64,000 bases of DNA from Blautia massiliensis (ex Durand et al. 2017) (GTDB taxonomy: Bacteria; Bacillota; Clostridia; Lachnospirales; Lachnospiraceae), in NCBI RefSeq assembly GCF_001487165.1, contig NZ_LN913006.1, positions 1,573,651-1,637,650 of the forward strand, written 5' to 3'. The notes under the pieces are model-generated. The model was not told where the DNA came from, searched no databases, and saw only the letters and a list, made by a program, of their open reading frames with translations. This document shows, one piece after another, positions 1 through 64,000 of this stretch (within the stretch, counting starts at the first letter, position 1; each line of letters begins with the position of its first letter). The position numbers and the translations under genes are program-made.

Positions 1-2
1 TT

Positions 3-1292
3 TTCTGTGAGAGTGTTTCCGGCCGTCACGCCCAAAAACGTCCAGAGTTTCAAAAAATGATTGCAATGGCAAAACAATCCTCTCATCCCTTTGATGTGAT
101 ACTGGTATGGAAATTCTCTAGGTTTGCTAGAAACCAGGAAGAATCCATCGTATATAAAAGTATGCTCAAGAAAGATGATGTGGAAGTTATCAGTATCTCT
201 GAGCCGCTCGTAGACGGTCCGTTTGGTTCTCTTATTGAGCGTATCATCGAATGGATGGATGAATATTATTCCATACGGCTCTCCGGTGAGGTAAAGCGTG
301 GCATGAAAGAGAAAGCTTTGCGCCATGGTTATCAGAGCACCCCTCCCCTTGGTTATAAGGCGGTCGGTGGCGGAAAGCCATTCGTGATTGACGAAGCCAG
401 CTACGCTATTGTGTCCTATGCTATGAATTTATACGATTGCGAAAATATGGATGAAACCGCTATAGCAAGGAAGTGCAATGATCTAGGATATCGCACTAAG
501 CGTGGAAACCTCTTTGAACGAAGAAGTATTGACCGTATTTTACGAAATCCTTTTTACTGTGGGACAGTCACATGGAATGGAATGGAATTTGAAGGTTCTC
601 ATGAGGTCAGAATCTCAAAGGAACGTTTTCAGGAGCGTCAAAAGCTGATCCAGGCCAGGATGCGCCCAGCCAAGTCCCGTAGCGTATCCACATGCAGGCA
701 CTGGCTGTCTGGACTTTTGAAATGTTCGATCTGTGGCGCCACTCTTGCCTATACCGGTGGCGGCAAAGATGGCTATCATTATTTCAACTGCTGGCAATAT
801 GCAAAGGGCTATCACAGAGGCACTTCTTCTATTCCGGTAAAAAAGGCTGAAGAAGCTGTTATTGAATATTTTGACAAGATTCTTGAAGGTGCTGACTTTT
901 CTTATGTCCGGAAAAGTAATTATTCTGTCAATAATGAAGTTACAGTTGATCAGATTCACAAAGAGTTATCCCGGATAGATATGAAAAGCAAACGAATCCA
1001 TGATGCTTATGAAAGTGGAATTGACTCTCTTCAGGAATACAAAGAAAATAAAGAACGTCTGAATGATGATCGATCAAAGTTAGAGTTTGAACTTCACAAC
1101 CTACTGCGCAAGAAAAAAGAAAAGTTTACAGATAAATCAGAGGTTTTGAAAGAGATTAAATCTGTGAATGACGTACTCAAGGATCCGGATGTTGGATATG
1201 AAGAAAAAGGCATGCTTATCCGGACTATTGTTGATCAAATCGTCTGGAATAAAGAAAATAACAAGATGTATTTTGATATTATTGTACATTGA
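3..1292 (+). CDS. Large serine recombinase, 5' end outside window
   Basis: Site-specific recombinase that would integrate and excise the mobile element lying to the left. The reading frame is open from base 3 and reads ESVSGRHAQKRPEFQKMI before the first internal ATG at 57. This matches the resolvase-domain consensus just after the catalytic serine, so the gene starts upstream of the window and the serine itself is not visible. Next come the end of the resolvase domain (IRLSGEVKRGM helix), the recombinase domain (PPLGYK through RILRNPFYCG), a zinc ribbon (CSICGATL, later Cys in FNCWQ) and a coiled coil before the C-terminus. 429 residues are visible. The stop lies five bases from the end of a truncated cotJC frame, the usual place for such a gene beside its attachment site. 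Family assignment is firm; the element type (prophage, ICE or skin-like) cannot be seen. Confidence 0.93.
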   Translation, partial: FCESVSGRHAQKRPEFQKMIAMAKQSSHPFDVILVWKFSRFARNQEESIVYKSMLKKDDVEVISISEPLVDGPFGSLIERIIEWMDEYYSIRLSGEVKRGMKEKALRHGYQSTPPLGYKAVGGGKPFVIDEASYAIVSYAMNLYDCENMDETAIARKCNDLGYRTKRGNLFERRSIDRILRNPFYCGTVTWNGMEFEGSHEVRISKERFQERQKLIQARMRPAKSRSVSTCRHWLSGLLKCSICGATLAYTGGGKDGYHYFNCWQYAKGYHRGTSSIPVKKAEEAVIEYFDKILEGADFSYVRKSNYSVNNEVTVDQIHKELSRIDMKSKRIHDAYESGIDSLQEYKENKERLNDDRSKLEFELHNLLRKKKEKFTDKSEVLKEIKSVNDVLKDPDVGYEEKGMLIRTIVDQIVWNKENNKMYFDIIVH

Positions 1293-1296
1293 TTTT

Positions 1297-1410
1297 TTAT
1301 CTGCTATTGCACTCCGGCCCGCCATACTGGCTGGATATAAACTGTGCCAGCTTTGCGTTAGGCGTCTTGATATTTACAGGATACTGGAGTCTTTTTTCAT
1401 AATTCCACAT
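1297..1410 (-). pseudogene. cotJC: cotJC, 5' fragment cut by the recombinase element
   Basis: CotJC is a manganese-catalase-like protein of the spore coat. The ATG at 1410 lies three bases past the cotJB stop. The frame reads MWNYEKRLQYPVNIKTP and ends SSQYGGPE, the typical start of CotJC (YEKxLxYPV, then QYGGPDGE). After residue 33 the match stops and the frame runs through CNSR to TAA. The expected remainder, about 150 residues, is absent. The junction falls about 20 bp from the recombinase stop, so the element most likely integrated here and the 3' part of cotJC should lie at its far end, outside the window. Whether excision restores the gene, as with skin and sigK, is inference. Confidence 0.85.
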
Positions 1411-1413
1411 ACC

Positions 1414-1695
1414 TTATCTGCACCCTCCTTCCTGTTCCCATGGAAACGGCTGTTCCATCCACTGCCATGACTTAAGATTGCTGTCGTTTCCGGTATCAAT
1501 GGTCAGCGGTCCATAAAATTTTGCATATTTTTCCAGAAGCTCATTTCTTCTTGCTGAAAGCTCACTGTAATATTCAAGAGCTCTTTTTTCTTTTGGATGC
1601 GTATCCAGAAAAAGGAGAAGATCGTCAATGGCAAAGCTTACCTGGTCAATAAACTGCAGCAGTTCTTTTTTGGAAGTACAATTTCCATACATCAT
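1414..1695 (-). CDS. cotJB: Spore coat protein CotJB
   Basis: Small spore-coat protein, 93 residues, of the cotJABC operon, expressed in the mother cell in Bacillus. Family features visible are the N-terminal helix (LLQFIDQVSFAIDDLLLFLDTHP), the EYYSELSARRNELLEKY segment, YGPLTID, and the aromatic C-terminus SWQWMEQPFPWE. The start at 1695 is chosen because AGAGGAGG sits just upstream; the ATGATG overlaps the TGA of cotJA, which points to translational coupling. A further in-frame start 36 bases upstream would lie inside cotJA. The gene is intact although cotJC, the next gene, is interrupted. Confidence 0.9.
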   Translation of the reverse strand: MMYGNCTSKKELLQFIDQVSFAIDDLLLFLDTHPKEKRALEYYSELSARRNELLEKYAKFYGPLTIDTGNDSNLKSWQWMEQPFPWEQEGGCR

Positions 1696-1940
1696 CGACT
1701 TCCTCCTCTCCTGCCGCAGAACGGCTTGCAAAGCTCAGGGAAAATAGTTCCGACCTGAAGAGCTTTTTTCAGCTCAAAGGTAGGCGCAAATTCCTGGTAT
1801 GGCACATACGCCATTGCAGGAACCTGTTTTGCCATATCAGAAAATGATCGATCCGTCCGGCCTGCCATCCCGCTATTCATCCCACAGGTATACTGATATG
1901 GCCGGCAGCCCGAACGATTCATCTGAAATCGGTCCATAAT
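1692..1940 (-). CDS. cotJA: Spore coat-associated protein CotJA
   Basis: First gene of the cotJ operon, 82 residues from the preferred start. The family signature is in the C-terminal half: MAYVPYQEFAPTFELKKALQVGTIFPELCKPF. The start at 1940 has AAAGGA about nine bases upstream; an upstream ATG at 1958 lacks a good ribosome binding site. The N-terminal 40 residues are poorly conserved and rich in Arg, Gly and Cys. It overlaps cotJB by four bases. The upstream region should hold a sporulation promoter; a CATAAAAT resembling a sigma-E -10 box lies close upstream of the gene, but I could not find a convincing -35. Confidence 0.88.
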   Translation of the reverse strand: MMDRFQMNRSGCRPYQYTCGMNSGMAGRTDRSFSDMAKQVPAMAYVPYQEFAPTFELKKALQVGTIFPELCKPFCGRRGGSR

Positions 1941-2075
1941 CGAAATCCTTTCATTCATGATCACGCTATATTTTATGACCGTTTTTTAAACTTGTGAAAA
2001 CAGGAATGTTCACTTTCCTTCATATATATCTATCTTTCTGCCATTTTTTTCTATATATACAGGAAAATATTACTG

Positions 2076-2104
2076 TTTAAAAATCAGATATACAGTGCTA
2101 TAAT
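2076..2104 (+). promoter_or_regulatory. Promoter for trkA-trkH
   Basis: TTTAAA at 2076-2081 and TATAAT at 2099-2104 are separated by 17 bases, 78 bp before the trkA start. The -10 is perfect and the -35 is moderate, so this is a likely sigma-A promoter. Confidence 0.6.
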
Positions 2105-2181
2105 ATCCTTGCCTATCTTTACACGGATGGGCGCTTTTACTTATGATTTGTAGCCCTGACCGGCTATTGAAGGAGGAAATT

Positions 2182-3540
2182 ATGCAGGTAATTATTGTAG
2201 GCTGCGGAAAAGTCGGTAGAAATCTTGCAGAGCAGCTTCAGGCAGAGGATATTGATATCACTCTTGTCGACGTTATTGCCGACAAGATCAATGATCTCTG
2301 CGAAAATATCGACGCTATGGGAATCGTCGGTAATGGTGCCAGCATCAATACTTTAATGGAGGCAGGTGTTGATACTGCAGATATTCTGATCGCAGTTACC
2401 GCTTCTGACGAGTTGAACCTTCTCTGCTGTCTGATCGCGCAGAAGGCCAACCACTGTCAGACCATCGCCCGCGTCCGTAACCCCATTTATGAAAAAGAAA
2501 TCGGATTCATCAAAGAACGTCTTGGTGTTACCATGATCATTAACCCGGAGTTTGCCGCTGCCCAGGAAATTTCACGGCTTCTCCGTTTTCCATCTGCGAT
2601 CAAGATTGACACCTTTGCACGTGGTCGTGTAGAACTTCTCAAGTTTAAAGTTCTCCCGGAATTCAAGCTGGACGGAATGAGCGTTTCCCAGATCTCAGAT
2701 GCTTTCCGAAGTGATATTCTGGTCTGCGCGATCGAGAGCCGTGACAATGTATCCATTCCTGGTGGTGATCACATTATACACGACGGAGATATGGTTTCCA
2801 TTCTGGCTTCTCCGCTTAATGCAGCGGCATTTTTCCGTAAGATCGGTCTCAAGACCAATCAGGTCAAAAACTGTATCATCGTAGGTGGCGGAACCATTTC
2901 CTATTATCTTGCCCATGCACTTCTGGGTATGAAGATCAGTGTCAAGATCATCGAGCAGAACAAAAACCGCTGTGAGCACTTAAGCGAACTGCTTCCAGAT
3001 GCGACTATCATCAATGGTGACGGAACGAACCGTTCTCTTCTGCTAGAAGAAGGACTTTCCGAGTCCGAATCCTTTGTCACTCTGACAAATCTGGATGAGG
3101 AGAATGTATTTCTTGCTCTCTTTGCCAAAAGCATCTCCGATGCCAAGCTGGTTGCCAAGGTCAACCGTCTGGAATTTGATGATGTCATCGACTCCCTGGA
3201 TATCGGAAGTGTCATCTACCCGAAAAATATCACTGCTGATTATATCCTGCAGTATGTCCGTGCCACTCAGAACAGCATCGGCAGCAATGTAGAAACCCTT
3301 TATCATATTCTGGATGGCAATGCAGAAGCACTGGAATTTGCGATCCGTGAGGAATCTGCCGTAACTTATATCCCTCTTGCAGAGCTGAATCTCCGCAAGA
3401 ATCTTCTGGTGGGATGCCTGAACCGCAACGGCCGCATCCGCATTCCCCGTGGTCAGGATATGATCCAGGTGGGAGATACCGTGATCATCGTAACCACTCA
3501 CAAGGGGCTTCGCGACATCACAGATATACTTGAAAAATAG
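2182..3540 (+). CDS. trkA: Trk potassium uptake regulatory subunit TrkA
   Basis: Cytoplasmic nucleotide-binding gating subunit of the Trk/Ktr K+ transporter, 452 residues. It has the duplicated RCK layout of full-length TrkA: RCK_N with GCGKVG at residues 7-12, a first RCK_C ending near residue 220, a second RCK_N beginning IIVGGG near residue 236, and a second RCK_C at the end. The start at 2182 follows AGGAGG at 2172 with good spacing; an earlier in-frame start at 2143 has no ribosome binding site. trkH begins 12 bp after the stop, so the pair is an operon. The first Rossmann motif is intact, so NAD(H) binding is expected. Function is confident from family and neighbour. Confidence 0.95.
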   Translation: MQVIIVGCGKVGRNLAEQLQAEDIDITLVDVIADKINDLCENIDAMGIVGNGASINTLMEAGVDTADILIAVTASDELNLLCCLIAQKANHCQTIARVRNPIYEKEIGFIKERLGVTMIINPEFAAAQEISRLLRFPSAIKIDTFARGRVELLKFKVLPEFKLDGMSVSQISDAFRSDILVCAIESRDNVSIPGGDHIIHDGDMVSILASPLNAAAFFRKIGLKTNQVKNCIIVGGGTISYYLAHALLGMKISVKIIEQNKNRCEHLSELLPDATIINGDGTNRSLLLEEGLSESESFVTLTNLDEENVFLALFAKSISDAKLVAKVNRLEFDDVIDSLDIGSVIYPKNITADYILQYVRATQNSIGSNVETLYHILDGNAEALEFAIREESAVTYIPLAELNLRKNLLVGCLNRNGRIRIPRGQDMIQVGDTVIIVTTHKGLRDITDILEK

Positions 3541-3552
3541 AGGTACTGCCAA

Positions 3553-4992
3553 ATGAATTATTCGATTATTATTTATATCCTGGGATGGATCATGAATGTG
3601 GAGGCTGTCTGTATGCTGGTTCCCGGCATCACTGCCCTTATCTACCGCGAAAAATCCGGTATTGCCTTCCTGATCACGATTCTGGCATGTCTGGCCATCG
3701 GTGTTCCACTGGTCAGCCGCAAACCGTCCAAGAAAGCGTTTTACGCCCGTGAAGGCCTTGTGACTACTGCTTTAAGCTGGATCGTCCTCAGTATTGTCGG
3801 TGCTGTGCCGTTTGTGCTCAGCGGGGCTATCCCGAATCCCATTGATGCTTTTTTTGAGATTGTTTCCGGTTTCACTACAACCGGTTCCAGTATTCTCTCC
3901 GATCCATCACAGATGCCTTACAGCATCAATATCTGGAGATGTTTTTCCCACTGGATCGGTGGTATGGGTGTTCTGGTATTTATCCTGACACTGCTTCCGC
4001 TTGCAGGTGGCTATCATATGAACCTTATGAAGGCAGAAAGCCCCGGTCCTTCCGTAGGAAAGCTTCTTCCAAAAGTCCAGTCAACTGCCAAGATCCTGTA
4101 CAAGATCTACATTGCACTCACTGTTGCACTGATCATCCTCCTGCTTCTTGGGGGGATGCCTCTTTACGACAGTCTCTGTGCAGCATTTGGAACTGCCGGA
4201 ACCGGTGGGTTCGGAATCAAATCCGACAGTATGGGAAGCTACAGCTTATATATTCAGATCGTCATCACCATCTTTATGATCCTGTTTGGCGTAAACTTCA
4301 ATGTCTATTTTCTTCTTCTCACCAGGAAGTTTTCTCAAGCATTGAAATCTGAAGAGGTCCGCTGCTACTTCTTTGTGATCATCGCTTCTGCCCTGATGAT
4401 CACATTCAATGTCCGACATCTGTTTGACAATGTGTGGGAAGCACTTCAACAGGCATTTTTCCAGGTTGGTTCTATTATCACCACCACCGGTTATGCCACT
4501 ACGGATTTTAACCAGTGGCCTGCGGTATCCAGAACGATCCTGGTACTGCTTACCTTCTGTGGTGCCTGTGCCGGCAGTACAGGCGGCGGAATCAAGATTT
4601 CCCGTCTTCTGCTTCTTGCAAAATCCGTCCGCAAGGAACTGCATCTTTATCTGCATCCCAATGCAGTAAAAAAGATCAAAATGGACGGAAAAGCGGTGTC
4701 TCACGAAGTTATGCGTGCCACCAATATTTATATGATCGTTTATCTGATGATCGTGGCTACATCTATCTTTATCATCAGTTTTGATGAATTTGATCTTGTA
4801 ACAAATTTCACAGCCGTAGTCACCACTTTAAACAATGTGGGTCCCGGTCTTTCCCTGATCGGTCCTACCGGAAACTTCGGGATCTTTTCTCCGCTGTCCA
4901 AGCTGGTCCTTTCTTTCGATATGCTGGCCGGCCGACTGGAGCTATTTCCGATCCTGATCCTTTTCCTTCGTGAAACCTGGAAGAAATTCTGA
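3553..4992 (+). CDS. trkH: Trk potassium transporter membrane subunit TrkH
   Basis: K+-translocating membrane subunit, 479 residues. All four pore-loop filter segments can be seen: FTTTGSSI, GTAGTGGFG, ITTTGYAT and LNNVGPG, each with the conserved glycine that selects K+. There are about ten transmembrane segments plus the pore helices, as usual for TrkH. CAGSTGGGIKISR between repeats 3 and 4 matches the gating-loop region. The start ATG follows AGAGG and lies 12 bp after trkA. The gene converges on the radical SAM gene on the other strand. Confidence 0.95.
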   Translation: MNYSIIIYILGWIMNVEAVCMLVPGITALIYREKSGIAFLITILACLAIGVPLVSRKPSKKAFYAREGLVTTALSWIVLSIVGAVPFVLSGAIPNPIDAFFEIVSGFTTTGSSILSDPSQMPYSINIWRCFSHWIGGMGVLVFILTLLPLAGGYHMNLMKAESPGPSVGKLLPKVQSTAKILYKIYIALTVALIILLLLGGMPLYDSLCAAFGTAGTGGFGIKSDSMGSYSLYIQIVITIFMILFGVNFNVYFLLLTRKFSQALKSEEVRCYFFVIIASALMITFNVRHLFDNVWEALQQAFFQVGSIITTTGYATTDFNQWPAVSRTILVLLTFCGACAGSTGGGIKISRLLLLAKSVRKELHLYLHPNAVKKIKMDGKAVSHEVMRATNIYMIVYLMIVATSIFIISFDEFDLVTNFTAVVTTLNNVGPGLSLIGPTGNFGIFSPLSKLVLSFDMLAGRLELFPILILFLRETWKKF

Positions 4993-5141
4993 TAAATATT
5001 CGTCATATTTTGCTATGTTTGTGGCATAAATTGTTCTTTTCACATTTATTTCAAATGTTAGACACACTTTCTTCACATTTTTACTGTATATTATAAACCA
5101 TAGAAGGTGATGAACTTTCTATAATATTTTTCTTTTTCATA

Positions 5142-5164
5142 CGCGCCGGTACGAAAGTACCGGC
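5142..5164. other. Short GC-rich hairpin between convergent genes
   Basis: GCCGGTAC and GTACCGGC pair around a GAAA-type loop in the trkH/radical SAM intergenic space. Neither strand has a clear following T-tract, so intrinsic termination is only possible. Confidence 0.4.
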
Positions 5165-5174
5165 CTCCTTCCAT

Positions 5175-6143
5175 TTATGGAGTATTTTTTTCCACTCCCT
5201 CATAATCGAAATCCGGAATAAAGCTTTCTGAAGCAGTTTCTCCTTCCTGTATAAATCCATTCTGAATCCCCATATCCACAGCAGCATCCAGAACTTTTTC
5301 ATACTCTCTTTTTGTAACTTTCCGGTTTAATTCCTTAAATTCCACAAATTTTCTCACCGGCGTATACTGATTCATAATACTGATATAAATATCTTCCCCA
5401 TAGGTTTCATGAAGATACCTCAGAGCCTTTATGGAATTTCCTGTATGTCCCGGCAGGATCAGATGACGGACAATAGTTCCTTTCCGGATGTATCCATCCT
5501 CTCCAAACTCACATTTCCCGGTCTGACGCACCATCTCTCCAATTGCAGCCTTTGCAGCCTGCACATAATCCGGCGCATAAGAAAATTTCTGTGCAAGCTC
5601 CGGATCCAGATATTTCAGATCCGGAAGATAAATGTCCACATATCCTTCCAGAAGCTTCAGGGTTTCTGTTTTTTCATACCCGCTGGAATTATACACCACC
5701 GGAATATCCAGACCATTCCTTCGGGCCATATCCAGTGCCTCTATGATCTGTGGTACATAGTGTGCACCTGTTACCAGATTGATGTTTGCAGCTCCTTTTT
5801 CCTTCAGTTCCAGAAAAATCTCTCCAAGCCGTTCCACACTTACAGCCCGTCCCCTGCTCCCGATGGCAATATCATGATTCTGGCAGAAACAGCAGCGCAG
5901 CCCGCACCCGGAAAAGAACACTGCCCCGGAGCCTTTTGTTCCGGAGATACAGGGTTCCTCCCACATATGAAGTGCAGCCCTTGCCAGATAAATTCTCTCA
6001 TCCATGCCACAGAAGCCTTTTTTCCCTGCACTCCGGTCTGCCAGGCATTCTCTTGGACAAAGAGCACAAGCTGACATAATTTCTTCCGTACAGTGCGCGC
6101 TCCCTGCCATACTGCTGATTTTATTTTCATTCTCCACTTTCAC
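5175..6143 (-). CDS. PflX-like radical SAM protein (COG1313 type)
   Basis: Radical S-adenosylmethionine protein related to pyruvate formate-lyase activases, 322 residues. The [4Fe-4S]-SAM motif is GCGLRCCFC (Cys x3 Cys x2 Cys). An N-terminal Cys cluster (CALCPRECLADRSAGKKGFCG) is typical of the PflX/COG1313 group. HLILPGHTGNS, YISIMNQYTP and the C-terminal QNGFIQ also fit that group. The GTG start at 6143 has AGGAG close upstream. No glycyl radical enzyme gene is adjacent; its neighbours are potassium uptake and a two-component system. The physiological substrate of this family is not established to my knowledge. Confidence 0.85.
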   Translation of the reverse strand: MKVENENKISSMAGSAHCTEEIMSACALCPRECLADRSAGKKGFCGMDERIYLARAALHMWEEPCISGTKGSGAVFFSGCGLRCCFCQNHDIAIGSRGRAVSVERLGEIFLELKEKGAANINLVTGAHYVPQIIEALDMARRNGLDIPVVYNSSGYEKTETLKLLEGYVDIYLPDLKYLDPELAQKFSYAPDYVQAAKAAIGEMVRQTGKCEFGEDGYIRKGTIVRHLILPGHTGNSIKALRYLHETYGEDIYISIMNQYTPVRKFVEFKELNRKVTKREYEKVLDAAVDMGIQNGFIQEGETASESFIPDFDYEGVEKNTP

Positions 6144-6234
6144 TTTTCTCCTGATCTTTCTTCCAATATCGTTATTTTCTGTTATCTAGTACTAGTTTAG
6201 CACATCACGTCTGCTGCCAACAAGGCTTTCTCTG

Positions 6235-6263
6235 TTTACACTATATACTTAATATAGTACAAT
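6235..6263 (+). promoter_or_regulatory. Promoter for the response regulator gene
   Basis: TTTACA at 6235-6240 and TACAAT at 6258-6263 are spaced 17 bases apart, 84 bp before the response regulator start, in the divergent intergenic region. Confidence 0.6.
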
Positions 6264-6346
6264 GGATTTCATGGAATCTTAAGAATTTACCCCTTTCGTC
6301 TTAATTTCCGGCTGCTATTCTAATAACATCAGGGAGGTACAAAAAA

Positions 6347-7048
6347 GTGGCTAACATACTTGTTTGCGATGACGACAAAGACATCGTGGAAGCTATCGAA
6401 ATCTATCTTACGCAGGAAGGCTATCACATTCTGAAAGCCTATGACGGACAGGAAGCGCTGGATATCCTGAACAGCGAAACTGTAGATCTGCTGATCATCG
6501 ATGTGATGATGCCCCGTCTCGACGGGATCCGGGCAACGGTCAAGATCCGGGAAAGCAATCCTCTGCCCATCATCATCCTGTCCGCAAAATCTGAAGACAC
6601 GGACAAAATCCTGGGCCTTAACATCGGTGCAGATGACTATATCACCAAACCTTTCAATCCTCTGGAGCTGATCGCCAGGGTAAAATCCCAGCTGCGCCGG
6701 TACACACAGCTTGGCTCCGCTGCACCGACAGCATCGGAACATATCTACACAACCGGAGGTCTTACGGTAAACGACGACAAAAAAGAGGTGCTGGTAGATG
6801 GAGAAGCGGTACGGATGACGCCCATCGAATATAATATCCTGCTTCTTCTCATGAAAAATCCCGGACGTGTTTTTTCCACCACGCAGATCTACGAGAGCAT
6901 CTGGAATGAAGATGCTCTGGCCGCGGATAACACGGTAGCTGTCCACGTCCGTCACATTCGCGAAAAGATTGAGATCAACCCCAGGGATCCCCGCTATCTG
7001 AAAGTTGTCTGGGGCCTGGGTTATAAAATCGAAAAACTGAGCCGGTGA
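6347..7048 (+). CDS. OmpR-family response regulator
   Basis: DNA-binding response regulator, 233 residues. The receiver domain has the acidic pocket CDDD at 7-10, phosphoacceptor Asp52 (LLIIDVMMPR) and conserved Lys in ITKPF near residue 102. The C-terminal winged helix (about 130-230) has the OmpR signatures MTPIEYNILLLLMKNPGRVFS and VHVRHIREKIEINPRDPRYLKVVWGLGY. The GTG start at 6347 follows GGGAGG at the proper distance. The histidine kinase gene begins 43 bp downstream and is its partner. The best-matching subgroup appears to be VanR/VncR-like; the signal is unknown. Confidence 0.93.
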   Translation: MANILVCDDDKDIVEAIEIYLTQEGYHILKAYDGQEALDILNSETVDLLIIDVMMPRLDGIRATVKIRESNPLPIIILSAKSEDTDKILGLNIGADDYITKPFNPLELIARVKSQLRRYTQLGSAAPTASEHIYTTGGLTVNDDKKEVLVDGEAVRMTPIEYNILLLLMKNPGRVFSTTQIYESIWNEDALAADNTVAVHVRHIREKIEINPRDPRYLKVVWGLGYKIEKLSR

Positions 7049-7090
7049 ACCAGCCGGCCATGAAGTATCTGTACTTCAGAAAGGGGTATT

Positions 7091-9775
7091 ATGAATAAAA
7101 ATAAACATACGGAAAAAAACCGTTCATTTATGCGCATTCCTGCTCTTGTCCTTGCCCTTATCCTGCCTCTGATCATGGTCTTTTCAGCGGCACTGGTGAT
7201 CCAGGCAGGTATCCGGATGGACTCTGCAGAAGATCTTAAAACAAAGGATTATTTCCAGACCTCTGCTTTTGCTGACAGCTTTTACTCAAAAGCTTCCACA
7301 ATCCTGTCCGGAATCTCAGCCAGAGAAATCCTGGATAAAACAAACGAAGATGCATACATTGATCTCGGAGAGCTTTATAACGGAGATTCCCTCTCCTTCA
7401 AAAACACCTCCGGACTAGCCTATTCCTTCAATGATCTTAAGGAATGGAGCTCACAGACCATCCATTCCAATGATGACTGGATCGTCCTGGGCCTTACCAC
7501 CCCGGAGGGTGAAAAAAAATATATGTACTATTCCGATTTCAAAAAAGCTCTGGAAGACGGAACCCTGCAACTAAATGCCAACTCCGGTGCCCTGAAATAC
7601 GAGGGAATTTCCCAGAAAGACTGGACTGAGAGGATTCTTTCCGCTCTGAGCGCCGAATATGCAGACGGCGGCATCCAGTCACAGGAACCTCTGAAAAACA
7701 TTACAGACAAAAACGGAAACGTGGTTTACACAGACGTGGCAGATATGCTCACTCCGATCCTTGATATCCCCTGTGCACCGGAAGGTTACGACAGTCTCCT
7801 GGATTACATGAATTCCACCTCATCCAAAACCAGGAATTTCAAAGGGAACCTGAACGATGCCTTTGAGCAGCTGGATAATGCCCGGGATCTTTTTTCCAGC
7901 TGGACAGAAGCTGCTCAGACACTGGATGAATACAGCAGTGATAATTCCAATATCCATTATGCCTATACGGATAACACCTCACAGAAAATCTTCACAAATA
8001 CAGATGCAGCCTATACTTCCGACCTGACTGATATTTCCGGTTTTTCAGACAAAAAGCCTTACGTGTTCCTAAATGTCAACGAAACTGCCACAGATGAGAA
8101 AAATGCCCGGAATGGTCTTATGAATCTGAACCTTTCCGCTGCTGCAAACCCTTCTGTAGGAAACTGGATCGATCTCCTTCGAAACTCCACATACGATGAA
8201 AACTGCAGTTTTCTTGCCTGGATCGATGATACCAGCCTTCCTGTACAGGATTCCATTAAAACTGACAGACAGCATTTCCTGACTTACCGTACTTTATTTA
8301 TCCCGGCTGCTGTGATCACCGTGATCAGTTTTCTGCTCTTTATCATAGATTTTATCTGGCTTACTGTCCACACCGGAAAAAGAAATTCCGCTAGCGGTAA
8401 TACAGACACTGCTCAACCAGAACTGAACTTTTTTGACAGGATCTATACGGAAGTAGCAGCCGGACTTGTGTGTATCCCGGCACTTGGTGTATTGACTGCA
8501 GGACTGAGCATGCAAGCTTCCACCTATAACCTTGTCTCCTCCCTGATCATCCTGGGTATCACGATTTTCCTGATCACGTGCCTGTTCTGGATCGGCTATT
8601 TAAGCCTGATCCGCAGGATCAAAGCTCGCACCCTGTGGAAAAACAGCCTGCTTCGCAAATGTCTGAAGCTTCCCCGTCTGTGTCTTTGCAAAGCCGGTAA
8701 ACTGATCGATTTTTTCTCTAGGAATACCATCAGCAGAATCCGCATGATAGTGGGACTTGGCGTATTTCTATTTCTTGAATTTTTCTTCAGTGCCCTGCTC
8801 GCGGCATCTGATGGATGGTTCCTGATGTTTTTGCTTCTATTCCTTCTGGATCTGGGTGCGCTTTTCTGCGTCTACAAAATTGCTCTTGGACGGGAACTCC
8901 TCCTTGATGGCCTGAAACGGATCACCGATGGAGAGCTCACTTACAAGATCCCGGAAAAGGAACTCCGTGGTGATCAGAAAGCAATGGCACAGTATATCAA
9001 CCGCATTGGTGACGGGCTGGACGCTGCCGTGGAAAAAAGCCTCAAAGATGAGCGTATGAAAACCGAATTGATCACCAATGTCTCCCATGATCTGAAAACG
9101 CCGCTGACTTCCATCATCAATTACATTGATCTGCTGAAAAGGCTGAACCTCAAAGATCCGGAAGCACTGAAATATCTTGAGATCCTGGACTCAAAGGCAC
9201 ATCGTCTGAAAAGTCTGACCGAAGATGTAGTGGAGGCTTCCAAAGCCAGTAGCGGAAATCTTTCTCTGGAAATGACGGAACTGAACTTTGTGGAAATGCT
9301 TTACCAGGTGATGGGTGAATTCGAAGAACGGATGGAAAACAGACATCTGACCCTGATGACACATCTGCCTGATTCTCCTGCCATGATCTATGCCGATGGC
9401 AGACGGATGTGGCGTATCCTTGAAAATCTTTTCGGCAATATTCTGAAATATGCCATGGAGAACACAAGGGTCTATGCAGAAGTTCTTCTGGAAAAAGATC
9501 AAGTCATCTTTACCCTGAAAAATATTTCCGCACAGCCTCTGAACATTCCGGCTGAAGAACTGACCGAACGTTTCATCCGCGGCGATGTTGCCAGAAATAC
9601 AGAAGGCAGCGGACTTGGATTATCCATCGCACAGAGCCTTACCCAGCTTCAAGGTGGCACCTTTAAACTTTATCTGGACGGTGACCTTTTCAAAGTCTGC
9701 TTAAGTTTTCCACAGAAGATCTCTCCCACAGCCTTATCCGCACCGGAAGATCCTCATTCCGAAGCATATTCTTAA
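7091..9775 (+). CDS. Membrane sensor histidine kinase with large extracellular domain
   Basis: Sensor kinase, 894 residues, partner of the preceding regulator. A transmembrane segment at about 15-37 is followed by an extracytoplasmic region of roughly 350 residues rich in Asn, Asp and Ser with no domain I recognise. A membrane block at about 400-620 has several hydrophobic helices, followed by a HAMP-like stretch. The HisKA box is NVSHDLKTPLTSI with His666, and the ATPase domain has NLFGNILKYA (N box) and GSGLGLSIAQ (G box). The size and extra membrane helices are larger than classic two-helix kinases. The start follows GAAAGGGG. A strong terminator follows the gene. Confidence 0.92.
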   Translation: MNKNKHTEKNRSFMRIPALVLALILPLIMVFSAALVIQAGIRMDSAEDLKTKDYFQTSAFADSFYSKASTILSGISAREILDKTNEDAYIDLGELYNGDSLSFKNTSGLAYSFNDLKEWSSQTIHSNDDWIVLGLTTPEGEKKYMYYSDFKKALEDGTLQLNANSGALKYEGISQKDWTERILSALSAEYADGGIQSQEPLKNITDKNGNVVYTDVADMLTPILDIPCAPEGYDSLLDYMNSTSSKTRNFKGNLNDAFEQLDNARDLFSSWTEAAQTLDEYSSDNSNIHYAYTDNTSQKIFTNTDAAYTSDLTDISGFSDKKPYVFLNVNETATDEKNARNGLMNLNLSAAANPSVGNWIDLLRNSTYDENCSFLAWIDDTSLPVQDSIKTDRQHFLTYRTLFIPAAVITVISFLLFIIDFIWLTVHTGKRNSASGNTDTAQPELNFFDRIYTEVAAGLVCIPALGVLTAGLSMQASTYNLVSSLIILGITIFLITCLFWIGYLSLIRRIKARTLWKNSLLRKCLKLPRLCLCKAGKLIDFFSRNTISRIRMIVGLGVFLFLEFFFSALLAASDGWFLMFLLLFLLDLGALFCVYKIALGRELLLDGLKRITDGELTYKIPEKELRGDQKAMAQYINRIGDGLDAAVEKSLKDERMKTELITNVSHDLKTPLTSIINYIDLLKRLNLKDPEALKYLEILDSKAHRLKSLTEDVVEASKASSGNLSLEMTELNFVEMLYQVMGEFEERMENRHLTLMTHLPDSPAMIYADGRRMWRILENLFGNILKYAMENTRVYAEVLLEKDQVIFTLKNISAQPLNIPAEELTERFIRGDVARNTEGSGLGLSIAQSLTQLQGGTFKLYLDGDLFKVCLSFPQKISPTALSAPEDPHSEAYS

Positions 9776-9783
9776 CCATTCAT

Positions 9784-9843
9784 AAAAAACAGCAGCGGAA
9801 GCCCTGATGATATGATGAATCAGGAGCCAGGCTGCTGTTTTTC
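9784..9843. terminator. Bidirectional terminator
   Basis: AACAGCAGC pairs with GCTGCTGTT, with a second inner stem CCTGAT/ATCAGG. T-tracts follow on + and A-tracts precede it, so it can stop both the kinase gene and the convergent deaminase gene. Confidence 0.85.
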
Positions 9844-9861
9844 TCTTATTTTTGTTCTCTT

Positions 9862-10356
9862 TTACACTTTAATGGTGATCTCACGGTCTGTCCGGTTATA
9901 TTTATAATACCGGACTCCGGCTGCATCCAGCATTTTTTTGGATGCGATCACCGACGGAGTATCTGCATATTTATCACAGTCGTATACGATAGTCCTGATC
10001 CCTGCCTGGATAATAGCCTTGGCACATTCGTTGCAGGGAAACAGGGACACATAAAGCTTGGCACCTTCCAGACTTCCTCCTCGGTAGTTCAGGATGGCAT
10101 TGAGCTCACTGTGTGTCACATAAAGATATTTGGTATCCAGCGGATCTCCTTCTCTTCCCCAGGGAAACTCATCATCGGAGCATCCCTTTGGAAATCCATT
10201 GTACCCCATTGACAGGATCTTGTTATCTTCACTTACGATACAGGCACCAACCTGTGAATGCGGGTCCTTGGAACGCATGCCGGAAAGCATGGCAACCCCC
10301 ATAAAATACTCATCCCAGGAAAGATATCCCTGTCGTTTCTGTCCTTTTTTATCCAT
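9862..10356 (-). CDS. dCMP deaminase (ComEB-like)
   Basis: Zinc-dependent deoxycytidylate deaminase that converts dCMP to dUMP for thymidylate synthesis, 164 residues. The cytidine-deaminase zinc motif is THSELNAIL (His and catalytic Glu) with PCNECAKAI (two Cys). GACIVSEDNKILSMGYNGFPKGCSD is the usual substrate-binding region of the dCMP group. It is the last gene of the operon HD hydrolase, tsaC/sua5, rpiB, this gene, and begins 38 bp after rpiB. An AAAGAGGATTC ribosome binding region precedes the start. Confidence 0.92.
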   Translation of the reverse strand: MDKKGQKRQGYLSWDEYFMGVAMLSGMRSKDPHSQVGACIVSEDNKILSMGYNGFPKGCSDDEFPWGREGDPLDTKYLYVTHSELNAILNYRGGSLEGAKLYVSLFPCNECAKAIIQAGIRTIVYDCDKYADTPSVIASKKMLDAAGVRYYKYNRTDREITIKV

Positions 10357-10394
10357 ACAGAATCCTCTTTTTCTATTGGTTTCTTACTGATCGA

Positions 10395-10823
10395 TCAATC
10401 CTCGATCATGTTGATCCTTCTGATATGACGCTCATCCCCGGAAAATGGTGTATCCAGGAATGTATCCACGATCTTCAGAGCAAGTCCCGGTCCTACTACA
10501 CGACCGCCCATGGCCAGAATGTTGGCATCGTTATGAAGTCTTGTTGCCTCTGCAGTAAAGCAATCTGTACAAAGTGCAGCACGGATTCCCTTGAATTTAT
10601 TAGCAGTGATGGAAATTCCGATACCTGTTCCGCAGATCAGGATTCCTTTCTCACACTCACCATCCACGATCGCCTGTGCTACTTTCTTTCCATAAACAGG
10701 ATAGTCTACAGATTCCGGACCATTGCATCCAAAATCTTTGTACTCCAGTCCTCTCTCTTCCAGATGCTTCTTTACCTCCTGCATCAGCTCATAGCCGCCA
10801 TGATCACATCCCAGTGCTATCAT
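10395..10823 (-). CDS. rpiB: Ribose-5-phosphate isomerase B
   Basis: Interconverts ribose 5-phosphate and ribulose 5-phosphate in the pentose phosphate pathway, 142 residues. RpiB signatures: MIALGCDHGGYEL at the start, GILICGTGIGISITANK with the catalytic Cys, and HNDANILAMGGRVVG. The start at 10823 is chosen because GAGGAG lies just upstream and because family proteins begin at this point; the longer frame would add six residues. The start lies inside the 3' end of the Sua5 gene (20-bp overlap), which points to translational coupling. LacB/RpiB paralogues are possible, but no galactose-6-phosphate genes are nearby. Confidence 0.93.
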   Translation of the reverse strand: MIALGCDHGGYELMQEVKKHLEERGLEYKDFGCNGPESVDYPVYGKKVAQAIVDGECEKGILICGTGIGISITANKFKGIRAALCTDCFTAEATRLHNDANILAMGGRVVGPGLALKIVDTFLDTPFSGDERHIRRINMIED

Positions 10824-11886
10824 TTTCTTTCTCCTCCTCAACGTTGATAATTTTATGACCAGCCGCTTTCAGTAAGCGGTTCATGATCGCCTGTCCCATT
10901 CTTGGTGTAAAAAATGCCTCTGAATAAATGGCACTTACATTACAGCTGTCAAAATCACGCAGGACCTCGTACAGATGATGCGCGATGGTTTCTTCCTGCT
11001 CCCGGCTTCCGATACTCTTTACGATTCCATGTGAATATCGGCCTTTTGTTTCATCTGTTGCGATGATCCCCACCGTCAGTCCCTTCTCCTCAGCCTCTCC
11101 GGCTCTTTTTTCGATCTCCGCGATCACACCCTCTGTGGCCCCCTCCACAATGGCAAGATCTGCCTTTGGTGCATAATGACGGTATTTCATTCCCGGTGCT
11201 TTTGGATGGACCTTGCTGTCCGGTTTGATCAGTCCCTTATCCATCCTTACATCTCCAAGTGTTTCCCGGAGCATTTCCAGGGAAATATATCCCGGCCGCA
11301 GGACTACCGGTATGTCTTCTGTAAAATCTACGATCGTAGATTCCAGACCGATATTTACCTGTCCTCCATCAATGATCATATCAATGGCTTCTCCCAGATC
11401 CTCTGCCACATGTCCTGCTGTCGTAGGACTTGGTCTTCCGGAAGTATTGGCACTTGGCGCTGCCACATATCCGCCAGCCGCAAGGATCAGCTCCTGTGCG
11501 ATAGGATCACTTGGAAAACGTACTGCCACACTGTCCAGTCCTCCGGTTGTTTCCTTTGGCACGATATCTGCCTTGGGAAGGATCATTGTCAGCGGACCCG
11601 GCCAGTATTTCTCAGCCAGTATTCTGGCTTTTTCAGGAACCTCCGTAACGATCTTATCCAGGTCACGGATATCTGCGATATGTACGATCAGCGGATTGTC
11701 CGAAGGTCTTCCCTTGGCTGCATAGATCTTCATCGATGCTTTCGGATCCAGGGCATTTCCTCCAAGGCCGTATACAGTCTCTGTGGGAAATGCCACAAGC
11801 CCGCCGTTTTTCAGGATCTCGCCACCTCTGGCAATTGCCTTTCTGTCTATATTCTCCGCTGTCATAACTGCTATTTCTGCTTTCAT
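10804..11886 (-). CDS. Threonylcarbamoyl-AMP synthase (Sua5/YwlC type)
   Basis: Makes threonylcarbamoyl-AMP from threonine, bicarbonate and ATP for the t6A modification of ANN-decoding tRNAs. It is 360 residues, the two-domain Sua5 form. The YrdC domain occupies about 10-205 (GGLVAFPTETVYGLGGNAL, KGRPSDNPLIVHI, TSGRPSPTTAGHV). The Sua5 C-terminal domain follows the linker HPKAPGMKYRHYAPKA. The start at 11886 has GGAG seven bases upstream; an ATG at 11898 overlaps the stop of the HD gene and is weaker. It belongs to the four-gene operon transcribed from about 12590. Confidence 0.93.
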   Translation of the reverse strand: MKAEIAVMTAENIDRKAIARGGEILKNGGLVAFPTETVYGLGGNALDPKASMKIYAAKGRPSDNPLIVHIADIRDLDKIVTEVPEKARILAEKYWPGPLTMILPKADIVPKETTGGLDSVAVRFPSDPIAQELILAAGGYVAAPSANTSGRPSPTTAGHVAEDLGEAIDMIIDGGQVNIGLESTIVDFTEDIPVVLRPGYISLEMLRETLGDVRMDKGLIKPDSKVHPKAPGMKYRHYAPKADLAIVEGATEGVIAEIEKRAGEAEEKGLTVGIIATDETKGRYSHGIVKSIGSREQEETIAHHLYEVLRDFDSCNVSAIYSEAFFTPRMGQAIMNRLLKAAGHKIINVEEEKENDSTGM

Positions 11887-11898
11887 TTTACGCTCCAT

Positions 11899-12480
11899 TT
11901 ACTGTCTGATATAAATCCCCTGCTCTTCAATAAAATCTTCCAAATCCTGAAGGGCATCCTGTGCCCAGGTTTCGGATTTCTGAAAAGTCTCCGGGAAAAA
12001 CATGTCTTTTACTATTTTTTTACCTGTTTCTGTTTTAAAGATCTTCTCTACACTTTTCTTTATATGTTCTTTATCCAGTCCATCTTCAAAATAATTAACC
12101 AGAAAATCAGCTTCCACAAGGATCTGATAATCCAGCCCGTCAATATCCTTATAGGTATGATGATGTCCTACCAGATATTCCACTCTGCGGATCACCCTCT
12201 CCTGAAAGCCCAGTGCGGTAAGCATCTCTCTGGCAGCTGCCGGACCTTCTGCTTCCTGCGTCTTTCCATCAGAGCGTCCGTATTTTTCCATACCGACTTT
12301 GATCCCGATATCATGAACGAGAGCCGCGGCTTCCAGAACATACATCGTATCTTCATCCAGACCCTCACTCTGGCCGATCAGCCTTGAAAGATCATGCACC
12401 TTCACAAAATGCTGGATATGCTTCGGATCCCCCTGATAATAATGGATCATTTCCATATAAAGTCTGTCGATTCTGTTCAT
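11899..12480 (-). CDS. HD-domain hydrolase
   Basis: Putative metal-dependent phosphohydrolase, 193 residues. HD-domain ligands can be traced: HFVKVHDLS (first His), EAAALVHDIG (HD), VEYLVGHHH (later His pair) and VEADFLVNYFED (late Asp). The substrate is unknown; small HD proteins of this form often act on nucleotides. The start at 12480 follows AGAGGAGG with ideal spacing; the longer frame adds ten residues without a binding site. It is the first gene of the operon with Sua5, RpiB and dCMP deaminase. Confidence 0.85.
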   Translation of the reverse strand: MNRIDRLYMEMIHYYQGDPKHIQHFVKVHDLSRLIGQSEGLDEDTMYVLEAAALVHDIGIKVGMEKYGRSDGKTQEAEGPAAAREMLTALGFQERVIRRVEYLVGHHHTYKDIDGLDYQILVEADFLVNYFEDGLDKEHIKKSVEKIFKTETGKKIVKDMFFPETFQKSETWAQDALQDLEDFIEEQGIYIRQ

Positions 12481-12532
12481 AATATCCTCCTCTCTGCTGC
12501 CATCCTGCAACTGCCACTTTTTTCAGTATACT

Positions 12533-12559
12533 GCTCAGCAGAAATCTCCTGCTGAGCAT
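12533..12559 (-). promoter_or_regulatory. Leader hairpin of the HD-sua5 operon
   Basis: TGCTCAGCAG pairs with CTGCTGAGCA around a short loop in the transcribed leader between the promoter and the HD start. No T-tract follows. The role is unknown. Confidence 0.45.
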
Positions 12560-12590
12560 ATCCGTTAACAGATAGCCACATAATAGTTAC

Positions 12591-12620
12591 ATTATAGCGT
12601 TATTATGGAAAAAATGTCAA
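12591..12620 (-). promoter_or_regulatory. Promoter for the HD-sua5-rpiB-deaminase operon
   Basis: Read on the minus strand, TTGACA at 12620-12615 and TATAAT at 12596-12591 are both perfect, spaced 18 bases. The -35 overlaps the stop region of the upstream membrane-protein gene. Confidence 0.75.
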
Positions 12621-14875
12621 TCCTGCTCCACTTTCACAATGTAGGTTCCTGACATATCATCTTCAAAGACAATGCTTCCCAGACTCTGAAGAACACGGTC
12701 ATTAAGCTCTGTTCCGTATTTTTCTTTTTCCTGTCCTCCTACAAAGATATAGGAAATATCATAACGGCTGATCAGTTTTTTTACCGTCTCTGCATCAGTA
12801 GCTGTATAAATAGTCTGGATGTCCGCACTTTTTTCATTGAGGTCAGGTACATTATTTCTCCAGAGCCATTCATGCACATACCATCCCAGTACGGTCGGAA
12901 GCCCCGTAGATGCAGAAACTCTCTCATATCCGGTATAGCTGTCCCCGTTAGCCTCGAGCACCACAGGAGAGCCCTTGATATTCTGCTTCAGCCAGCGAAT
13001 CGCCGACGCATCCTGAGGAAAATCCTGCTCAAGAAATGTAGTTGCATCCAGTCCTTGATACTCCGAAACCTTCCAGACATCCCCAAACCAGGAATGCACG
13101 GCATTTCCGAAATAGCCCACGGTCCAGAGCAGTACAAAAAGCCCCACACCTGAAAGAATCCGGATGATCTTCTGTCTGGATATCACCAGCATACGATAAA
13201 TCCCATATCCCATTGTCATTCCGAAAAGGATATATGCCTGATACGTCAGCTTGAACATAGTATTGGCTCTGGCATTTCCATTTTCATAAATATCCCGCAC
13301 ATATACAAGCTCCGGGATCAAAACCAGTCCGATAGCACATAAGCCCATGATCACTGCAAAAAGATCCGGAACTGTAATCGCCTCCAGCAGCCTGTAAAGA
13401 CTTTTATGCTTCAGTCCCTTCATTTTTTCTGTGATGACAGACAGGATCAGCAAAACAGTAAGGAGCACCGGAAGTCCCCAGAGGATCAGAAGCTGATACC
13501 ACAGTGAATGATGCTGTGCCAGTGCCACCCCCTGTACCATCGTATCAAATTTCAATGTAAAGGGCAGGATCACCAGATAAGAGAGACCTATGATCTCCAC
13601 TGCCTGTACGATCGTCACTGCCAGGATCCTGATTATCTTTCCCTCAAATCGTATGATATTTGCGATCAGGACAACTCCACCGGTCACTACAAAATAGATC
13701 ACAAAATCCCAGTAATTGGTCCACTGGAACATGCCAAGAAAAACTGACGCCAGAAGGATATGCGGCATCAGAAGCTGTCTCAGCCAGAAAACACTGCGTT
13801 CCTGTTTTTCAGGCTCAGGCCCTCTTTTTCGGATCATTTTCAGCCATGCATAGAGCATTCCCACCAGAAATGTCACAAACATCACATTTACCACATGGGC
13901 ATGAAGATCTCCCAGAACAAAGGAATAGCATGGGAATTCATGTATGGTCTTATCACTGTCATTCACCGGATTATACCCTATGTAACGAGTTGCATCCGGG
14001 AACCAGTAGCTGGCTGTTTCTGCCACTCCCTGTATCTTCCGGATCAGCGGCAGTACACAACGGTAGACGATATAATGTACATTTCCCGCGATAGATACTG
14101 CAATGCCTGCAGTAACTCCTGCCAGTGAAGGAAGATATTTCTTCTTTCCATCCAGCCGTCCATACAGCCTGTCCTTCGTCATCTGACGGACCAGGGAAAA
14201 CGGATACACAAAGGCAAACGCTGCCACAAAGGTACGCATCAGATTATAAGTCACTTCCACTCTGCTTCCTGTAAGCTTCGTAAGAAATACTGCAAAATAC
14301 TGCCCGCCATAGTAATAATTGATGGTTCCCTGTGAATACCAGAGATCACGTGCAGGAAGAGTTTTGCTCCGCATCATGGCCTCCATGAATCCATAATCCA
14401 TAAATTTCTCTGTTCCGTATGCCTGCGGCCGGAATCCTGCCAGATAAGTCCACAGCAGAAAGATTCCAAAAAACAGAAGCTCCTCCCGAAAGATCAGCTG
14501 CATCTTTCCTGACGGATAACATTCAATGCCATGCTTCAGCTGAACATGAAAAAGTACTGCACATAAAATGCCAACAGCCACAGATACCCCTACACACACT
14601 ACTGCTGTAAAAGAAAGGATTTCCACCGCTACCAGAAGCCAGGTGAGAAATCCGGTAACTGCAATGGCAAGTACCTTTGAAAAAAGCCATCCCCGGTCTT
14701 CAAAACCTCCGAAAAGCCTTCCTGTGACCGGCATTGCCACCATTCCCATGAACAGTGCAAGCAGCCACCAGGTCCAGAATGTCCATACATCTCCTCCCAG
14801 GAGATACGCAGAAAGTACTGTCAGGAGCACTGCTGCAGTCAGCTCCGGAAATAATTCTCTGATCTTTTTTTTCAT
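12617..14875 (-). CDS. DUF2298 (YYY-type) polytopic membrane protein
   Basis: Large integral membrane protein, 752 residues, with about a dozen hydrophobic helices and a soluble C-terminal tail. The region FMDYGFMEAMMRSKTLPARD with YSQGTINYYYGGQYF and the HEFPCYSFVLGDLHAHVVN motif match the DUF2298 family (Chlor_Arch_YYY), thought to be GT-C-like glycosyltransferases; activity is not established. Third and last gene of a minus-strand cluster: polytopic protein (17591-15594), GT2 (15604-14894), this gene 18 bp later. The order suggests assembly of a lipid-linked or surface glycan, the GT2 making a polyprenyl-phosphate sugar donor. That role is inference. Confidence 0.82.
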   Translation of the reverse strand: MKKKIRELFPELTAAVLLTVLSAYLLGGDVWTFWTWWLLALFMGMVAMPVTGRLFGGFEDRGWLFSKVLAIAVTGFLTWLLVAVEILSFTAVVCVGVSVAVGILCAVLFHVQLKHGIECYPSGKMQLIFREELLFFGIFLLWTYLAGFRPQAYGTEKFMDYGFMEAMMRSKTLPARDLWYSQGTINYYYGGQYFAVFLTKLTGSRVEVTYNLMRTFVAAFAFVYPFSLVRQMTKDRLYGRLDGKKKYLPSLAGVTAGIAVSIAGNVHYIVYRCVLPLIRKIQGVAETASYWFPDATRYIGYNPVNDSDKTIHEFPCYSFVLGDLHAHVVNVMFVTFLVGMLYAWLKMIRKRGPEPEKQERSVFWLRQLLMPHILLASVFLGMFQWTNYWDFVIYFVVTGGVVLIANIIRFEGKIIRILAVTIVQAVEIIGLSYLVILPFTLKFDTMVQGVALAQHHSLWYQLLILWGLPVLLTVLLILSVITEKMKGLKHKSLYRLLEAITVPDLFAVIMGLCAIGLVLIPELVYVRDIYENGNARANTMFKLTYQAYILFGMTMGYGIYRMLVISRQKIIRILSGVGLFVLLWTVGYFGNAVHSWFGDVWKVSEYQGLDATTFLEQDFPQDASAIRWLKQNIKGSPVVLEANGDSYTGYERVSASTGLPTVLGWYVHEWLWRNNVPDLNEKSADIQTIYTATDAETVKKLISRYDISYIFVGGQEKEKYGTELNDRVLQSLGSIVFEDDMSGTYIVKVEQD

Positions 14876-14893
14876 CCTTCTGTTCCTCCTGTA

Positions 14894-15604
14894 TCAGATT
14901 CTGCCCCGCAGACGGTAAAAGTCCGCAAATGCCTGTCTTCCGATCTTTATGATCCGTTTCATGTTGATAGAATTTTTTCCGGCCTGTCTCGGTCGGAATG
15001 TGATGGGGATATATTCCACATAAAGATGATGTTTTTCATAGATCACGGTCATCAGCACATTGGAAAGGAAAAATCCGCCTGGGATACGCTTCAGTACTTT
15101 GGCGAGCTGTTTTCCCTCCATCAGCCGATATGGCGTATTTGCATCTTTTACCCAGGTTCCAAAAATAAGGAAAAGCACAAGCCGCAGTATTCTTGTCACA
15201 AAAATCCTGGAAAGCCCATCCTCTCTCTTCTGCCGGTAACCGATAAGAAGCCCACACTTTTGACGTTTTTCCCAGAACTGCCAGAATTCCTCCGGAAGTG
15301 TCTGGCCGTCTGAATCCGTCTGAAAAATATAATTGGCACCTTTTTCTACTGCGTAACGATATCCCCTGAGTATTGTTCCTCCATGTCCTTCATTCGGTTT
15401 ATCGATTCCGATAAGACGGTCATGATTTTTCTGATAATTCTGTATTTTTTTGTAGGTAGCATCTTTGCTGCCATCATTCAGGATCACCAGGCGGCTGTCC
15501 CCGCCGATCCTCTCCACTACCGGATACCATTGCTCGATCACGGTCCCGATATTTTTTTCTTCATTATATGCCGGCATAATGATATATAAGCTGTCATGTT
15601 TCAT
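14894..15604 (-). CDS. Family 2 glycosyltransferase (polyprenyl-phosphate sugar synthase type)
   Basis: GT-A fold glycosyltransferase, 236 residues. Features: IIMPAYNEEKNIGTVI at the N-terminus, VILNDGSKDAT, GHGGTILRGYRYAVEKGANYIFQTDSDGQ with the DxD-type motif, and PYRLMEGKQLAKVL followed by GGFFLSNVL. This form is close to dolichol/undecaprenyl-phosphate mannose or glucose synthases. There is no C-terminal membrane pair, so it is a soluble or peripheral enzyme. It overlaps the upstream membrane-protein gene by 11 bp, so translation is probably coupled. The probable job is to charge polyprenyl phosphate with a sugar that the neighbouring membrane proteins transfer. Confidence 0.88.
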   Translation of the reverse strand: MKHDSLYIIMPAYNEEKNIGTVIEQWYPVVERIGGDSRLVILNDGSKDATYKKIQNYQKNHDRLIGIDKPNEGHGGTILRGYRYAVEKGANYIFQTDSDGQTLPEEFWQFWEKRQKCGLLIGYRQKREDGLSRIFVTRILRLVLFLIFGTWVKDANTPYRLMEGKQLAKVLKRIPGGFFLSNVLMTVIYEKHHLYVEYIPITFRPRQAGKNSINMKRIIKIGRQAFADFYRLRGRI

Positions 15605-17591
15605 AGATTCTTATTCTCCCATCCTCTGAGGTATACACCAGTGGATATGTCTCCCTGATGATATCCTCACGACATTCCTGCTGTTCAAATTCCATATCCT
15701 CCTCAAACAGGATATATGTGATCTTTTCCTGTTTTACGGCAGCTTTCAGTAGCTCCGGATCATCCGTGGTATACATGAGCACTGCCTGGCCGGCACGATA
15801 GCCCGTATCGTACCCTGCAGACCATGCATAATAAGGCCATCCGCAATACAGCATGGCACCGGACATAGTGACCTCGTTCATGGTATATTCCGGTGTCAGC
15901 AGAAGATCATTTTTCTTAAGATTTGCACTGAGCCAATCCGTCAGGCTGCTTTCCATATTTACAGTCATCCTGTGTGCGGAATCGTTGTCTCTTAAGATGA
16001 TCACGTAATCATAGATCCCCGTTGCACTAAGACAGATACAAAGGACCGCTGCCGCTGCGCGACCGGCCCATTTCTTCCAGCTATTTTTCCCTGCAAGGAA
16101 AACACATCTTATGATCCATCCCCAGAAAACTGTCACAAAGGCATAGGAAATCATCACATATTTATGATTGACATTGATGTCCGGAGTCAGAGATACCAGA
16201 AATGCAAATGCCATTGGAAGCAAACAGCCCATCAGCACTACCCGCTGACCTCTCTTCAGAAATACTGCTGCCACGATCATTCCCACAAAGAAAAATCCAC
16301 TGATTTCCACCAGATACCAGAGTACACCGGAAATGCTTTTATTGTCTGCCAGAAAGCCCCAGTAAAAGGATGGACTCATAACACTTCCCGACACAAAGAT
16401 CTTCGACTGCAGTTCCGAAAAAAGCACTGCCAGTCCGGCACAGATCACATAATCCAGCTTACCGTCAGAAAACACTGCCAGTCCGGCAAGGATCAGAAGG
16501 CCGCCGATCAGCGCAGCTCCGTTCCAGAAAGCAGTTAATCCCAGAAACAGTCCCAGAAGGATCGCCGTATCCACATTTCTGCAGATCCAGGCTTCTTTTG
16601 TAAAAAAACGATTACGGACCCACAAAAAGCCCTGCTCCTTGTGACTGCATCCGGCTTCCACCCAATCCATAAAGGTCCATACCGCTACAGCTGCCATCAG
16701 AAGGCCGAAAGCCAGATGACGCTGGTTCAGATATACATTGAAATTCCATAATCCCCAGTTTTCATTGGTAGTATAACCGATAAACGCCGTATTTTCTTCC
16801 AGAGTCCGTACAAGGTCCCCCGCCTGAAGATGTTCCCACAGATAACGCCAGAACGCTGTTCCGCTGCGGAAAAAAAAGAAAACAATGGCAGCTGCCCCGG
16901 CCCAGAAGCTTTTGAACATCCGGTAGCTGATCCCGTAAAGCACCATAAGAAATCCCGCCAGAGACAGGATGCTTACCAGATTATATCCCAGATCAAGACG
17001 AAGGCCCAGATACTCCAGATTTCCCACAAGGAACTGGAACATAAAATGATATTTCACATCCTGCCCGCCATAATGCGGATACTGGGTAGGAAAATTATTT
17101 CCCCGTGAAAAAGATCGCATCATTGCCGTGTGGGGTGCATAATCTCCGTATACCGAAAAGCCGGAGTACAGAATGCCGTCTTTCATATGGAAAACGTAAA
17201 ACATCATCCAAGTCACAAAAACCGTCAAAATGCCAAAAAGCAGAAGCTCTTTTTTCAGGATCCATTTTCTGCTGATCATCCGTTCGGATATCACAAACAT
17301 TTTTTGCTGTTTTTTCTTTTTCCACCGGAAGATTCCCGAAAGCAGCAGGATATCTACCAGAAATACGATCAGATTTCCATAAAAAAGAGGATGCTCTGCC
17401 CCCGCGCATATGCTGAACATCCAGGAAAGAATATAGACTGCCCAGGTCAGCATCAGGATTCCCATCCCAAACGCTGCCGGCAGGACCACCCATATCCTGT
17501 TTCCTCTTTCAGTTGTTTGACGCGGAAACAGACATCCTGCCATTTCCATTCCTGTTAACATACATAATATAAGATAAATGATTCCAAGCAT
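15594..17591 (-). CDS. Polytopic membrane protein, putative GT-C-like
   Basis: 665 residues with about twelve hydrophobic helices. The segment YSGFSVYGDYAPHTAMMRSF, then QYPHYGGQDVKYHFMFQF, resembles the first periplasmic loop of DUF2298/GT-C proteins, including an Asp in an early loop. A C-terminal soluble part (about 560-665) includes YCGWPYYAWSAGYD, similar in position to the tail of the 752-residue neighbour. The start ATG follows AAGGAGAAT. It is the first gene of the three-gene cluster. No named family can be assigned with confidence; a membrane glycosyltransferase is the best inference. Confidence 0.75.
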   Translation of the reverse strand: MLGIIYLILCMLTGMEMAGCLFPRQTTERGNRIWVVLPAAFGMGILMLTWAVYILSWMFSICAGAEHPLFYGNLIVFLVDILLLSGIFRWKKKKQQKMFVISERMISRKWILKKELLLFGILTVFVTWMMFYVFHMKDGILYSGFSVYGDYAPHTAMMRSFSRGNNFPTQYPHYGGQDVKYHFMFQFLVGNLEYLGLRLDLGYNLVSILSLAGFLMVLYGISYRMFKSFWAGAAAIVFFFFRSGTAFWRYLWEHLQAGDLVRTLEENTAFIGYTTNENWGLWNFNVYLNQRHLAFGLLMAAVAVWTFMDWVEAGCSHKEQGFLWVRNRFFTKEAWICRNVDTAILLGLFLGLTAFWNGAALIGGLLILAGLAVFSDGKLDYVICAGLAVLFSELQSKIFVSGSVMSPSFYWGFLADNKSISGVLWYLVEISGFFFVGMIVAAVFLKRGQRVVLMGCLLPMAFAFLVSLTPDINVNHKYVMISYAFVTVFWGWIIRCVFLAGKNSWKKWAGRAAAAVLCICLSATGIYDYVIILRDNDSAHRMTVNMESSLTDWLSANLKKNDLLLTPEYTMNEVTMSGAMLYCGWPYYAWSAGYDTGYRAGQAVLMYTTDDPELLKAAVKQEKITYILFEEDMEFEQQECREDIIRETYPLVYTSEDGRIRIYET

Positions 17592-17660
17592 AGGATTCTC
17601 CTTAATTCACGTAAAGTATAGCAGAATCACCTTCCTATGAAAAGGCTATTCACATTTTTT

Positions 17661-18380
17661 TCAATTATTTTCGTTTTCCTTCTGTTTTTTCAGATATGTA
17701 ACGATTCCATCAGCCACAGCCTCTGCTACCTTTCTCTGATACTTCTCTGTCTGCAGCAGGGCGGCTTCCTCCGGATTTGTAAGAAATCCACATTCTACGA
17801 TATTGATCACACCCGGACTTCTCTTCAGAAGATAATAGGTTCTGTTTTCTTTTGCCACCCGCGGCCGTGCAATGGAAAGCTTCCGGTTCATGTTTTCCTG
17901 GATCGCAAGTGCCAGTTCTTTTCCGCCTTCCGAATCCTCATAATAAAATACCTGCGGACCTTTTACTCCGGGATCACTGTAGCTGTTCTGGTGGATACTC
18001 ACAGAAAGCACCGGTTCATATTTCCGGATCTGTTCAATACGATTCTGCAGATCCTGTGCTTTCATATTTTTTGTACCATTTTCATAAAGACCTTTATCTT
18101 CTTCCCGGGTCATTACTACGGCAAGGCCTTTTTTTTCCAGGATCGTTTTTAGCTTCATGGCAATATCCAGATTGATTCCTTTTTCCTTCAGTCCACCGAT
18201 TCCCACCATTCCGGAATCCACACCCCCATGACCGGCATCCACCAGGATCACCTGATCTGCTTTTATATTTCCGGATACATCTATAAGTCTGCCTGCAGTT
18301 TCTGCCGCTTCCCATGACAGAATATAAAAACAGACCAGCATAAGAACTGCCATTGCCAATTCTATGAAATGTTTTTTCAA
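17661..18380 (-). CDS. cwlD: N-acetylmuramoyl-L-alanine amidase CwlD
   Basis: Spore-cortex amidase needed in Bacillus to make muramic delta-lactam, 239 residues. One N-terminal hydrophobic segment (about 8-28) anchors it. Amidase_3 zinc ligands are visible: His in VDAGHGGVDSG, the following Glu region, His in SVSIHQNSYSD, and catalytic Glu in VECGFLTNPEEAAL. KGPQVFYYEDSEGGKELA is typical of CwlD. The start is TTG at 18380, preceded by GGGGGTG that lies inside the right arm of a terminator-like hairpin. It follows the GH18 gene by 85 bp. Other Amidase_3 proteins are possible, but size and motifs favour CwlD. Confidence 0.88.
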   Translation of the reverse strand: MKKHFIELAMAVLMLVCFYILSWEAAETAGRLIDVSGNIKADQVILVDAGHGGVDSGMVGIGGLKEKGINLDIAMKLKTILEKKGLAVVMTREEDKGLYENGTKNMKAQDLQNRIEQIRKYEPVLSVSIHQNSYSDPGVKGPQVFYYEDSEGGKELALAIQENMNRKLSIARPRVAKENRTYYLLKRSPGVINIVECGFLTNPEEAALLQTEKYQRKVAEAVADGIVTYLKKQKENENN

Positions 18381-18384
18381 CGCA

Positions 18385-18432
18385 AAACACCCCCGGCATA
18401 TTTATTTTAATATATGTTGCCGGGAGTGTTTT
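18385..18432. terminator. Hairpin between GH18 and cwlD, overlapping the cwlD ribosome binding site
   Basis: AACACCCCCGGCA pairs with TGCCGGGAGTGTT around an AT-rich loop. T-tracts follow on both strands. On the minus strand the distal arm contains the GGGGGTG that serves as the cwlD ribosome binding site. Confidence 0.7.
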
Positions 18433-18465
18433 TAGCATTGTGAAGATCACAATGTTTTCTTCTGT

Positions 18466-20115
18466 TTATGACAGGTTTTCTGTGATCACGCTCCAGATCC
18501 CGCTGTTCTCGAATCCAAGCTTCCACTCTGCCACACCTGCTAGTTTATATTTTTTGATCAGTTTAACCTTTTCCGCAATAGACTTAGAGTCCTCCAGCCA
18601 GATCTGGTATGTGGCACCGTCCCCTTCATAGGTTCCATAATTCTGGCTTGTCTTCTTGTCCCAGTATGTTTCTGCTCCGTTATCACTGATCGTCTGCTGT
18701 GCCTGATCCATACCGATGGCCTCACTTGTCAGTGCACCGCCATCTGTAGTCTTCCAGAGCCTTGTGTAGAACGGAATCGCAAGGATCGTCCGTTGAGCCG
18801 CTACTTCTGAAAGCGTATCCTTAACCCCCTGTTCTACCCATGGCAGAGATGCCACAGAACCGGCATCGGAGCCTACGTAATGCTCATCATAGCCCATAAT
18901 GATCACATAATCCACAACCTTGCCCTGCTCCGCACGGTCATAATGACTGGTAAAATCTTCCGGAACCGGATTATCTACAGACAGTACCAAATTATTGGCG
19001 TGACACTGGATAGAAAGCTCTCTTAAAAACTGAAGGAAATGGATTCCTACTCCTTCGCTCAAAGATTCAAAATCAACATTGATTCCATCCATTCCTACTT
19101 TCAGTGCATAAGTGATCAGCCGATTCTCCAGATTCTGCCTTGAACTGGTTTTTGAAAGAACTTCTTTGGTATTCATGTTCTCATTAAAATTATCCACCAG
19201 TCCCCATACCTTCAGTCCTTTTTCATGTGCCTGCATCACATACTCCCCAGATGCAAGACTTGAAATATTTCCGGAGTTATCTGTTACAGAAAACCAGGTT
19301 GGAGAGATCACATTCACGCCTGTCATATTCTGTACCGCATCTGCGAAATAGCTGTTTGCATCTGTGCTGGTAACCTGGTGCCATGCCAGGTTCACCGGTT
19401 CATCCATGGTAAGATATGTATAGGACTCTGTTTTAAAATCCCTTTCATAATCCGTTGTATCCACAGCACTTACTTTTTTCTTCTGAACATAACCGATGTA
19501 ACCGTCATCGGTTGCCACCTGATCCCAGTCCTCTCCTTCATTCATCAGCCGGAGAACTGTATTCTTCGCCAGTTTGGAAAGGATCGGCGCCTTGATCCCG
19601 CCCCGGTAACGGATCACGGTATCTTTCTTCGTGGTCACGGTCTCCACATTGGTAAATTTGTACTGTATCGCAATCCTTGCAGGATCCTGCTCTATATAAG
19701 AATCGATATCTGTATACTTTTTTACATAATCCAGTTTCAGATAAACCGTGTCATCCTTCAGCCACACGTTTCCGTCTGCCTTATCTGAAGCCGGTTCCTC
19801 TGTGAGACTGGATGGTGTTGCATACAGTATCTTCTTGTTTTCGCTATCCCAGTAATATCTCTGATTCAAATATCCGTTCACTACATCCAGCGGAAGATAT
19901 ACATCTTCTCCTGAGATAAGTGCCTTCTCTTCCAGTTTCTCAGTTCCAAGTATCAACGCAGCCTCACCGTCTGCATTCTGGCCGTAGTATTCTGTCAGAT
20001 CCATCTGTTTCCTGCTTGGTATAAGCTTATTGATCCCGTAAACAGCCCCTCCGGCAAGAGCGACCAGAACGATCAGCAGACCTACCACAAGGACCGGTAT
20101 ATGTTTTTTTGTCAT
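18466..20115 (-). CDS. GH18 glycoside hydrolase with SH3-like domain, spore type
   Basis: Membrane-anchored or secreted glycosidase, 549 residues. A hydrophobic segment at about 7-28 follows MTKKH. Residues 50-150 form a copper-amine-oxidase-N-like repeat region (EDVYLPLDVVNGYLN, DTVYLKLDYVKKY). A bacterial SH3 domain occupies about 165-215 (KLAKNTVLRLMNEGEDWDQVATDDGYIGYV). The GH18 barrel runs from about 235 to the end with DGINVDFES and catalytic Glu350. The group includes spore-germination enzymes such as SleL/YaaH, which lack this SH3 layout, so a peptidoglycan substrate is an inference supported by the adjacent cwlD. The start follows a GAAAGGAAAAA site. Confidence 0.88.
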   Translation of the reverse strand: MTKKHIPVLVVGLLIVLVALAGGAVYGINKLIPSRKQMDLTEYYGQNADGEAALILGTEKLEEKALISGEDVYLPLDVVNGYLNQRYYWDSENKKILYATPSSLTEEPASDKADGNVWLKDDTVYLKLDYVKKYTDIDSYIEQDPARIAIQYKFTNVETVTTKKDTVIRYRGGIKAPILSKLAKNTVLRLMNEGEDWDQVATDDGYIGYVQKKKVSAVDTTDYERDFKTESYTYLTMDEPVNLAWHQVTSTDANSYFADAVQNMTGVNVISPTWFSVTDNSGNISSLASGEYVMQAHEKGLKVWGLVDNFNENMNTKEVLSKTSSRQNLENRLITYALKVGMDGINVDFESLSEGVGIHFLQFLRELSIQCHANNLVLSVDNPVPEDFTSHYDRAEQGKVVDYVIIMGYDEHYVGSDAGSVASLPWVEQGVKDTLSEVAAQRTILAIPFYTRLWKTTDGGALTSEAIGMDQAQQTISDNGAETYWDKKTSQNYGTYEGDGATYQIWLEDSKSIAEKVKLIKKYKLAGVAEWKLGFENSGIWSVITENLS

Positions 20116-20228
20116 GTTTTTTTCCTTTCGGTATAAAATGTCATAATTTGCTCTATTATAACATATCTTGTCTACATTTCGTTATAAAAATCCACTTTTA
20201 ATAATTTTTCACAATTTCTTTAGAATTT

Positions 20229-20289
20229 CGGTTCCCCGCATGGTATGCATGAGTGCAGGGGATGATCGTTATCCGGGGAACCGTTTTTT
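20229..20289 (+). terminator. Strong hairpin with T-tract on the + strand, no obvious gene upstream
   Basis: CGGTTCCCC pairs with GGGGAACCG and is followed by TTTTTT on the + strand. No + strand gene ends here: the GH18 gene is divergent to the left. It may instead sit at the end of the minus-strand small gene as a poorly T-tailed hairpin. Confidence 0.5.
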
Positions 20290-20300
20290 CTTATGTACGG

Positions 20301-20531
20301 TCATTCTTTGCGAATAAGATCAAAGCTTACACAGGCGATATGGCCGTCTTCATCTTCCGTATAATCCCGCATATAGACCCCGTTTTCCGCAATCTGACAG
20401 GCTTTTGCGATTTTTTTCGGAGTGCTTGGTGCTCCATTGAGATAAAGAGAAACTCCGTTCTCACGATAAAGCTCCAGCTCCCTTCGAAGGGGTTTTGCGG
20501 ATTTCTTTTTTTCCTGTGATATATTTGGCGT
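20301..20531 (-). CDS. Small conserved-looking protein with ACG at the start position
   Basis: Unknown protein of 76 residues, not assigned to a family. It is hydrophilic and composed of KKKSAKPLRRELELYRENG, then VSLYLNGAPSTPKKIAKAC, then AENGVYMRDYTEDEDGHI. The sequence looks protein-like, with no Cys pairs or membrane segment. There is a perfect AAAGGAGGT (20547-20539) but no ATG, GTG or TTG at the right distance; the codon there is ACG at 20531. In-frame TTG and GTG codons at 20576 and 20570 lie upstream of the Shine-Dalgarno and lack one of their own. Either a rare ACG start is used, or an ATG has mutated and the gene is dying. Confidence 0.6.
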   Translation of the reverse strand, partial: TPNISQEKKKSAKPLRRELELYRENGVSLYLNGAPSTPKKIAKACQIAENGVYMRDYTEDEDGHIACVSFDLIRKE

Positions 20532-20576
20532 ATCCCGACCTCCTTTCCTGGTTAGATTTTCAGAAAACACCAGCAA

Positions 20577-20929
20577 TGGTTCTCGAAAAGCTGCAACTTC
20601 CCTATTAGGATGATACTTGTAATAAAATATAAATAATAAAATGGGGGAAATTTCTCTGTGTACCGACAGACTCGCCGATGAATTTCACACAGAATCCTTA
20701 TCTTCAGAAAAATATGACTTTAAGTTATCGTTACTGTCTTCTTGTTTCCGGGAGGAGACAGCTTTTCTGCTTTTCATTATACCTGATTTCCCTTCAGATG
20801 CAAGTCTTTTATAAAAGAATCAGAAATTTTCTTTTTTCTCCGGTTTCTACATCTTTACATCTTGTGTATAACTGTTATATAATACAGTATGTAAAAGATT
20901 AAATTTATTTACCTATAGGATGTGATCAT
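20577..20929. other. 353-bp intergenic region upstream of mecA
   Basis: I see no protein gene here. A 74-codon frame at 20678-20902 on + has no ribosome binding site and odd composition, so it is rejected. The left part is AT-rich and includes GGGGGAAA; the only supported elements are the mecA promoter at 20854-20883 and a run of AT-rich DNA. Confidence 0.6.
20854..20883 (+). promoter_or_regulatory. Promoter for mecA
   Basis: TTTACA at 20854-20859 and TATAAT at 20878-20883 are spaced 18 bases, ending 46 bp before the mecA start. Confidence 0.65.
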
Positions 20930-21697
20930 ATGAAAATAGAAAAAATCAATGAAAATCAGATCCGCTGTACCCTGACGAAAGAAGATCTGGACAGTCATCA
21001 GATCCGTATCAGCGAACTTGCATACGGTACCGAAAAAGCCAAACGTCTCTTTCGTGATATGATGCAGCAGGCACAGATACAATTTGGTTTTGAAGCAGAT
21101 AATATTCCTCTGATGATTGAGGCTATTCCTGTCAATGCCGAAAGTATTATCCTCATTATCACTAAAGTGGAAGATCCTGAAGAACTGGATACACGTTTTT
21201 CCAAATTTGCACCCTTCAAGGGCAACAAACCTTCCGATACCGTAGAGATCGATGGCGCTGACAATATCATCGATATCTTCCAGAAGCTCTGTGAATCCAA
21301 GCTTAAGGATCTTTCACAGAAACCGGAAGAAAAAAGGGCGGAAACTTCCGCCCCTCAGGCAACAGAAACTCCGGATGCATCACAGCAGCCGGGTGAGAGT
21401 TCTGTAAAGCTTATACGCCTGTACTCTTTCCCGGGGCTGGATGATGTTATTGCCGCATCTCATGGTATGAATGGTTTCTTTACCGGTGATAATACTCTCT
21501 ATCGTGAAGGAGAAGACGGTGTCTATCAGCTGGTACTTCATCAGTCAGACTGTACACCTGAAGAATTTAACAAGGTCTGCAATATCCTTTCCGAGTATGG
21601 CATCGGCCGCGCATTCACACCAGCCGGTGAAGCCTACCTCAGAGAGCACTGTGCACTGATCGCTGATCATGCACTTCAGAAGCTTCTGAATATCTGA
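20930..21697 (+). CDS. mecA: MecA-family adaptor protein for ClpC
   Basis: Adaptor that delivers substrates to the ClpCP protease, 255 residues. The MecA N-terminal domain is clear: MKIEKINENQIRCTLTKEDL, then ELAYGTEKAKRLFRDMM, then DNIPLMIEAIPVN. A Pro/Glu-rich linker occupies about 125-165. The C-terminal domain (IRLYSFPGLDDVIAAS, YQLVLHQSD, LSEYG) binds ClpC in known members. Clostridial MecA is not tied to competence; roles in stress proteolysis are more likely. The start follows a weak TAGGATGTG site. It is monocistronic between a promoter and a strong terminator. Confidence 0.92.
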   Translation: MKIEKINENQIRCTLTKEDLDSHQIRISELAYGTEKAKRLFRDMMQQAQIQFGFEADNIPLMIEAIPVNAESIILIITKVEDPEELDTRFSKFAPFKGNKPSDTVEIDGADNIIDIFQKLCESKLKDLSQKPEEKRAETSAPQATETPDASQQPGESSVKLIRLYSFPGLDDVIAASHGMNGFFTGDNTLYREGEDGVYQLVLHQSDCTPEEFNKVCNILSEYGIGRAFTPAGEAYLREHCALIADHALQKLLNI

Positions 21698-21724
21698 CAA
21701 ACCAAATATCCTACAGACAAACAA

Positions 21725-21779
21725 ACCGCTGTCGGAATGCGATCCATATGATCTGCATTTCCCGACAGCGGTCCTTTTG
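21725..21779. terminator. Terminator after mecA
   Basis: ACCGCTGTCGG pairs with CCGACAGCGGT with further pairing in the loop, followed by CCTTTTGTTT on +. The minus strand also has TTTGTTTG after the stem, so it may serve the DUF1858 gene too. Confidence 0.85.
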
Positions 21780-21803
21780 TTTCAGCAAAAAAGCTTCTGT
21801 TTA

Positions 21804-22004
21804 TTACTCACCAAGAAAATCATTGATCTGAGCTACGAGGACATCTGCGTCCAGGCCATGGACCATTGCTGCTTCTTCCAGAGATTCCATCTGTGAAGAC
21901 GGGCAGCCAAGACAATGCATTCCTGCTCTCATCAGGATCGGTGCGATATTCGGGTCTACAGTGAGCAGTTCTCCGATCAGCATGCTCTTTGTAACTTTTG
22001 CCAT
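21804..22004 (-). CDS. DUF1858-domain protein
   Basis: Small protein of 66 residues. It contains the DUF1858 pattern: [32 protein letters not shown], then a helical end [10 protein letters not shown]. The paired cysteines (CLGC) may bind a metal or be redox-active; such domains are found alone or fused to hybrid-cluster and disulfide-reductase proteins. The start at 22004 has AAAGGAG upstream; the longer frame adds 13 residues without a site. It is divergently transcribed from the ferredoxin gene, which suggests a shared redox context. The biochemical role is not known. Confidence 0.85.
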
Positions 22005-22061
22005 GATTGTATTCTCCTTTACTGTTTTATCGAAATATTTCATTCCGTTCTGCTATTATAA

Positions 22062-22382
<321 letters not shown>

Positions 22383-22418
22383 TGCATCATTAGCTTGATA
22401 AGCTGCTATAATGAATGA

Positions 22419-22459
22419 GGCTGCCGGTTTACCGGCAGCCTTTTCTGTTTTTTTTATTC
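22419..22459 (+). terminator. Ferredoxin terminator, also overlapping the merR stop
   Basis: GGCTGCCGG pairs with CCGGCAGCC around a TTTA loop, followed by a T-rich tract on +. The stop codon of the convergent MerR gene lies in the loop. Confidence 0.9.
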
Positions 22460-22998
22460 TTTTTTCCCTCACAGGAAGCTGCCGCTTCTCTTCTTGCCTG
22501 CTGCTGCCTGCGGATCGCTTCATCCAGAGAACGACACCGGTACTCTCCTTCTTTCTTTCTCTGCATTTCCTCACGGATCAGGCGTTCCATGATTTCCTGA
22601 AACTCCAGTATCTTATCGTTATCTGCTCCGCACTTCTCTGTATTCCCGGATTCCGTTTTTTCCATGAACTCCTTTTCAGATCCCGTTTTTTTCATTGGGA
22701 TATCTTCAAGCTCAACAGCTTCTCCATCCAGGATCCTGATACCAGATTCTGAAAAATCCGGTGTATCTGCCTTTCTTGCCTCCGGTGGGATCAGTGTACG
22801 GATTGCTTTCAACTGAAGTCCTTTACTTTTCAGCTCATTTATTTTAAGAAAAAGCTGGATATCAAACGGTGTATAATAGCGATGTCCCAGTTCATTGCGT
22901 CCGATCCGAAGCTCCAGTTCTTCCTCCCAGTAACGCAGGACATAAGATTTCACTCCGGTCAGTGTTACGGCCTGTCTGACTGTATATCTTTTTTCCAT
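22429..22998 (-). CDS. MerR-family transcriptional regulator
   Basis: DNA-binding regulator of 189 residues. The winged-helix motif is at the N-terminus: YTVRQAVTLTGVKSYVLRYWEEEL, then GHRYYTPFDIQLFLKINELKSKGLQLKAIRTLI. The C-terminal part is charged, with EIMERLIREEMQRKK and a basic tail, and has no recognised effector domain or Cys ligand set. The start at 22998 has an AAGGGGG site; the upstream in-frame extension has none. It converges with the ferredoxin gene, and the last residues of MerR (KGCR) are encoded in the stem of that gene's terminator. The regulon cannot be seen. Confidence 0.88.
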   Translation of the reverse strand: MEKRYTVRQAVTLTGVKSYVLRYWEEELELRIGRNELGHRYYTPFDIQLFLKINELKSKGLQLKAIRTLIPPEARKADTPDFSESGIRILDGEAVELEDIPMKKTGSEKEFMEKTESGNTEKCGADNDKILEFQEIMERLIREEMQRKKEGEYRCRSLDEAIRRQQQARREAAASCEGKKNKKNRKGCR

Positions 22999-23149
22999 TG
23001 TGAACGCCCCCTTATATAGAGATTCACTGCTGCTGTCTACAGTATAACCCCTGAGATCAGGAAATAGCAAGAATAATCGGTTGACATAATTTTACCAAAT
23101 ATGACTCTTTGCCTATATCCATAGCATCCCGAACTCCACGATCACACAG

Positions 23150-23204
23150 ACAAAAATACAAAAGGCCATCAGGATAACTATAAGCTTTCATCCTGACAGC
23201 CTTT
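23150..23204 (-). terminator. Terminator of the gdpP-rplI-dnaB operon
   Basis: On the minus strand AAAGGCTGTCAGGAT pairs with ATCCTGATGGCCTTT around a loop, then TTTGTATTTTTG follows. It lies 21 bp after the dnaB stop. Confidence 0.85.
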
Positions 23205-23224
23205 CATTTACCGTCTGCACGGCT

Positions 23225-24553
23225 CTATTTTTTCATATTTACAAACTGGGTATATCTCGGCAGCCATACCAGCTCCACAGTTCCGATCGGGCCGTTTCTC
23301 TGCTTGGCTATGATAATTTCCGCAATGTCTTTCTTCTCGGTATCTTTGTGATAATAATCATCTCGATAGATAAACATGACCACATCCGCATCCTGCTCAA
23401 TAGCTCCGGACTCTCGAAGATCTGAAAGCATTGGTCTGTGATCCGGTCTCTGTTCCACTGCACGGCTAAGCTGTGATAACGCAATTACCGGTACATCGAT
23501 CTCTCTTGCCAACGCTTTCAGCGATCGTGAAATATCTGAAATTTCCTGCTGTCTGGAATCCGATTTTCCACTTCCGCTCATCAGCTGAAGATAATCGATC
23601 ATGATGATCCCCAGATTATGCTCAAGCTTATATTTTCTGCATTTGGAACGAAGCTCCGCAATGGAGATTCCAGGTGTATCATCAATAATAAGATTGGAGC
23701 CACCGATAATATCCGCTCCTTCTACCAGCTTCGTCCAGTCCTCATCTTTCAGATTTCCGGTACGGAGATTCTGGGAATCCACGTGAGATTCCATAGCAAG
23801 AAGACGGTTTACCAGCTGCTCCTTGGACATCTCCAGACTGAAAATAGCCACGGTCACATCTTTACGAAACGCCATATACTGGGCAATATTCAATACAAAG
23901 GCAGTTTTTCCCATGGAAGGTCGAGCTGCGATCAGTACAAGATCGGACGCGTGCATACCGGAAGTCTTATAATCCAGATCCACAAATCCGGTCGGGATCC
24001 CGGTAACGGAGCCCTTCAGCTTGGAAGCCTTCTCAATATTGCTGACTGCATTCAACACAACCTGCTGGATTGGCACATAATCGCTGCCATTTGTTCTCTG
24101 CAAAATATTAAACAGCTTTTTCTCGGATTCCTCAAGTATGGTTTCCGTACTGTCCTTTTCCAGATAACAGGCATTGGCAACTTCTTCCGTAGTCCGTATC
24201 AGCCGCCGGAGAACTGCCTTTTCGCTTACGATATTGGCATAGTATTTCACATTGGCTGATGTAGGAACTGCTGCGATCAGATCACGGACATATTCCATAC
24301 TGCTGATGTCCGGCGGAAGCTCTTTCTCCTTGAGACGATTCTGCAGAGTGATCAGATCTACCGGCTGTCCTTCATTACAGAGCTCCACCATGGCATCAAA
24401 AATGATGCCGTATTGTTTTTGATAAAAATCATCACTGGTCAGGATCTCGGAAGCCACCAGGATCGCATCACGATCCAGGATCATGGATCCGATCACTGAC
24501 TGCTCTGCCTCAATGCTGTGAGGTAGAATCCTCTTGATCAGTGCTTCTTCCAT
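23225..24553 (-). CDS. dnaB: Replicative DNA helicase DnaB/DnaC
   Basis: Hexameric helicase that unwinds DNA ahead of the replisome, 442 residues. The N-terminal domain (about 10-110: PHSIEAEQSVIGSMILD) interacts with primase. The RecA-type core has Walker A ARPSMGKTAF, Walker B IIMIDYLQLM, motif H4 ALSQLSRAVEQRPDHRPMLSDLRESGAIEQDADVVMF, and the C-terminal arginine finger region. Gene order gdpP, rplI, dnaB is conserved in Firmicutes; rplI ends three bp upstream. A terminator follows. In Bacillus this gene is called dnaC. Confidence 0.97.
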   Translation of the reverse strand: MEEALIKRILPHSIEAEQSVIGSMILDRDAILVASEILTSDDFYQKQYGIIFDAMVELCNEGQPVDLITLQNRLKEKELPPDISSMEYVRDLIAAVPTSANVKYYANIVSEKAVLRRLIRTTEEVANACYLEKDSTETILEESEKKLFNILQRTNGSDYVPIQQVVLNAVSNIEKASKLKGSVTGIPTGFVDLDYKTSGMHASDLVLIAARPSMGKTAFVLNIAQYMAFRKDVTVAIFSLEMSKEQLVNRLLAMESHVDSQNLRTGNLKDEDWTKLVEGADIIGGSNLIIDDTPGISIAELRSKCRKYKLEHNLGIIMIDYLQLMSGSGKSDSRQQEISDISRSLKALAREIDVPVIALSQLSRAVEQRPDHRPMLSDLRESGAIEQDADVVMFIYRDDYYHKDTEKKDIAEIIIAKQRNGPIGTVELVWLPRYTQFVNMKK

Positions 24554-24556
24554 TGA

Positions 24557-25003
24557 TTACGCCTCTTTTACCCAGACTTTGAGACTTCCGGTTACCTTCG
24601 GATGAAGTCGTACCGGAACATTGGTAACACCCAGGTTACGGATTGGATTCTCCAGCTGGAGCTTTTTCTTATCGATATCAAGATTCAGCTGTTTTTTGGC
24701 TGCCTCTGAGATTTCTTTTGAGGATACAGAACCGAATGTTCTTCCGCCTTCACCTACCTTCAGAGTAAGGATAACCTCCTTTGTGGAAAGCTCCTCTGCA
24801 AATGCCTTGGCAGCGTCCAGGTTTTCCTGTGCAACCTTTTCTTCATTTGCCTTACGGAGTTTCAGATCATTGAGATTCTTGGATGTAGCTTCAACACCAA
24901 GCTTTTTTGGCAGGATCATGTTTCTTGCATATCCGTCACTTACATTTACGATCTGTCCCTTTTTACCCAGGGATTTAACATCTTCCAGAAGAATTACTTT
25001 CAT
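24557..25003 (-). CDS. rplI: 50S ribosomal protein L9
   Basis: Ribosomal protein L9, 148 residues, the usual length. The N-terminal 23S-binding domain is [39 protein letters not shown], followed by a long helix (about 40-75) and the C-terminal RNA-binding domain with [13 protein letters not shown]. It sits between gdpP (2 bp) and dnaB, so the three are co-transcribed. The start follows AGGAAGGGGACAAATAG. Confidence 0.98.
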
Positions 25004-25005
25004 TT

Positions 25006-27054
25006 CTATTTGTCCCCTTCCTGATATAACTGGTCTATAATTTCTTTCAGCATTCTTTCGGTCTCATCCATGGTGTCTTTCACCTGTGCACCGGCAATAT
25101 TCAAATGTCCGCCGCCGCCCATCCGTTCCATCATGACCTGTACATTCACTTCATCAATGGCTCTGGCACTGATGTAAACCTCATTATTATAGCTGGTAAG
25201 AACAAAAGATGCCTTGACTCCTGCGATATTGAGCAGCTCATTGGCCGCCTGTGCTCCTACAACGGTAGGACTTTCCAGACCTTCACTCGGACATCTTGCA
25301 ATGGCAAAATAATCTCTGTAGATCTCCGCAGTACGAACTGCCTCCGCTCTCGCCTTATAGGAATCAATATTATCCCGGAGCATCTTACGTACACGTGTCA
25401 CATCTGCTCCGCATCTGCGCAGGAATGCTGCTGCCTCAAAGGTACGCACACCCGCTCTTGTTGTAAAGTTGTTGGTATCGATCATGATACCCGCATAAAT
25501 ACAGTCCGCCTCAATACTTCGAAGCTTCAGCCCGTCTGCAAAATACTGCAGGATCTCTGCGATCATCTCGCAGCTTGAGGATGCATATGGCTCCACATAG
25601 GACAGAACTGCATTCTGGATCACCTCGCTGCCGCGGCGGTGATGATCCAATACCACAATGGTCTTTGTCATATAGAGAAGATCCTGGCATTCGGTATAGC
25701 TTGGCTTGTTGGTATCCACCACAATTACTACCGTATTATTATCCACCAGTTCTTTGGCCTGATTACTGTCCACAAACATGGACGGCTCATAATCCGGATT
25801 CTCCATAAATCCACTCATCAGCGGCCGAATGGATGTGGTCGGATCATTGATCACAATATGCACCGGCTTACCAAGAGTCTTACCGGCACGGTAAATACCG
25901 ATCCCAGCTCCCAGAGCATCCACATCTGTGATCTTGTGTCCCATAACCACCACTCGATCCTTGGTGCTCATAAATTCCTTCAGAGCCTGAGCCTTCACTC
26001 GTGCCTTCACTCGGGTTGATTTCTCCATCTGCTGTGCCTTGCCGCCAATGTAGGTAATATTATTTTCATTTTTGATCACTACCTGATCACCGCCACGGCC
26101 CAGTGCCATCTCAATGGCAATTCTGGCATATTCGTAATTCTGGATATACGTAGAAGCATTCAGACCAATTCCGATACTTAATGTCACAGCCATTTCATTT
26201 CCGATGTTAACCGTCTTAACCTCATCCAGGATATGAAAACGCTGTTCCTTTAGTGTTTCCAGTGAACTCTGGCGCATGATCAGAAGATATTTATCTTTCT
26301 CCAGTTTCTTCACAAGGCCGTCAAAGTTGGAAAAATACTTGGTGATCTTTCGGTCGATCAGTGCGATAAGCAGAGATCTTCTCACATCCTCCACGCTCTC
26401 CAGTGCTTCTTCATAATTATCCAGATAAGCCAGTGCTACAACAAGCTTGTTATCCTCATTTTTCTGGATGTATTCCTTAAGCTCTGTTTCATCATAAAGA
26501 TACATGGCGATCAGACTGACATTCTGGGACATATTCTCCAGAATATCCGCATGGCTGACTACTTCCCCCATAGTCACCCGCTGCATGGAAACCCGATAGA
26601 TCCGATCCCCGAAATGTATACTCATCTCGGAAATTTCCGGTTCATCGGCTACAGGAAGCTTGTCCGGAGTAATATCCGGGAAAACTGTGCTGATATTTTT
26701 TTTATAAAACTGATCTCTCCCCGTGATCTCTGAAAAAATACGGTTGGACCAGATCATGCGGCCTTCCATATCCATAATGGCATAAGGAAGCGCCAGTTCT
26801 TCCAGCATCCGCTTTTCTACCACATCATACTGATTGGCAAATGCGATCATATCATTGATGATCAGCGGTTTGTGATATCGAAAAAGCTGTACTGCGATAA
26901 AAATATAGATCACAGTACCTACAGACACCAGAATTCCGGCCTTTACACTTACAATAAACACCAGCAGGTCCAGCAGCACGACCAGGACCGAAAGGTACAG
27001 CGGCCAGCGCATGAAGTGTTTCATAGGCCCCTTGAATTTAACTTTGTTGTTCAT
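25006..27054 (-). CDS. gdpP: c-di-AMP phosphodiesterase GdpP
   Basis: Membrane phosphodiesterase that hydrolyses c-di-AMP, 682 residues. Two transmembrane helices occupy about 15-58, a degenerate PAS domain about 75-145, and a modified GGDEF domain about 170-305. The DHH domain has [16 protein letters not shown] and VVLDHHRRG, and DHHA1 ends with [13 protein letters not shown]. The DHH metal-binding histidines and aspartates are intact, so the protein is probably active. c-di-AMP controls potassium uptake and wall homeostasis in Firmicutes, which fits the presence of trkAH elsewhere in the window, though they are not linked. It is the first gene of the operon. Confidence 0.96.
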
Positions 27055-27100
27055 TGCTTTTTCCTGTTCTTAATGTAATTTAACCCACAAGTTATTTAAC

Positions 27101-27109
27101 ATTATACCA
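27101..27109 (-). promoter_or_regulatory. Extended -10 promoter for gdpP-rplI-dnaB
   Basis: On the minus strand TGGTATAAT is an extended -10 (TGnTATAAT) 47 bp before gdpP. The -35 is weak (TGGAAT about 17 bases upstream). Confidence 0.55.
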
Positions 27110-27156
27110 GATTCCTTATTATAATTCCATAGCAATGATAAAATCTGTTTTGCTCA

Positions 27157-27216
27157 TAAAAAAAACAGGGCCGCTGCCTCCAGATGACTGCTCATCTGTT
27201 TCGCAACGACCCCGTA
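27157..27216 (-). terminator. Terminator of the rpsF-ssb-rpsR operon
   Basis: On the minus strand ACGGGGTCGTTGC pairs with GCAGCGGCCCTGT, with an inner CAGATGA/TCATCTG hairpin, and TTTTTTTT follows. Confidence 0.85.
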
Positions 27217-27227
27217 TAAGATCAGAA

Positions 27228-27491
27228 TTAGTCCTGAACGTATGGCATCAGGGACATATGACGTGCTCTCTTAACAGCAACTGTCAGTGCTCTCTGATGT
27301 TTCGCACAGTTACCTGTAATTCTTCTCGGGAGAATTTTACCTCTCTCGGAAACATACTTTCTTAACTTTGCTACATCCTTGTAATCGATCTCGTTATTCT
27401 CTTTACCGCAGAATACACAAACTTTTTTTCTTCTGCGTCCGCCTCTTCTCTTCATCGGAGAATCTGGTCTCTCGCCTCTATTGTAAGCCAT
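27228..27491 (-). CDS. rpsR: 30S ribosomal protein S18
   Basis: Small-subunit protein S18, 87 residues. Motifs [62 protein letters not shown] are standard. The CVFCGKENN segment shows the Cys pair of Cys-plus S18 proteins, suggesting Zn binding. It follows ssb in the rpsF-ssb-rpsR operon and is closed by a terminator. AGGAGGAAACA precedes the start. Confidence 0.98.
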
Positions 27492-27539
27492 GATTGTTTC
27501 CTCCTATCTTATTCGTCTCATCTGTCTTGATCAGATGTT

Positions 27540-27998
27540 CTAATTGAACGGCAGCTCCTCATCAATTCCATCTGGAATGTTCATGAAGCCGTCGGCGCTT
27601 GCTGCGCTCGGACTCGGCATAGACGTTGCAGGTGCTGCCTCTGTTCTCGGATGAGCTGCTGCATAGCTGTCGCTTGATGCTTTGCTCTCAGCAAATTCCT
27701 GATCCTCAACAACAACCTCTGTCGTATAAACCTTCTGTCCCTCACGGTTCGTATAGCTTCCTGTCTGGATACGTCCCGTAACTGCAATTTTCAGTCCCTG
27801 TCTGAAATACTTTTCCGCAAATTCTGCTGTACGTCCGAAAGAAACACAGCTGATAAAATCAGCACTTGCCTCTCCGTCACGACGGAATCTGCGATCAACT
27901 GCCAGTGTATATCTGGCGATTGCCAGGGCATTTTCTCCTGCGGAATATCTTACCTCAGGATCTCTTGTCAAGCGTCCCATTAATATTACTTTGTTCAT
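27540..27998 (-). CDS. ssb: Single-stranded DNA-binding protein
   Basis: Ssb, 152 residues. The OB fold occupies about 1-105: MNKVILMGRLTRDPEVRYS, then FISCVSFGRTAEFAEKYFRQGLKIAVTGRIQTGSY and YTTEVVVEDQEFAES. A Ser/Ala/Pro-rich linker follows and the acidic tip is DEELPFN, equivalent to DDDIPF, which binds partner proteins. It lies between rpsF and rpsR as in other Firmicutes. TAAGAGAGGTAG provides the ribosome binding site. Confidence 0.97.
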   Translation of the reverse strand: MNKVILMGRLTRDPEVRYSAGENALAIARYTLAVDRRFRRDGEASADFISCVSFGRTAEFAEKYFRQGLKIAVTGRIQTGSYTNREGQKVYTTEVVVEDQEFAESKASSDSYAAAHPRTEAAPATSMPSPSAASADGFMNIPDGIDEELPFN

Positions 27999-28072
27999 CG
28001 TTCTACCTCTCTTATGATTTCACTTAACTGAACAGGTTCTTAATGGTGTTTTCGAAAAATCCGCTGCAAAAA

Positions 28073-28360
28073 TTATGCCTCTTTCTTGACAACCAGGTAT
28101 CTTAATACATTGTCCATGATGCGGACATGTCTCTCGATCTCCGCCGGGCACTGAGAATCTGCTTCAAACTGAATAAAATAGTAGAAGCCTTCATGCATTT
28201 TCTGAATCTCGTAAGCTAATTTCTTCTTACCCCATTCTTCAACTTCTGTGATCACGCCGTTGTAACGTGTGATGTAGCCTTTTGCTTTCTCAACTACAGC
28301 GTCACGTGCTTCGTCCTCAAGCTTAGCGCTCACAACTAATGCTAACTCGTACTTGTTCAT
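28073..28360 (-). CDS. rpsF: 30S ribosomal protein S6
   Basis: Ribosomal protein S6, 95 residues: MNKYELALVVSAKLEDEARD, then GVITEVEEWGKKKLAYEIQKMHEGFYYFIQFEA and MDNVLRYLVVK. The start at 28360 is chosen because AAGGAGG lies just upstream and family members begin MNKYE; the longer frame adds 15 residues. It is the first gene of the rpsF-ssb-rpsR operon. The 5' leader contains a CTTTG...CAAAG hairpin. An S6:S18 autoregulatory leader is common here, but I could not verify its CCG motif. Confidence 0.96.
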   Translation of the reverse strand: MNKYELALVVSAKLEDEARDAVVEKAKGYITRYNGVITEVEEWGKKKLAYEIQKMHEGFYYFIQFEADSQCPAEIERHVRIMDNVLRYLVVKKEA

Positions 28361-28438
28361 GCTTGTCTTAACCTCCTTATGGTCTTTTGGCCCTTTGCCT
28401 GTCAAAGAGCAAGGATATGAAATATATCACGATTGTTG

Positions 28439-28467
28439 ATTCTAGCACATCTCTCCCGTGATGTAAA
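28439..28467 (-). promoter_or_regulatory. Promoter for rpsF-ssb-rpsR
   Basis: On the minus strand TTTACA at 28467-28462 and TAGAAT at 28444-28439 are spaced 17 bases. The -10 lies 79 bp before the rpsF start. Confidence 0.7.
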
Positions 28468-28475
28468 GCATAAAT

Positions 28476-28670
28476 TTAATTTTTTTCAATTTTTTTCAAA
28501 TCTCGTGTATTTTTCTCAACCAGCTTACGTGCCACCATGATCTGATGTCCGCAGCCCTTGCATTTCAGGCGAAAATCCGCTCCTACGCGAAGGATCTCCC
28601 ATTCTTTACTGCCACAGGGATGAGCCTTCTTCAGTGTGACAATATCTCCAACTTCATAATTTAATCCCAT
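28476..28670 (-). CDS. DUF951 protein
   Basis: Small protein of 64 residues that matches the DUF951 family: YEVGDIVTLKKAHPCGSKEWEILRVGADFRLKCKGCGHQIMVARKLVEKN. The Cys pattern (Cys, then CKGC) suggests a zinc-binding fold and a nucleic-acid role, but the function is not established. DUF951 genes are often close to ribosomal or replication genes, as here. The start at 28670 follows GAGGAG with good spacing; the longer frame is unlikely. It ends upstream of the rpsF promoter. Confidence 0.85.
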   Translation of the reverse strand: MGLNYEVGDIVTLKKAHPCGSKEWEILRVGADFRLKCKGCGHQIMVARKLVEKNTRDLKKIEKN

Positions 28671-28719
28671 TTGATACTCCTCATTTTTAATTTGCAGATC
28701 ATCCCAGGTTCCCATATTT

Positions 28720-29442
28720 TCAGACTCTTATCTGAGAAAACACCTGCCCGATCGGTTCTTTAATAAGAAGATCCGCATATTTATCCCTCGGTGTCGGTGC
28801 CTTGTTGATCACCACCAGATGATTTCCCCGGAAATAATCGATCAGACCTGCTGCCGGATATACCGCCAGAGAAGTTCCCCCGATGATCAACACCTCCGCC
28901 TCTGAGATCACTCTTACTGATTCCTGGATCGTATAGTCATCCAGTCCTTCCTCATAAAGGACCACATCCGGCTTGATCATGCCGCCGCAGCTGCACCGCG
29001 GAACACCTTTCGATTCCTTCATATATTTAAAATCATAGGATTTCCCGCATTTCACACAATGATTTCGGTAAACGCTTCCGTGAAGCTCCAGGACCTTTTT
29101 ACTTCCTGCCATCTGGTGAAGATTATCGATATTCTGAGTGATCACAGCCTTCAGCTTTCCTGTTTGCTCCATCTCCGCCAGCTTAAGATGTGCCGCATTC
29201 GGTTTTGCAGTATCACAAAGCATCTTATCTCTGTAAAATTTAAAGAATTCCTCAGGTTTTCGCATAAAAAATGTATGGCTTAAGATCGTCTCCGGCGGGT
29301 AATCATATTTCTGGTTATACAGTCCGTCCTGGCTTCGAAAATCCGGGATCCCGCTTTCTGTTGAAACACCTGCGCCGCCGAAAAATACAATATTTCTGCT
29401 CTCATCAATGATCTTTTGTAATTTTTCTATCTCATTTCCCAT
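28720..29442 (-). CDS. NAD-dependent protein deacylase, sirtuin family
   Basis: Sirtuin, 240 residues, that removes acyl groups from lysines with NAD+. It has GAGVSTESGIPDFRS, QNIDNLHQMAGS, the catalytic His in LHGSVYRNHC, the zinc Cys pairs CVKCGK and CSCGG, and IGGTSLAVYPA. The R/Y pair typical of desuccinylases was not examined in detail, so acyl preference is open. The start at 29442 has GGGAGG nearby; the extended frame at 29469 overlaps the region after the sortase stop and lacks a site. It follows the sortase gene by 32 bp and may share its transcript. Confidence 0.93.
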   Translation of the reverse strand: MGNEIEKLQKIIDESRNIVFFGGAGVSTESGIPDFRSQDGLYNQKYDYPPETILSHTFFMRKPEEFFKFYRDKMLCDTAKPNAAHLKLAEMEQTGKLKAVITQNIDNLHQMAGSKKVLELHGSVYRNHCVKCGKSYDFKYMKESKGVPRCSCGGMIKPDVVLYEEGLDDYTIQESVRVISEAEVLIIGGTSLAVYPAAGLIDYFRGNHLVVINKAPTPRDKYADLLIKEPIGQVFSQIRV

Positions 29443-29474
29443 ATCATTTCCTCCCAAACTTATCCGCAAAAGCT

Positions 29475-30293
29475 CTACTGTGGGTTCACCGCATTCACTC
29501 TTTTTCCCTGTACCACAAAACGTGTTGCCTGATTGCCGGTACAGGTTGATAATGTAACGATCTTATCCTTCACATTGGCTTCACTTGCAGTGGCATCTGT
29601 TCTGATCTCCGAATTCTGGAACATTTTTTTCTCATATTCCAGAAACTCTTTGCCAGGTCCTTTAAATAAGGTATACGTATCGCTGTTTACAGAAGTCGTA
29701 TACGCTGCAATGATCTCATACCGGTAATCTTTTTCCGGTGTGAGGATCCAGAAATATTTGCTGGTATTATAAAGCGTCTCATCCGCTCTGTACTTTTTCA
29801 GCATTCCAAACATGGAACCATTCTTCATGTTGTGTCCGTACACCAGGGTATTACAATCGCTGAAATCTCTTTTGTTCTCATAATCAATAAAGATCGTTCC
29901 CGCAAAATTATAATTTTTCTCATATGTCTGGTGCAGATAAAAATTATTATCCTCTCCCTGTACCACCGGATAACTGATCTCAGGCAATGCTTCCATATAG
30001 ATCCAGCCGATCACATCCTCATTGATACTCCTGAGAGAATCAAAATCAATGCTCACAGGTGCTACAGGCTGTTCATCCGGCTGATCTATCTCTTCCACCT
30101 GGTCCGGATCACGTTCTGTCACTGCCATTTCGGAAATGCTGTTATATTCATCGGTTCCTTTTTTATATTCTGTATAAATATGATAAAGGTTAAAAGCTGC
30201 ATAACAGAAAATACAGATTGCCACGATCAGAACGATCGTCAGAATATGATCTCCAACTGTTTTTTTCTTTTTCACCTTGTTTTTCCTGCTCAT
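29475..30293 (-). CDS. Class B sortase
   Basis: Sortase, 272 residues, that anchors or polymerises surface proteins. An N-terminal basic and hydrophobic anchor (about 12-35) is followed by an acidic linker rich in Asp and Glu. The sortase core includes DVIGWIYMEALPEISYPVVQGEDNNFYL, YGHNMKNGSMFGML with catalytic His, VTLSTCTG with catalytic Cys about 22 residues from the end, and the downstream Arg in ATRFVVQGKR. No substrate with an NPQTN-like signal and no heme uptake genes are nearby, so a housekeeping or pilus role is open. The start follows AAGGAGTGTG. Confidence 0.93.
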   Translation of the reverse strand: MSRKNKVKKKKTVGDHILTIVLIVAICIFCYAAFNLYHIYTEYKKGTDEYNSISEMAVTERDPDQVEEIDQPDEQPVAPVSIDFDSLRSINEDVIGWIYMEALPEISYPVVQGEDNNFYLHQTYEKNYNFAGTIFIDYENKRDFSDCNTLVYGHNMKNGSMFGMLKKYRADETLYNTSKYFWILTPEKDYRYEIIAAYTTSVNSDTYTLFKGPGKEFLEYEKKMFQNSEIRTDATASEANVKDKIVTLSTCTGNQATRFVVQGKRVNAVNPQ

Positions 30294-30392
30294 AATCACA
30301 CTCCTTTAAATCTGTCAGGATCATCTGGTTTCTGTATTTATTATAAATATCCCTCCGTTTTCTTGCAACCGTTTTGTTTTTGTCCTGTTTTA

Positions 30393-30433
30393 TACAGAAA
30401 GAAGCCGCCTCGGAATGGGTATCCGAAGCGGCT
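30393..30433 (-). terminator. Terminator after purC
   Basis: On the minus strand AGCCGCTTCGGA pairs with TCCGAGGCGGCT, followed by TCTTTCTGT. A moderate T-tract. Confidence 0.75.
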
Positions 30434-30470
30434 TGTAAGGTATGTTCTATTTCAGAGCTGCTGTTATTTT

Positions 30471-31343
30471 TCAGGCCAGTTCTTTTCCTGTAAGCATTTT
30501 GTATGCCTGGAGATATTTCTCAATAGTCTTGTCAACGATCTCCTGCGGAAGTGTCCAGTCGTTGTCCGGATTGGCTTTCAGCCAGTCACGTGCAAACTGT
30601 TTGTCAAAGGATGGCTGACCATGTCCTGGTTCATAGCCTTCTGCCGGCCAGAAACGGGAGCTGTCCGGTGTCAGCATCTCATCACCGATGACCATGTTTC
30701 CGTCCTCATCAAGACCAAACTCGAATTTTGTATCTGCAATGATGATTCCCTTGCTGAGTGCATACTCTGCACATTTTTTGTAAAGAGCAATGGTGTTGTC
30801 ACGAAGCTTTTCTGCATACTCGCGTCCTTTTCCTGGGAAGTATTTCTCAAGATGATCGATACTCTGCTCAAAGGAAATATTCTCATCGTGATCACCGATC
30901 TCAGCCTTGGTAGATGGTGTGTAGATCGGCTCAGGCAGCTTGTCGGATTCCTTCAGTCCCTCCGGAAGCTTGATGCCGCATACAGTGCCGTTCTCCTTAT
31001 AGCTTGCCCAGCCGCTTCCTGAGATATATCCACGTACGATACACTCGATCGGAAGCATGTTCAGTTTACGGCACATCATGGATTTTCCTTCGAATTTCTC
31101 CTGCTGGAAAAACTCCGGCATATCCTTGGTATCTACAGAGATCATGTGGTTCGGAAGAATGTCCTCAGTCATGTCAAACCAGAATTTGGACATCTGGGTC
31201 AGTACAGCACCTTTCTTTGTAACTTCGTTATTCAGAATTACGTCAAAGCAGCTGATACGGTCTGTTGCAACCATGATCAGACTGTCTCCATTGTCATAGA
31301 TCTCACGTACTTTACCTTCTTTGATTGGTTTTAATTCCTGCAT
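30471..31343 (-). CDS. purC: Phosphoribosylaminoimidazole-succinocarboxamide synthase
   Basis: SAICAR synthetase of de novo purine synthesis, 290 residues, the longer variant used in many gut Firmicutes. Landmarks: [52 protein letters not shown]-like segment [42 protein letters not shown]. The start at 31343 has AGGTGTGAG upstream; a start six codons further lacks a better site. It is single in the region, not in a pur operon. No purine riboswitch was recognised in its leader. Confidence 0.96.
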
Positions 31344-31467
31344 GTTCTCACACCTCATCATTCGGTTATTTGATTTTTGTTTTCGACACCGTTACCGTAT
31401 CACCTCACAAGCCCTCCTGTCAAGATGTCAGGCCCCTTTCAGTCATAAGTATTCGTTAAGGGATCAT

Positions 31468-32988
31468 TCATATTTCTAATAGTGATGCACATTCCTCCTG
31501 AAGCTTTTTCTCCTGTTTCCGGTAAAGAAGCTTCTCACTGCAGGCAAAATAAGGATCACAGCCATACTCTCGGATAAAGGCCGCCGCATGGCTGTTCCGG
31601 GTCAGTCCGGTGACAAAAAGCACCGTTTCCTGTCCGTCCCCGAAGCATTCCTTCATAAATGCAAATGCCTGTTCCAGCTCCCCGCTGATCTTTTTCGCAC
31701 AGGCTTTTCTATTCTCCGCCATTTCCGTAAACAGCTGCCGGATCCGTTCAAAGCCAGCCTCTGTTTCTGTGATATGCTCCTTTCGGATAGTAAGGCTGAA
31801 TTCCTCCAGAGTGCGGATCACAAGCTCTTCTGTAGTCTGCTGATCTGCGGTAAGAAGCTCCGCCTCCAGACGGACAGCCAGACTTTTCTTCTTCATATCT
31901 GTAAATTCATCCAGCGCTGTCATGTCCTTTTTATCCTGAAGAAAAGCTTTCAGATGCAGAAGTTCCTGATAAACAGCACCTGTCTCACCATCCATCTTCT
32001 CATAGGTCAGAAAACCTCCGTTCAGACCGTCAAGCAGAAGCCCTGTCACAAGGAAGCGTTCCTCAAAGGAAGCTTCCTTCGCCATTTTTACCTTTTTCTG
32101 CTGTTCCTCCTCCGGCATCTCTCCGGAAAGCAGACGTTCCAGGCCATAGTCCTCTCCGTACTTCCGGTACAGCTGATAGCTGGCAAAAAAGCTTCTTGCG
32201 ATCTCCTCTCTGCATAAATACTCCCCGACCAGATTCTCTGTGATCTCCACGCCCAGCTCCTCATAAGCCTTCAGGATCTCAGACAGGTCTTCCCAGCCTC
32301 TTGCTGTCACGAAGAATTTCCCGTCCACTGTATTTTCCACAGAATAAAAATGATCCTTTTTCATGCCGAGATAAGCCAGGATCGATCCGTGGATCTCCTT
32401 TTTCCAGGCATACTCCATCCACACCTCAAGATCTGCCTCGATATCCATCCTCCGCACACGGTCCAGTGTTACAATATCAAACTCCCGGACCGATTTATTA
32501 TATTCCGGAGGATTTCCTGCTGCCGCGATCAGCCATCCTTCCGGCACACTGTGGCTTCCGAAGGTCTTGTTCTGAAGGAACTGCAGCATGGTAGGCGCAA
32601 GTGTCTCGGAGACACAGTTGATTTCATCGATAAACAGGATTCCCTCCTTCTTTCCGGTACGTTCCATACAATCATACACAGAAGCAATGATCTCGCTTAA
32701 GGTATACTCTGTGATGCTGACCTCTTTTCCGTTGTAGCACCGGGTCACGATCCTTGGCAGTCCTACCGCACTCTGTCTTGTATGATGGGTAATGGTATAG
32801 GCTACCAGACCTACATTACATTCCTCTGCCACCTGCTCCATGATCGCTGTTTTCCCGATTCCGGGAGGCCCCATAAGCAGGACGGGACGCTGCCGGAGTT
32901 TGGGAAATGTGTAGCGTCCGGCTGCATCCTTCCGGTTGTAAGCCAGTAAGGTATGTTTGATCTCTTCTTTTGCCTCTTTTATGTTCAT
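31468..32988 (-). CDS. MoxR-type AAA ATPase
   Basis: AAA+ ATPase of 506 residues. Walker A is GPPGIGKTAI near residue 39, Walker B GILFIDEIN near 120, and sensor-like IAAAGNPPEYNKSV near 152, typical of the MoxR/AAA_5 group. The C-terminal half (about 240-506) is helical and has no named domain. The gene overlaps the VWA gene by 4 bp, and MoxR-VWA pairs act as chaperone-like remodelers; the client is unknown. It is the last gene of the pair. Together with the helical-protein gene at 53829 it may once have formed a three-gene operon. Confidence 0.87.
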   Translation of the reverse strand: MNIKEAKEEIKHTLLAYNRKDAAGRYTFPKLRQRPVLLMGPPGIGKTAIMEQVAEECNVGLVAYTITHHTRQSAVGLPRIVTRCYNGKEVSITEYTLSEIIASVYDCMERTGKKEGILFIDEINCVSETLAPTMLQFLQNKTFGSHSVPEGWLIAAAGNPPEYNKSVREFDIVTLDRVRRMDIEADLEVWMEYAWKKEIHGSILAYLGMKKDHFYSVENTVDGKFFVTARGWEDLSEILKAYEELGVEITENLVGEYLCREEIARSFFASYQLYRKYGEDYGLERLLSGEMPEEEQQKKVKMAKEASFEERFLVTGLLLDGLNGGFLTYEKMDGETGAVYQELLHLKAFLQDKKDMTALDEFTDMKKKSLAVRLEAELLTADQQTTEELVIRTLEEFSLTIRKEHITETEAGFERIRQLFTEMAENRKACAKKISGELEQAFAFMKECFGDGQETVLFVTGLTRNSHAAAFIREYGCDPYFACSEKLLYRKQEKKLQEECASLLEI

Positions 32989-34271
32989 GTTCTGTAACGC
33001 ACTCCTTCCTGTTCTGCCACAAGCCGGATCGCCCAGGGCGGAACAAGCTCCATTTTTTCTGTTTTATGTAAAAATACAAAGGCCGTTTCATAATCCGGTT
33101 TGCTTCCGGGATATATCCCATCCCCGTCTGTAAAATAGATCAGAGCCTTAAGACTGCGGATTTCTTTTTTCTCCTGCTGCTCCTTCACATACCGGAACAC
33201 CGGCCGGAAATCTGTTCCGCCCCGGCCCTGTATGGTGATATTTTTGCTGTATTCCTTCCATTCTTCCTCGGAATGGATCACCTTAACATCCTGGATACAG
33301 CAGTCACACTGGATCAGGTACACCTTCATTTTATGGAAAAAATTCTCTTTTTCACTGAGAATGGAATACGTTTCTCCAAGGAATCTCCGCACAGTCTCTC
33401 CATCACAGGAGCCGGAAGTATCAATGGCGATCACCAGCTCCTCCAGACGGTTCACTTCCTTATATTCCAGCGGCTCGATCAGCGGAAGATTTCCATAATG
33501 CTCCATCCCGTAATTATAAAAAATATAATCAAAGCTTTCCGTATCCAGCTCCACCTCTTCCCGCAGCACAGAAAACTGACGGAGAAATTTTTTGTAATCG
33601 TATCTTCCGGATCTTACCGTTCCTGCCTCTTCCTTCTGGTCCCCTTTCTGACTTCCCCGCCGTTTCCGGTGATCCTGACGGTTTGCGGCAGTATAGGAAA
33701 GAAGCTTGTTCCATTTTTCCTTTGTTCTTTTTCCTTTTTCTCCTGTGCAGGCATCCCATAGTGAGTGATCATCAAAATGGAACGCTTCTTCCATCTCTTC
33801 CAATCGAAATGGAAATACCTGATCTTTCAGTTTCTGGCAGATCTTTTCTGCGGAATCCGCGCCGTTTCCAAGCATATGGAAAACTTTTTTCCGGATTTTT
33901 TTTTCATTTCCACCTGTCTCCAGAACCGGGATCTTTTCTCTGGAAATGATCTGTTCCACCGCAATATCACAGGCTAGGTTCCATAAACGTCTGTCTTCCT
34001 GATTTTCCCGAAAAAGATGCAGATACAGGCAGTGCAGCAACATATGCAAATACCCTCGTCGCACTGCCTCCGGCTTTTTCACATAAAGTTCCAGCAGATA
34101 TTCCGGAGAAAAAAGGAAGAACTCTCCGTCTGTTCCAATGGTTCTGGTCTCTTCCGAACCCTTCCCGGAAATGCAGGCAAAAGCACCGTCCAGATATGGA
34201 AAATAGTAGTACAGTTCGTTCCTCACATTTTCCAGGATATGTATTCCCAGTTCTTCCTGATTCCGGTCCAC
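32985..34271 (-). CDS. DUF2201/VWA-like metallopeptidase-type protein
   Basis: 428 residues. The N-terminal half has a putative metallopeptidase-like motif: YLHMLLHCLYLHLF, with spaced His residues like HxxxH, and ends before a charged linker with Lys/Arg-rich stretches at about 190-220. The C-terminal domain is VWA-like with MIDAS DTSGS in VIAIDTSGSCDGETV. It overlaps the MoxR ATPase gene, with which it probably works. The start is GTG at 34271, after AGGAGG. Its promoter region is cut: an IS630-type element begins 33 bp upstream of the start. Confidence 0.85.
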   Translation of the reverse strand: MDRNQEELGIHILENVRNELYYYFPYLDGAFACISGKGSEETRTIGTDGEFFLFSPEYLLELYVKKPEAVRRGYLHMLLHCLYLHLFRENQEDRRLWNLACDIAVEQIISREKIPVLETGGNEKKIRKKVFHMLGNGADSAEKICQKLKDQVFPFRLEEMEEAFHFDDHSLWDACTGEKGKRTKEKWNKLLSYTAANRQDHRKRRGSQKGDQKEEAGTVRSGRYDYKKFLRQFSVLREEVELDTESFDYIFYNYGMEHYGNLPLIEPLEYKEVNRLEELVIAIDTSGSCDGETVRRFLGETYSILSEKENFFHKMKVYLIQCDCCIQDVKVIHSEEEWKEYSKNITIQGRGGTDFRPVFRYVKEQQEKKEIRSLKALIYFTDGDGIYPGSKPDYETAFVFLHKTEKMELVPPWAIRLVAEQEGVRYRT

Positions 34272-34303
34272 CGAATCCGCCTCCTGTCCTTCTGATCAAA
34301 CTA

Positions 34304-35313
34304 TAGCACTCCAAAAAAATACTGCACACTCTTGACAACAGGACTATGATAGAGTCAAGAGGTGATTATTATATTACATGATGAAACACGTAAACTACTT
34401 ATTGAAGCTTGGAATAAAACGCACAATGCAAAAGAAATCCCAGAGTGTTTTTCTGTGAATACCAGTACTGTTTACCGCCTGGAAAAACAAATGCGTGAAA
34501 CAGGTTCTGTAAAAACAAGAACATCACAGAGAGGACGTAAACATGCCCTGACACCGTAAGATATCCAAAATATTGACCGGGTGGTTCAGCAGGAACCAGA
34601 TATCACAATTGATGAAATCATCGATAAACTTGGTCTGCATGTTTGTAATGAAACAGTCCGCAAGGCAGTTATTAAACTCGGGTATTCTTACAAGAAAAAA
34701 TCTCTTCATACCTCAGAGCAGGAGCGTCCCCGATGTCAGGGAAAAACGCAGAAACTGGAAAAAACATATGTCGGAGAGAGACATAAATCATCTGGTCTTT
34801 CTGGACGAAAGCGGAGTAAACATCAATATGACGCGACATTATGCCAGAGCATGGAAAAACCGGAGAGCAGTAGATAAAACTCCACTCAACACGCCCTGCA
34901 ATACAACCGTTCTTTCTTCCATACGTCTGAATGGAGACTGTGCCTATACAGTCTATCAGGGAGGAACTACTGCAGAGCGGTTTGCAGAATACCTGAAAAC
35001 AAAGTTGCTGCCGACGCTTTCAGAAGCAGACATTATCGTTATGGATAATATGCGTTCCCATCATGCAAAAGTGGTGAAACAGCTACTGGACAGCTCAAAA
35101 GTAACCTATCTGTATTTACCCCCGTATAGTCCGGATCTGAATCCGATTGAAAAGATGTGGTCAAAACTCAAAGCATTTTTAAGGAAAGAAAAGATACGGA
35201 TTGCATCGGAATTACCATCAGCTATTTCAAAAGGATTTTTAACAATTCGTCCAAAGGACTGCATAGGGTGGTTTCATTCGTGTAATTATGTGCAATAATT
35301 TATTGGATTGCTA
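34304..35313 (+). mobile_element. IS630-family insertion sequence, copy 1
   Basis: A 1010-bp element. Imperfect 24-bp terminal inverted repeats lie at 34304-34327 (starts TAGCACTCC) and 35290-35313 (ends GGATTGCTA). It is flanked by TA on both sides (34302-34303 and 35314-35315), the target duplication of IS630/mariner elements. It carries one broken DDE transposase. The right end supplies the stop codon of the truncated AAA-ATPase gene. It appears identical to the copy at 52799-53808. Confidence 0.93.
34362..35298 (+). pseudogene. IS630 transposase, copy 1, with in-frame stop and frameshift
   Basis: IS630-family DDE transposase. The GTG-started first part has the N-terminal helix-turn-helix (AKEIPECFSVNTSTVYRLEKQMRETGSV) and stops at TAA 34557-34559; relatives read LTPEDIQ where this reads LTP-stop-DIQ, so a Glu codon GAA seems to have become TAA. 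The same frame then continues with a second helix-turn-helix (ITIDEIIDKLGL) to about 34731, where the DDE part continues in the +1 frame at a CCCC run. The DDE residues are present: FLDESG, IIVMDNMRSHH, LNPIEKMWS. Programmed recoding is possible, but two lesions make a dead gene more likely. Confidence 0.88.
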
Positions 35314-35829
35314 TAATAATGTAGAAAGCCTCTTAAGAGAAGAAACTAAACTGTCAATATTGGAGGCTGTTACAAAGTCTCCTTCTTTTACATTCGTATA
35401 TCCAGAATATAGTGCTTTTTCATCTTCTGTCAGTTTCGAACTGTCTTTCAGGAAAGAAAATCGCAAAACTTCCATACCTATGATATTTGCCAGGCCCTTA
35501 CATGCAGCCTCAAAAGACTGACCTTCTACACCTTTCAGACTGATGAAAATGACAGGAAACTGCCCCATATAAGTCTCACACAGTTCTTTTTCTTTTGAAA
35601 TATTCAGACTCTGAAACAGGTTTTTATCACAGCCGATTTCAAAAAATGATTTAAGCATATTCATATTAAGGCTTTTTCCGAAACGACGTGGACGAGTAAA
35701 AAGATTCACTTCACCCCAGTTTCTCAACAAATCTGCAATCATCTCGGTCTTATCCACATAGTAAAAATCTTCTCTTATCAACTTTTCAAAATCATCCACA
35801 CCAATGGGAAGTTTTTTTCCATATACCAT
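35311..35829 (-). pseudogene. AAA-ATPase-like/DUF1703 protein, C-terminus cut by IS
   Basis: Only the N-terminal 172 residues remain. They match the AAA-ATPase-like domain of the family with a PD-(D/E)XK-type C-terminus: LPIGVDDFEKLIREDFYYVDKTEMI, then FTRPRRFGKSLNMNMLKSFFE, with a Walker-A-like segment. Full-length relatives are about 500-560 residues. The reading frame ends with TAG formed at the terminal repeat of the IS (35311-35313). The missing part is not found beside either IS copy, so it was lost by deletion or lies elsewhere. GGAGCAGG precedes the ATG. These proteins are common in gut Firmicutes; the function is unclear. Confidence 0.85.
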
Positions 35830-35919
35830 GATCCTGCTCCTTTCAAAAGATTATTACATATATCTTATCATTTGACCTGTTTAATGGCAAGTTACAAGGT
35901 GATTTTCCACGTGTAAAAC

Positions 35920-35958
35920 ACAAGCCCTCCACCTACAATTTGTAAGCGAAGGGCTTGT
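35920..35958 (-). terminator. Terminator after pgi
   Basis: ACAAGCCCT pairs with AGGGCTTGT around a loop, 30 bp after the pgi stop. On the minus strand only a short T-rich tract (GTTTTAC) follows. Confidence 0.65.
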
Positions 35959-35987
35959 ATTATTTCATGATTGATCTAACTTTCAAA

Positions 35988-37568
35988 TCAGATATTCAGC
36001 AGATCGCTGAATACTTTCAGTGCTCCATCTGTCTCATGTGCAAGAACACGTTTTGCAAGAACTTTACCAAGCTGAACACCTTCCTGGTCAAAGCTGTTCA
36101 GGTTCCACAGGAATCCCTGGAACATTACTTTGTTTTCAAAGTGTGCAAGGAGTGCACCAAGGCTTGCAGGATTTACCTGATCACCAATGATGATGCTTGA
36201 CGGACGTCCACCTTCAAAGTTCTTATTGCTGTTTTCATCAGATTTACCACATGCAAATGCAACGATCTGAGCTGCAACGTTAGCGCAGAGTTTCTGCTGG
36301 CTTGTGCTGTCCTGGATCACTACATCTGTGCCCATCTGGTTATTTCTGTATCCGATGAACTGAAGCGGTACGATATCAGTTCCCTGATGAAGAAGCTGAT
36401 AGAAAGAATGCTGTCCGTTTGTTCCTGGTTCTCCAAAGATTACCGGTCCTGTTACATAATTTACAGGATCACCGAAACGGTTTACAGATTTTCCGTTAGA
36501 TTCCATATCAAGCTGCTGCAGATGTGCAGGGAAGCGGCTGAGTGCCTGTGAATATGGAAGAACTGCTGTGCTTGGATATCCAAGGATGTTTCTTTCATAT
36601 ACGCCGATCAGCGCATCCAGCATAGCCGGGTTCTGCATAACATCTTCGTTTTTAGCAAGTTTATCTTCTTCTGCTGCACCTTCAAGGAATTCTGCAAATA
36701 CTTCCGGTCCGAATGCCAGAGATAATACAGCACCGCCAACTGCAGATGTGGAAGAATAACGTCCACCGATATAATCATCCATGAAAAATGCTGCAAGATA
36801 ATCATCACTCTTAGCAAGTGGAGAAGTCTCACTTGTAACAGCGATCATATGCTTGGAAGCATCCAGTCCTGCATTTTTAAGAGCATCTTTTACGAAGGAT
36901 TCATTTGTCAGTGTTTCAAGAGTTGTACCTGATTTAGATACCAGTACGAAAATGGAATGTGCAACATCAATAGAATTCAGGACTGCTGCTGCATCATCAG
37001 GATCTACATTGCTGATGAATCTGGCTTCCATTTTAAATTTGTCATTTTTCTTTGCCCAGTTCTCAAGTGCAAGGTACATTGCACGCGGACCAAGGTCACT
37101 TCCGCCGATACCGATCTGAACAACAGTTGTGAATTTTTCTCCTGCTGCGTTTGTAATCTCACCTGCATGTACTTTATTGGCAAAGTCAGCAATCTTCTGC
37201 TGCTGTTCTACATAGAAAGCACGTTTGTCAACGCCGTCAGCTGTAACAGTATCACCAAGCTGGCCACGTGTCAGCTGATAAAGAACGAGACGTTTCTCAC
37301 CTGTATTGATCATTTCGCCATTGTAGAGAGCTGCGTATTTTTCAGTAAGCTGTGCTTCTTTTGCAAGCTTTTTGAGACCTTCAAGTACGTCGTCATCTAC
37401 CTGTTTTGCAGCATAGTTATATGCAAGACCAGCAGCCATCGGTACGCTGTATTTTTTAACACGTTCTGCACCATTTTCTCCGGTCATAGCTTCTACAAGG
37501 TTTACTTTCTTTACATTTGAAAGTTCTTTGAAAGATTCAAGAGTATCCAGGTTGTTCCAGGTACTCAT
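35988..37568 (-). CDS. pgi: Glucose-6-phosphate isomerase
   Basis: Interconverts glucose 6-phosphate and fructose 6-phosphate in glycolysis, 526 residues. Motifs: VVQIGIGGSDLGPRAMYLAL, SNVDPDDAAA, VLVSKSGTTLETLTNE, GGRYSSTSAVGG, FGEPGTNGQHSFYQLLHQGTDIVP with catalytic residues, and SLGALLAHFENKVMFQGFLWNLNSFDQEGVQLGK. The start ATG is preceded by AAGGAGGAATC. It is a core gene inside the IS-bracketed block, which argues that the block moved or was joined as chromosomal DNA. It has its own promoter and terminator. Confidence 0.97.
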   Translation of the reverse strand: MSTWNNLDTLESFKELSNVKKVNLVEAMTGENGAERVKKYSVPMAAGLAYNYAAKQVDDDVLEGLKKLAKEAQLTEKYAALYNGEMINTGEKRLVLYQLTRGQLGDTVTADGVDKRAFYVEQQQKIADFANKVHAGEITNAAGEKFTTVVQIGIGGSDLGPRAMYLALENWAKKNDKFKMEARFISNVDPDDAAAVLNSIDVAHSIFVLVSKSGTTLETLTNESFVKDALKNAGLDASKHMIAVTSETSPLAKSDDYLAAFFMDDYIGGRYSSTSAVGGAVLSLAFGPEVFAEFLEGAAEEDKLAKNEDVMQNPAMLDALIGVYERNILGYPSTAVLPYSQALSRFPAHLQQLDMESNGKSVNRFGDPVNYVTGPVIFGEPGTNGQHSFYQLLHQGTDIVPLQFIGYRNNQMGTDVVIQDSTSQQKLCANVAAQIVAFACGKSDENSNKNFEGGRPSSIIIGDQVNPASLGALLAHFENKVMFQGFLWNLNSFDQEGVQLGKVLAKRVLAHETDGALKVFSDLLNI

Positions 37569-37631
37569 AATAAGATTCCTCCTTAAAATTAGATGTTCCC
37601 GCTGTTTTCAGGATTCGTTTCAATCTCTTTG

Positions 37632-37660
37632 ATTATAATATCAAATGAAGGTAAATTCAA
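37632..37660 (-). promoter_or_regulatory. Promoter for pgi
   Basis: On the minus strand TTGAAT at 37660-37655 and TATAAT at 37637-37632 are spaced 17 bases, 64 bp before the pgi start. Confidence 0.7.
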
Positions 37661-37732
37661 GTCTGCAAACGGAGGTGTGGATATTCTCTCTATAAAATCA
37701 ACGCCCTTTTTCCCTCATCTGGATCGTACACC

Positions 37733-37796
37733 TTAAAAAAATTACAGAGAAAGCTCCTACAATGCCATTCAACACTATAGGAACTTTCTCTGTAAT
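37733..37796. terminator. Terminator after lacI
   Basis: ATTACAGAGAAAG with its continuation pairs with CTTTCTCTGTAAT in a long stem. T-tracts flank on both strands. Part of the direct repeat whose partner is at 51345. Confidence 0.85.
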
Positions 37797-37811
37797 TTTT
37801 TTTATTCTATT
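37749..37811. repeat. Direct repeat A at the left end of the sugar island
   Basis: About 64 bp shared, with an estimated dozen differences, with 51345-51408. Common blocks are CCTACAATGCC, AACTTTCTC/AGCTTTCTC and ATTCTATT. This copy contains the lacI stop and terminator. Confidence 0.75.
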
Positions 37812-38784
37812 CTGTCGTTTGCCCTTTCACCAGACAAACATCCTTCAAAATAATATCTTCATGTAATTTTGCACCATTTATTTTCTTTAATAATACATCT
37901 ACCAATGTATCTGCCAATTCTTTTATTGGCTGTGAAACATAAGTCATTGACGGATAACTTATCTTTGCAATCAGCGTTCCATCATATCCTACTGCTTTAA
38001 ATTCATCAGGAATACACATTCCCCTCTCACCTGCACATTTTAACGCATTCATAATGATCAAATCTTCCGAAAACATTGCATCCATTTCCGGATATTCATC
38101 AAAAAGTTTATTCATTTGCTGATGATATTCTTCTGTTCTTTGTTTTGTATTCCAGATATAATCGATACATTTTACACCATTTTTCTTCAATGTTTCTGAA
38201 AAAAACCTATGACGATTAATAGAAGGAGATTTATCTGTTACAACAGCCGTTACATTTAAAACGCATTTGCAGTCATTCTTTATAATTTCATTTGCAGCCA
38301 GCAAACCACCCTTATTATGGTCAGAATAGATGGTTGGAATCTCTTCCGCAACTCGATAATCAAGTGCCACAATAGGAAGATCCAGATTCTGATATTCGGA
38401 CTCTGCTAACATATGCGTTCCAAGAATAATACCATCTACCATATTTTCTCTCATCATTTTTATATAATCTCTTTCTTTATCTTCCGTATCTCCGGTATTA
38501 CATAAAAAAAGTTTATAATGATGTTTATAAAGTTTTTTTTCGATGTATTTCGTTATTTCCGCCCAAAAAGGATGCGAGCTGTCAGGCACGATCAGACTAA
38601 TATAATAAGATTTTTGTCTAAAAAGGTTTCTAGCAATCTGATTTGGGACATAATCAAGCTGATCAATTGCTTTATATACACTTTCGTATGTATCCTGTGA
38701 TATATACCCTTTATTATTCAATACTCTTGAAACAGTTGTTACAGAAACTCCAGCCAGTTTGGCCACATCTTTAATATTTGCCAT
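37807..38784 (-). CDS. LacI-family repressor of the sugar island
   Basis: DNA-binding regulator, 325 residues. The LacI helix-turn-helix and hinge are IKDVAKLAGVSVTTVSRVLNNKGYISQDTYESVYKAIDQLDYVPNQIARNL. The periplasmic-binding-like effector domain follows (YYISLIVPDSSHPFWAEI, DGIILGTHMLAESE, AVGYDGTLIAKISYPSMTYVSQP). The ligand is probably the imported sugar or a phosphorylated intermediate. It is the last gene of the cluster, 152 bp after the aldolase with its own promoter. A CCGG-centred palindrome near the operon promoter is its likely operator. Confidence 0.92.
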   Translation of the reverse strand: MANIKDVAKLAGVSVTTVSRVLNNKGYISQDTYESVYKAIDQLDYVPNQIARNLFRQKSYYISLIVPDSSHPFWAEITKYIEKKLYKHHYKLFLCNTGDTEDKERDYIKMMRENMVDGIILGTHMLAESEYQNLDLPIVALDYRVAEEIPTIYSDHNKGGLLAANEIIKNDCKCVLNVTAVVTDKSPSINRHRFFSETLKKNGVKCIDYIWNTKQRTEEYHQQMNKLFDEYPEMDAMFSEDLIIMNALKCAGERGMCIPDEFKAVGYDGTLIAKISYPSMTYVSQPIKELADTLVDVLLKKINGAKLHEDIILKDVCLVKGQTTE

Positions 38785-38824
38785 TCAATCCTCCGTGATT
38801 TTACAGATTCGCTTGTTTCTTTAT

Positions 38825-38854
38825 ATTATAACTATTTATTCATGTATTTCGCAA
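38825..38854 (-). promoter_or_regulatory. Promoter for lacI
   Basis: On the minus strand TTGCGA at 38854-38849 and TATAAT at 38830-38825 are spaced 18 bases, 41 bp before the lacI start. Confidence 0.55.
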
Positions 38855-38936
38855 GCCAAACTCTACTTTTGCACACAAAATCTTCAAAATGCTCTAGTCA
38901 ACCTCTTATTCTGTTTCTGCTCGGATCAATAATACC

Positions 38937-39866
38937 CTATTTTCCAACAATTTCTTTGAGAACACCCTGAACAACAGCTTTTACAAGTTCATCCTGGGAT
39001 GGCTGGTCTAATACACCTTTTCCATTGCTTGAGAAAAGTATCATCTTCTTCATGGTTTCCTGTTTAACAGCCTCAACTGCCGCCGGAATCAAATCAATGA
39101 TACCTTTATTCATACTTTCAAATTTGCGGAATTCAGCCTCTACTGCTGCCACATTGATATCCGTAAAAATATTGATCTTGCTTATACCTTCCTGAATCGC
39201 ACGTTTGAAGTCGTTGTCTGTAAGTCCGGAACCGCCATGCAGAACAAGCGGTACATCTACTGTATGAGCAATGGTATTAATTCTCTCAAAATCAAGCTTT
39301 GGAGGCAACTTATATGCCCCGTGGGCAGTTCCTACTGCAATTGCAAGAGCATCCACACCTGTTTTGTCAACAAAGTCTTTTGCCATCCTCGGATCTGTAT
39401 AGAAATCAGCCGGATTGATATGGGCGCTTCCCTCTGCAGAATCCGGGTTGTCACCTACATGTCCGAGTTCGCCCTCGATGGTTGCTCCATAAGAATGCGC
39501 GATGTCTGCCATTTCTTTAACTTTTCTTACATTATCTTCATAAGAATCTGTAGAGCAGTCATACATAATGGATGAGAATCCAAGTTCCAGAGCTTTCAGG
39601 CATGTTTCTTTCTTAAGGCCATGATCCAGATGAATAACTACCGGAACATTTGCTTTCTTAGCCATAGGAATAAGATAATAGGAAACCTCTTCCAGTGGTC
39701 CGTATGGAAGAAGTACTTCCGCAGTTCCCATGATAACCGGTGACTGAGAATTTTCTGCTGCTGCAATGATTCCTCGCGCCAGTTCCAGGTTTACCGCATT
39801 AAATAGTCCTACTGCATATTTTCCCTTTTTTGCCGGATAAAGCACATCATTCATATTAACTAACAT
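38937..39866 (-). CDS. Class II ketose-bisphosphate aldolase
   Basis: Zinc-dependent aldolase of the FbaA/GatY/KbaY family, 309 residues. Metal and substrate residues visible: HLDHG, EGELGHVG, VGTAHG with His, VLHGGSGL with His and the phosphate-binding NIFTDINVA. It cleaves a ketose 1-phosphate or 1,6-bisphosphate into dihydroxyacetone phosphate and an aldehyde. It is the last catabolic gene of the sugar operon, 12 bp after the PfkB gene. Generic motifs do not separate fructose- from tagatose-bisphosphate or other ketose specificity, so the name is left general. Confidence 0.93.
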   Translation of the reverse strand: MLVNMNDVLYPAKKGKYAVGLFNAVNLELARGIIAAAENSQSPVIMGTAEVLLPYGPLEEVSYYLIPMAKKANVPVVIHLDHGLKKETCLKALELGFSSIMYDCSTDSYEDNVRKVKEMADIAHSYGATIEGELGHVGDNPDSAEGSAHINPADFYTDPRMAKDFVDKTGVDALAIAVGTAHGAYKLPPKLDFERINTIAHTVDVPLVLHGGSGLTDNDFKRAIQEGISKINIFTDINVAAVEAEFRKFESMNKGIIDLIPAAVEAVKQETMKKMILFSSNGKGVLDQPSQDELVKAVVQGVLKEIVGK

Positions 39867-39878
39867 TTTTTCTACCTC

Positions 39879-41015
39879 TTACTTTCTTTTTTCCCAACCT
39901 GCGGCAATCTTCTTCTGTACTTCATCAAGTGGAATGATTCCACTGAGCGCATCATAGGTCTGTACACAGAGCGCTCCGGTCGCTGTTGCAAGATGAAGAG
40001 CATCCTCCCAGCTTTTGCCTTCCAGGATAGCACTTAAGAATGCAGCAATCGTCGTATCTCCGGCGCCTGTTCCAGATGCGACTTTGTCTTTTTCTACGAA
40101 ATAACTCTTCTCAAAAGCTTCTTTGACTGCCCATGTCTCCGCAATCTCTTCTCCGATTCCACCACCAATCTTCAGAAGCTGTTCCTTGGCTGCTGTGCGA
40201 AAATAGATGCCCGGTGTACCACATTTGATCAGGATAACTTTTGCACCATAGGAGAGAAGCTTATCTGCCAGTGGCCTGATATCTTTTTCAACATCAAGGA
40301 AGTTCGTTACATCTGAACCATTTGCCCTTTCGTTCCATTCATGATAACGGTCACGGTCCAGCATAATGCAGAGTTCTTCAACACTCGGCACAAAGAAATC
40401 AATGTACGGAATCACAGATTTCAGAACTTCGTTCCAATCCTGGGTACCTGCTTCTGTACTTTCTTCAAACATTGCCATATCAACAGAGATTGCAACTCCC
40501 TGTTCATGAACAGCCTTTAAAAGACGAACCAGTTCTTTGCCGCCATCAATATACATCTTCCGCATCAGCGATGGATAGCCAAAATGGAACAGATTTGCTC
40601 CTTTTACCTTTTCCAGATCGATATCATCCAGAGTAAATGTATCATTAGCACCTGAGCAGTGAAGGAAGATCCTGTCAATGCCTGCCGGTGCAAGGATTAC
40701 AGAATAAGAAGTTCCGACTCCTTTTCTTACAATCATGCTCTCCGGAGATGCACCATATTTTTCCAGTTCGTTGAGAACCATCTGACCAAATGCATCATCT
40801 CCGACCATTCCCATTAGTTCTACATCTGCGCCAAGACGTTTCATGCCAACACCTGTGTTGGATACCGATCCGCCAAGACTTACTTTGGCCGCATCCATTG
40901 CGATTAGTTGCCCCGGTCTGAAAAGGTCTTTGATGTTTTTTTCTTCCTTGCTCTTAAAAGCCGGTGTAATATCCAGACAGATATGTCCGGCTGCAATTGC
41001 TTTCTTTATGCTCAT
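39879..41015 (-). CDS. PfkB-family carbohydrate kinase
   Basis: Ribokinase-like sugar kinase, 378 residues. N-terminal IAAGHICLDITP, the GG-rich lid LGGSVSNTGVGMKRLGADVELMGMVGDDAFG, and the C-terminal catalytic signature VASGTGAGDTTIAAFLSAILEG with the base Asp. It is longer than ribokinase, with insertions at about 225-250 and 285-325 (RYHEWNERANGS; EIAETWAVKEAFEKSYF). It lies between the glycosidase and aldolase genes and would make the phosphorylated substrate or intermediate of the pathway. AGGATAG precedes the start. The sugar is unknown. Confidence 0.93.
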   Translation of the reverse strand: MSIKKAIAAGHICLDITPAFKSKEEKNIKDLFRPGQLIAMDAAKVSLGGSVSNTGVGMKRLGADVELMGMVGDDAFGQMVLNELEKYGASPESMIVRKGVGTSYSVILAPAGIDRIFLHCSGANDTFTLDDIDLEKVKGANLFHFGYPSLMRKMYIDGGKELVRLLKAVHEQGVAISVDMAMFEESTEAGTQDWNEVLKSVIPYIDFFVPSVEELCIMLDRDRYHEWNERANGSDVTNFLDVEKDIRPLADKLLSYGAKVILIKCGTPGIYFRTAAKEQLLKIGGGIGEEIAETWAVKEAFEKSYFVEKDKVASGTGAGDTTIAAFLSAILEGKSWEDALHLATATGALCVQTYDALSGIIPLDEVQKKIAAGWEKRK

Positions 41016-41051
41016 GTTCTATCCTCACAGTTATTTCTTACCATACCGATT

Positions 41052-43817
41052 TTATTCAGTTTCATAAGCATATATATCCACCTTATGCTCTCCTGTCATT
41101 TCCTTGCCAAAGGAACCTTCCACCAGATTTCCATCCATTTTTACTGTATAGCTGTCACCATGCCCATGTATCTCAAATACAAATTTTGCATTCTGATATG
41201 GAACAGAATCAAGTACTGCTCCCTCAAATTCATCCAAAATACATGGATGTATCTGAATTCCCTGTTCACTATAACGTATTCCAAAAATTCCATTAACAAT
41301 AAATCCAATAAAACCTGCCGCATGCCATGGCAGGTGCGGCCATCTCCACGCTCTTCCTGTATCAACATCCATTACTTCATGAAAAGATTTATTCAGGAGC
41401 ACATTTCTCACCTGTGCATAAATAAGTTTTTTCAGAAACTCTTTATTTCCACTTTCACCAGCTGCCTCTGATAACCCAAGCGTCCATGATACCCAGCATG
41501 CTCTCCAGAAATGGTTTTTTTCTTTGCGGAACGGATACCAGTTAATTCCAAACTCAGAAAATGCCTCTGGATTACTTTCGATTGTCTTCAAAAACAGATT
41601 TCTCTGTCTCTCAGTTGCAATACCAAATCGTGGCCACAAAACCATTTCTGCCCCAGTCGTCTCCCACCAGCCTTTTTCGTATGCTTCACTTCCTATTGGT
41701 CCACTTGTAAAGCATTCTTTTTCTTCATTCCAGTATTTTTCCTTTATGGATGCAAGCATTTCCTTCGAACGACTTTCCCAGAACTTAATTCTCTCCGGAT
41801 AGCATCCTGTCACCTCACATATTCTGGCGACATCCTGATACATCAGGGCAAATGCAATTTCTGTTCCAAGACAGTATCCGCCATTCTCCGGTTCTTCAAA
41901 AGCATCCTGCGCAAGACACATGGTTGCATGAACCAGCTGCATTTCTTCATCATAACGTGCATCCGCTTCTTCTGCATATTTTATAATTCCAGGTAACATT
42001 TCATACAAAAGCTGGATATCTCCAGTTGTTATATAATGATCCCATGCTGCAATCGCCGGCATGGCAGCACAGTCAACACCATTATTAAATCCATGTTCAG
42101 AAATATAGGATAACGACTCCCTGGCTTCATCCGGTGCAAGTAGATTCTGACATCGAAATGCTGCATGGCAGGTATCTCTTACCCAACTTCCAAAACCTTC
42201 TCCTTCTCTTTGAAAAACAGCCGCATTCATCAGACCTTCTTGTCCTGGCAAGGCATACTTTTTATTTCTGTTCTGACACATAATATCTGTTGCAAGCGAA
42301 AATGCTGCATTTATGACGTTATGCTCTGTATGTAATTTCGGGTAGGCTGAATCTTCCGGTGCGTCCCAACGCTCGGTTCGGTTCTGGATTCTTGTCATGT
42401 CTCCCCACGGAGTATCTCTCCAGCAGAATTCTTCCACCGCGCGTACAGGTGATAAAACTATTTTTCCACCACGCAGTGCCCATGCTGCAGGTTCTCCATA
42501 AATACGATCTTCTACACATTTCTCATATATTGTGTAAGATTCAGATTTAAACAACGGCTGTCCTTTTTCTTCCTGTTCGATCAGCCTTCTGTTTTCTTCT
42601 TCATATCTCGTAGATCTTAAACCCCATATATTCAGACAAATGACAGAGGCTGTTTTTCCATTCGTATGGATTTCAAAATACGGGTCCGCATTATATTGCA
42701 GATAAAATGATGGATTATTGATATTTTCCACCTGCTCACTTCGAATCTTATAATCTTCTTTTTTCGGTCCATTATCCTGTACTATGAGCATTGCATTCTT
42801 TCTGTCTGCATATAATTCCTGAATTGCCATGTCCCTGTAGAAATGCAGATACAGTCTTCCTTTTTCCGTTGGAATTTTCATTTTATATCCCTGACAGTTC
42901 AGTGTCTGATCTAATGCCTTCCAGACCCACTTCACTCCACACAGCTCAAACTCAATTTCCGGTTCCTGTCCGACAAACATCTCCAGTTCTACCTCACAGG
43001 CCTTTGTCTGAATATCAGATAAAATATTTTCAGGTGCCAGAAGTCGGACTTCCGGCCATACGTCTGGTCCCTGACGAAATCTCATGAGAAATTCAAACTT
43101 TTTATCAATATGCTCATTATGCCACTGTCTAACCCACACTCGCAGATTATCCATCTGTGCAGCTGGCTTTATCTGTTCTCCTGAAAAAACGGATGGAATA
43201 CTGATTGCATTAGATGATGCAACACCTTCACACGTTTTTTTCGCAGTCTGACCTAGAATCCAGATTTTTCCATCTTCTTCAAATTCTATTTGTTTTTCGA
43301 CATCTCCAATCCATTTATCTGATTTCCGGCAGTTGATTTCAATTTCTTCTAACTCATTCTCCTCGGATTTCCAGTGCAGCAGATCCTTGCTTACAAGTCT
43401 CATAGCTGTTTGATTTTCTTCATTTCCTGTCAGTGAACATGGATCGGTTACACAATCTAAAACCCACTGTTCTCCTGCTTTTTTTACACTGTTCAGTTCC
43501 CGGATACATCCGGTTGGCGGCATATAATGAATGACAGACTTAGACAGTTCTCTTCTTCTCTGTTTTTCCGGATCATCAGAAAGTTCTATTGCATTGATCC
43601 ATCTGCTCGCCGGACCTTCTGCCTGAATATCGTCCCCGAAAAAATCTTTCAGGGGATATGCCATCCAATAGTCCACTCTTGTCTTAGATACTTTCATCTG
43701 AATAGTTTCTTTTTTTCCAGTACTGTCTGAAATAGTTATAATACATGGATCTGCATTCTCTTCATAAGGAATGCGCAACCAGTTTTCTTCGTGCTTTTTC
43801 AGAAAATGCTTTTTCAT
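41052..43817 (-). CDS. Cytoplasmic six-hairpin glycosidase, family uncertain
   Basis: Large glycosidase-like protein, 921 residues. No signal peptide or membrane segment is seen, so it is cytoplasmic. The N-terminal ~500 residues look beta-rich. The C-terminal ~400 form an (alpha/alpha)6 domain: GSWVRDTCHAAFRCQNLL, CAAMPAIAAWDHYITTGD, WWETTGAEMVLWPRFGI, and ending HLPWHAAGFIGFIVNGIFGIRY then a short beta tail. GH63/GH78/GH37-like relations are possible; the Asp of WVRD is a candidate general acid. It is probably used on an imported glycoside. It follows the activase gene by 34 bp. I could not assign a CAZy family. Confidence 0.72.
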   Translation of the reverse strand: MKKHFLKKHEENWLRIPYEENADPCIITISDSTGKKETIQMKVSKTRVDYWMAYPLKDFFGDDIQAEGPASRWINAIELSDDPEKQRRRELSKSVIHYMPPTGCIRELNSVKKAGEQWVLDCVTDPCSLTGNEENQTAMRLVSKDLLHWKSEENELEEIEINCRKSDKWIGDVEKQIEFEEDGKIWILGQTAKKTCEGVASSNAISIPSVFSGEQIKPAAQMDNLRVWVRQWHNEHIDKKFEFLMRFRQGPDVWPEVRLLAPENILSDIQTKACEVELEMFVGQEPEIEFELCGVKWVWKALDQTLNCQGYKMKIPTEKGRLYLHFYRDMAIQELYADRKNAMLIVQDNGPKKEDYKIRSEQVENINNPSFYLQYNADPYFEIHTNGKTASVICLNIWGLRSTRYEEENRRLIEQEEKGQPLFKSESYTIYEKCVEDRIYGEPAAWALRGGKIVLSPVRAVEEFCWRDTPWGDMTRIQNRTERWDAPEDSAYPKLHTEHNVINAAFSLATDIMCQNRNKKYALPGQEGLMNAAVFQREGEGFGSWVRDTCHAAFRCQNLLAPDEARESLSYISEHGFNNGVDCAAMPAIAAWDHYITTGDIQLLYEMLPGIIKYAEEADARYDEEMQLVHATMCLAQDAFEEPENGGYCLGTEIAFALMYQDVARICEVTGCYPERIKFWESRSKEMLASIKEKYWNEEKECFTSGPIGSEAYEKGWWETTGAEMVLWPRFGIATERQRNLFLKTIESNPEAFSEFGINWYPFRKEKNHFWRACWVSWTLGLSEAAGESGNKEFLKKLIYAQVRNVLLNKSFHEVMDVDTGRAWRWPHLPWHAAGFIGFIVNGIFGIRYSEQGIQIHPCILDEFEGAVLDSVPYQNAKFVFEIHGHGDSYTVKMDGNLVEGSFGKEMTGEHKVDIYAYETE

Positions 43818-43851
43818 TTCTGTCTCTGTTCCTTTCTGTTAGCAATCTTCT

Positions 43852-44748
43852 TTATTCCACTACGTCAATCTTTTTACTTCTGTAAACTTCTTTCAACAGC
43901 TCCAGCTGTTTTTCATCAGGTGCTTCAAACATCTGCTGATTCACTCCGACATGTTTTGCTTTTTCAACTCCAAAATCATGATACGGCAAAAATTCCACAC
44001 TCTTGATGTTTCTTCCAAGAGCTGCAAAAAAATCTGCTGTTGCAACAGCATTTTCTATCTCATCATTGATTCCTTTTATAATTGGAAGCCTGATCATGAT
44101 CGGTCTGTAATTCACCAGTTTTTTCAGATTCTCTTTGATCAGGGTATTTTCTGTTCCTGTATATTCTTTATGTTTTTCATTGTCAAACATCTTAAAATCT
44201 ACAAGAAACAGATCTGCACATTCTGTCATTCTGTGTATCACTTTCCAAGGAAAAGCAAGTGCTGTTTCAAAAGCAACTGAAATATGCTCTTTCTGAAGTC
44301 TGTTGCACAAATCATATAGAATCTCTGCCTGCATCATTGGTTCTCCACCGGAAAAAGTAACACCACCTTCTGAAATTTCATAGAGTCTTCTGTCTCTGAG
44401 CAAAAGTTCCGATAATTCTTCAGCAGAATAATAACTTCCTACGATTTCCAATGCTTCTGTGCAGCAAATTTCCACACACTTTCCACACACAGTACAAAGA
44501 GTTCTTTCATAAATATGCTGCCCGTTTTGTATCTGTTGTGCTCCTGAGGGACAGATTTCAATACACTGACCACAGCCAATACATTTATTTTCCGTATAAC
44601 TCAGTATACTTTCCTTTTTCCATGTCTCCGGGTTGTGACACCATTTGCACCGCAAATTACATCCCTGTAAAAATACAGTTGTCCGTATTCCCGGTCCGTC
44701 ATGCAGAGAAAAGTTCTGTATCTGACTTACCAGTAATTTTTGCTTCAT
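43852..44748 (-). CDS. Glycyl radical enzyme activase
   Basis: Radical SAM activating enzyme, 298 residues. The SAM cluster is CNLRCKWC with Cys30, Cys34 and Cys37. An inserted two-cluster ferredoxin domain (CIGCGQCIEICP and CTVCGKCVEICC, about 55-95) marks the dehydratase-type activase class rather than the PFL activase. GGVTFSGGEPMMQAE and LPYHDFGVEKAKHVG also fit. It lies 8 bp after the glycyl radical enzyme gene and would install the glycyl radical on it. Only one glycyl radical enzyme gene is in the window, so the pairing is nearly certain. Confidence 0.95.
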   Translation of the reverse strand: MKQKLLVSQIQNFSLHDGPGIRTTVFLQGCNLRCKWCHNPETWKKESILSYTENKCIGCGQCIEICPSGAQQIQNGQHIYERTLCTVCGKCVEICCTEALEIVGSYYSAEELSELLLRDRRLYEISEGGVTFSGGEPMMQAEILYDLCNRLQKEHISVAFETALAFPWKVIHRMTECADLFLVDFKMFDNEKHKEYTGTENTLIKENLKKLVNYRPIMIRLPIIKGINDEIENAVATADFFAALGRNIKSVEFLPYHDFGVEKAKHVGVNQQMFEAPDEKQLELLKEVYRSKKIDVVE

Positions 44749-44756
44749 TTTACCGC

Positions 44757-46994
44757 TTACCTCTGTGTACGCTGAATTACCTCATTCTGCATTTCCGCAG
44801 TCAATGTATGGAAATATGCACTGTATCCACACACTCTTACTACAATATTTTTATGTGTTTCCGGATTTTTCTGTGCCTCTAAAAGTGCATTCCTGCTGAT
44901 AACATTAAAATCCATAATGCTTCCGCCATTTTCACAGAAGGCCCGCATCACACTTGCAAACAATGACGGCTGCGGAGTTTTATACATCAGTGGAATGTCC
45001 ATATAAATAACTGCCCCACCCGGATATTTCGTGTAATCCATTGTTTTTATTGCATCAAGTAATGCTGCAATATTGATGTTTTCTGTACTTTCACTTGGGT
45101 TAACGCCTCGTGAGAGAGCACTTTCACTTTTTCGTCCATCGGCCGTTGCAATCGTTACATTTTTAAACCAGTTATAAGAATAAAAAGCAAATAATGACGG
45201 CTCAAATTTTCCGCCTCTGTAATTTGCCTGTCCTCCAAGACATTCAGCCAGATCATCCATAACCTTTTTTCCAAATTCTGTAGCATCTTTATCCTTGCAG
45301 AATTTTGGGACTTTATGAAGCAAATATTGTCGAAGGATCTCATCATCTCTGAAGTCTTCTTTCATCGCTTTAAGCAGGTGACCAAATGTCGTAATCTTAT
45401 CTTCATATACTGCCTTCTTTATCGCATATAACGAATCAATTACTGTCCCTGCACCCGCAGCAGCAAAATTATCTGTATTATAGACAGCACCGCCTTCTGA
45501 GACATCTTTTGCCGTCTCAGTACATGATGGCATAGTTGCAGAAAAGAACAACGACGGATTTATTATTTTCCACCATGAACCATATTCGTTATATTTTTTC
45601 ACAAAGAAATTCAGTTCATTTCTATAATTTTCAATTACAATATGATAGAATTCTTCAAAATCGCTCGCATTCGCAGCTGGAATAAATTTAAATCCATCCC
45701 TTTTAAATACGTCATTCCAGTACTCTGGATATAAGGATCCATTTAACATCTGCACAAGATTAAGATAGGTATATGCTCTGCTGTTGACTTCATTAGAAAG
45801 ACAGATTTCCTGGCAGCCACCTGCGACATAAAGTCGACAGTCTTCCAGACTTTTTCCCTGCTTCTGATTTGCTGGAATTATCACATCATCATTAAAGACA
45901 GACAGCACATTCAGACCCATTCCTGCCAATTCACCAACCTGCATCAGAAATTCATCCGGATGCTTTGCCGATATTCTCACCTGTAGTTTCGGATTTGCAA
46001 AATGATATTTTTTATAACTGTTTATGATCATCCTGCTTATGTCATTATAAACAATATTGCCATTTTTATCACATCCGCCTATAATAATATCTGCATTTGT
46101 GCCCCCTGGCAGGTCTGCTTCAAGATCCCATCTTGCATCTGTCATTGATACAAAACAGTCAACCAGTTCCTGCGCCTCATCCGGCGTTATTCGATTATTT
46201 TTCAAATCTCTTTCATAATAACTAATCAGGATTCTGTCCAAATGGCCAATCACAGCAAATCCAAGACCATCTAACGCATTGCACATCTCACGCGTAAACC
46301 AGATTGCACACATTGCTTCATAAAATGTTTCTGCCGGTTCAGATGGAATTCGGCGTGCCGTAACAGCAATCATTTTAAGTGCCTTTACATGTTCCTCATC
46401 GTGTTCTGTTTTCAGCATTTCCTCCGCTTTTTCTGCAAATCTTTCAGAAATTTTTTGCAGACTTCGGCATACATCGACCATACATTTTAAAAAATCCTGC
46501 TGATGATCTGTAAGATTTTTCTCTTCCAGACGCATCATTGCATGTCTGATTATTCCTGATAGACCATATTTCAACACAGTTTCACAATTTGCATAGTGAT
46601 GCGCCGCATCCATAAACTGTGGTCCGTTCATGACACCATATTTTCCGTAGTATCCACTCCATTCTCCATATTCATCTACAAAATCTGGGTATTGCTTCAT
46701 TAGCCAACATCCAATGCCTGGCTGTGGCGGGAACGATGCCGTAACACTGTTCTGTTCTCTTCCTGTATCAATTTCTGCATAAAACGGACTGGATGGAAAA
46801 AGAATCACTTCAGCATCCCTGGCTGCAATTCTGTAGATCCATGTTTTTTTCTGAAAAGAGCTTGCCTTTGGATTTTCTTTCTGGAGGCGGTCCAGTTCTT
46901 CTTCCATTCTGGAAACATCGGTTGGATAATTAGAATATACCTCTTTGGTCTCTTTAAAATATTCTTCTTTATTGAATCGATAACCTGCCATCAT
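44757..46994 (-). CDS. Glycyl radical enzyme, unassigned class
   Basis: PFL-like glycyl radical enzyme, 745 residues. The C-terminal radical loop is RVCGYSAYF with Gly723. The thiyl Cys394 lies in VAGGCQEIC, with Glu396 as the likely base; this GGCQE replaces the GCVEP of glycerol, choline and isethionate enzymes. NDDVIIPANQKQGKSLEDCR matches the dehydratase-type loop before the Cys. SRGVNPSESTENI is also shared with other classes in position. It is shorter than most dehydratases (780-850). The start has GGAGGAACGC. The substrate is inferred from context as a sugar or polyol derivative, with C-O cleavage or dehydration likely. Confident as family, not as reaction. Confidence 0.93.
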   Translation of the reverse strand: MMAGYRFNKEEYFKETKEVYSNYPTDVSRMEEELDRLQKENPKASSFQKKTWIYRIAARDAEVILFPSSPFYAEIDTGREQNSVTASFPPQPGIGCWLMKQYPDFVDEYGEWSGYYGKYGVMNGPQFMDAAHHYANCETVLKYGLSGIIRHAMMRLEEKNLTDHQQDFLKCMVDVCRSLQKISERFAEKAEEMLKTEHDEEHVKALKMIAVTARRIPSEPAETFYEAMCAIWFTREMCNALDGLGFAVIGHLDRILISYYERDLKNNRITPDEAQELVDCFVSMTDARWDLEADLPGGTNADIIIGGCDKNGNIVYNDISRMIINSYKKYHFANPKLQVRISAKHPDEFLMQVGELAGMGLNVLSVFNDDVIIPANQKQGKSLEDCRLYVAGGCQEICLSNEVNSRAYTYLNLVQMLNGSLYPEYWNDVFKRDGFKFIPAANASDFEEFYHIVIENYRNELNFFVKKYNEYGSWWKIINPSLFFSATMPSCTETAKDVSEGGAVYNTDNFAAAGAGTVIDSLYAIKKAVYEDKITTFGHLLKAMKEDFRDDEILRQYLLHKVPKFCKDKDATEFGKKVMDDLAECLGGQANYRGGKFEPSLFAFYSYNWFKNVTIATADGRKSESALSRGVNPSESTENINIAALLDAIKTMDYTKYPGGAVIYMDIPLMYKTPQPSLFASVMRAFCENGGSIMDFNVISRNALLEAQKNPETHKNIVVRVCGYSAYFHTLTAEMQNEVIQRTQR

Positions 46995-47013
46995 GCGTTC
47001 CTCCTGAGTTGCC

Positions 47014-48039
47014 TTAAAAATTTAAAACTACCTTCAATGCAGTTCTGTCTTTTACTGCCTGAAATCCTTTTTCATAATCATCTATTGAAAATCTATGTGT
47101 CACAAATAAATCGATGTCTATTTTCCCATCCATAATCGCATCACAAACCGGCTTATGTACTTCTGCTTCTACCTCAGGCACCGGCCACTGCACATACTGA
47201 ATATTGAAATTCCTGAGTTCCGGTAATGGTACATTCAGATTTTCTCCGCTTTTTAAGCCATATACAGCAATTGTCCCTGTCTCTTTAATATAGTCCAGAC
47301 ACTGCGTGATTGTCTGATTTGATCCAATCGTATCTATACAGATATCGGACTTTCTGTCAAACAGATCAGAAGCTTTTTTCTTTTCTTCTTCGTCTTTGTT
47401 AAGAAATGTACCTGCTGCTCCCAGTTTTTCTGCTGTTTCCAGCTTGTCTCTGTGATTTCCCAGGACATAAATCTCCTGAATTCCCATCAGTTTTGCACAG
47501 CTTAGAAAAGCAAGCGCAACCGGTCCGTCTCCGAGTATGACCATCTTCTTTTTATCTTCAACGCCGATTCTTTTTAATGCACTGTATGTTTCCTTTAAAG
47601 TTATCAGCATAGAAGCAGCTTCTGCCTGCATTCCTTCCGGGCACACCTGCTGTGTAATTCCAAGATTAATATCTTTTACATCGGCCTGGTCTGCCATGGC
47701 TGCTTTATAATCTTTTACAATTCCATATTCAGCAAATCCGCCCCAAGCGCTGGAAAATTTCTCATTATCCGGTTGTCCTGCCCTGACTACAAGATCTCCC
47801 ACTTTAAAAGAAGTAACTTTTTTGCCAATTTTAACAACTCTTCCTGCATCTTCGTGTCCTAAAACCGCCGGATATCTCGTTACTTCTCTGACTTTTCCTC
47901 CAATAACTCCCAGATCCGTTCCGTTACAGATCATACAGCATTCATTTTTTACCAGTGCTTCATACTCTCCGATCTCCGGAATCGGAAGCTTTTCTTCCAG
48001 GTACAGTTTATTGTCTTCTGTTACCACTAAACCTTTCAT
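47014..48039 (-). CDS. Zinc-type alcohol/sugar dehydrogenase (MDR family)
   Basis: Medium-chain dehydrogenase, 341 residues. Catalytic zinc ligands are Cys38 in MICNGTDLG, His62 and Glu63 in GHEDAG. The Rossmann motif is VILGDGPVALAFLS, and the nucleotide-binding region continues LGNHRDKLETAEKLGAAG. The structural-zinc loop with four closely spaced Cys is absent after the catalytic site, unlike many alcohol dehydrogenases. It follows the permease genes and precedes the glycyl radical enzyme by 19 bp. It may oxidise an imported polyol or reduce an aldehyde or ketone product. Direction and substrate are unknown. Confidence 0.92.
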   Translation of the reverse strand: MKGLVVTEDNKLYLEEKLPIPEIGEYEALVKNECCMICNGTDLGVIGGKVREVTRYPAVLGHEDAGRVVKIGKKVTSFKVGDLVVRAGQPDNEKFSSAWGGFAEYGIVKDYKAAMADQADVKDINLGITQQVCPEGMQAEAASMLITLKETYSALKRIGVEDKKKMVILGDGPVALAFLSCAKLMGIQEIYVLGNHRDKLETAEKLGAAGTFLNKDEEEKKKASDLFDRKSDICIDTIGSNQTITQCLDYIKETGTIAVYGLKSGENLNVPLPELRNFNIQYVQWPVPEVEAEVHKPVCDAIMDGKIDIDLFVTHRFSIDDYEKGFQAVKDRTALKVVLNF

Positions 48040-48056
48040 AACTGATCTCCTTTTTA

Positions 48057-48905
48057 CTATTTAATGCCGGTTGCAGCTACAGACTGCATAAAATATTTCT
48101 GGAATGCAAAAAACAGAATCAGAACAGGAATCATTCCAATCACGATAACACCCATGATCAGATTCCATGTCGGCTGTTTGATTACAGATGCGCCACAGAT
48201 TGAACTTATTCCCAATGTTACTGTCCATTTGCCTTCACTTCTGACGGATAACAACATCCAGATCAGATTATTCCACGCAGAAATAAATGTATAAATTCCT
48301 AATGTTGTCATACTTGATTTCGTATTTGGCAGTAAGATCTTCCAGAATATCTGGAAATGATTTGCTCCATCAATTTTTGCTGCTTCATCCAGTTGCTTCG
48401 GTATTCCCATATAAAACTGGCGCATAAGAAATGTTCCAAACGGAATGGACCATGCTACCTGCGGAAGTATCATCCCCATATATGTATCCAGCATATTGAG
48501 ATTTCTACACAGATTATAAGACGGAATCAGTCTTACAGTAATCGGAATCATCATCGTTGACAAATAAAGAATAAAAACAATATTTCTGCCTTTGAACTCA
48601 AGTCTGGTAAATACATATGCAGCTAAACTACAGAGGAAAATAGTAAGTGCGGTCACTGCTATCGCAACAATAAATGAATTAAAAAAGCACTTGGGAAAAT
48701 CCAGCAGCTGCCATGCTTTTGTAAAATTCTCCCATTGCGCTGCTTTCGGCAAAATTCTTCCAACACTTGTTGCAAGATCTGTATCCGATTTCAATGCAGT
48801 AGATAATATATAAACAAATGGAAACAGCATGATTACTACAAATGCAGCTATAATTACCCAGATTAAGCTGTCTCCCAGAATTTTATTTCTTAATTTTCTG
48901 GTCAT
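48057..48905 (-). CDS. Carbohydrate ABC transporter permease, MalG/MsmG type
   Basis: Inner-membrane permease, 282 residues with about six helices. The EAA loop is MGIPKQLDEAAKIDGANHFQIFWKILLPNTKSS, where it meets the ATPase. The start at 48905 has AAGGGAGAAG upstream; an alternative start at 48935 would overlap the previous gene by 14 bases. The MalG-type second permease commonly follows the MalF-type, as here. No ATP-binding subunit is encoded in the operon, so a shared MsmX/UgpC-type ATPase must be used. Confidence 0.94.
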   Translation of the reverse strand: MTRKLRNKILGDSLIWVIIAAFVVIMLFPFVYILSTALKSDTDLATSVGRILPKAAQWENFTKAWQLLDFPKCFFNSFIVAIAVTALTIFLCSLAAYVFTRLEFKGRNIVFILYLSTMMIPITVRLIPSYNLCRNLNMLDTYMGMILPQVAWSIPFGTFLMRQFYMGIPKQLDEAAKIDGANHFQIFWKILLPNTKSSMTTLGIYTFISAWNNLIWMLLSVRSEGKWTVTLGISSICGASVIKQPTWNLIMGVIVIGMIPVLILFFAFQKYFMQSVAATGIK

Positions 48906-48921
48906 AATCTCTTCTCCCTTC

Positions 48922-49821
48922 TCAATCTTTGTCACTTGTCAACTTTAACTGTACAACCGAAATAATAATCGAAAGAATAAAGATAAATACTGCCATTGTA
49001 CAGGAATATCCCATTTTCAAAGATGAGAAAGCAGTCTTATATAATGTCAGCCCAGTTAAATACGTACTTGTTCCAGGTCCACCATTTGTCATCGTATAAA
49101 CAAGATCAAATTCCTGGAACGTACCGATTACACACATGAGAATAATATATGTAAGAACTGGTTTCAGCTGCGGCAATGTAATATAAACAAATTTATGCCA
49201 TGCATTTGCACCGTCCAGATCTGCCGCTTCAAAAAATTCCTGCGAAATTTCCAGACGTCCTGCAACAACCATAACCATGTAATATCCTGCCCATCTCCAG
49301 ATTGTTACGATTGCCATAGAACCCAGTGCAATCTTGCCATCTGTCAGCCAGCCAATTTTTTCGAATCCCAATACACTCAGGAAGTTATTGATAACACCAT
49401 AATTCGTTCCCATCAGATATCTCCATGCAACACCGGTTGCAACCAGAGAAAGTGCACATGGTAAAAAGAAACTGCCTCTGATAAATTTCGAAATAACTTC
49501 ACTTTTATTATTTGCAAACAACACAAGTTCACACATAATGATAGAAAAAATGACAATTGGCGGAACATTCATCAGGATATACTTGATCGTGTTGCCCAGA
49601 CTTGTCCACCAGAGTTTATCTTTCAGCAGATTTTGATAATTCTCTAATCCTGTAAATATCTTACCTTTTAATGGATTCCAGTCATAAAATGACATGTGGA
49701 TGGAATCTACCATTGGCCAAAATACAAACAATCCCAGCAAAATCAGGGACGGCAACAGAAACAAAACAGCAATCCGCCAGTCTCCTTTTTTACGTTTTAC
49801 TACTGTTTTTGCGTTACTCAC
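48922..49821 (-). CDS. Carbohydrate ABC transporter permease, MalF/MsmF type
   Basis: Inner-membrane permease, 299 residues, about six helices. The first helix is FLLPSLILLGLFVFWPMVDS, and the EAA loop is FFEAADLDGANAWHKFVYITLPQLKP. It starts with ATG after GGAGGGATTCATG-type sequence, 68 bp from the binding-protein gene. It pairs with the following permease to form the sugar channel. Family and role are firm; specificity is not. Confidence 0.94.
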   Translation of the reverse strand: MSNAKTVVKRKKGDWRIAVLFLLPSLILLGLFVFWPMVDSIHMSFYDWNPLKGKIFTGLENYQNLLKDKLWWTSLGNTIKYILMNVPPIVIFSIIMCELVLFANNKSEVISKFIRGSFFLPCALSLVATGVAWRYLMGTNYGVINNFLSVLGFEKIGWLTDGKIALGSMAIVTIWRWAGYYMVMVVAGRLEISQEFFEAADLDGANAWHKFVYITLPQLKPVLTYIILMCVIGTFQEFDLVYTMTNGGPGTSTYLTGLTLYKTAFSSLKMGYSCTMAVFIFILSIIISVVQLKLTSDKD

Positions 49822-49889
49822 ATGAATCCCTCCTAGTTAAATCCAAGGGATGATACAGAGTATTTTCCATATCATCCTTTTATTCTTAG

Positions 49890-51161
49890 TTACTGAGCAA
49901 GTAAACCATTTAACTGATCTGCCATGCTATCCAGCGTACTCTTGATATCAGCATCATTATGCCAGATTTCATCAAAATACTGTCCAATGATCGTCTGCTG
50001 GTCTGCAAATGTTTCTGTAAGGTCAATATATCCTGCATATTTCAGTCCTGTATTAAACAATTTCATATCATGGTTTTCGTCAAACATAGATACGGAAAGA
50101 TCTGCCTGAGACTTTCTTACTGCAATCTGTGGAGATGTATTATCTTCAAGATATAATGCAAGCCCCTCTTCGCTGGTCAGATATTTAATAAACTTTTCTG
50201 CTGCTTCCGGGTTTTCACAGCTGCTTGAAATGCCAATACCATTCAGGAAAAGTACTTCTGCCTGTGTACCATCATTTGCACGTGGCGCATTCATTGCTTT
50301 CCAGTTTACATCGTCCTGAAGATATGTTGAATTCCAGAGAGCCACACGACACATAGCAATCTGACCCGCATTAAATTTTGTAATCAGTGCATCATAACCG
50401 TCTCCCAGTTTTTCTATTGCCGGCACATAACCTTCATCTACAAGACTCTTGACATATTCGAAAGCCGCAACGGTTTCATCTGAATTCCATCCACAGGTTT
50501 CATCATCATTCAAGTAGCTTCCACCAGCTTCTGTAATCCATGGATACATAGTATCGATTGCGGAAGACAGATCATTGATAATTGTCGGATATTCGATTCC
50601 AAGTTCATCTTTGTGTTCCATTAATGTTTTACATGCATCTGTAAACTCATCCCATGTAAATCCATCTTCCGGAACTTCAATTCCACACTTGTCAAACATA
50701 TCGACGTTGTAAACCCATCCATAATTTCCTCCGTCCAATGGAAGTGAATACCAGTCACCATCATATGTACAATAGTTTTCTGCAGCATCCCAGAAATCAT
50801 CAAATTTATATTCTGTATCTGCTTTCAGTGCATCTACATCGAATTTCTGTAATGCCCCGGCATTTGCAAGAATCTGTGTAGTTCCTGTATTACAGTTGAT
50901 AAGATCCGGAAGGTCACCCGCTGTAGCTTCTGTCAAAATTTTAGTTGCATAATCTGATACTTCTTCAAAATTAATTTCAATATCCGGATTTTCCTTTTCA
51001 AAAGCTTCGACAACTTTCTGATATTTATCATAGCTGTCATAGCTCTGCCAGTTTAATGTAATTTTATCCCCGGAATCTCCCTTGGCAGCCATTACATCCA
51101 CCCCACTACCAACTGGTACCATACATGCTGTTAATGCAAGTGCAATTACCTTTTTCTTCAT
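49890..51161 (-). CDS. Sugar-binding lipoprotein of the ABC transporter
   Basis: Extracellular solute-binding protein family 1, 423 residues. The signal begins MKKKVIALALTAC with a lipobox LTAC and Cys13 as the probable lipid-anchored residue. The mature part has the usual sugar-binder features: LNWQSYDSYDKYQKVVEAFEKENP, SLPLDGGNYGWVYN, KFNAGQIAMCRVALWNST, PEAAEKFIKYLTSEEG. The start at 51161 follows GGGAGAAC; an upstream in-frame start adds 11 polar residues before the signal and is unlikely. It is the first gene of the operon and is controlled by the promoter and operator at 51198-51256. Confidence 0.94.
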   Translation of the reverse strand: MKKKVIALALTACMVPVGSGVDVMAAKGDSGDKITLNWQSYDSYDKYQKVVEAFEKENPDIEINFEEVSDYATKILTEATAGDLPDLINCNTGTTQILANAGALQKFDVDALKADTEYKFDDFWDAAENYCTYDGDWYSLPLDGGNYGWVYNVDMFDKCGIEVPEDGFTWDEFTDACKTLMEHKDELGIEYPTIINDLSSAIDTMYPWITEAGGSYLNDDETCGWNSDETVAAFEYVKSLVDEGYVPAIEKLGDGYDALITKFNAGQIAMCRVALWNSTYLQDDVNWKAMNAPRANDGTQAEVLFLNGIGISSSCENPEAAEKFIKYLTSEEGLALYLEDNTSPQIAVRKSQADLSVSMFDENHDMKLFNTGLKYAGYIDLTETFADQQTIIGQYFDEIWHNDADIKSTLDSMADQLNGLLAQ

Positions 51162-51197
51162 TTTGTTCTCCCTTCGTATTGTGACTTTTTCCATATG

Positions 51198-51210
51198 TCA
51201 ACCGGTTTCA
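51198..51210 (-). promoter_or_regulatory. Probable LacI-family operator
   Basis: AACCGGTT (51200-51207) is a perfect palindrome with a central CG, the hallmark of LacI-family sites. It lies about 20 bases downstream of the -10 box, so bound repressor would block transcription. The cognate lacI gene closes the same cluster. Confidence 0.65.
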
Positions 51211-51227
51211 TATTGTTTGTTTTTTTT

Positions 51228-51256
51228 AATATATCATTTAATTTTTATTTTGTAAA
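51228..51256 (-). promoter_or_regulatory. Promoter of the sugar operon
   Basis: On the minus strand TTTACA at 51256-51251 and TATATT at 51233-51228 are spaced 17 bases, in very AT-rich DNA upstream of the binding-protein gene. Confidence 0.7.
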
Positions 51257-51344
51257 TATGCTTTTTTCATTTCATGCATTATGTATGGTTTTATCAAATT
51301 ATTTTTGTATATTATTCACAATTTCGCGGTTTTTAAAGAATATA

Positions 51345-51408
51345 AAAAGCCCCTACAATGCCTTTCGACACCATAGGAGCTTTCTCAGCAATTTCTCTTT
51401 ATTCTATT
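51345..51408. repeat. Direct repeat B at the right end of the sugar island
   Basis: Partner of the repeat at 37749-37811, estimated about 80 percent identical in the same orientation. It forms an imperfect hairpin (AGCCCCTACAATG/CACCATAGGAGCT) that may terminate the GNAT gene. Confidence 0.7.
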
Positions 51409-51458
51409 TTTTACATTGATTGCCATTATGATTTTCCTTTTTATTTCGTAAGCTAAAA

Positions 51459-51983
51459 TCAGTTCAGAATACTATCCATCTCATGCCAGGCTTCTCCGCC
51501 CCACACAGAATCGCCGATCCCATGGTCTTTAAAGCCAAATTTCTTATACATCTCAACCTTATCCGGGAGGCAGGTCAGGATCAGCTTCTTTCTTCCCCTG
51601 GCGCGCTCTCTTTCCTTATATTGTTCCATCAGTTTTCTTGCCAGCCCCTGGTGTTGGTACTCTGGGAGCACATCCAGCCCAAGAAGCATAATGTTTACGC
51701 CCTCCGGATCATGTAGATTCGCATCTGTAAAAAAGTCATCTGTCAGATGTTCTCTGTCTGTTGCAAGTCCGTTAAGAAAACCTGCAATCTTGCCTGTCTC
51801 CCGATCCACAACAACCAGAAAAAGATCCGATGCTTTTTTTATTCGTGACTCCATATGTTCATAAGTACACGCTTCATTTGGCGGAAAACAGATGCTTTCA
51901 ATCTCTGCAGCCTGTTCAATTTCATCCTTATGAATGTTTCTGAATTCATATTTTTCATGTATTACTTTGCTGTTCTGTTTCAT
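51459..51983 (-). CDS. GNAT-family N-acetyltransferase
   Basis: Acetyl-CoA-dependent acetyltransferase, 174 residues. The GNAT core has EYEFRNI...AAEIESICFPPNEACTYE, the strand MLLGLDVLPEYQHQGLARKLMEQY with the acetyl-CoA loop (QHQGLA), and GFKDHGIGDSVWGG near the end. The acceptor is not predictable from sequence; similarity to aralkylamine-type acetyltransferases is possible. The start at 51983 follows AGGAGAGGG. It lies between the sugar operon and the XRE gene, with repeat B just past its stop. Confidence 0.88.
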   Translation of the reverse strand: MKQNSKVIHEKYEFRNIHKDEIEQAAEIESICFPPNEACTYEHMESRIKKASDLFLVVVDRETGKIAGFLNGLATDREHLTDDFFTDANLHDPEGVNIMLLGLDVLPEYQHQGLARKLMEQYKERERARGRKKLILTCLPDKVEMYKKFGFKDHGIGDSVWGGEAWHEMDSILN

Positions 51984-52077
51984 CAATCCCTCTCCTGCTC
52001 ATGACAGGTCAATACTGTTATGCTGATCACCTGCTACTATTTTAATATCTGTTTTACATTGTAACATATTTTGTCCC

Positions 52078-52197
52078 TCACCACATGTAAATAATACCAG
52101 CCGACTGGATTACTTCCTGATTTACTTCTCTCAAAAGATCCACTATCTGTTTATCTGATAGTCCATTTAGTTCTATGTCTGAAGATTCTTCTTTCAT
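52078..52197 (-). CDS. Micro-ORF b, 39 residues
   Basis: A small frame reading MKEESSDIELNGLSDKQI and ending SAGIIYMW. It starts 11 bases past micro-ORF a and lacks a clear ribosome binding site, so coding is doubtful. No family is recognised. Its position next to an XRE regulator and another small ORF on the same strand is the only support. Confidence 0.35.
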   Translation of the reverse strand: MKEESSDIELNGLSDKQIVDLLREVNQEVIQSAGIIYMW

Positions 52198-52208
52198 AGT
52201 TTCTTCAT

Positions 52209-52370
52209 CTAGTCAAGCATGTCCTTCATCTTATCATATGATCTCTGACGGTCTGCCAGCGCCTCCTCCAATGAAACATTCTGGTATACATCTTTGACCT
52301 GCTCTTTCGTCCAGATATCACCCATTTTACCTGTTTCTCTGATAAAGTTGTTTATTTCCTTATCTTTCAT
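52209..52370 (-). CDS. Micro-ORF a, 53 residues
   Basis: A small acidic/charged protein that starts MKDKEINNFIRETGKMG and ends RQRSYDKMKDMLD. AAAGGAG lies nine bases upstream, strongly supporting translation. No family is recognised and no Cys or membrane segment is present. It follows the XRE regulator gene by 46 bp on the same strand, so the two are probably co-transcribed. A small antitoxin-like or regulator-partner role is conceivable, but no evidence shows it. Confidence 0.65.
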   Translation of the reverse strand: MKDKEINNFIRETGKMGDIWTKEQVKDVYQNVSLEEALADRQRSYDKMKDMLD

Positions 52371-52416
52371 GCTTTCCTTCTCCTTTACTTATTCTTTTTT
52401 ATAAGTATAGTTCTTT

Positions 52417-52668
52417 TTAATTCTCTTTGTATTCACGATTCGTGAAGTCTTCTTCCATCAATTTTTCCATTTCGACATGATAACGCTGTGCTATCGCATA
52501 TGCCGTTATAAGATCCGGGAGACGTTCTCCGCTTTCATAATTAGCAATAGTTGTAGAACCATAACCAATGCTCTCCCCCAGTTCTGCCTGAGTCTCATTA
52601 TGACTGATTCGCAGTCTTCGTATGTTTTCTCCTATTATTTTGTTCCATGTTTTTTTCTGTTTTTCCAT
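52417..52668 (-). CDS. XRE-family helix-turn-helix regulator
   Basis: Small DNA-binding protein, 83 residues. The helix-turn-helix is IIGENIRRLRISHNETQAELGESIGYGSTTIANYESGERLPDLITAYAIAQRYHVEMEKLM. The end is acidic and short. The start at 52668 has a weak AAAGGG; a longer frame to 52779 has no convincing site and encodes a basic leader that looks like non-coding sequence. An IS copy lies 130 bp upstream and may have cut its promoter. It is followed by two micro-ORFs. Confidence 0.82.
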   Translation of the reverse strand: MEKQKKTWNKIIGENIRRLRISHNETQAELGESIGYGSTTIANYESGERLPDLITAYAIAQRYHVEMEKLMEEDFTNREYKEN

Positions 52669-52749
52669 AATATAAGCCCTTTCTGCACTTTGTTTTTTCT
52701 TACGTGCATAAAAGGACTTGTATTTTTCGCGTACCACCTGTAGAGGAAA

Positions 52750-52772
52750 GGGGCTGTCTTTCCGACAGCCCC
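52750..52772 (-). terminator. Strong hairpin between IS copy 2 and the XRE gene
   Basis: GGGGCTGTC pairs with GACAGCCCC around a five-base loop. On the minus strand TTTCCTC follows, so it may be a terminator left by a gene lost when the IS or block was inserted. Confidence 0.55.
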
Positions 52773-52798
52773 AGTTCAATACTCACAATATTTTCTTA

Positions 52799-53808
52799 TA
52801 GCACTCCAAAAAAATACTGCACACTCTTGACAACAGGACTATGATAGAGTCAAGAGGTGATTATTATATTACATGATGAAACACGTAAACTACTTATTGA
52901 AGCTTGGAATAAAACGCACAATGCAAAAGAAATCCCAGAGTGTTTTTCTGTGAATACCAGTACTGTTTACCGCCTGGAAAAACAAATGCGTGAAACAGGT
53001 TCTGTAAAAACAAGAACATCACAGAGAGGACGTAAACATGCCCTGACACCGTAAGATATCCAAAATATTGACCGGGTGGTTCAGCAGGAACCAGATATCA
53101 CAATTGATGAAATCATCGATAAACTTGGTCTGCATGTTTGTAATGAAACAGTCCGCAAGGCAGTTATTAAACTCGGGTATTCTTACAAGAAAAAATCTCT
53201 TCATACCTCAGAGCAGGAGCGTCCCCGATGTCAGGGAAAAACGCAGAAACTGGAAAAAACATATGTCGGAGAGAGACATAAATCATCTGGTCTTTCTGGA
53301 CGAAAGCGGAGTAAACATCAATATGACGCGACATTATGCCAGAGCATGGAAAAACCGGAGAGCAGTAGATAAAACTCCACTCAACACGCCCTGCAATACA
53401 ACCGTTCTTTCTTCCATACGTCTGAATGGAGACTGTGCCTATACAGTCTATCAGGGAGGAACTACTGCAGAGCGGTTTGCAGAATACCTGAAAACAAAGT
53501 TGCTGCCGACGCTTTCAGAAGCAGACATTATCGTTATGGATAATATGCGTTCCCATCATGCAAAAGTGGTGAAACAGCTACTGGACAGCTCAAAAGTAAC
53601 CTATCTGTATTTACCCCCGTATAGTCCGGATCTGAATCCGATTGAAAAGATGTGGTCAAAACTCAAAGCATTTTTAAGGAAAGAAAAGATACGGATTGCA
53701 TCGGAATTACCATCAGCTATTTCAAAAGGATTTTTAACAATTCGTCCAAAGGACTGCATAGGGTGGTTTCATTCGTGTAATTATGTGCAATAATTTATTG
53801 GATTGCTA
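52799..53808 (+). mobile_element. IS630-family insertion sequence, copy 2
   Basis: Same length (1010 bp), orientation and ends as the copy at 34304, with the same 24-bp imperfect inverted repeats (52799-52822 and 53785-53808) and TA on each side (52797-52798, 53809-53810). Direct copies 18495 bp apart bracket the block containing pgi and the sugar island. Confidence 0.93.
52857..53793 (+). pseudogene. IS630 transposase, copy 2, with the same in-frame stop and frameshift
   Basis: All translated parts match copy 1: the first helix-turn-helix part stops at TAA 53052-53054, and the DDE part begins in another frame after the CCCC run at 53223-53226. The shared lesions mean the copies derive from one already-broken or recoded parent. 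Transposition would need recoding or an intact enzyme acting in trans. Confidence 0.88.
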
Positions 53809-53828
53809 TAGTTTTTCACCAGATTTAT

Positions 53829-54260
53829 TTACAATTCAAATTCCTTCTCTTTAAATCCATAATTTGCTTTTTTCAAATGGAGAAGTCCCATCAGCGCTGC
53901 AGGTCTCCTCCACTCTTCAGCCAGTTTCAGGAACACCTCCAGCTCCTGTTCCCCAAACCATTCGTTCTCATAAAGCTTCTCGATCTTTTCCCAGTCATCT
54001 TCCAGGATCAGGCGTTCCACAGCCGGACGGATCCTTTTCTTAAGATATGCTCCATAATGCGCGCGTTCCTCTTCCTCCACACCTTCCTCCAGAAAATATC
54101 CCCGCAGGGCAACTGCCAGCCGCAGCGGCTCCTGCTTGGTACTTCCGAATTTCCGGTAAAGATGAATGGCCTCTTCTTTGGCATCCTCGTTCTCCGCCCG
54201 CATTTCAAGAGCAGTGGCAGCAACTTCCACATCTTTTTGAAAACGGCTTAATTCTGTCAT
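53829..54260 (-). CDS. Small helical protein of unknown function
   Basis: 143 residues, acidic, predicted almost wholly alpha-helical: MTELSRFQKDVEVAATALEM, then EEERAHYGAYLKKRIRPAVERLI and GEQELEVFLKLAEEWRRPAALMGLLHL. No family is recognised. The start at 54260 follows AGGAGGG well; the longer frame adds 22 residues without a site. Its stop lies 18 bp from the IS copy on its downstream side. If the block between the IS copies is excised, the VWA gene starts 50 bp after this stop, which fits an operon partner of the MoxR-VWA pair. That link is inference. Confidence 0.8.
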   Translation of the reverse strand: MTELSRFQKDVEVAATALEMRAENEDAKEEAIHLYRKFGSTKQEPLRLAVALRGYFLEEGVEEEERAHYGAYLKKRIRPAVERLILEDDWEKIEKLYENEWFGEQELEVFLKLAEEWRRPAALMGLLHLKKANYGFKEKEFEL

Positions 54261-54361
54261 AATGATCCCTCCTGTCTGCTGTCTGTTTATAGTGTTCGAG
54301 AAAATGCTTTTGTATGACATTATCATATCACGTACCGCTTTGTTTGAACATTATTTTTTGA

Positions 54362-54403
54362 TAAAAAAGAAGCCGCCACTGCCTTTTTTCTGACAGTGAC
54401 GGT
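54362..54403 (-). terminator. Terminator after the SdpI-like gene
   Basis: On the minus strand ACCGTCACTG pairs with CAGTGGCGGC, followed by TTCTTTTTTA. Confidence 0.8.
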
Positions 54404-54417
54404 CCGAAATTATTTTC

Positions 54418-55074
54418 TCAGATTCCCTTTTTATAAAGAATAAATGAATAGATCATTGGCACAAGGATGACCAGCAAAATTACCGCAAAAACAATTTCCG
54501 TTTTCAGGAGCAGCGAATTCATAAGAAAAAGCAGCCCTGACAGGATCAGTATCCAGCCTGTCATACGGTTGGTACGGTTCCAGTTCTCCTCGCTGTTCAA
54601 GGTCCAGGGAAGCTTCATTCCCACTGTATAATTCTGTTTCACCTTATGAACGTAATTTCCGAGAATGATAAACATGATCCCCACCATGATATTCACAATC
54701 ACACCTATATCAATGTCCATACCCAGAGCAAGACCATAGATTGACATGCAGGTGATCACAGACACCACCGGAACCAGCCACAGGACCATGGTAAAAATAC
54801 GCCTGTTGATATTTTTTCTCTTTGGATCATTGGCTGTAAAAAACACGCAAAACAAATGGATCAGCAAAAGCAGAAATGGAATTCCAAAAACTGCCATCGG
54901 CTTGCTGCTCCAGCCGTTGGCCACATTGTGCTGATCAAAATGTGTTGCGATCTTCTCCGGCAGACGGTTCCACAGCAGGATCCCTGCCAGTGACGGTGAG
55001 ATCGTAAGGATACTCCCGGAGATCAGGGACATTTTATATTCCTTCAGAAACTCTTTTCTTTCTTCACCTTTCAT
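54418..55074 (-). CDS. SdpI-family membrane protein
   Basis: Membrane protein, 218 residues, with about six helices. DUF1648/SdpI features: LPEKIATHFDQHNVANGWSSKP, then the helices around VMVGIMFIILGNYVHKVKQNYTVGMKLPWTLNSEENWNRTNR. In B. subtilis SdpI is the immunity protein against SdpC and the partner of SdpR. No SdpC-like toxin gene is visible. The preferred start has GGGGGAAAG upstream, and it overlaps the regulator gene by 11 bp, so the two form a translationally coupled pair. Confidence 0.88.
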   Translation of the reverse strand: MKGEERKEFLKEYKMSLISGSILTISPSLAGILLWNRLPEKIATHFDQHNVANGWSSKPMAVFGIPFLLLLIHLFCVFFTANDPKRKNINRRIFTMVLWLVPVVSVITCMSIYGLALGMDIDIGVIVNIMVGIMFIILGNYVHKVKQNYTVGMKLPWTLNSEENWNRTNRMTGWILILSGLLFLMNSLLLKTEIVFAVILLVILVPMIYSFILYKKGI

Positions 55075-55342
55075 CATTCTTTCCCCCTTTCAGATCACTG
55101 AGCCACAGAAGCAGCTCCTCTACAACTGTGGTATTCAGTTCATAATACACGAAATTCTTCACCTTCGTTTCCCACACAAGATCTGCTTTCTTCAAAATTT
55201 TCAGATGATAGGATATGGTTGCACCCGTCATGTCAAAATGTCCTCCGATCTCACCGGCTGACATTTTCCCGTTTTTCAGAAGCTGCAGGATTTCTCTCCG
55301 CACAGGATCCGAAAGTGCCTTGAAGGTTTCCGCAAACGCCAT
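55064..55342 (-). CDS. ArsR-family repressor, SdpR-like
   Basis: Winged-helix repressor, 92 residues: FAETFKALSDPVRREILQLLKNGKMSAGEIGGHFDMTGATISYHLKILKKADLV, then KNFVYYELNTTVVEELLLWL. No metal-binding Cys is present, in line with the SdpR group rather than metal-sensing ArsR. It lies upstream of and overlaps sdpI. Two palindromes flank its promoter and are probable operators, so autoregulation is likely. The start is preceded by AAAGGAGG. Confidence 0.9.
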   Translation of the reverse strand: MAFAETFKALSDPVRREILQLLKNGKMSAGEIGGHFDMTGATISYHLKILKKADLVWETKVKNFVYYELNTTVVEELLLWLSDLKGGKNDER

Positions 55343-55369
55343 CGTGTATGTCTTCCTCCTTTCAGATAG

Positions 55370-55391
55370 TATTTAGAAATATTTCTAAATA
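55370..55391. promoter_or_regulatory. Perfect 22-bp palindrome, probable SdpR-like operator 1
   Basis: Half-site TATTTAGAAAT is followed by its exact reverse complement. It lies just downstream of the -10 box and would overlap the transcription start. Confidence 0.75.
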
Positions 55392-55392
55392 G

Positions 55393-55421
55393 AATATAGC
55401 ATTTTCGAATTTCCCAGTCAA
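55393..55421 (-). promoter_or_regulatory. Promoter for sdpR-sdpI
   Basis: On the minus strand TTGACT at 55421-55416 and TATATT at 55398-55393 are spaced 17 bases. Confidence 0.8.
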
Positions 55422-55451
55422 TAAGTATTTAGATTTTTTTCTAAATACTTA
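55422..55451. promoter_or_regulatory. Inverted repeat, probable SdpR-like operator 2
   Basis: TAAGTATTTAG and CTAAATACTTA are separated by eight bases (ATTTTTTT). It lies just upstream of the -35 and shares TATTTAG with the downstream palindrome. Confidence 0.65.
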
Positions 55452-55464
55452 CATTTGTCATCTA

Positions 55465-55517
55465 TAAAAAAATGAGGATACCGATCATCGCCTCTGCGAT
55501 CTTACGATATCCTCATT
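55465..55517 (-). terminator. Terminator after the HPr-like gene
   Basis: On the minus strand AATGAGGATA pairs with TATCCTCATT, followed by TTTTTTT. Confidence 0.8.
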
Positions 55518-55558
55518 CACCATCGATCAACCATTATTTATTTTTTCCCCTCTTAAAC

Positions 55559-55789
55559 CTACCTCATGCAAAAACCAAGACTGGATGTGATCTCCGGCGC
55601 AAGCTCCGGCACATGTGCACAAAAGTCCATCTCTCTTCCAAGGCCAATGGATGCAACTCCAAGAATGGATTTGCCATTTACCGTTCTGCTTCCCCTTTTC
55701 AGATCCACTGCAAACGGAAAATGCTCCGTCACATCAAGAAAACGGTTCACTTCATCCATGCTCTCAAACTGTACTTTTTTTACTGTCAT
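55559..55789 (-). CDS. HPr-like protein without the phosphorylatable histidine
   Basis: Small protein, 76 residues, with an HPr-like fold pattern: a first strand MTVKKVQFESMD, then a helix NRFLDVTEHFPF, and VNGKSILGVASIGLG, which aligns with the Ser46 region of HPr. The GLHTRPA segment with His15 is absent; the aligned part is SMDEV. It cannot act as a normal PTS phosphocarrier, though it may still bind HPr kinase or a regulator. The start at 55789 follows AGAGGTG. It is monocistronic and divergent from the phosphofructokinase gene. Confidence 0.75.
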   Translation of the reverse strand: MTVKKVQFESMDEVNRFLDVTEHFPFAVDLKRGSRTVNGKSILGVASIGLGREMDFCAHVPELAPEITSSLGFCMR

Positions 55790-55946
55790 CGTTTTTTTCA
55801 CCTCTTTTCTCTATCTATACTACTATTTTACTATGATATAATTATTTGTATAGAGTAATTTTTTTATAAAAAAGGTGATTTTTTTAGATGTTATCTTCTC
55901 CTATTTCTGTTACAATATAAAAAAACAACACCCAGGAGGTATCAGA

Positions 55947-57173
55947 ATGTCAAAAAAGAACCTTATCGCAGGACAGTCCGGCGGACCGACCGCAGCTATC
56001 AACAGCAGTCTTTACGGTGTGGTATCTGAAGCACTTAAACATACAGAAGAGATTGACCATGTTTATGGTATGGTCAACGGCATTGAGGGATTTTTAAACG
56101 GAACAGTCCTTGATTTCCAGGAAGCACTTCCGGGAGAGCAGCTTCTCGCTCTTACCTGGACCCCCGGCGCTTACCTTGGCTCCTGCCGTTACAAGCTTCC
56201 GGAATCCCTGGAGGATCCGGTTTATCCGAAGCTTTTTCAGAAATTCGAGGAGATGAACATCGGCTGGTTCTTTTATATCGGCGGCAACGATTCCATGGAT
56301 ACCGTCAGCAAGCTTTCCCGCTATGCTGAAAAGATCGGCAGCGACATCCGTATCCTCGGTGAGCCGAAGACCATTGATAACGATCTTGTAAACACCGACC
56401 ATACTCCCGGATTCGGAAGTGCTGCCCGCTACGTAGCCTCCACCGTCCGTGAGATCACCCTGGACGCCTGTGTCTATGAGAAAAAATCCGTCACTATCAT
56501 CGAGATCATGGGACGTCACGCAGGCTGGCTCACCGGAGCTGCTGCCCTTGCCCGGAAATACGTTGGAGACAATCCGCTTCTCATTTATCTTCCGGAAACC
56601 GATTTCGATGTAGAAGAATTTCTCCAGAAAGTTCATGCTGCCTTCGAGAAAAACTGCAACGTCGTAGTCTGTGTATCTGAGGGAATCCATGATAAAGACG
56701 GCACTTTCATCTGCGAATACGACAGCGCTGCCGGAACCGACGCCTTCGGTCACAAGATGCTTGCTGGCTGCGGTAAATATCTTGAGAATCTTGTACGCAG
56801 CCGTCTTGGTGTCAAAGCCCGCTCCGTAGAGCTCAATGTAAGCCAGCGCTGCTCTGCAGCTATGCTCTCCGGAACAGACCAGCAAGAAGGCATCCTCGCC
56901 GGTGAATTTGGTGTACAGGCTGCCCTGAACGGCGAAACCGGAAAGATGATCGCATTTAAACGTCAGAGTGATTCTCCGTACTCCATGAAATGTACACTGG
57001 AGGATGTCAACGTTATCTGCAACGAAGAAAAGACGGTCCCTGTGGAATGGATCACAGAAGACGGCTCAGATGTCACCGAAGACTTTATCCGCTATGCCCG
57101 CCCGCTGATCCAGGGAACTGTAAATGTTCCGGTTGGTGAGGATGGACTGCCGGCGTTCGTGTATCGGAAATAA
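55947..57173 (+). CDS. Diphosphate-type 6-phosphofructokinase
   Basis: Phosphofructokinase, 408 residues. IAGQSGGPTAAINSSLYG, IGGNDSMDT (GGNDS in place of the ATP-type GGDGS, which suggests PPi as donor), PKTIDNDL and MGRHAGWLTG are the expected motifs. It phosphorylates fructose 6-phosphate to the 1,6-bisphosphate, with pyrophosphate the more likely donor. The start at 55947 follows CAGGAGG; the longer frame upstream lacks a site. It is single-gene with a terminator downstream shared with the converging aldolase gene. Confidence 0.9.
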   Translation: MSKKNLIAGQSGGPTAAINSSLYGVVSEALKHTEEIDHVYGMVNGIEGFLNGTVLDFQEALPGEQLLALTWTPGAYLGSCRYKLPESLEDPVYPKLFQKFEEMNIGWFFYIGGNDSMDTVSKLSRYAEKIGSDIRILGEPKTIDNDLVNTDHTPGFGSAARYVASTVREITLDACVYEKKSVTIIEIMGRHAGWLTGAAALARKYVGDNPLLIYLPETDFDVEEFLQKVHAAFEKNCNVVVCVSEGIHDKDGTFICEYDSAAGTDAFGHKMLAGCGKYLENLVRSRLGVKARSVELNVSQRCSAAMLSGTDQQEGILAGEFGVQAALNGETGKMIAFKRQSDSPYSMKCTLEDVNVICNEEKTVPVEWITEDGSDVTEDFIRYARPLIQGTVNVPVGEDGLPAFVYRK

Positions 57174-57251
57174 GATTTGTGGTAATGCGGATAAAAATAT
57201 CCACATTTGCTGCGTAACTCTGTCCTGAGTAACTGTTTATCCGTCATTCAA

Positions 57252-57300
57252 TAAAAAATGCACCGGGAATTTCCTAATAGTTCCCGATGCATTTTCTTTA
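57252..57300. terminator. Bidirectional terminator
   Basis: AAATGCACCGGGAA pairs with TTCCCGATGCATTT. T-rich on + and A-rich before, so it can end both the phosphofructokinase gene and the converging aldolase gene. Confidence 0.85.
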
Positions 57301-57324
57301 TTTCTCTCTATATATTTTTCTTTT

Positions 57325-58413
57325 TTATTTCTTACTGCGATATGCTTCTGCTTCCCAGTGTGTGATAAAATATGTGATCTCATCAGTCATCTGCAGCGGA
57401 CCGCCAAAGCTCTCTGCATACACTGCAAGCTTGATCGCATCCTTTACCAGAAGCTGTGCCTTTGCTGCCTTTCCTTTGTCATCTTCCATGATAAATGCGC
57501 CAACGCCCTGTACCAGGATCAGTCTTGGCTCTTTATCATGCTCTGCCATAAATGCATCCATCGCATTTTTCGCCTCATCAATATTTTCTACAAATAACGG
57601 ATAAGGTCCGCAATATACAATATGATCCGGAGTAAACGGCTTCAGAAGAGGTGCCGCAGCAGTTTTATCTTTTACAAAATGATCCGCCTCCGCAGCCGGT
57701 ACGACTTCCACCGCATGTCCAAGCAGACTGGAAAGCTTCTGTGCTGCCTGCTCTTTTTCAGGTGTAACTGCATCACTTACATCCGCAATTCTCTTTACCT
57801 GCTTTTCCAGCTTTCCGATCACACCATCGAATAAAACGCCGATCTCCTCTACAGTATCAGCCGCAACAAAAATTCCGTGATTCTGAAGCAGAAGAACCTG
57901 CACGTCTTTTCCTGTTTCTTCTTTATAGGCATTCATTTTCTCGAAGCAGATGCGGGCAAGTGTGTATCCCGGTTTGCAGATATCGATCCAGAGTACATCT
58001 TTTCCAAGAAGCTCTTCGCAAAGAGCCTTTGCGCCCTTTCCGCAGGTCAGTCCATTGATAAGTGTCGGATGAACATGCAGGACATACGTATAGGCAAACA
58101 GATTGTGGAGCAGTGCTTCCACGCTGGGACGTTTGGTTTTATCCTCATCGGTCACTGCCGCCATTACATCTGCAAGATATGCAGATTCACGCTTCACATC
58201 ATCCGCCGGATATTCCGTTTTCATGATCTCATTCAGACGGGCTCTGTCCATTTTGACAAATTCCTCTGCCTTAATGGTAGCAAGCTGTGTACCGGATCCC
58301 TTTACATACAGTGTTGTATCGTCTTTTACAGAAGTATTACCGCCTCCTGCCAGAACATAGGCCGGATTGCTTCCGTAAGTGTTTGACATTTTTACCAAAG
58401 TTGAAAGCTCCAT
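57325..58413 (-). CDS. Class II aldolase/adducin-domain protein
   Basis: 362 residues. The aldolase_II domain spans about 1-215: LAGGGNTSVKDDTTLYVKGSG, LHVHPTLINGL (metal His pair) and LLLQNHGIFVAADT (further metal His). An extra C-terminal part (about 235-362) with PFTPDHIVYCGP is seen in long forms, as in some RhaD-like or bifunctional aldolases. Short-sugar 1-phosphate cleavage is possible, but the substrate is unknown. The start at 58413 has GGGAGG about ten bases upstream. It is monocistronic. Confidence 0.82.
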   Translation of the reverse strand: MELSTLVKMSNTYGSNPAYVLAGGGNTSVKDDTTLYVKGSGTQLATIKAEEFVKMDRARLNEIMKTEYPADDVKRESAYLADVMAAVTDEDKTKRPSVEALLHNLFAYTYVLHVHPTLINGLTCGKGAKALCEELLGKDVLWIDICKPGYTLARICFEKMNAYKEETGKDVQVLLLQNHGIFVAADTVEEIGVLFDGVIGKLEKQVKRIADVSDAVTPEKEQAAQKLSSLLGHAVEVVPAAEADHFVKDKTAAAPLLKPFTPDHIVYCGPYPLFVENIDEAKNAMDAFMAEHDKEPRLILVQGVGAFIMEDDKGKAAKAQLLVKDAIKLAVYAESFGGPLQMTDEITYFITHWEAEAYRSKK

Positions 58414-58633
58414 AAGTAAAATTCCTCCCTGTTGTGTCATTATATAATTTTTCCATATATTTATAGTACACGATACAAAGTGAATTATCTATATGAATAT
58501 TTTTTCCAAAATTAGTACTTTCGTATCCTTTTTTTATTTTTCCAAATGTAATATCTATGCATCTTGTGCATCTACTCTTTCCAAAGGAAATGATCTGTTT
58601 CTGCTTTTCATATTTTTTCCAATTCTCATCATC

Positions 58634-60445
58634 TCACGTCAGCAGTTCAAAGGTATGATACAGATCCACCTTCCCATACCCCCACTCCGGGTTTGGGTAC
58701 TGCATGTTTTCTTCTCTTCTTGCGCCTCTCTGCAGATAATATTTCACGCTGCTCCCGGTAAAAAACGGCTGGTTATCCCGTATGATCGCCCATTCAAACA
58801 GAAGTGCCGCGATGCCGGCGGTCTGTGCGGCGGAGATACTGGTTCCGGAGCGGGTTCCAAAGTCGCCTCGTACCAGCGGCACTTTTACGTTAACGCCAGG
58901 AGCTGCCAGATGTGGAGTGATCATGCCATCTGGCGTATAGCCTCTGCCTGCTGCAATGTAGATGCTTCCGTCACGATGCTGGTAGGCAGTTGCCGTAATG
59001 CTGTTCCTGGCGTCTCCCGGCGCTGTCACCGTGGTATAGGGGGATGGTTCCAGAAAATAGGTATCCTGGGAGATCAGCCCTTCCACAGGAAGCCATATAT
59101 GGAACTGTACGTTCTGTTGATTTCTTGCCTGGGTAAAAATTTTCCAGATACCGGACGCCGGATGGAAAAATCGGATATACACCAGGGAATATCCGGTCTG
59201 ACGCTCGATCAAGATATAATTCACATACACCTTTGTTTCCACAAAAACAAATGACAGCTCCTGGGTTCTGGAACCTATGGAACTGCTGACTTCCAGTATC
59301 TCACCGGTTGGTGACTGGATGGAAAGCTCATAGATTTCCGGCGGTTCTCCCCAGAATTCTATGGTAAAGCCCTGCTCTCTTTCCGCTACACGGAGTTCTG
59401 TCACGATCTGTTCCCTTCCCTGAGAAAAAATCCCCGTGCTGTGGTTTCTTGTATTTCCTTCGTTTCCTGCTGCCACAGATACGGATACCTGGGAAAAATT
59501 TGCCACATAGTCCACATACTGGCTTAACGCATTGGTCCCCAGATGCGCGCCCTGGCTGCTTCCGATCCCCAGGCAGATAGAAAGTGGCATCTTCAGCTTT
59601 TTGGCCTGGGAAATCGCAAAAGCAATGGCCATCATCACATCATTTTCCTGAAAAGCTTCTGCCTCCGGAGGATAAAGATAAAAATTCCGGAGATATTGCT
59701 TTGCCGGCTTTACCTTGATGATGATCAGGGTTGCCTCCGGCGCTGCTCCGGTAAAATTTTCTCCGGGTACCATATTTCCGGCAGCAATACCCGCCAGTGC
59801 CGTGCCATGGCCGTTGGTATCTCTGGATGGCACGATGGCAAACGGCTCCTCGGAAGCCAGTGCCCGGTCGATATCCTTTTTCCGAAATAATTTGCCATAT
59901 GGAACTTCTGTATCTGCTATATCATCCCCCGGCAAATTATCTGCATCTCCATTTTCAGCTTCCAACTCCCGTCCAGACTGATTTTGTTCTTCCTCTTCTA
60001 TGGACTGATCCCATAAATAAGCGATTCTGGAGCCGCCTGCATTTCGAAACACTTCATTCTGATAATCAATCCCCGAATCGATCACCGCCACCGCAGTACC
60101 TTTTCCACGCAGCTTCAGATAAGGGTGATCGTGCAGCCTGTTGATCCCTGATTCCCCTGCTGCCTCCATATCCATGTAGGTATAACATTTCGGGATCGAA
60201 TTATAGGAGGTTCCCGTGACCTCAATTTCTCCCATACTTTCCAGCGGAACATAAAGAACCCCGAAAATTTCATTGATCGCCCGAAAAGATGCCCCCGGAA
60301 AAAGTTCCATAGTATCCTGGACATTCTGCATATATTTCACGATAAAATCCCCGAAGCGCTGACTCTGTGCCGGATTTTCCGTCTGCGCTCCGGGGATCTT
60401 ATCCTCTGTTTTCATATTTGGTTCAAAATCTTCTTTTCTGAGCAT
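58634..60445 (-). CDS. S8 subtilase, Csp-like
   Basis: Serine protease, 603 residues, with no signal peptide. The catalytic triad is Asp123 (VAVIDSGID), His213 (NGHGTALAG) and Ser536 (GTSISAAQ). An N-terminal pro-like region (about 1-110) and an acidic insertion at about 148-185 precede the His. A large insertion between the His and Ser (about 355-470) is beta-rich. This layout matches the CspA/B/C germination-type proteases of clostridia. All three residues are present, so this is a likely active member. It is followed by no related gene; its spore role is inferred from family and neighbours. Confidence 0.87.
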   Translation of the reverse strand: MLRKEDFEPNMKTEDKIPGAQTENPAQSQRFGDFIVKYMQNVQDTMELFPGASFRAINEIFGVLYVPLESMGEIEVTGTSYNSIPKCYTYMDMEAAGESGINRLHDHPYLKLRGKGTAVAVIDSGIDYQNEVFRNAGGSRIAYLWDQSIEEEEQNQSGRELEAENGDADNLPGDDIADTEVPYGKLFRKKDIDRALASEEPFAIVPSRDTNGHGTALAGIAAGNMVPGENFTGAAPEATLIIIKVKPAKQYLRNFYLYPPEAEAFQENDVMMAIAFAISQAKKLKMPLSICLGIGSSQGAHLGTNALSQYVDYVANFSQVSVSVAAGNEGNTRNHSTGIFSQGREQIVTELRVAEREQGFTIEFWGEPPEIYELSIQSPTGEILEVSSSIGSRTQELSFVFVETKVYVNYILIERQTGYSLVYIRFFHPASGIWKIFTQARNQQNVQFHIWLPVEGLISQDTYFLEPSPYTTVTAPGDARNSITATAYQHRDGSIYIAAGRGYTPDGMITPHLAAPGVNVKVPLVRGDFGTRSGTSISAAQTAGIAALLFEWAIIRDNQPFFTGSSVKYYLQRGARREENMQYPNPEWGYGKVDLYHTFELLT

Positions 60446-60562
60446 GACAGGCCTGCTTTCGCCTTTTTCATAGATGTATGCAGCGAAAACCTGTCCTTAT
60501 ACCACTATTGTCCAACTTTTTCCTGATACATGTTCCTGATACATGGGACTTCCCTGATCCAT

Positions 60563-61333
60563 TTAAACACTGCTCTTGCTGTCTCTTTTTTTCCTGATCC
60601 GTATCAGCAGCACGATCCCCGCAATCCCTGTAAAAATACTGATAAACTGGGAAGTCGACAAAATTCCCACACTTCCACGGATAATATCCCCACGGAAAAA
60701 CTCGATCACAAACCGTCCAATGCTATAAAAGATCAGATAACAGGCAGTAACCTGACCATCTTCTTTTTTGTTCCGTGCGATCAGCAACAACAAAAGAAAA
60801 TGCAGAAAATCCAGTCCGCCGGAATACAACTGCATCGGGATCAGCGCCACGTGATTGGGCGCATATTCGGAATTCTGAAATATCACAGAAAAAACACTCT
60901 CTGTCTCTTTTCCATAACAGCAGCCCGCCAGGAAACATCCGATCCGCCCAAATCCCTGGGCCAGTGCCACAGATGGCAGGATCACATCCGCGTATTTAAA
61001 AAATACAAGCTTTCTGATCCTGCAATACAGAAGCCCCGTCAGTATCCCGCCGATGATACCGCCAAACACCACAAAACCGGAGCTTAAAGTTTCCATTATA
61101 AATCCCGGATCCTGAACAATTGATTTCCACTCTGTGATCCAGAAGAGAAGCTTTGCACAGAAAAATCCACCCACCAGGCACCACAGAATCATTGGAAAGA
61201 TCTGTTCACTGTCAAGCTTCTGTTTTCCGGCTCTGTATTCTGCAGTCAGGCAGCCTGCCAAAATTCCAATGGCGATCATCAGACCATAACCGTATACCGT
61301 AAATGGCCCGATGGTAAGAAGTTCATTTTTCAT
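60563..61333 (-). CDS. lgt: Prolipoprotein diacylglyceryl transferase
   Basis: Membrane enzyme that lipidates lipoprotein Cys residues, 256 residues and about seven helices. The Lgt signature is RIGCFLAGCCYGKET, with GGFFCAKLLFWITEW and FSIGRFVIEFFRGDI also typical. It overlaps the arginase-like gene by 4 bp, so they may be coupled. Membrane function is firm; its linkage with the downstream gene is unusual but not unique. Confidence 0.95.
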   Translation of the reverse strand: MKNELLTIGPFTVYGYGLMIAIGILAGCLTAEYRAGKQKLDSEQIFPMILWCLVGGFFCAKLLFWITEWKSIVQDPGFIMETLSSGFVVFGGIIGGILTGLLYCRIRKLVFFKYADVILPSVALAQGFGRIGCFLAGCCYGKETESVFSVIFQNSEYAPNHVALIPMQLYSGGLDFLHFLLLLLIARNKKEDGQVTACYLIFYSIGRFVIEFFRGDIIRGSVGILSTSQFISIFTGIAGIVLLIRIRKKRDSKSSV

Positions 61334-62148
61334 CGGTTTCCTCCTGTTATCTCATTCTTATTTCCGTCATGATCTTCGCTCCCGTATGCGGACAGAAAAC
61401 ACTCCAGCAATGCAGCATTGGCCCGGTCATTCAAGGTGCTGTTTCCAGATTCTGCTACATCACATTCACCACAGATATCCACGCCCAGGATTCCCTCTGC
61501 ACATATTTCTCTGACTCTCTTCAGACATTCCAGCATCGTATTCAGGCGCATATCCCCCTGGCTCCAGTTCGTGTCCGCATCATCCTTGCAGAGAACATCT
61601 TTATCCACAGAAATGTACAGCGGCAGCTTTCCCACATGCTTGCTTACAAACGCACACACCTGCGCCTCTTCCATTTCCAGAAGCTTCTCTCTGCTCAAGA
61701 ATTCCACCTTTTCCTGAATCTCCGATTCCACTCTGGAAAAGGCTTCCTCATCCGGGCCGATCAGGATCACCCTTTTAAGCAATGGAAGTTCCATAACAGA
61801 ATCGTAGATCCATCCTCCGCAGGAAAGCAGACCTCCGAATGCCGGCGGCTGCATATCCGTGTGATTGTCAAATACAAGAAGCGAGAAAGGCTCCGATATC
61901 TTTTCCAGCCAGATTCTTGTCATATAGTGATAGTTTCCGGAATCAATAAAATGGATTCCTCCGGAAGAATAAGGGGCAATACGGCTGCGAATGGCATTCA
62001 TCGCATCCTCATCACAGTAGCAGTTGGTTCCGGGAATGTCCCTGGCCTCCACCCGGGATACTTCTTTTCCCCTCCAGAACTGCTGATCCTCATATATTCC
62101 GGAAAAATCCATCATCAGTATCTTTATATTTTTATCTGTATTTTTCAT
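61330..62148 (-). CDS. Arginase/ureohydrolase-fold protein
   Basis: 272 residues. Metal-binding motifs are FDNHTDM (DxHxD form) and SVDKDVLCKDDADTNW (SxDxDxxDP-like), with GVDICGE near residue 230. The first Mn-binding His motif GGDHS of true arginases is represented by IHFIDSGNYHY, which differs. The protein therefore has an arginase-like fold with altered active-site parts; the substrate is unknown. The start at 62148 has a poor ribosome binding site; a GTG two codons earlier is possible. It overlaps lgt by four bases. Confidence 0.8.
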   Translation of the reverse strand: MKNTDKNIKILMMDFSGIYEDQQFWRGKEVSRVEARDIPGTNCYCDEDAMNAIRSRIAPYSSGGIHFIDSGNYHYMTRIWLEKISEPFSLLVFDNHTDMQPPAFGGLLSCGGWIYDSVMELPLLKRVILIGPDEEAFSRVESEIQEKVEFLSREKLLEMEEAQVCAFVSKHVGKLPLYISVDKDVLCKDDADTNWSQGDMRLNTMLECLKRVREICAEGILGVDICGECDVAESGNSTLNDRANAALLECFLSAYGSEDHDGNKNEITGGNR

Positions 62149-62191
62149 GTGCACATCTTACCACGGAATGGCAGATGATGCAAGAGAAGGG

Positions 62192-63136
62192 TCAGTCCTT
62201 CCACTCTTCCAGTTCTTCATCGGAACCGTCCAGAAGATCCTTCAGGCTGCCGGTTTCCGCCTGGTCTTTGCCTACAGCCCAGAGCTTCATCTCCACATTC
62301 TCCGGTTCTTTTTCCCATCGGGAATTCTTCTGCTTTTGCTCTTCTTCCGGTTCTGTGGATTCTTCTGTCTCTTTTCTGTCCGCAGAATATCCGTCTGCAT
62401 CCTGCGCCGGCATAGCCGCTGTAGTCTCTGCTGTAGTTTCTGTTGGATATTCTGTTTCCTTCCCACTCTGCTGCTCACTCGGCGCATTTTCATCCTGGGT
62501 TCTTGTATCATTTGGCACATCCATATCTGCCGTTTCATTTACAGCATCTGCACTGTCTGCACCAGAATCTTCCTTCTCTGTCTCCGCCTTTTTTGCGATC
62601 TTTCGAAGCCCCAGCTTCATAATAATATAGAATACGATATCCGCAGCTCCGTCACACACCAGCACCCAGCCGGAAAAGATCAGCAGAGTCATGATCTTCG
62701 GAAATCTTCCAAACAGCATCACGATTCCAAGTGCAATGAAAACAAGACTTCCGATCAGAAGCACGCTCCATGCGCCGTTTCCTCCTTTTTTCAGAAGGAA
62801 GGCTCCTTTAAACTTCCACAGACTGTCAACCAGTACAAATGCGCTGAGCATCCATGGAAGCAGTTTGATCACGATGGACGGTGTCATAAAAAGAAACACC
62901 CCCAGCACAAAAACAACCACACCACTTAGAAGATCCATGATCGTAGCTTTCGCTTTTCCACGTATGTAAATATAGATATGATAAATGCCAGCTCCGATGA
63001 GGATCAGCCCGAATACTACTTTGCAGATCACGTCCACCGTCTGCGTGGGGATCAGGATCAGGCAAAGTCCCAGCAGTATATAAAATACTGAGGAGATGAT
63101 CTCACCCTTTAGAATGTTGTTGATTTTTTCACCCAT
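62192..63136 (-). CDS. DUF308 (HdeD-like) membrane protein
   Basis: 314 residues. The N-terminal 190 residues form about six membrane helices of the DUF308 type with the repeat GLCLILIPTQTVDVICKVVFGLILIGAGIYHI. A hydrophilic, Glu-rich C-terminal tail (about 200-314) is rich in Glu, Ala, Thr and Lys and likely disordered. The function in Firmicutes is not established; HdeD in E. coli is linked to acid resistance. The start lies after GGAGG. It is in the same direction as the arginase-like gene, 43 bp before it. Confidence 0.87.
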   Translation of the reverse strand: MGEKINNILKGEIISSVFYILLGLCLILIPTQTVDVICKVVFGLILIGAGIYHIYIYIRGKAKATIMDLLSGVVVFVLGVFLFMTPSIVIKLLPWMLSAFVLVDSLWKFKGAFLLKKGGNGAWSVLLIGSLVFIALGIVMLFGRFPKIMTLLIFSGWVLVCDGAADIVFYIIMKLGLRKIAKKAETEKEDSGADSADAVNETADMDVPNDTRTQDENAPSEQQSGKETEYPTETTAETTAAMPAQDADGYSADRKETEESTEPEEEQKQKNSRWEKEPENVEMKLWAVGKDQAETGSLKDLLDGSDEELEEWKD

Positions 63137-63304
63137 GTTCCTTCATACCTCCTCTGTTATTCCAACAGTATAGCTCTTTTCCACTGGTCAGTCCACCCTG
63201 AACCGTCAAAAAAATTTCTTTTTTCCAGAAAAATATTCTTATAATTCAATACAGCCCGAAGGACTTTTCCGGCGTCATTTCGCCTTGTTCCTTCAGGCTG
63301 CATT

Positions 63305-63496
63305 TTACTTTTTATGTTTCTTCTTTTTTGTCATAAGACCACCGATCCGTCCGGTTTCTTTTGCAGAAAGGCTTTTCCACCCGTCTTTGATCACTTTATC
63401 CAGAACTCCCATCTCATCGGCAATCTCGTATTTCAGTTTTTCCGCCTGGGAAAGCTTTCCCTCAAGATATGCTTTTACTTCTTTCTCCCTGTTCAT
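63305..63496 (-). CDS. Small acid-soluble spore protein, alpha/beta-like
   Basis: 63-residue protein. LKYEIADEMGVLDKVIKDGWKSLSAKETGRIGGLM matches the core of alpha/beta SASPs, including EIADEMG (spore protease cleavage area) and the GRIGGLM end, followed by a basic tail KKKKHKK. It binds DNA in spores in known members. The start at 63496 follows GGAGTGTGG; a longer frame adds three residues. It is close to a minor SspF-like form. Confidence is moderate because the segment upstream of the match is not diagnostic. Confidence 0.78.
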   Translation of the reverse strand: MNREKEVKAYLEGKLSQAEKLKYEIADEMGVLDKVIKDGWKSLSAKETGRIGGLMTKKKKHKK

Positions 63497-63593
63497 CTTC
63501 CACACTCCTCATCTTTTTTATGGAGTATGGACAATTTCCGGAGAAATTATGCATTCTGAAAAATATGTCCGTCCTTTATGGGTACTGTCATTT

Positions 63594-63776
63594 TTAATCC
63601 GGGATAATGATCGCCGCAATGATATACGCCAGGATTCCGGCTCCGCCCATCAGCGTGATGATCACCCATACCAGCCGGACAAGAGTCGGATCGATATTAA
63701 AGTATTCCGCAATTCCGCCGCAGACACCACATAACATACGGTTTACTGATGATTTGTATAGTTTTTTGTTACTCAT
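63594..63776 (-). CDS. PspC-domain protein
   Basis: Small membrane protein of 60 residues. PspC pattern: MSNKKLYKSSVNRMLCGVCGGIAEYFNIDPTLVRLVWVIITLMGGAGILAYIIAAIIIP. The start at 63776 follows AAAGGAGG and the longer frame is unlikely. In Firmicutes, PspC-like proteins are found with DUF4097/LiaF-type genes in envelope-stress operons. The upstream gene (63790-64000) is such a protein and ends 13 bp before this start. Confidence 0.92.
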   Translation of the reverse strand: MSNKKLYKSSVNRMLCGVCGGIAEYFNIDPTLVRLVWVIITLMGGAGILAYIIAAIIIPD

Positions 63777-63789
63777 AATGCTTCCTCCT

Positions 63790-64000
63790 TTAGTCTTCTT
63801 CAAATTCAACCTCAACGTTTCCCATTCCGCAATCCAGTTTTATATTTTTCGTGGCACCTTCATTTGTGATCTGTTTATTTCCGGAAGTAATGGATGTTTC
63901 CAGAGAATCATCCACCTCCAGATTTCCAAGACCACATTTCAGCTCATAATTATACTCAGCAGCTTTTCCTGTAAGTGTAAGCTCCATATCTCCCATACCA
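63790..64000 (-). CDS. DUF4097/LiaF-like protein, 3' end only
   Basis: The frame is open to the right edge; 69 residues are visible: GMGDMELTLTGKAAEYNYELKCGLGNLEVDD, then KNIKLDCGMGNVEVEFEED. Repeated GxGNxxV beta-strand motifs are typical of DUF4097/DUF2154 beta-helix domains. The N-terminal part, which often has membrane helices, lies beyond the window. It is probably in an envelope-stress operon with the PspC gene. Confidence 0.75.
   Translation of the reverse strand, partial: GMGDMELTLTGKAAEYNYELKCGLGNLEVDDSLETSITSGNKQITNEGATKNIKLDCGMGNVEVEFEED

Follow-up and report, generated by a model that had tools for sequence, protein, structure and literature searches.

The ten-gene operon on the minus strand of the Blautia massiliensis DNA analysed here (the window, 64,000 nucleotides) is built around a glycyl radical enzyme (GRE) which, judging by alignment and phylogeny, belongs to a deep clade with no characterised member and a pocket signature of its own. 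GRE classes often reveal a distinct anaerobic reaction, and here an entire clade, present in gut Lachnospiraceae as well as in Latescibacteria and Armatimonadota, is without an assigned substrate; in Lachnospiraceae it travels with a fixed import-redox cassette. The explanation we favour, to which we give about even chances, is that the operon serves to take up a small glycoside and degrade it anaerobically, with the GRE acting on the unphosphorylated half; our best guess for the substrate is a polyol or anhydrosugar glycoside. The undescribed sugar pathway proposed in the initial annotation is retained as regards its carbohydrate-type content, arranged around a GRE in no class tested, but not as regards the order of its steps.

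Gene content and order are as initially annotated, with ten minus-strand open reading frames from 37807 to 51194, binding protein through LacI. The sugar ABC-transporter binding protein (49890..51194, 434 aa as called, Pfam SBP_bac_1 at 137.7 bits) probably starts at Met12, which opens a signal-peptide-like stretch. It is followed by two permeases that overlap by 14 bases (48922..49821 and 48057..48935, both Pfam BPD_transp_1), a zinc-type medium-chain dehydrogenase (Zn-ADH; 47014..48039, from catalytic and zinc residues and family match), the 745-aa GRE (44757..46994) and its radical-SAM activase with two ferredoxin-type clusters (43852..44748, Pfam, and NCBIfam TIGR02494 at 325 bits against a cut-off of 174). 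Further downstream lie a 921-aa glycosidase-like chimera (41052..43817), a PfkB-family sugar kinase with a GAGD motif (39879..41015, best solved relative YdjH), a class II ketose-phosphate aldolase (38937..39866, Pfam PF01116 at 295 bits, best solved relative YdjI) and the LacI-family regulator (37807..38784, Pfam LacI at 74.2 bits). Gaps between the first nine genes range from -14 to +68 bases, followed by 152 bases before lacI, which could have a separate promoter and hence lie outside a ten-gene transcript. The proposed limits of the operon agree with two minus-strand terminator-like hairpins close by, one 5' of the operon at 51385-51344 and one of 20 pairs at 37792-37745, 3' of lacI; the first resembles the hairpin at the operon 3' end. 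Terminator-like sites in the region number 17 against 9.7 +/- 3.1 in shuffled sequences, several of them being variants of one hairpin, and promoter-like sites in the region show no enrichment (42 versus 45.4 +/- 7.2).

Control by LacI, also suggested initially, is supported at the level of motif comparison by an operator-like site common to the window and three related loci: TGAAACCGGTTGAC on the minus strand at 51197..51210, and AACCGGTTGACA in L025, L026 and L027, where it likewise precedes the binding-protein gene. A perfect 20-bp palindrome was discarded as the operator, having two mismatches in L026 and L027 and five in L025 and being absent from the window, and the operator claim is restricted to the shorter common core AACCGGTT. 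LacI would repress the operon through putative binding at AACCGGTTGAC until the sugar arrives. With this site, the regulator, the binding protein and a compact operon, the substrate is open to direct testing.

As for the GRE itself, the window protein has the GRE fold, and its Gly723, Cys394, Glu396 and His132, corresponding to the radical Gly, the thiyl Cys, the Glu of the CxE motif and the catalytic His, are found in 86/86 aligned clade members, so that by its residues it is an eliminase-type member of the superfamily with an intact catalytic set. Relatives were taken as the best 120 of 402 matches, and the alignment of 86 rows comprises these 120 without P0005, P0033, P0057, P0082 and P0091-P0120. 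Three relatives, P0059, P0060 and P0074, come from outside Lachnospiraceae and are Latescibacteria and Armatimonadota by their source names. The 90% identity cluster of the window GRE has 1483 member sequences, indicating that the protein is often sequenced. The clade is named in no title or abstract opening among the matches listed in the literature searched, a search with most subscription journals outside its scope. In plasmid and phage collections the best places all lie below 60% identity, the 20 plasmid matches listed at 24.9-28.5%, and among viral contigs there were 2 short matches, both to the C-terminal part.

Trees were computed with 65 and 44 rows, the smaller set leaving out 21 rows, including long branches, and containing the clade plus glycerol dehydratase (GD), propanediol dehydratase (PD), 9rco (whose entry title names a propanediol dehydratase), HypD, CutC, YbiW, PflD and seven GREs without a name. 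The clade falls outside the GD/PD group; in the 44-row tree it is separated with support 100/100, with HypD as its next branch in the unrooted topology (96/91). The clustering against non-sugar classes suggested as a check in the initial annotation was carried out with HypD, CutC and the diol dehydratases, and the window GRE joins none of them; the other GRE classes enter this comparison through NCBIfam scores and structure identities only. The enzymes left out of the tree (2f3o, IslA, HpsG, HplG, N-methyl-hydroxyproline dehydratases, decarboxylases and succinate synthases) were compared by NCBIfam scores, phmmer scores and structure alignments only. Among them, the Archaeoglobus fulgidus GRE 2f3o has an entry title that names no function and hence is of no help in naming the substrate. 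In the structural alignment, for which a second-look aligner re-aligned Foldseek's top 1000 chains, identity to solved GREs is 19-24% over ranks 1 to 37, with none listed above 24%.

The nearest named solved relatives by sequence are the glycerol and diol dehydratases and HypD, from which the clade differs in its pocket. Compared with the B12-independent glycerol/propanediol dehydratases (1r8w, 5i2a, 9rco), the column of GD H281 holds Phe, Val or Ile in 76/86 clade rows (F246 in the window protein), that of S282 Ala in 55 and Ser in 31 of the 86 (A247), and that of D447 Ala in 84/86 (A407), three positions that we take to be substrate contacts; Y339 is replaced by Asn or Ser, and the substrate loop carrying Phe333 in GD is absent from the clade in the alignment. 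With HypD the clade shares the eliminase core and the equivalent of Tyr450 (Y410, kept in 83/86 rows), whereas Asp278, Ser334 and Asp339 correspond to F246, a gap and T299, and the NCBIfam HypD model scores 305 bits against a cut-off of 1100. The HpsG and HpfG models score 281 and 238 bits with cut-offs of 1000. Membership in the GD, HypD or HpsG/HpfG groups was hence ruled out, by residues or by NCBIfam cut-offs. The Phe residues 246, 602 and 604 might make the pocket narrower instead of wider, which counts against the favoured reading. Over the same 86 rows Lys336 is invariant and Arg406 near-invariant; the pair could indicate an anionic substrate (phosphate or carboxylate), contrary to the unphosphorylated reading that we favour.

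The two permeases, Zn-ADH, GRE and activase occur together in 8/8 same-family loci from six lineages, whereas a kinase match lies close to the GRE in 2/8, an aldolase match in 1/8, and the glycosidase varies; with these parts kept and the rest variable, radical cleavage and redox appear to be the constant step. The order kinase, GRE, aldolase and reduction put forward earlier is left unsupported by these counts. The window activase has CNLRCKWC and two CxxCxxC ferredoxin motifs; activase matches adjoin the GRE in 8/8 same-family loci versus 1/8 other loci of the class. At these eight GRE loci from elsewhere in the class, several of them on short contigs, there was no ADH or ABC match. In all eight operon ADHs C38, H62, E63 and E150 are invariant, and Asp or Glu is missing directly after the presumed strand beta-2, which suggests NADP(H) as their cofactor; for zinc and cofactor we assume the sorbitol-dehydrogenase and NADP-ADH rules.

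Relatives of the GRE and of the ADH come from assemblies with longest contigs of equal size in 21 cases, against a mean of 0.23 and a maximum of 3 in the shifted control, and those of the GRE and the glycosidase in 7 cases (control 0.037, maximum 1), which suggests that the genes share a contig; being far above the shifted control, these coincidences rule out chance clustering. The count used 88 GRE rows (without P0001, P0005 and P0091-P0120), 99 of the 120 listed ADH rows and 22 of 61 GH rows, the omitted GH and ADH rows being near-self rows and fragments. Two close ADH relatives, P0190 (69%) and P0198 (65%), have no GRE match with a longest contig of equal size, hence other uses of the ADH are possible. 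A glycoside is not the substrate at every locus, since none of the 7 scanned neighbours at L030 is a GH and L028 and L029 carry alpha/beta hydrolases in its place.

The 921-aa protein, initially called a glycosidase, does have glycosidase-like folds but, according to its structural model, is a two-fold chimera and not a plain glycosidase. A shortened GH32-type fold spans residues of about 89-404, and an (alpha/alpha)6 barrel, with the fold of GH94, GH65 and GH100-type enzymes, spans about 440-918, with the GH32-type part and the barrel fused in one chain; for the barrel several families lie near one another in Z, at identities of 9-16%. The NDPN motif of GH32 is absent, with [ND]DPN in 0/25 aligned proteins, and the nucleophile column contains Asp in 3/25 and Glu in 3/25, Glu107 of the window protein being among the latter. 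Relatives match PF17389/PF22422, while the window protein itself stays under the Pfam and NCBIfam cut-offs. A GH profile gave 2 matches in 392 genomes of the order, the organism's own genome among them; the same profile found no matches in 361 genomes of the class, a search run without positive control and hence given no weight.

Families, catalytic residues, clade, core, operator-like site, chimera fold and near-identical block (see below) are seen in sequence or structure, and on this basis we infer which reactions take place and in what order, the class of the substrate, and binding by LacI. The ABC transporter would import the small glycoside, and the 921-aa protein would cleave it inside the cell. 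The freed polyol-like or anhydro-polyol half, unphosphorylated, would be dehydrated or ring-opened by the GRE, with the radical passing from Gly723 to a Cys394 thiyl, followed by H abstraction and vicinal C-O loss assisted by Glu396 and His132, to yield an aldehyde or ketone of deoxy type. This product would be reduced, or else the substrate prepared, by the NADP(H)-type dehydrogenase. For the second half a ketohexose such as fructose is most likely; PfkB would phosphorylate it at C1, and the class II aldolase would then cleave it to DHAP and glyceraldehyde.

A doubtful variant, to which we give a low probability, has the GRE acting directly on the sugar or intact glycoside by radical elimination of a ring or glycosidic C-O bond, in which case it would have evolved apart from YbiW/PflD; if true, it would mean an unphosphorylated radical sugar route that receives its substrate from a chimeric GH32-(alpha/alpha)6 protein and spreads horizontally among gut species.

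Less probable is that PfkB phosphorylates the released anhydrohexitol or sugar and the GRE cleaves this phospho-sugar in the manner of YbiW/PflD, with aldolase and ADH finishing the route. The same kinds of enzymes do occur in one operon, YbiW and PflD are likewise CxE and His eliminases from a reported sugar-type pathway with aldolase and reductase, and a phosphate could be bound by Lys336 and Arg406, which are found across the clade. A 1-deoxyketose product would be a poor fit, as it would be missing the oxygen at C1 on which class II aldolases that form DHAP depend. Kinase and aldolase are, moreover, rare at the related loci, and forcing the clade together with YbiW and PflD, at 21-22% identity to the window GRE, costs the 44-row tree 33.8 log units (p-AU 0.0006). 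Their pathway is PTS-fed with an FSA-type aldolase (in E. coli fsaA adjoins ybiW and frw PTS genes adjoin pflD), whereas in the window an ABC transporter is combined with Zn-ADH, chimeric GH, PfkB and class II aldolase. The initially proposed analogy hence fails for kinship, transport and aldolase type, and membership in YbiW/PflD is rejected. PTS import and cleavage of 1,5-anhydrohexitol 6-phosphates by these enzymes are reported in a secondary source (PMC12441222); the cleavage agrees with how the solved entries 8id7 and 8id0 are titled.

Ranked just after it, and improbable too, is a sulfoglycolysis-like order, where glycosidase, kinase and aldolase would give DHAP and an X-lactaldehyde, which the ADH would reduce to an X-propanediol to be dehydrated or cleaved by the GRE. 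The E. coli yih cluster also groups a glycosidase, PfkB kinase, aldolase and reductase, and HpsG/HpfG are, by their family names, GREs acting on a sulfo-diol. Against it, the window GRE scores far under the HpsG/HpfG cut-offs, the operon has no isomerase, and most related GREs have no kinase and aldolase matches nearby. The kinase, aldolase and dehydrogenase also resemble E. coli ydjHIJ (24-39% identity, the best of the few compared), where, unlike in the window, no GRE, glycosidase or ABC transporter is annotated.

We consider it very unlikely that a glycosyl-glycerol releases glycerol for the GRE to convert to 3-hydroxypropanal and the ADH to 1,3-propanediol: the closest named solved relatives and the GH, GRE and ADH set of L024, which would suffice, fit this path, but the mostly replaced GD contacts, the missing Phe333 loop and the position outside the GD/PD group do not. 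Least credible of all, though Pfam labels the GRE PFL-like, is an ordinary gut sugar operon using glycosidase, kinase and aldolase only, with the GRE as a formate- or pyruvate-type accessory.

Finally, the operon lies within a 16.9-kb block (35882..52798), together with pgi and small upstream genes, that a second Blautia species carries at 98.4-99.7% identity, whereas the one flank compared matches at 65-78%. The block was hence probably exchanged recently by horizontal transfer between Blautia species, which would suggest a useful trait. Two identical plus-strand copies of a 1014-bp element with TATAGCA..TGCTATA ends, presumably of the IS630 family, are located at 34302..35315 and 52797..53810, and the left end of the second coincides with the edge of the near-identical block.

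The initial annotation had described a ten-gene operon built around a glycyl radical enzyme (GRE), and this layout was confirmed. The minus-strand genes (37807-51194) follow the order binding protein (SBP), two permeases, Zn-dehydrogenase (ADH), GRE, activase, a 921-residue glycosidase-like protein (a chimera of a shortened GH32-type fold and an (alpha/alpha)6 barrel), PfkB, class II aldolase and lacI, with intergenic distances of -14 to 68 bases throughout and a last one, ahead of lacI, of 152 bases, the whole set being bracketed by terminator-like hairpins. The hairpins located after (37735-37803) and before (51346-51408) the operon are alike (82-87% between the window copies and those of G808, another Blautia species), as if duplicated or members of a repeat family. 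A GRE 99.9-100% identical to that of the window is present in Blautia sp. XA-2221.

To judge from the alignment, the catalytic core of the GRE is intact, with Cys394, Glu396, Gly723 and His132 kept in 86/86 clade members. The clade signature comprises Lys336 (86/86), Arg254 (85/86), Ala407 and Glu402 (84/86 each), Gln395 (83/86) and Arg406 (82/86), positions that differ from glycerol dehydratase (GD), propanediol dehydratase (PD), the related dehydratase 9rco, hydroxyproline dehydratase (HypD), CutC and the E. coli anhydrohexitol-phosphate lyases YbiW and PflD, except that HypD shares the Glu at 402. The loop bearing Phe333 in GD and Ser334 in HypD, described in PMC7077986 as facing the substrate, is a gap in all 86 members. 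GD Tyr339 is replaced by Asn (73/86) or Ser (13/86) and GD Asp447 by Ala (84/86), whereas HypD Tyr450 is retained in 83/86. Intact catalytic residues, a pocket signature of its own and the absent loop together suggest that the GRE should be an eliminase with a substrate different from those of the compared enzymes. This substrate is possibly larger, given the enlarged pocket that we infer; Phe246, Phe602 and Phe604 could counterbalance the enlargement, and an anionic molecule would be compatible with Lys336 and Arg406. GRE eliminase pathways are already known; this clade, the cassette and the chimeric enzyme are without assignment in the libraries searched. The nearest solved fold is that of PDB 2f3o, a GRE from Archaeoglobus fulgidus for which the entry title gives no function; the GRE tree was built from other enzymes.

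Concerning the surrounding genes, eight same-family loci (L024-L031, six genomes, with near-duplicate pairs L026/L027 and L028/L029) were compared over ca. 9 kb on either side, less for L026. Two permeases, ADH, GRE and activase occur in 8/8 and an SBP match in 6/8, a set equivalent to an import, radical elimination and redox core, whose chemistry we infer from residues. The interpretation given in the initial annotation is partly supported, namely for an undescribed pathway around a GRE; its kinase-GRE-aldolase order is not supported, since PfkB matches appear in 2/8 loci (L025, 23% identity; L031, 51% over a partial ORF) and an aldolase match in L025 only (68%). The 921-residue family is found in L024 and L025; other partners are alpha/beta hydrolases in L028 and L029 and GH32-type proteins in L025, L031 and L026, of which L027 is a near-identical copy, and no GH was found among the seven neighbours scanned in L030. 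In this last locus one ORF (4611-6917), adjoining the GRE operon, encodes a sugar-binding-protein domain fused to a LacI-type regulator.

Relatives of GRE and ADH coincide in longest-contig size 21 times vs 0.23 in shifted controls, and those of GRE and GH 7 times vs 0.037, which suggests, without proving, shared contigs. Two ADH relatives, P0190 (69%, Faecalicatena) and P0198 (65%, Mediterraneibacter), have no GRE match with a longest contig of the same size, and their genomic context might reveal a GRE-free form of the pathway. Outside the family, eight loci of the class were compared (L020, L032-L038), several on contigs of 3.6-10 kb; ADH and ABC matches are absent from all of them, and the activase is matched in one. 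Two of these, likewise lacking ADH or ABC matches, carry paired nearby GRE genes: L034 (1118-7393), both in a deeper sister group of the tree, and L037 (1671-8938), one in that sister group and one outside the clade. A related furanoside-type operon without GRE, L042 of Blautia G819 (5138-14299), has two DUF2961 (GH172) genes, an ABC transporter, a relative of the 921-residue protein and LacI.

The nearest solved structures are YdjH for PfkB and YdjI for the aldolase, named in RefSeq octuluronate kinase and octuluronate-1-phosphate aldolase. Among ten E. coli proteins compared, best matches were YdjJ for ADH (28%), YdjH for PfkB (24%) and YdjI for the aldolase (39%, GatY being second with 37%). 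This likeness fits conversion of a ketose, through ketose-1-phosphate, into DHAP and an aldehyde. A 1-deoxyketose, the product reported for YbiW and PflD in a secondary source (PMC12441222), does not agree with it. In the proposed mechanism a glycoside would be split, its ketose half passing to PfkB and then to the aldolase in loci having both, and a polyol-like or anhydro-polyol half going to the GRE, a substrate assignment to which we give an even chance.

Carriers are rare: counting the own genome wherever sampled, 7 of 397 genomes of the family, 2 of 64 Blautia species and, with a wider profile, 8 of 391 genomes of the class; at a strict cut-off the own genome is the sole carrier among 383 phylum genomes. 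The block 35882-52798 matches G808 with 98.4% (6.8 kb) and 99.7% (10.1 kb) identity, and the one flank compared (54400-64000, 9.6 kb) with only 65-78%, in ten scattered pieces, making a recent transfer between Blautia species probable. Contamination as the source of the near-identity is unlikely, because both copies sit within long contigs (3.5 Mb and 382 kb). Two identical, directly oriented IS630-type elements of 1014 bp (34302-35315 and 52797-53810) flank the block, which has one edge at one copy and the other ca. 570 bases short of its twin, a composite-transposon-like layout that may have mobilised it. Two further genes were named from reading their proteins: pgi (glucose-6-phosphate isomerase, 35988-37568), inside the block beside the operon, and a short, apparently incomplete ATPase-like ORF (172 residues, 35311-35829) overlapping the end of the first IS copy.

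As for regulation, TGAAACCGGTTGAC lies at 51197-51210, directly upstream of the SBP ORF, and of eleven loci examined, five (window, L043, L025, L026, L027) have AACCGGTT within 400 bases upstream of the SBP gene, the operator-like site being present in 5/7 loci whose LacI is at least 47% identical. L030 shows a degenerate variant, GAAAACGATTGACATA, recognised by eye; in L031, one of those seven, no site was found upstream of the SBP gene. In the own genome the exact 15-mer occurs at the operon alone, and up to two mismatches yield 10 sites vs 4 for the reversed control. With that tolerance 0.36 matches are expected in the window, so a single one is not rare by itself, and the weight of the putative operator comes from its conservation across genera.
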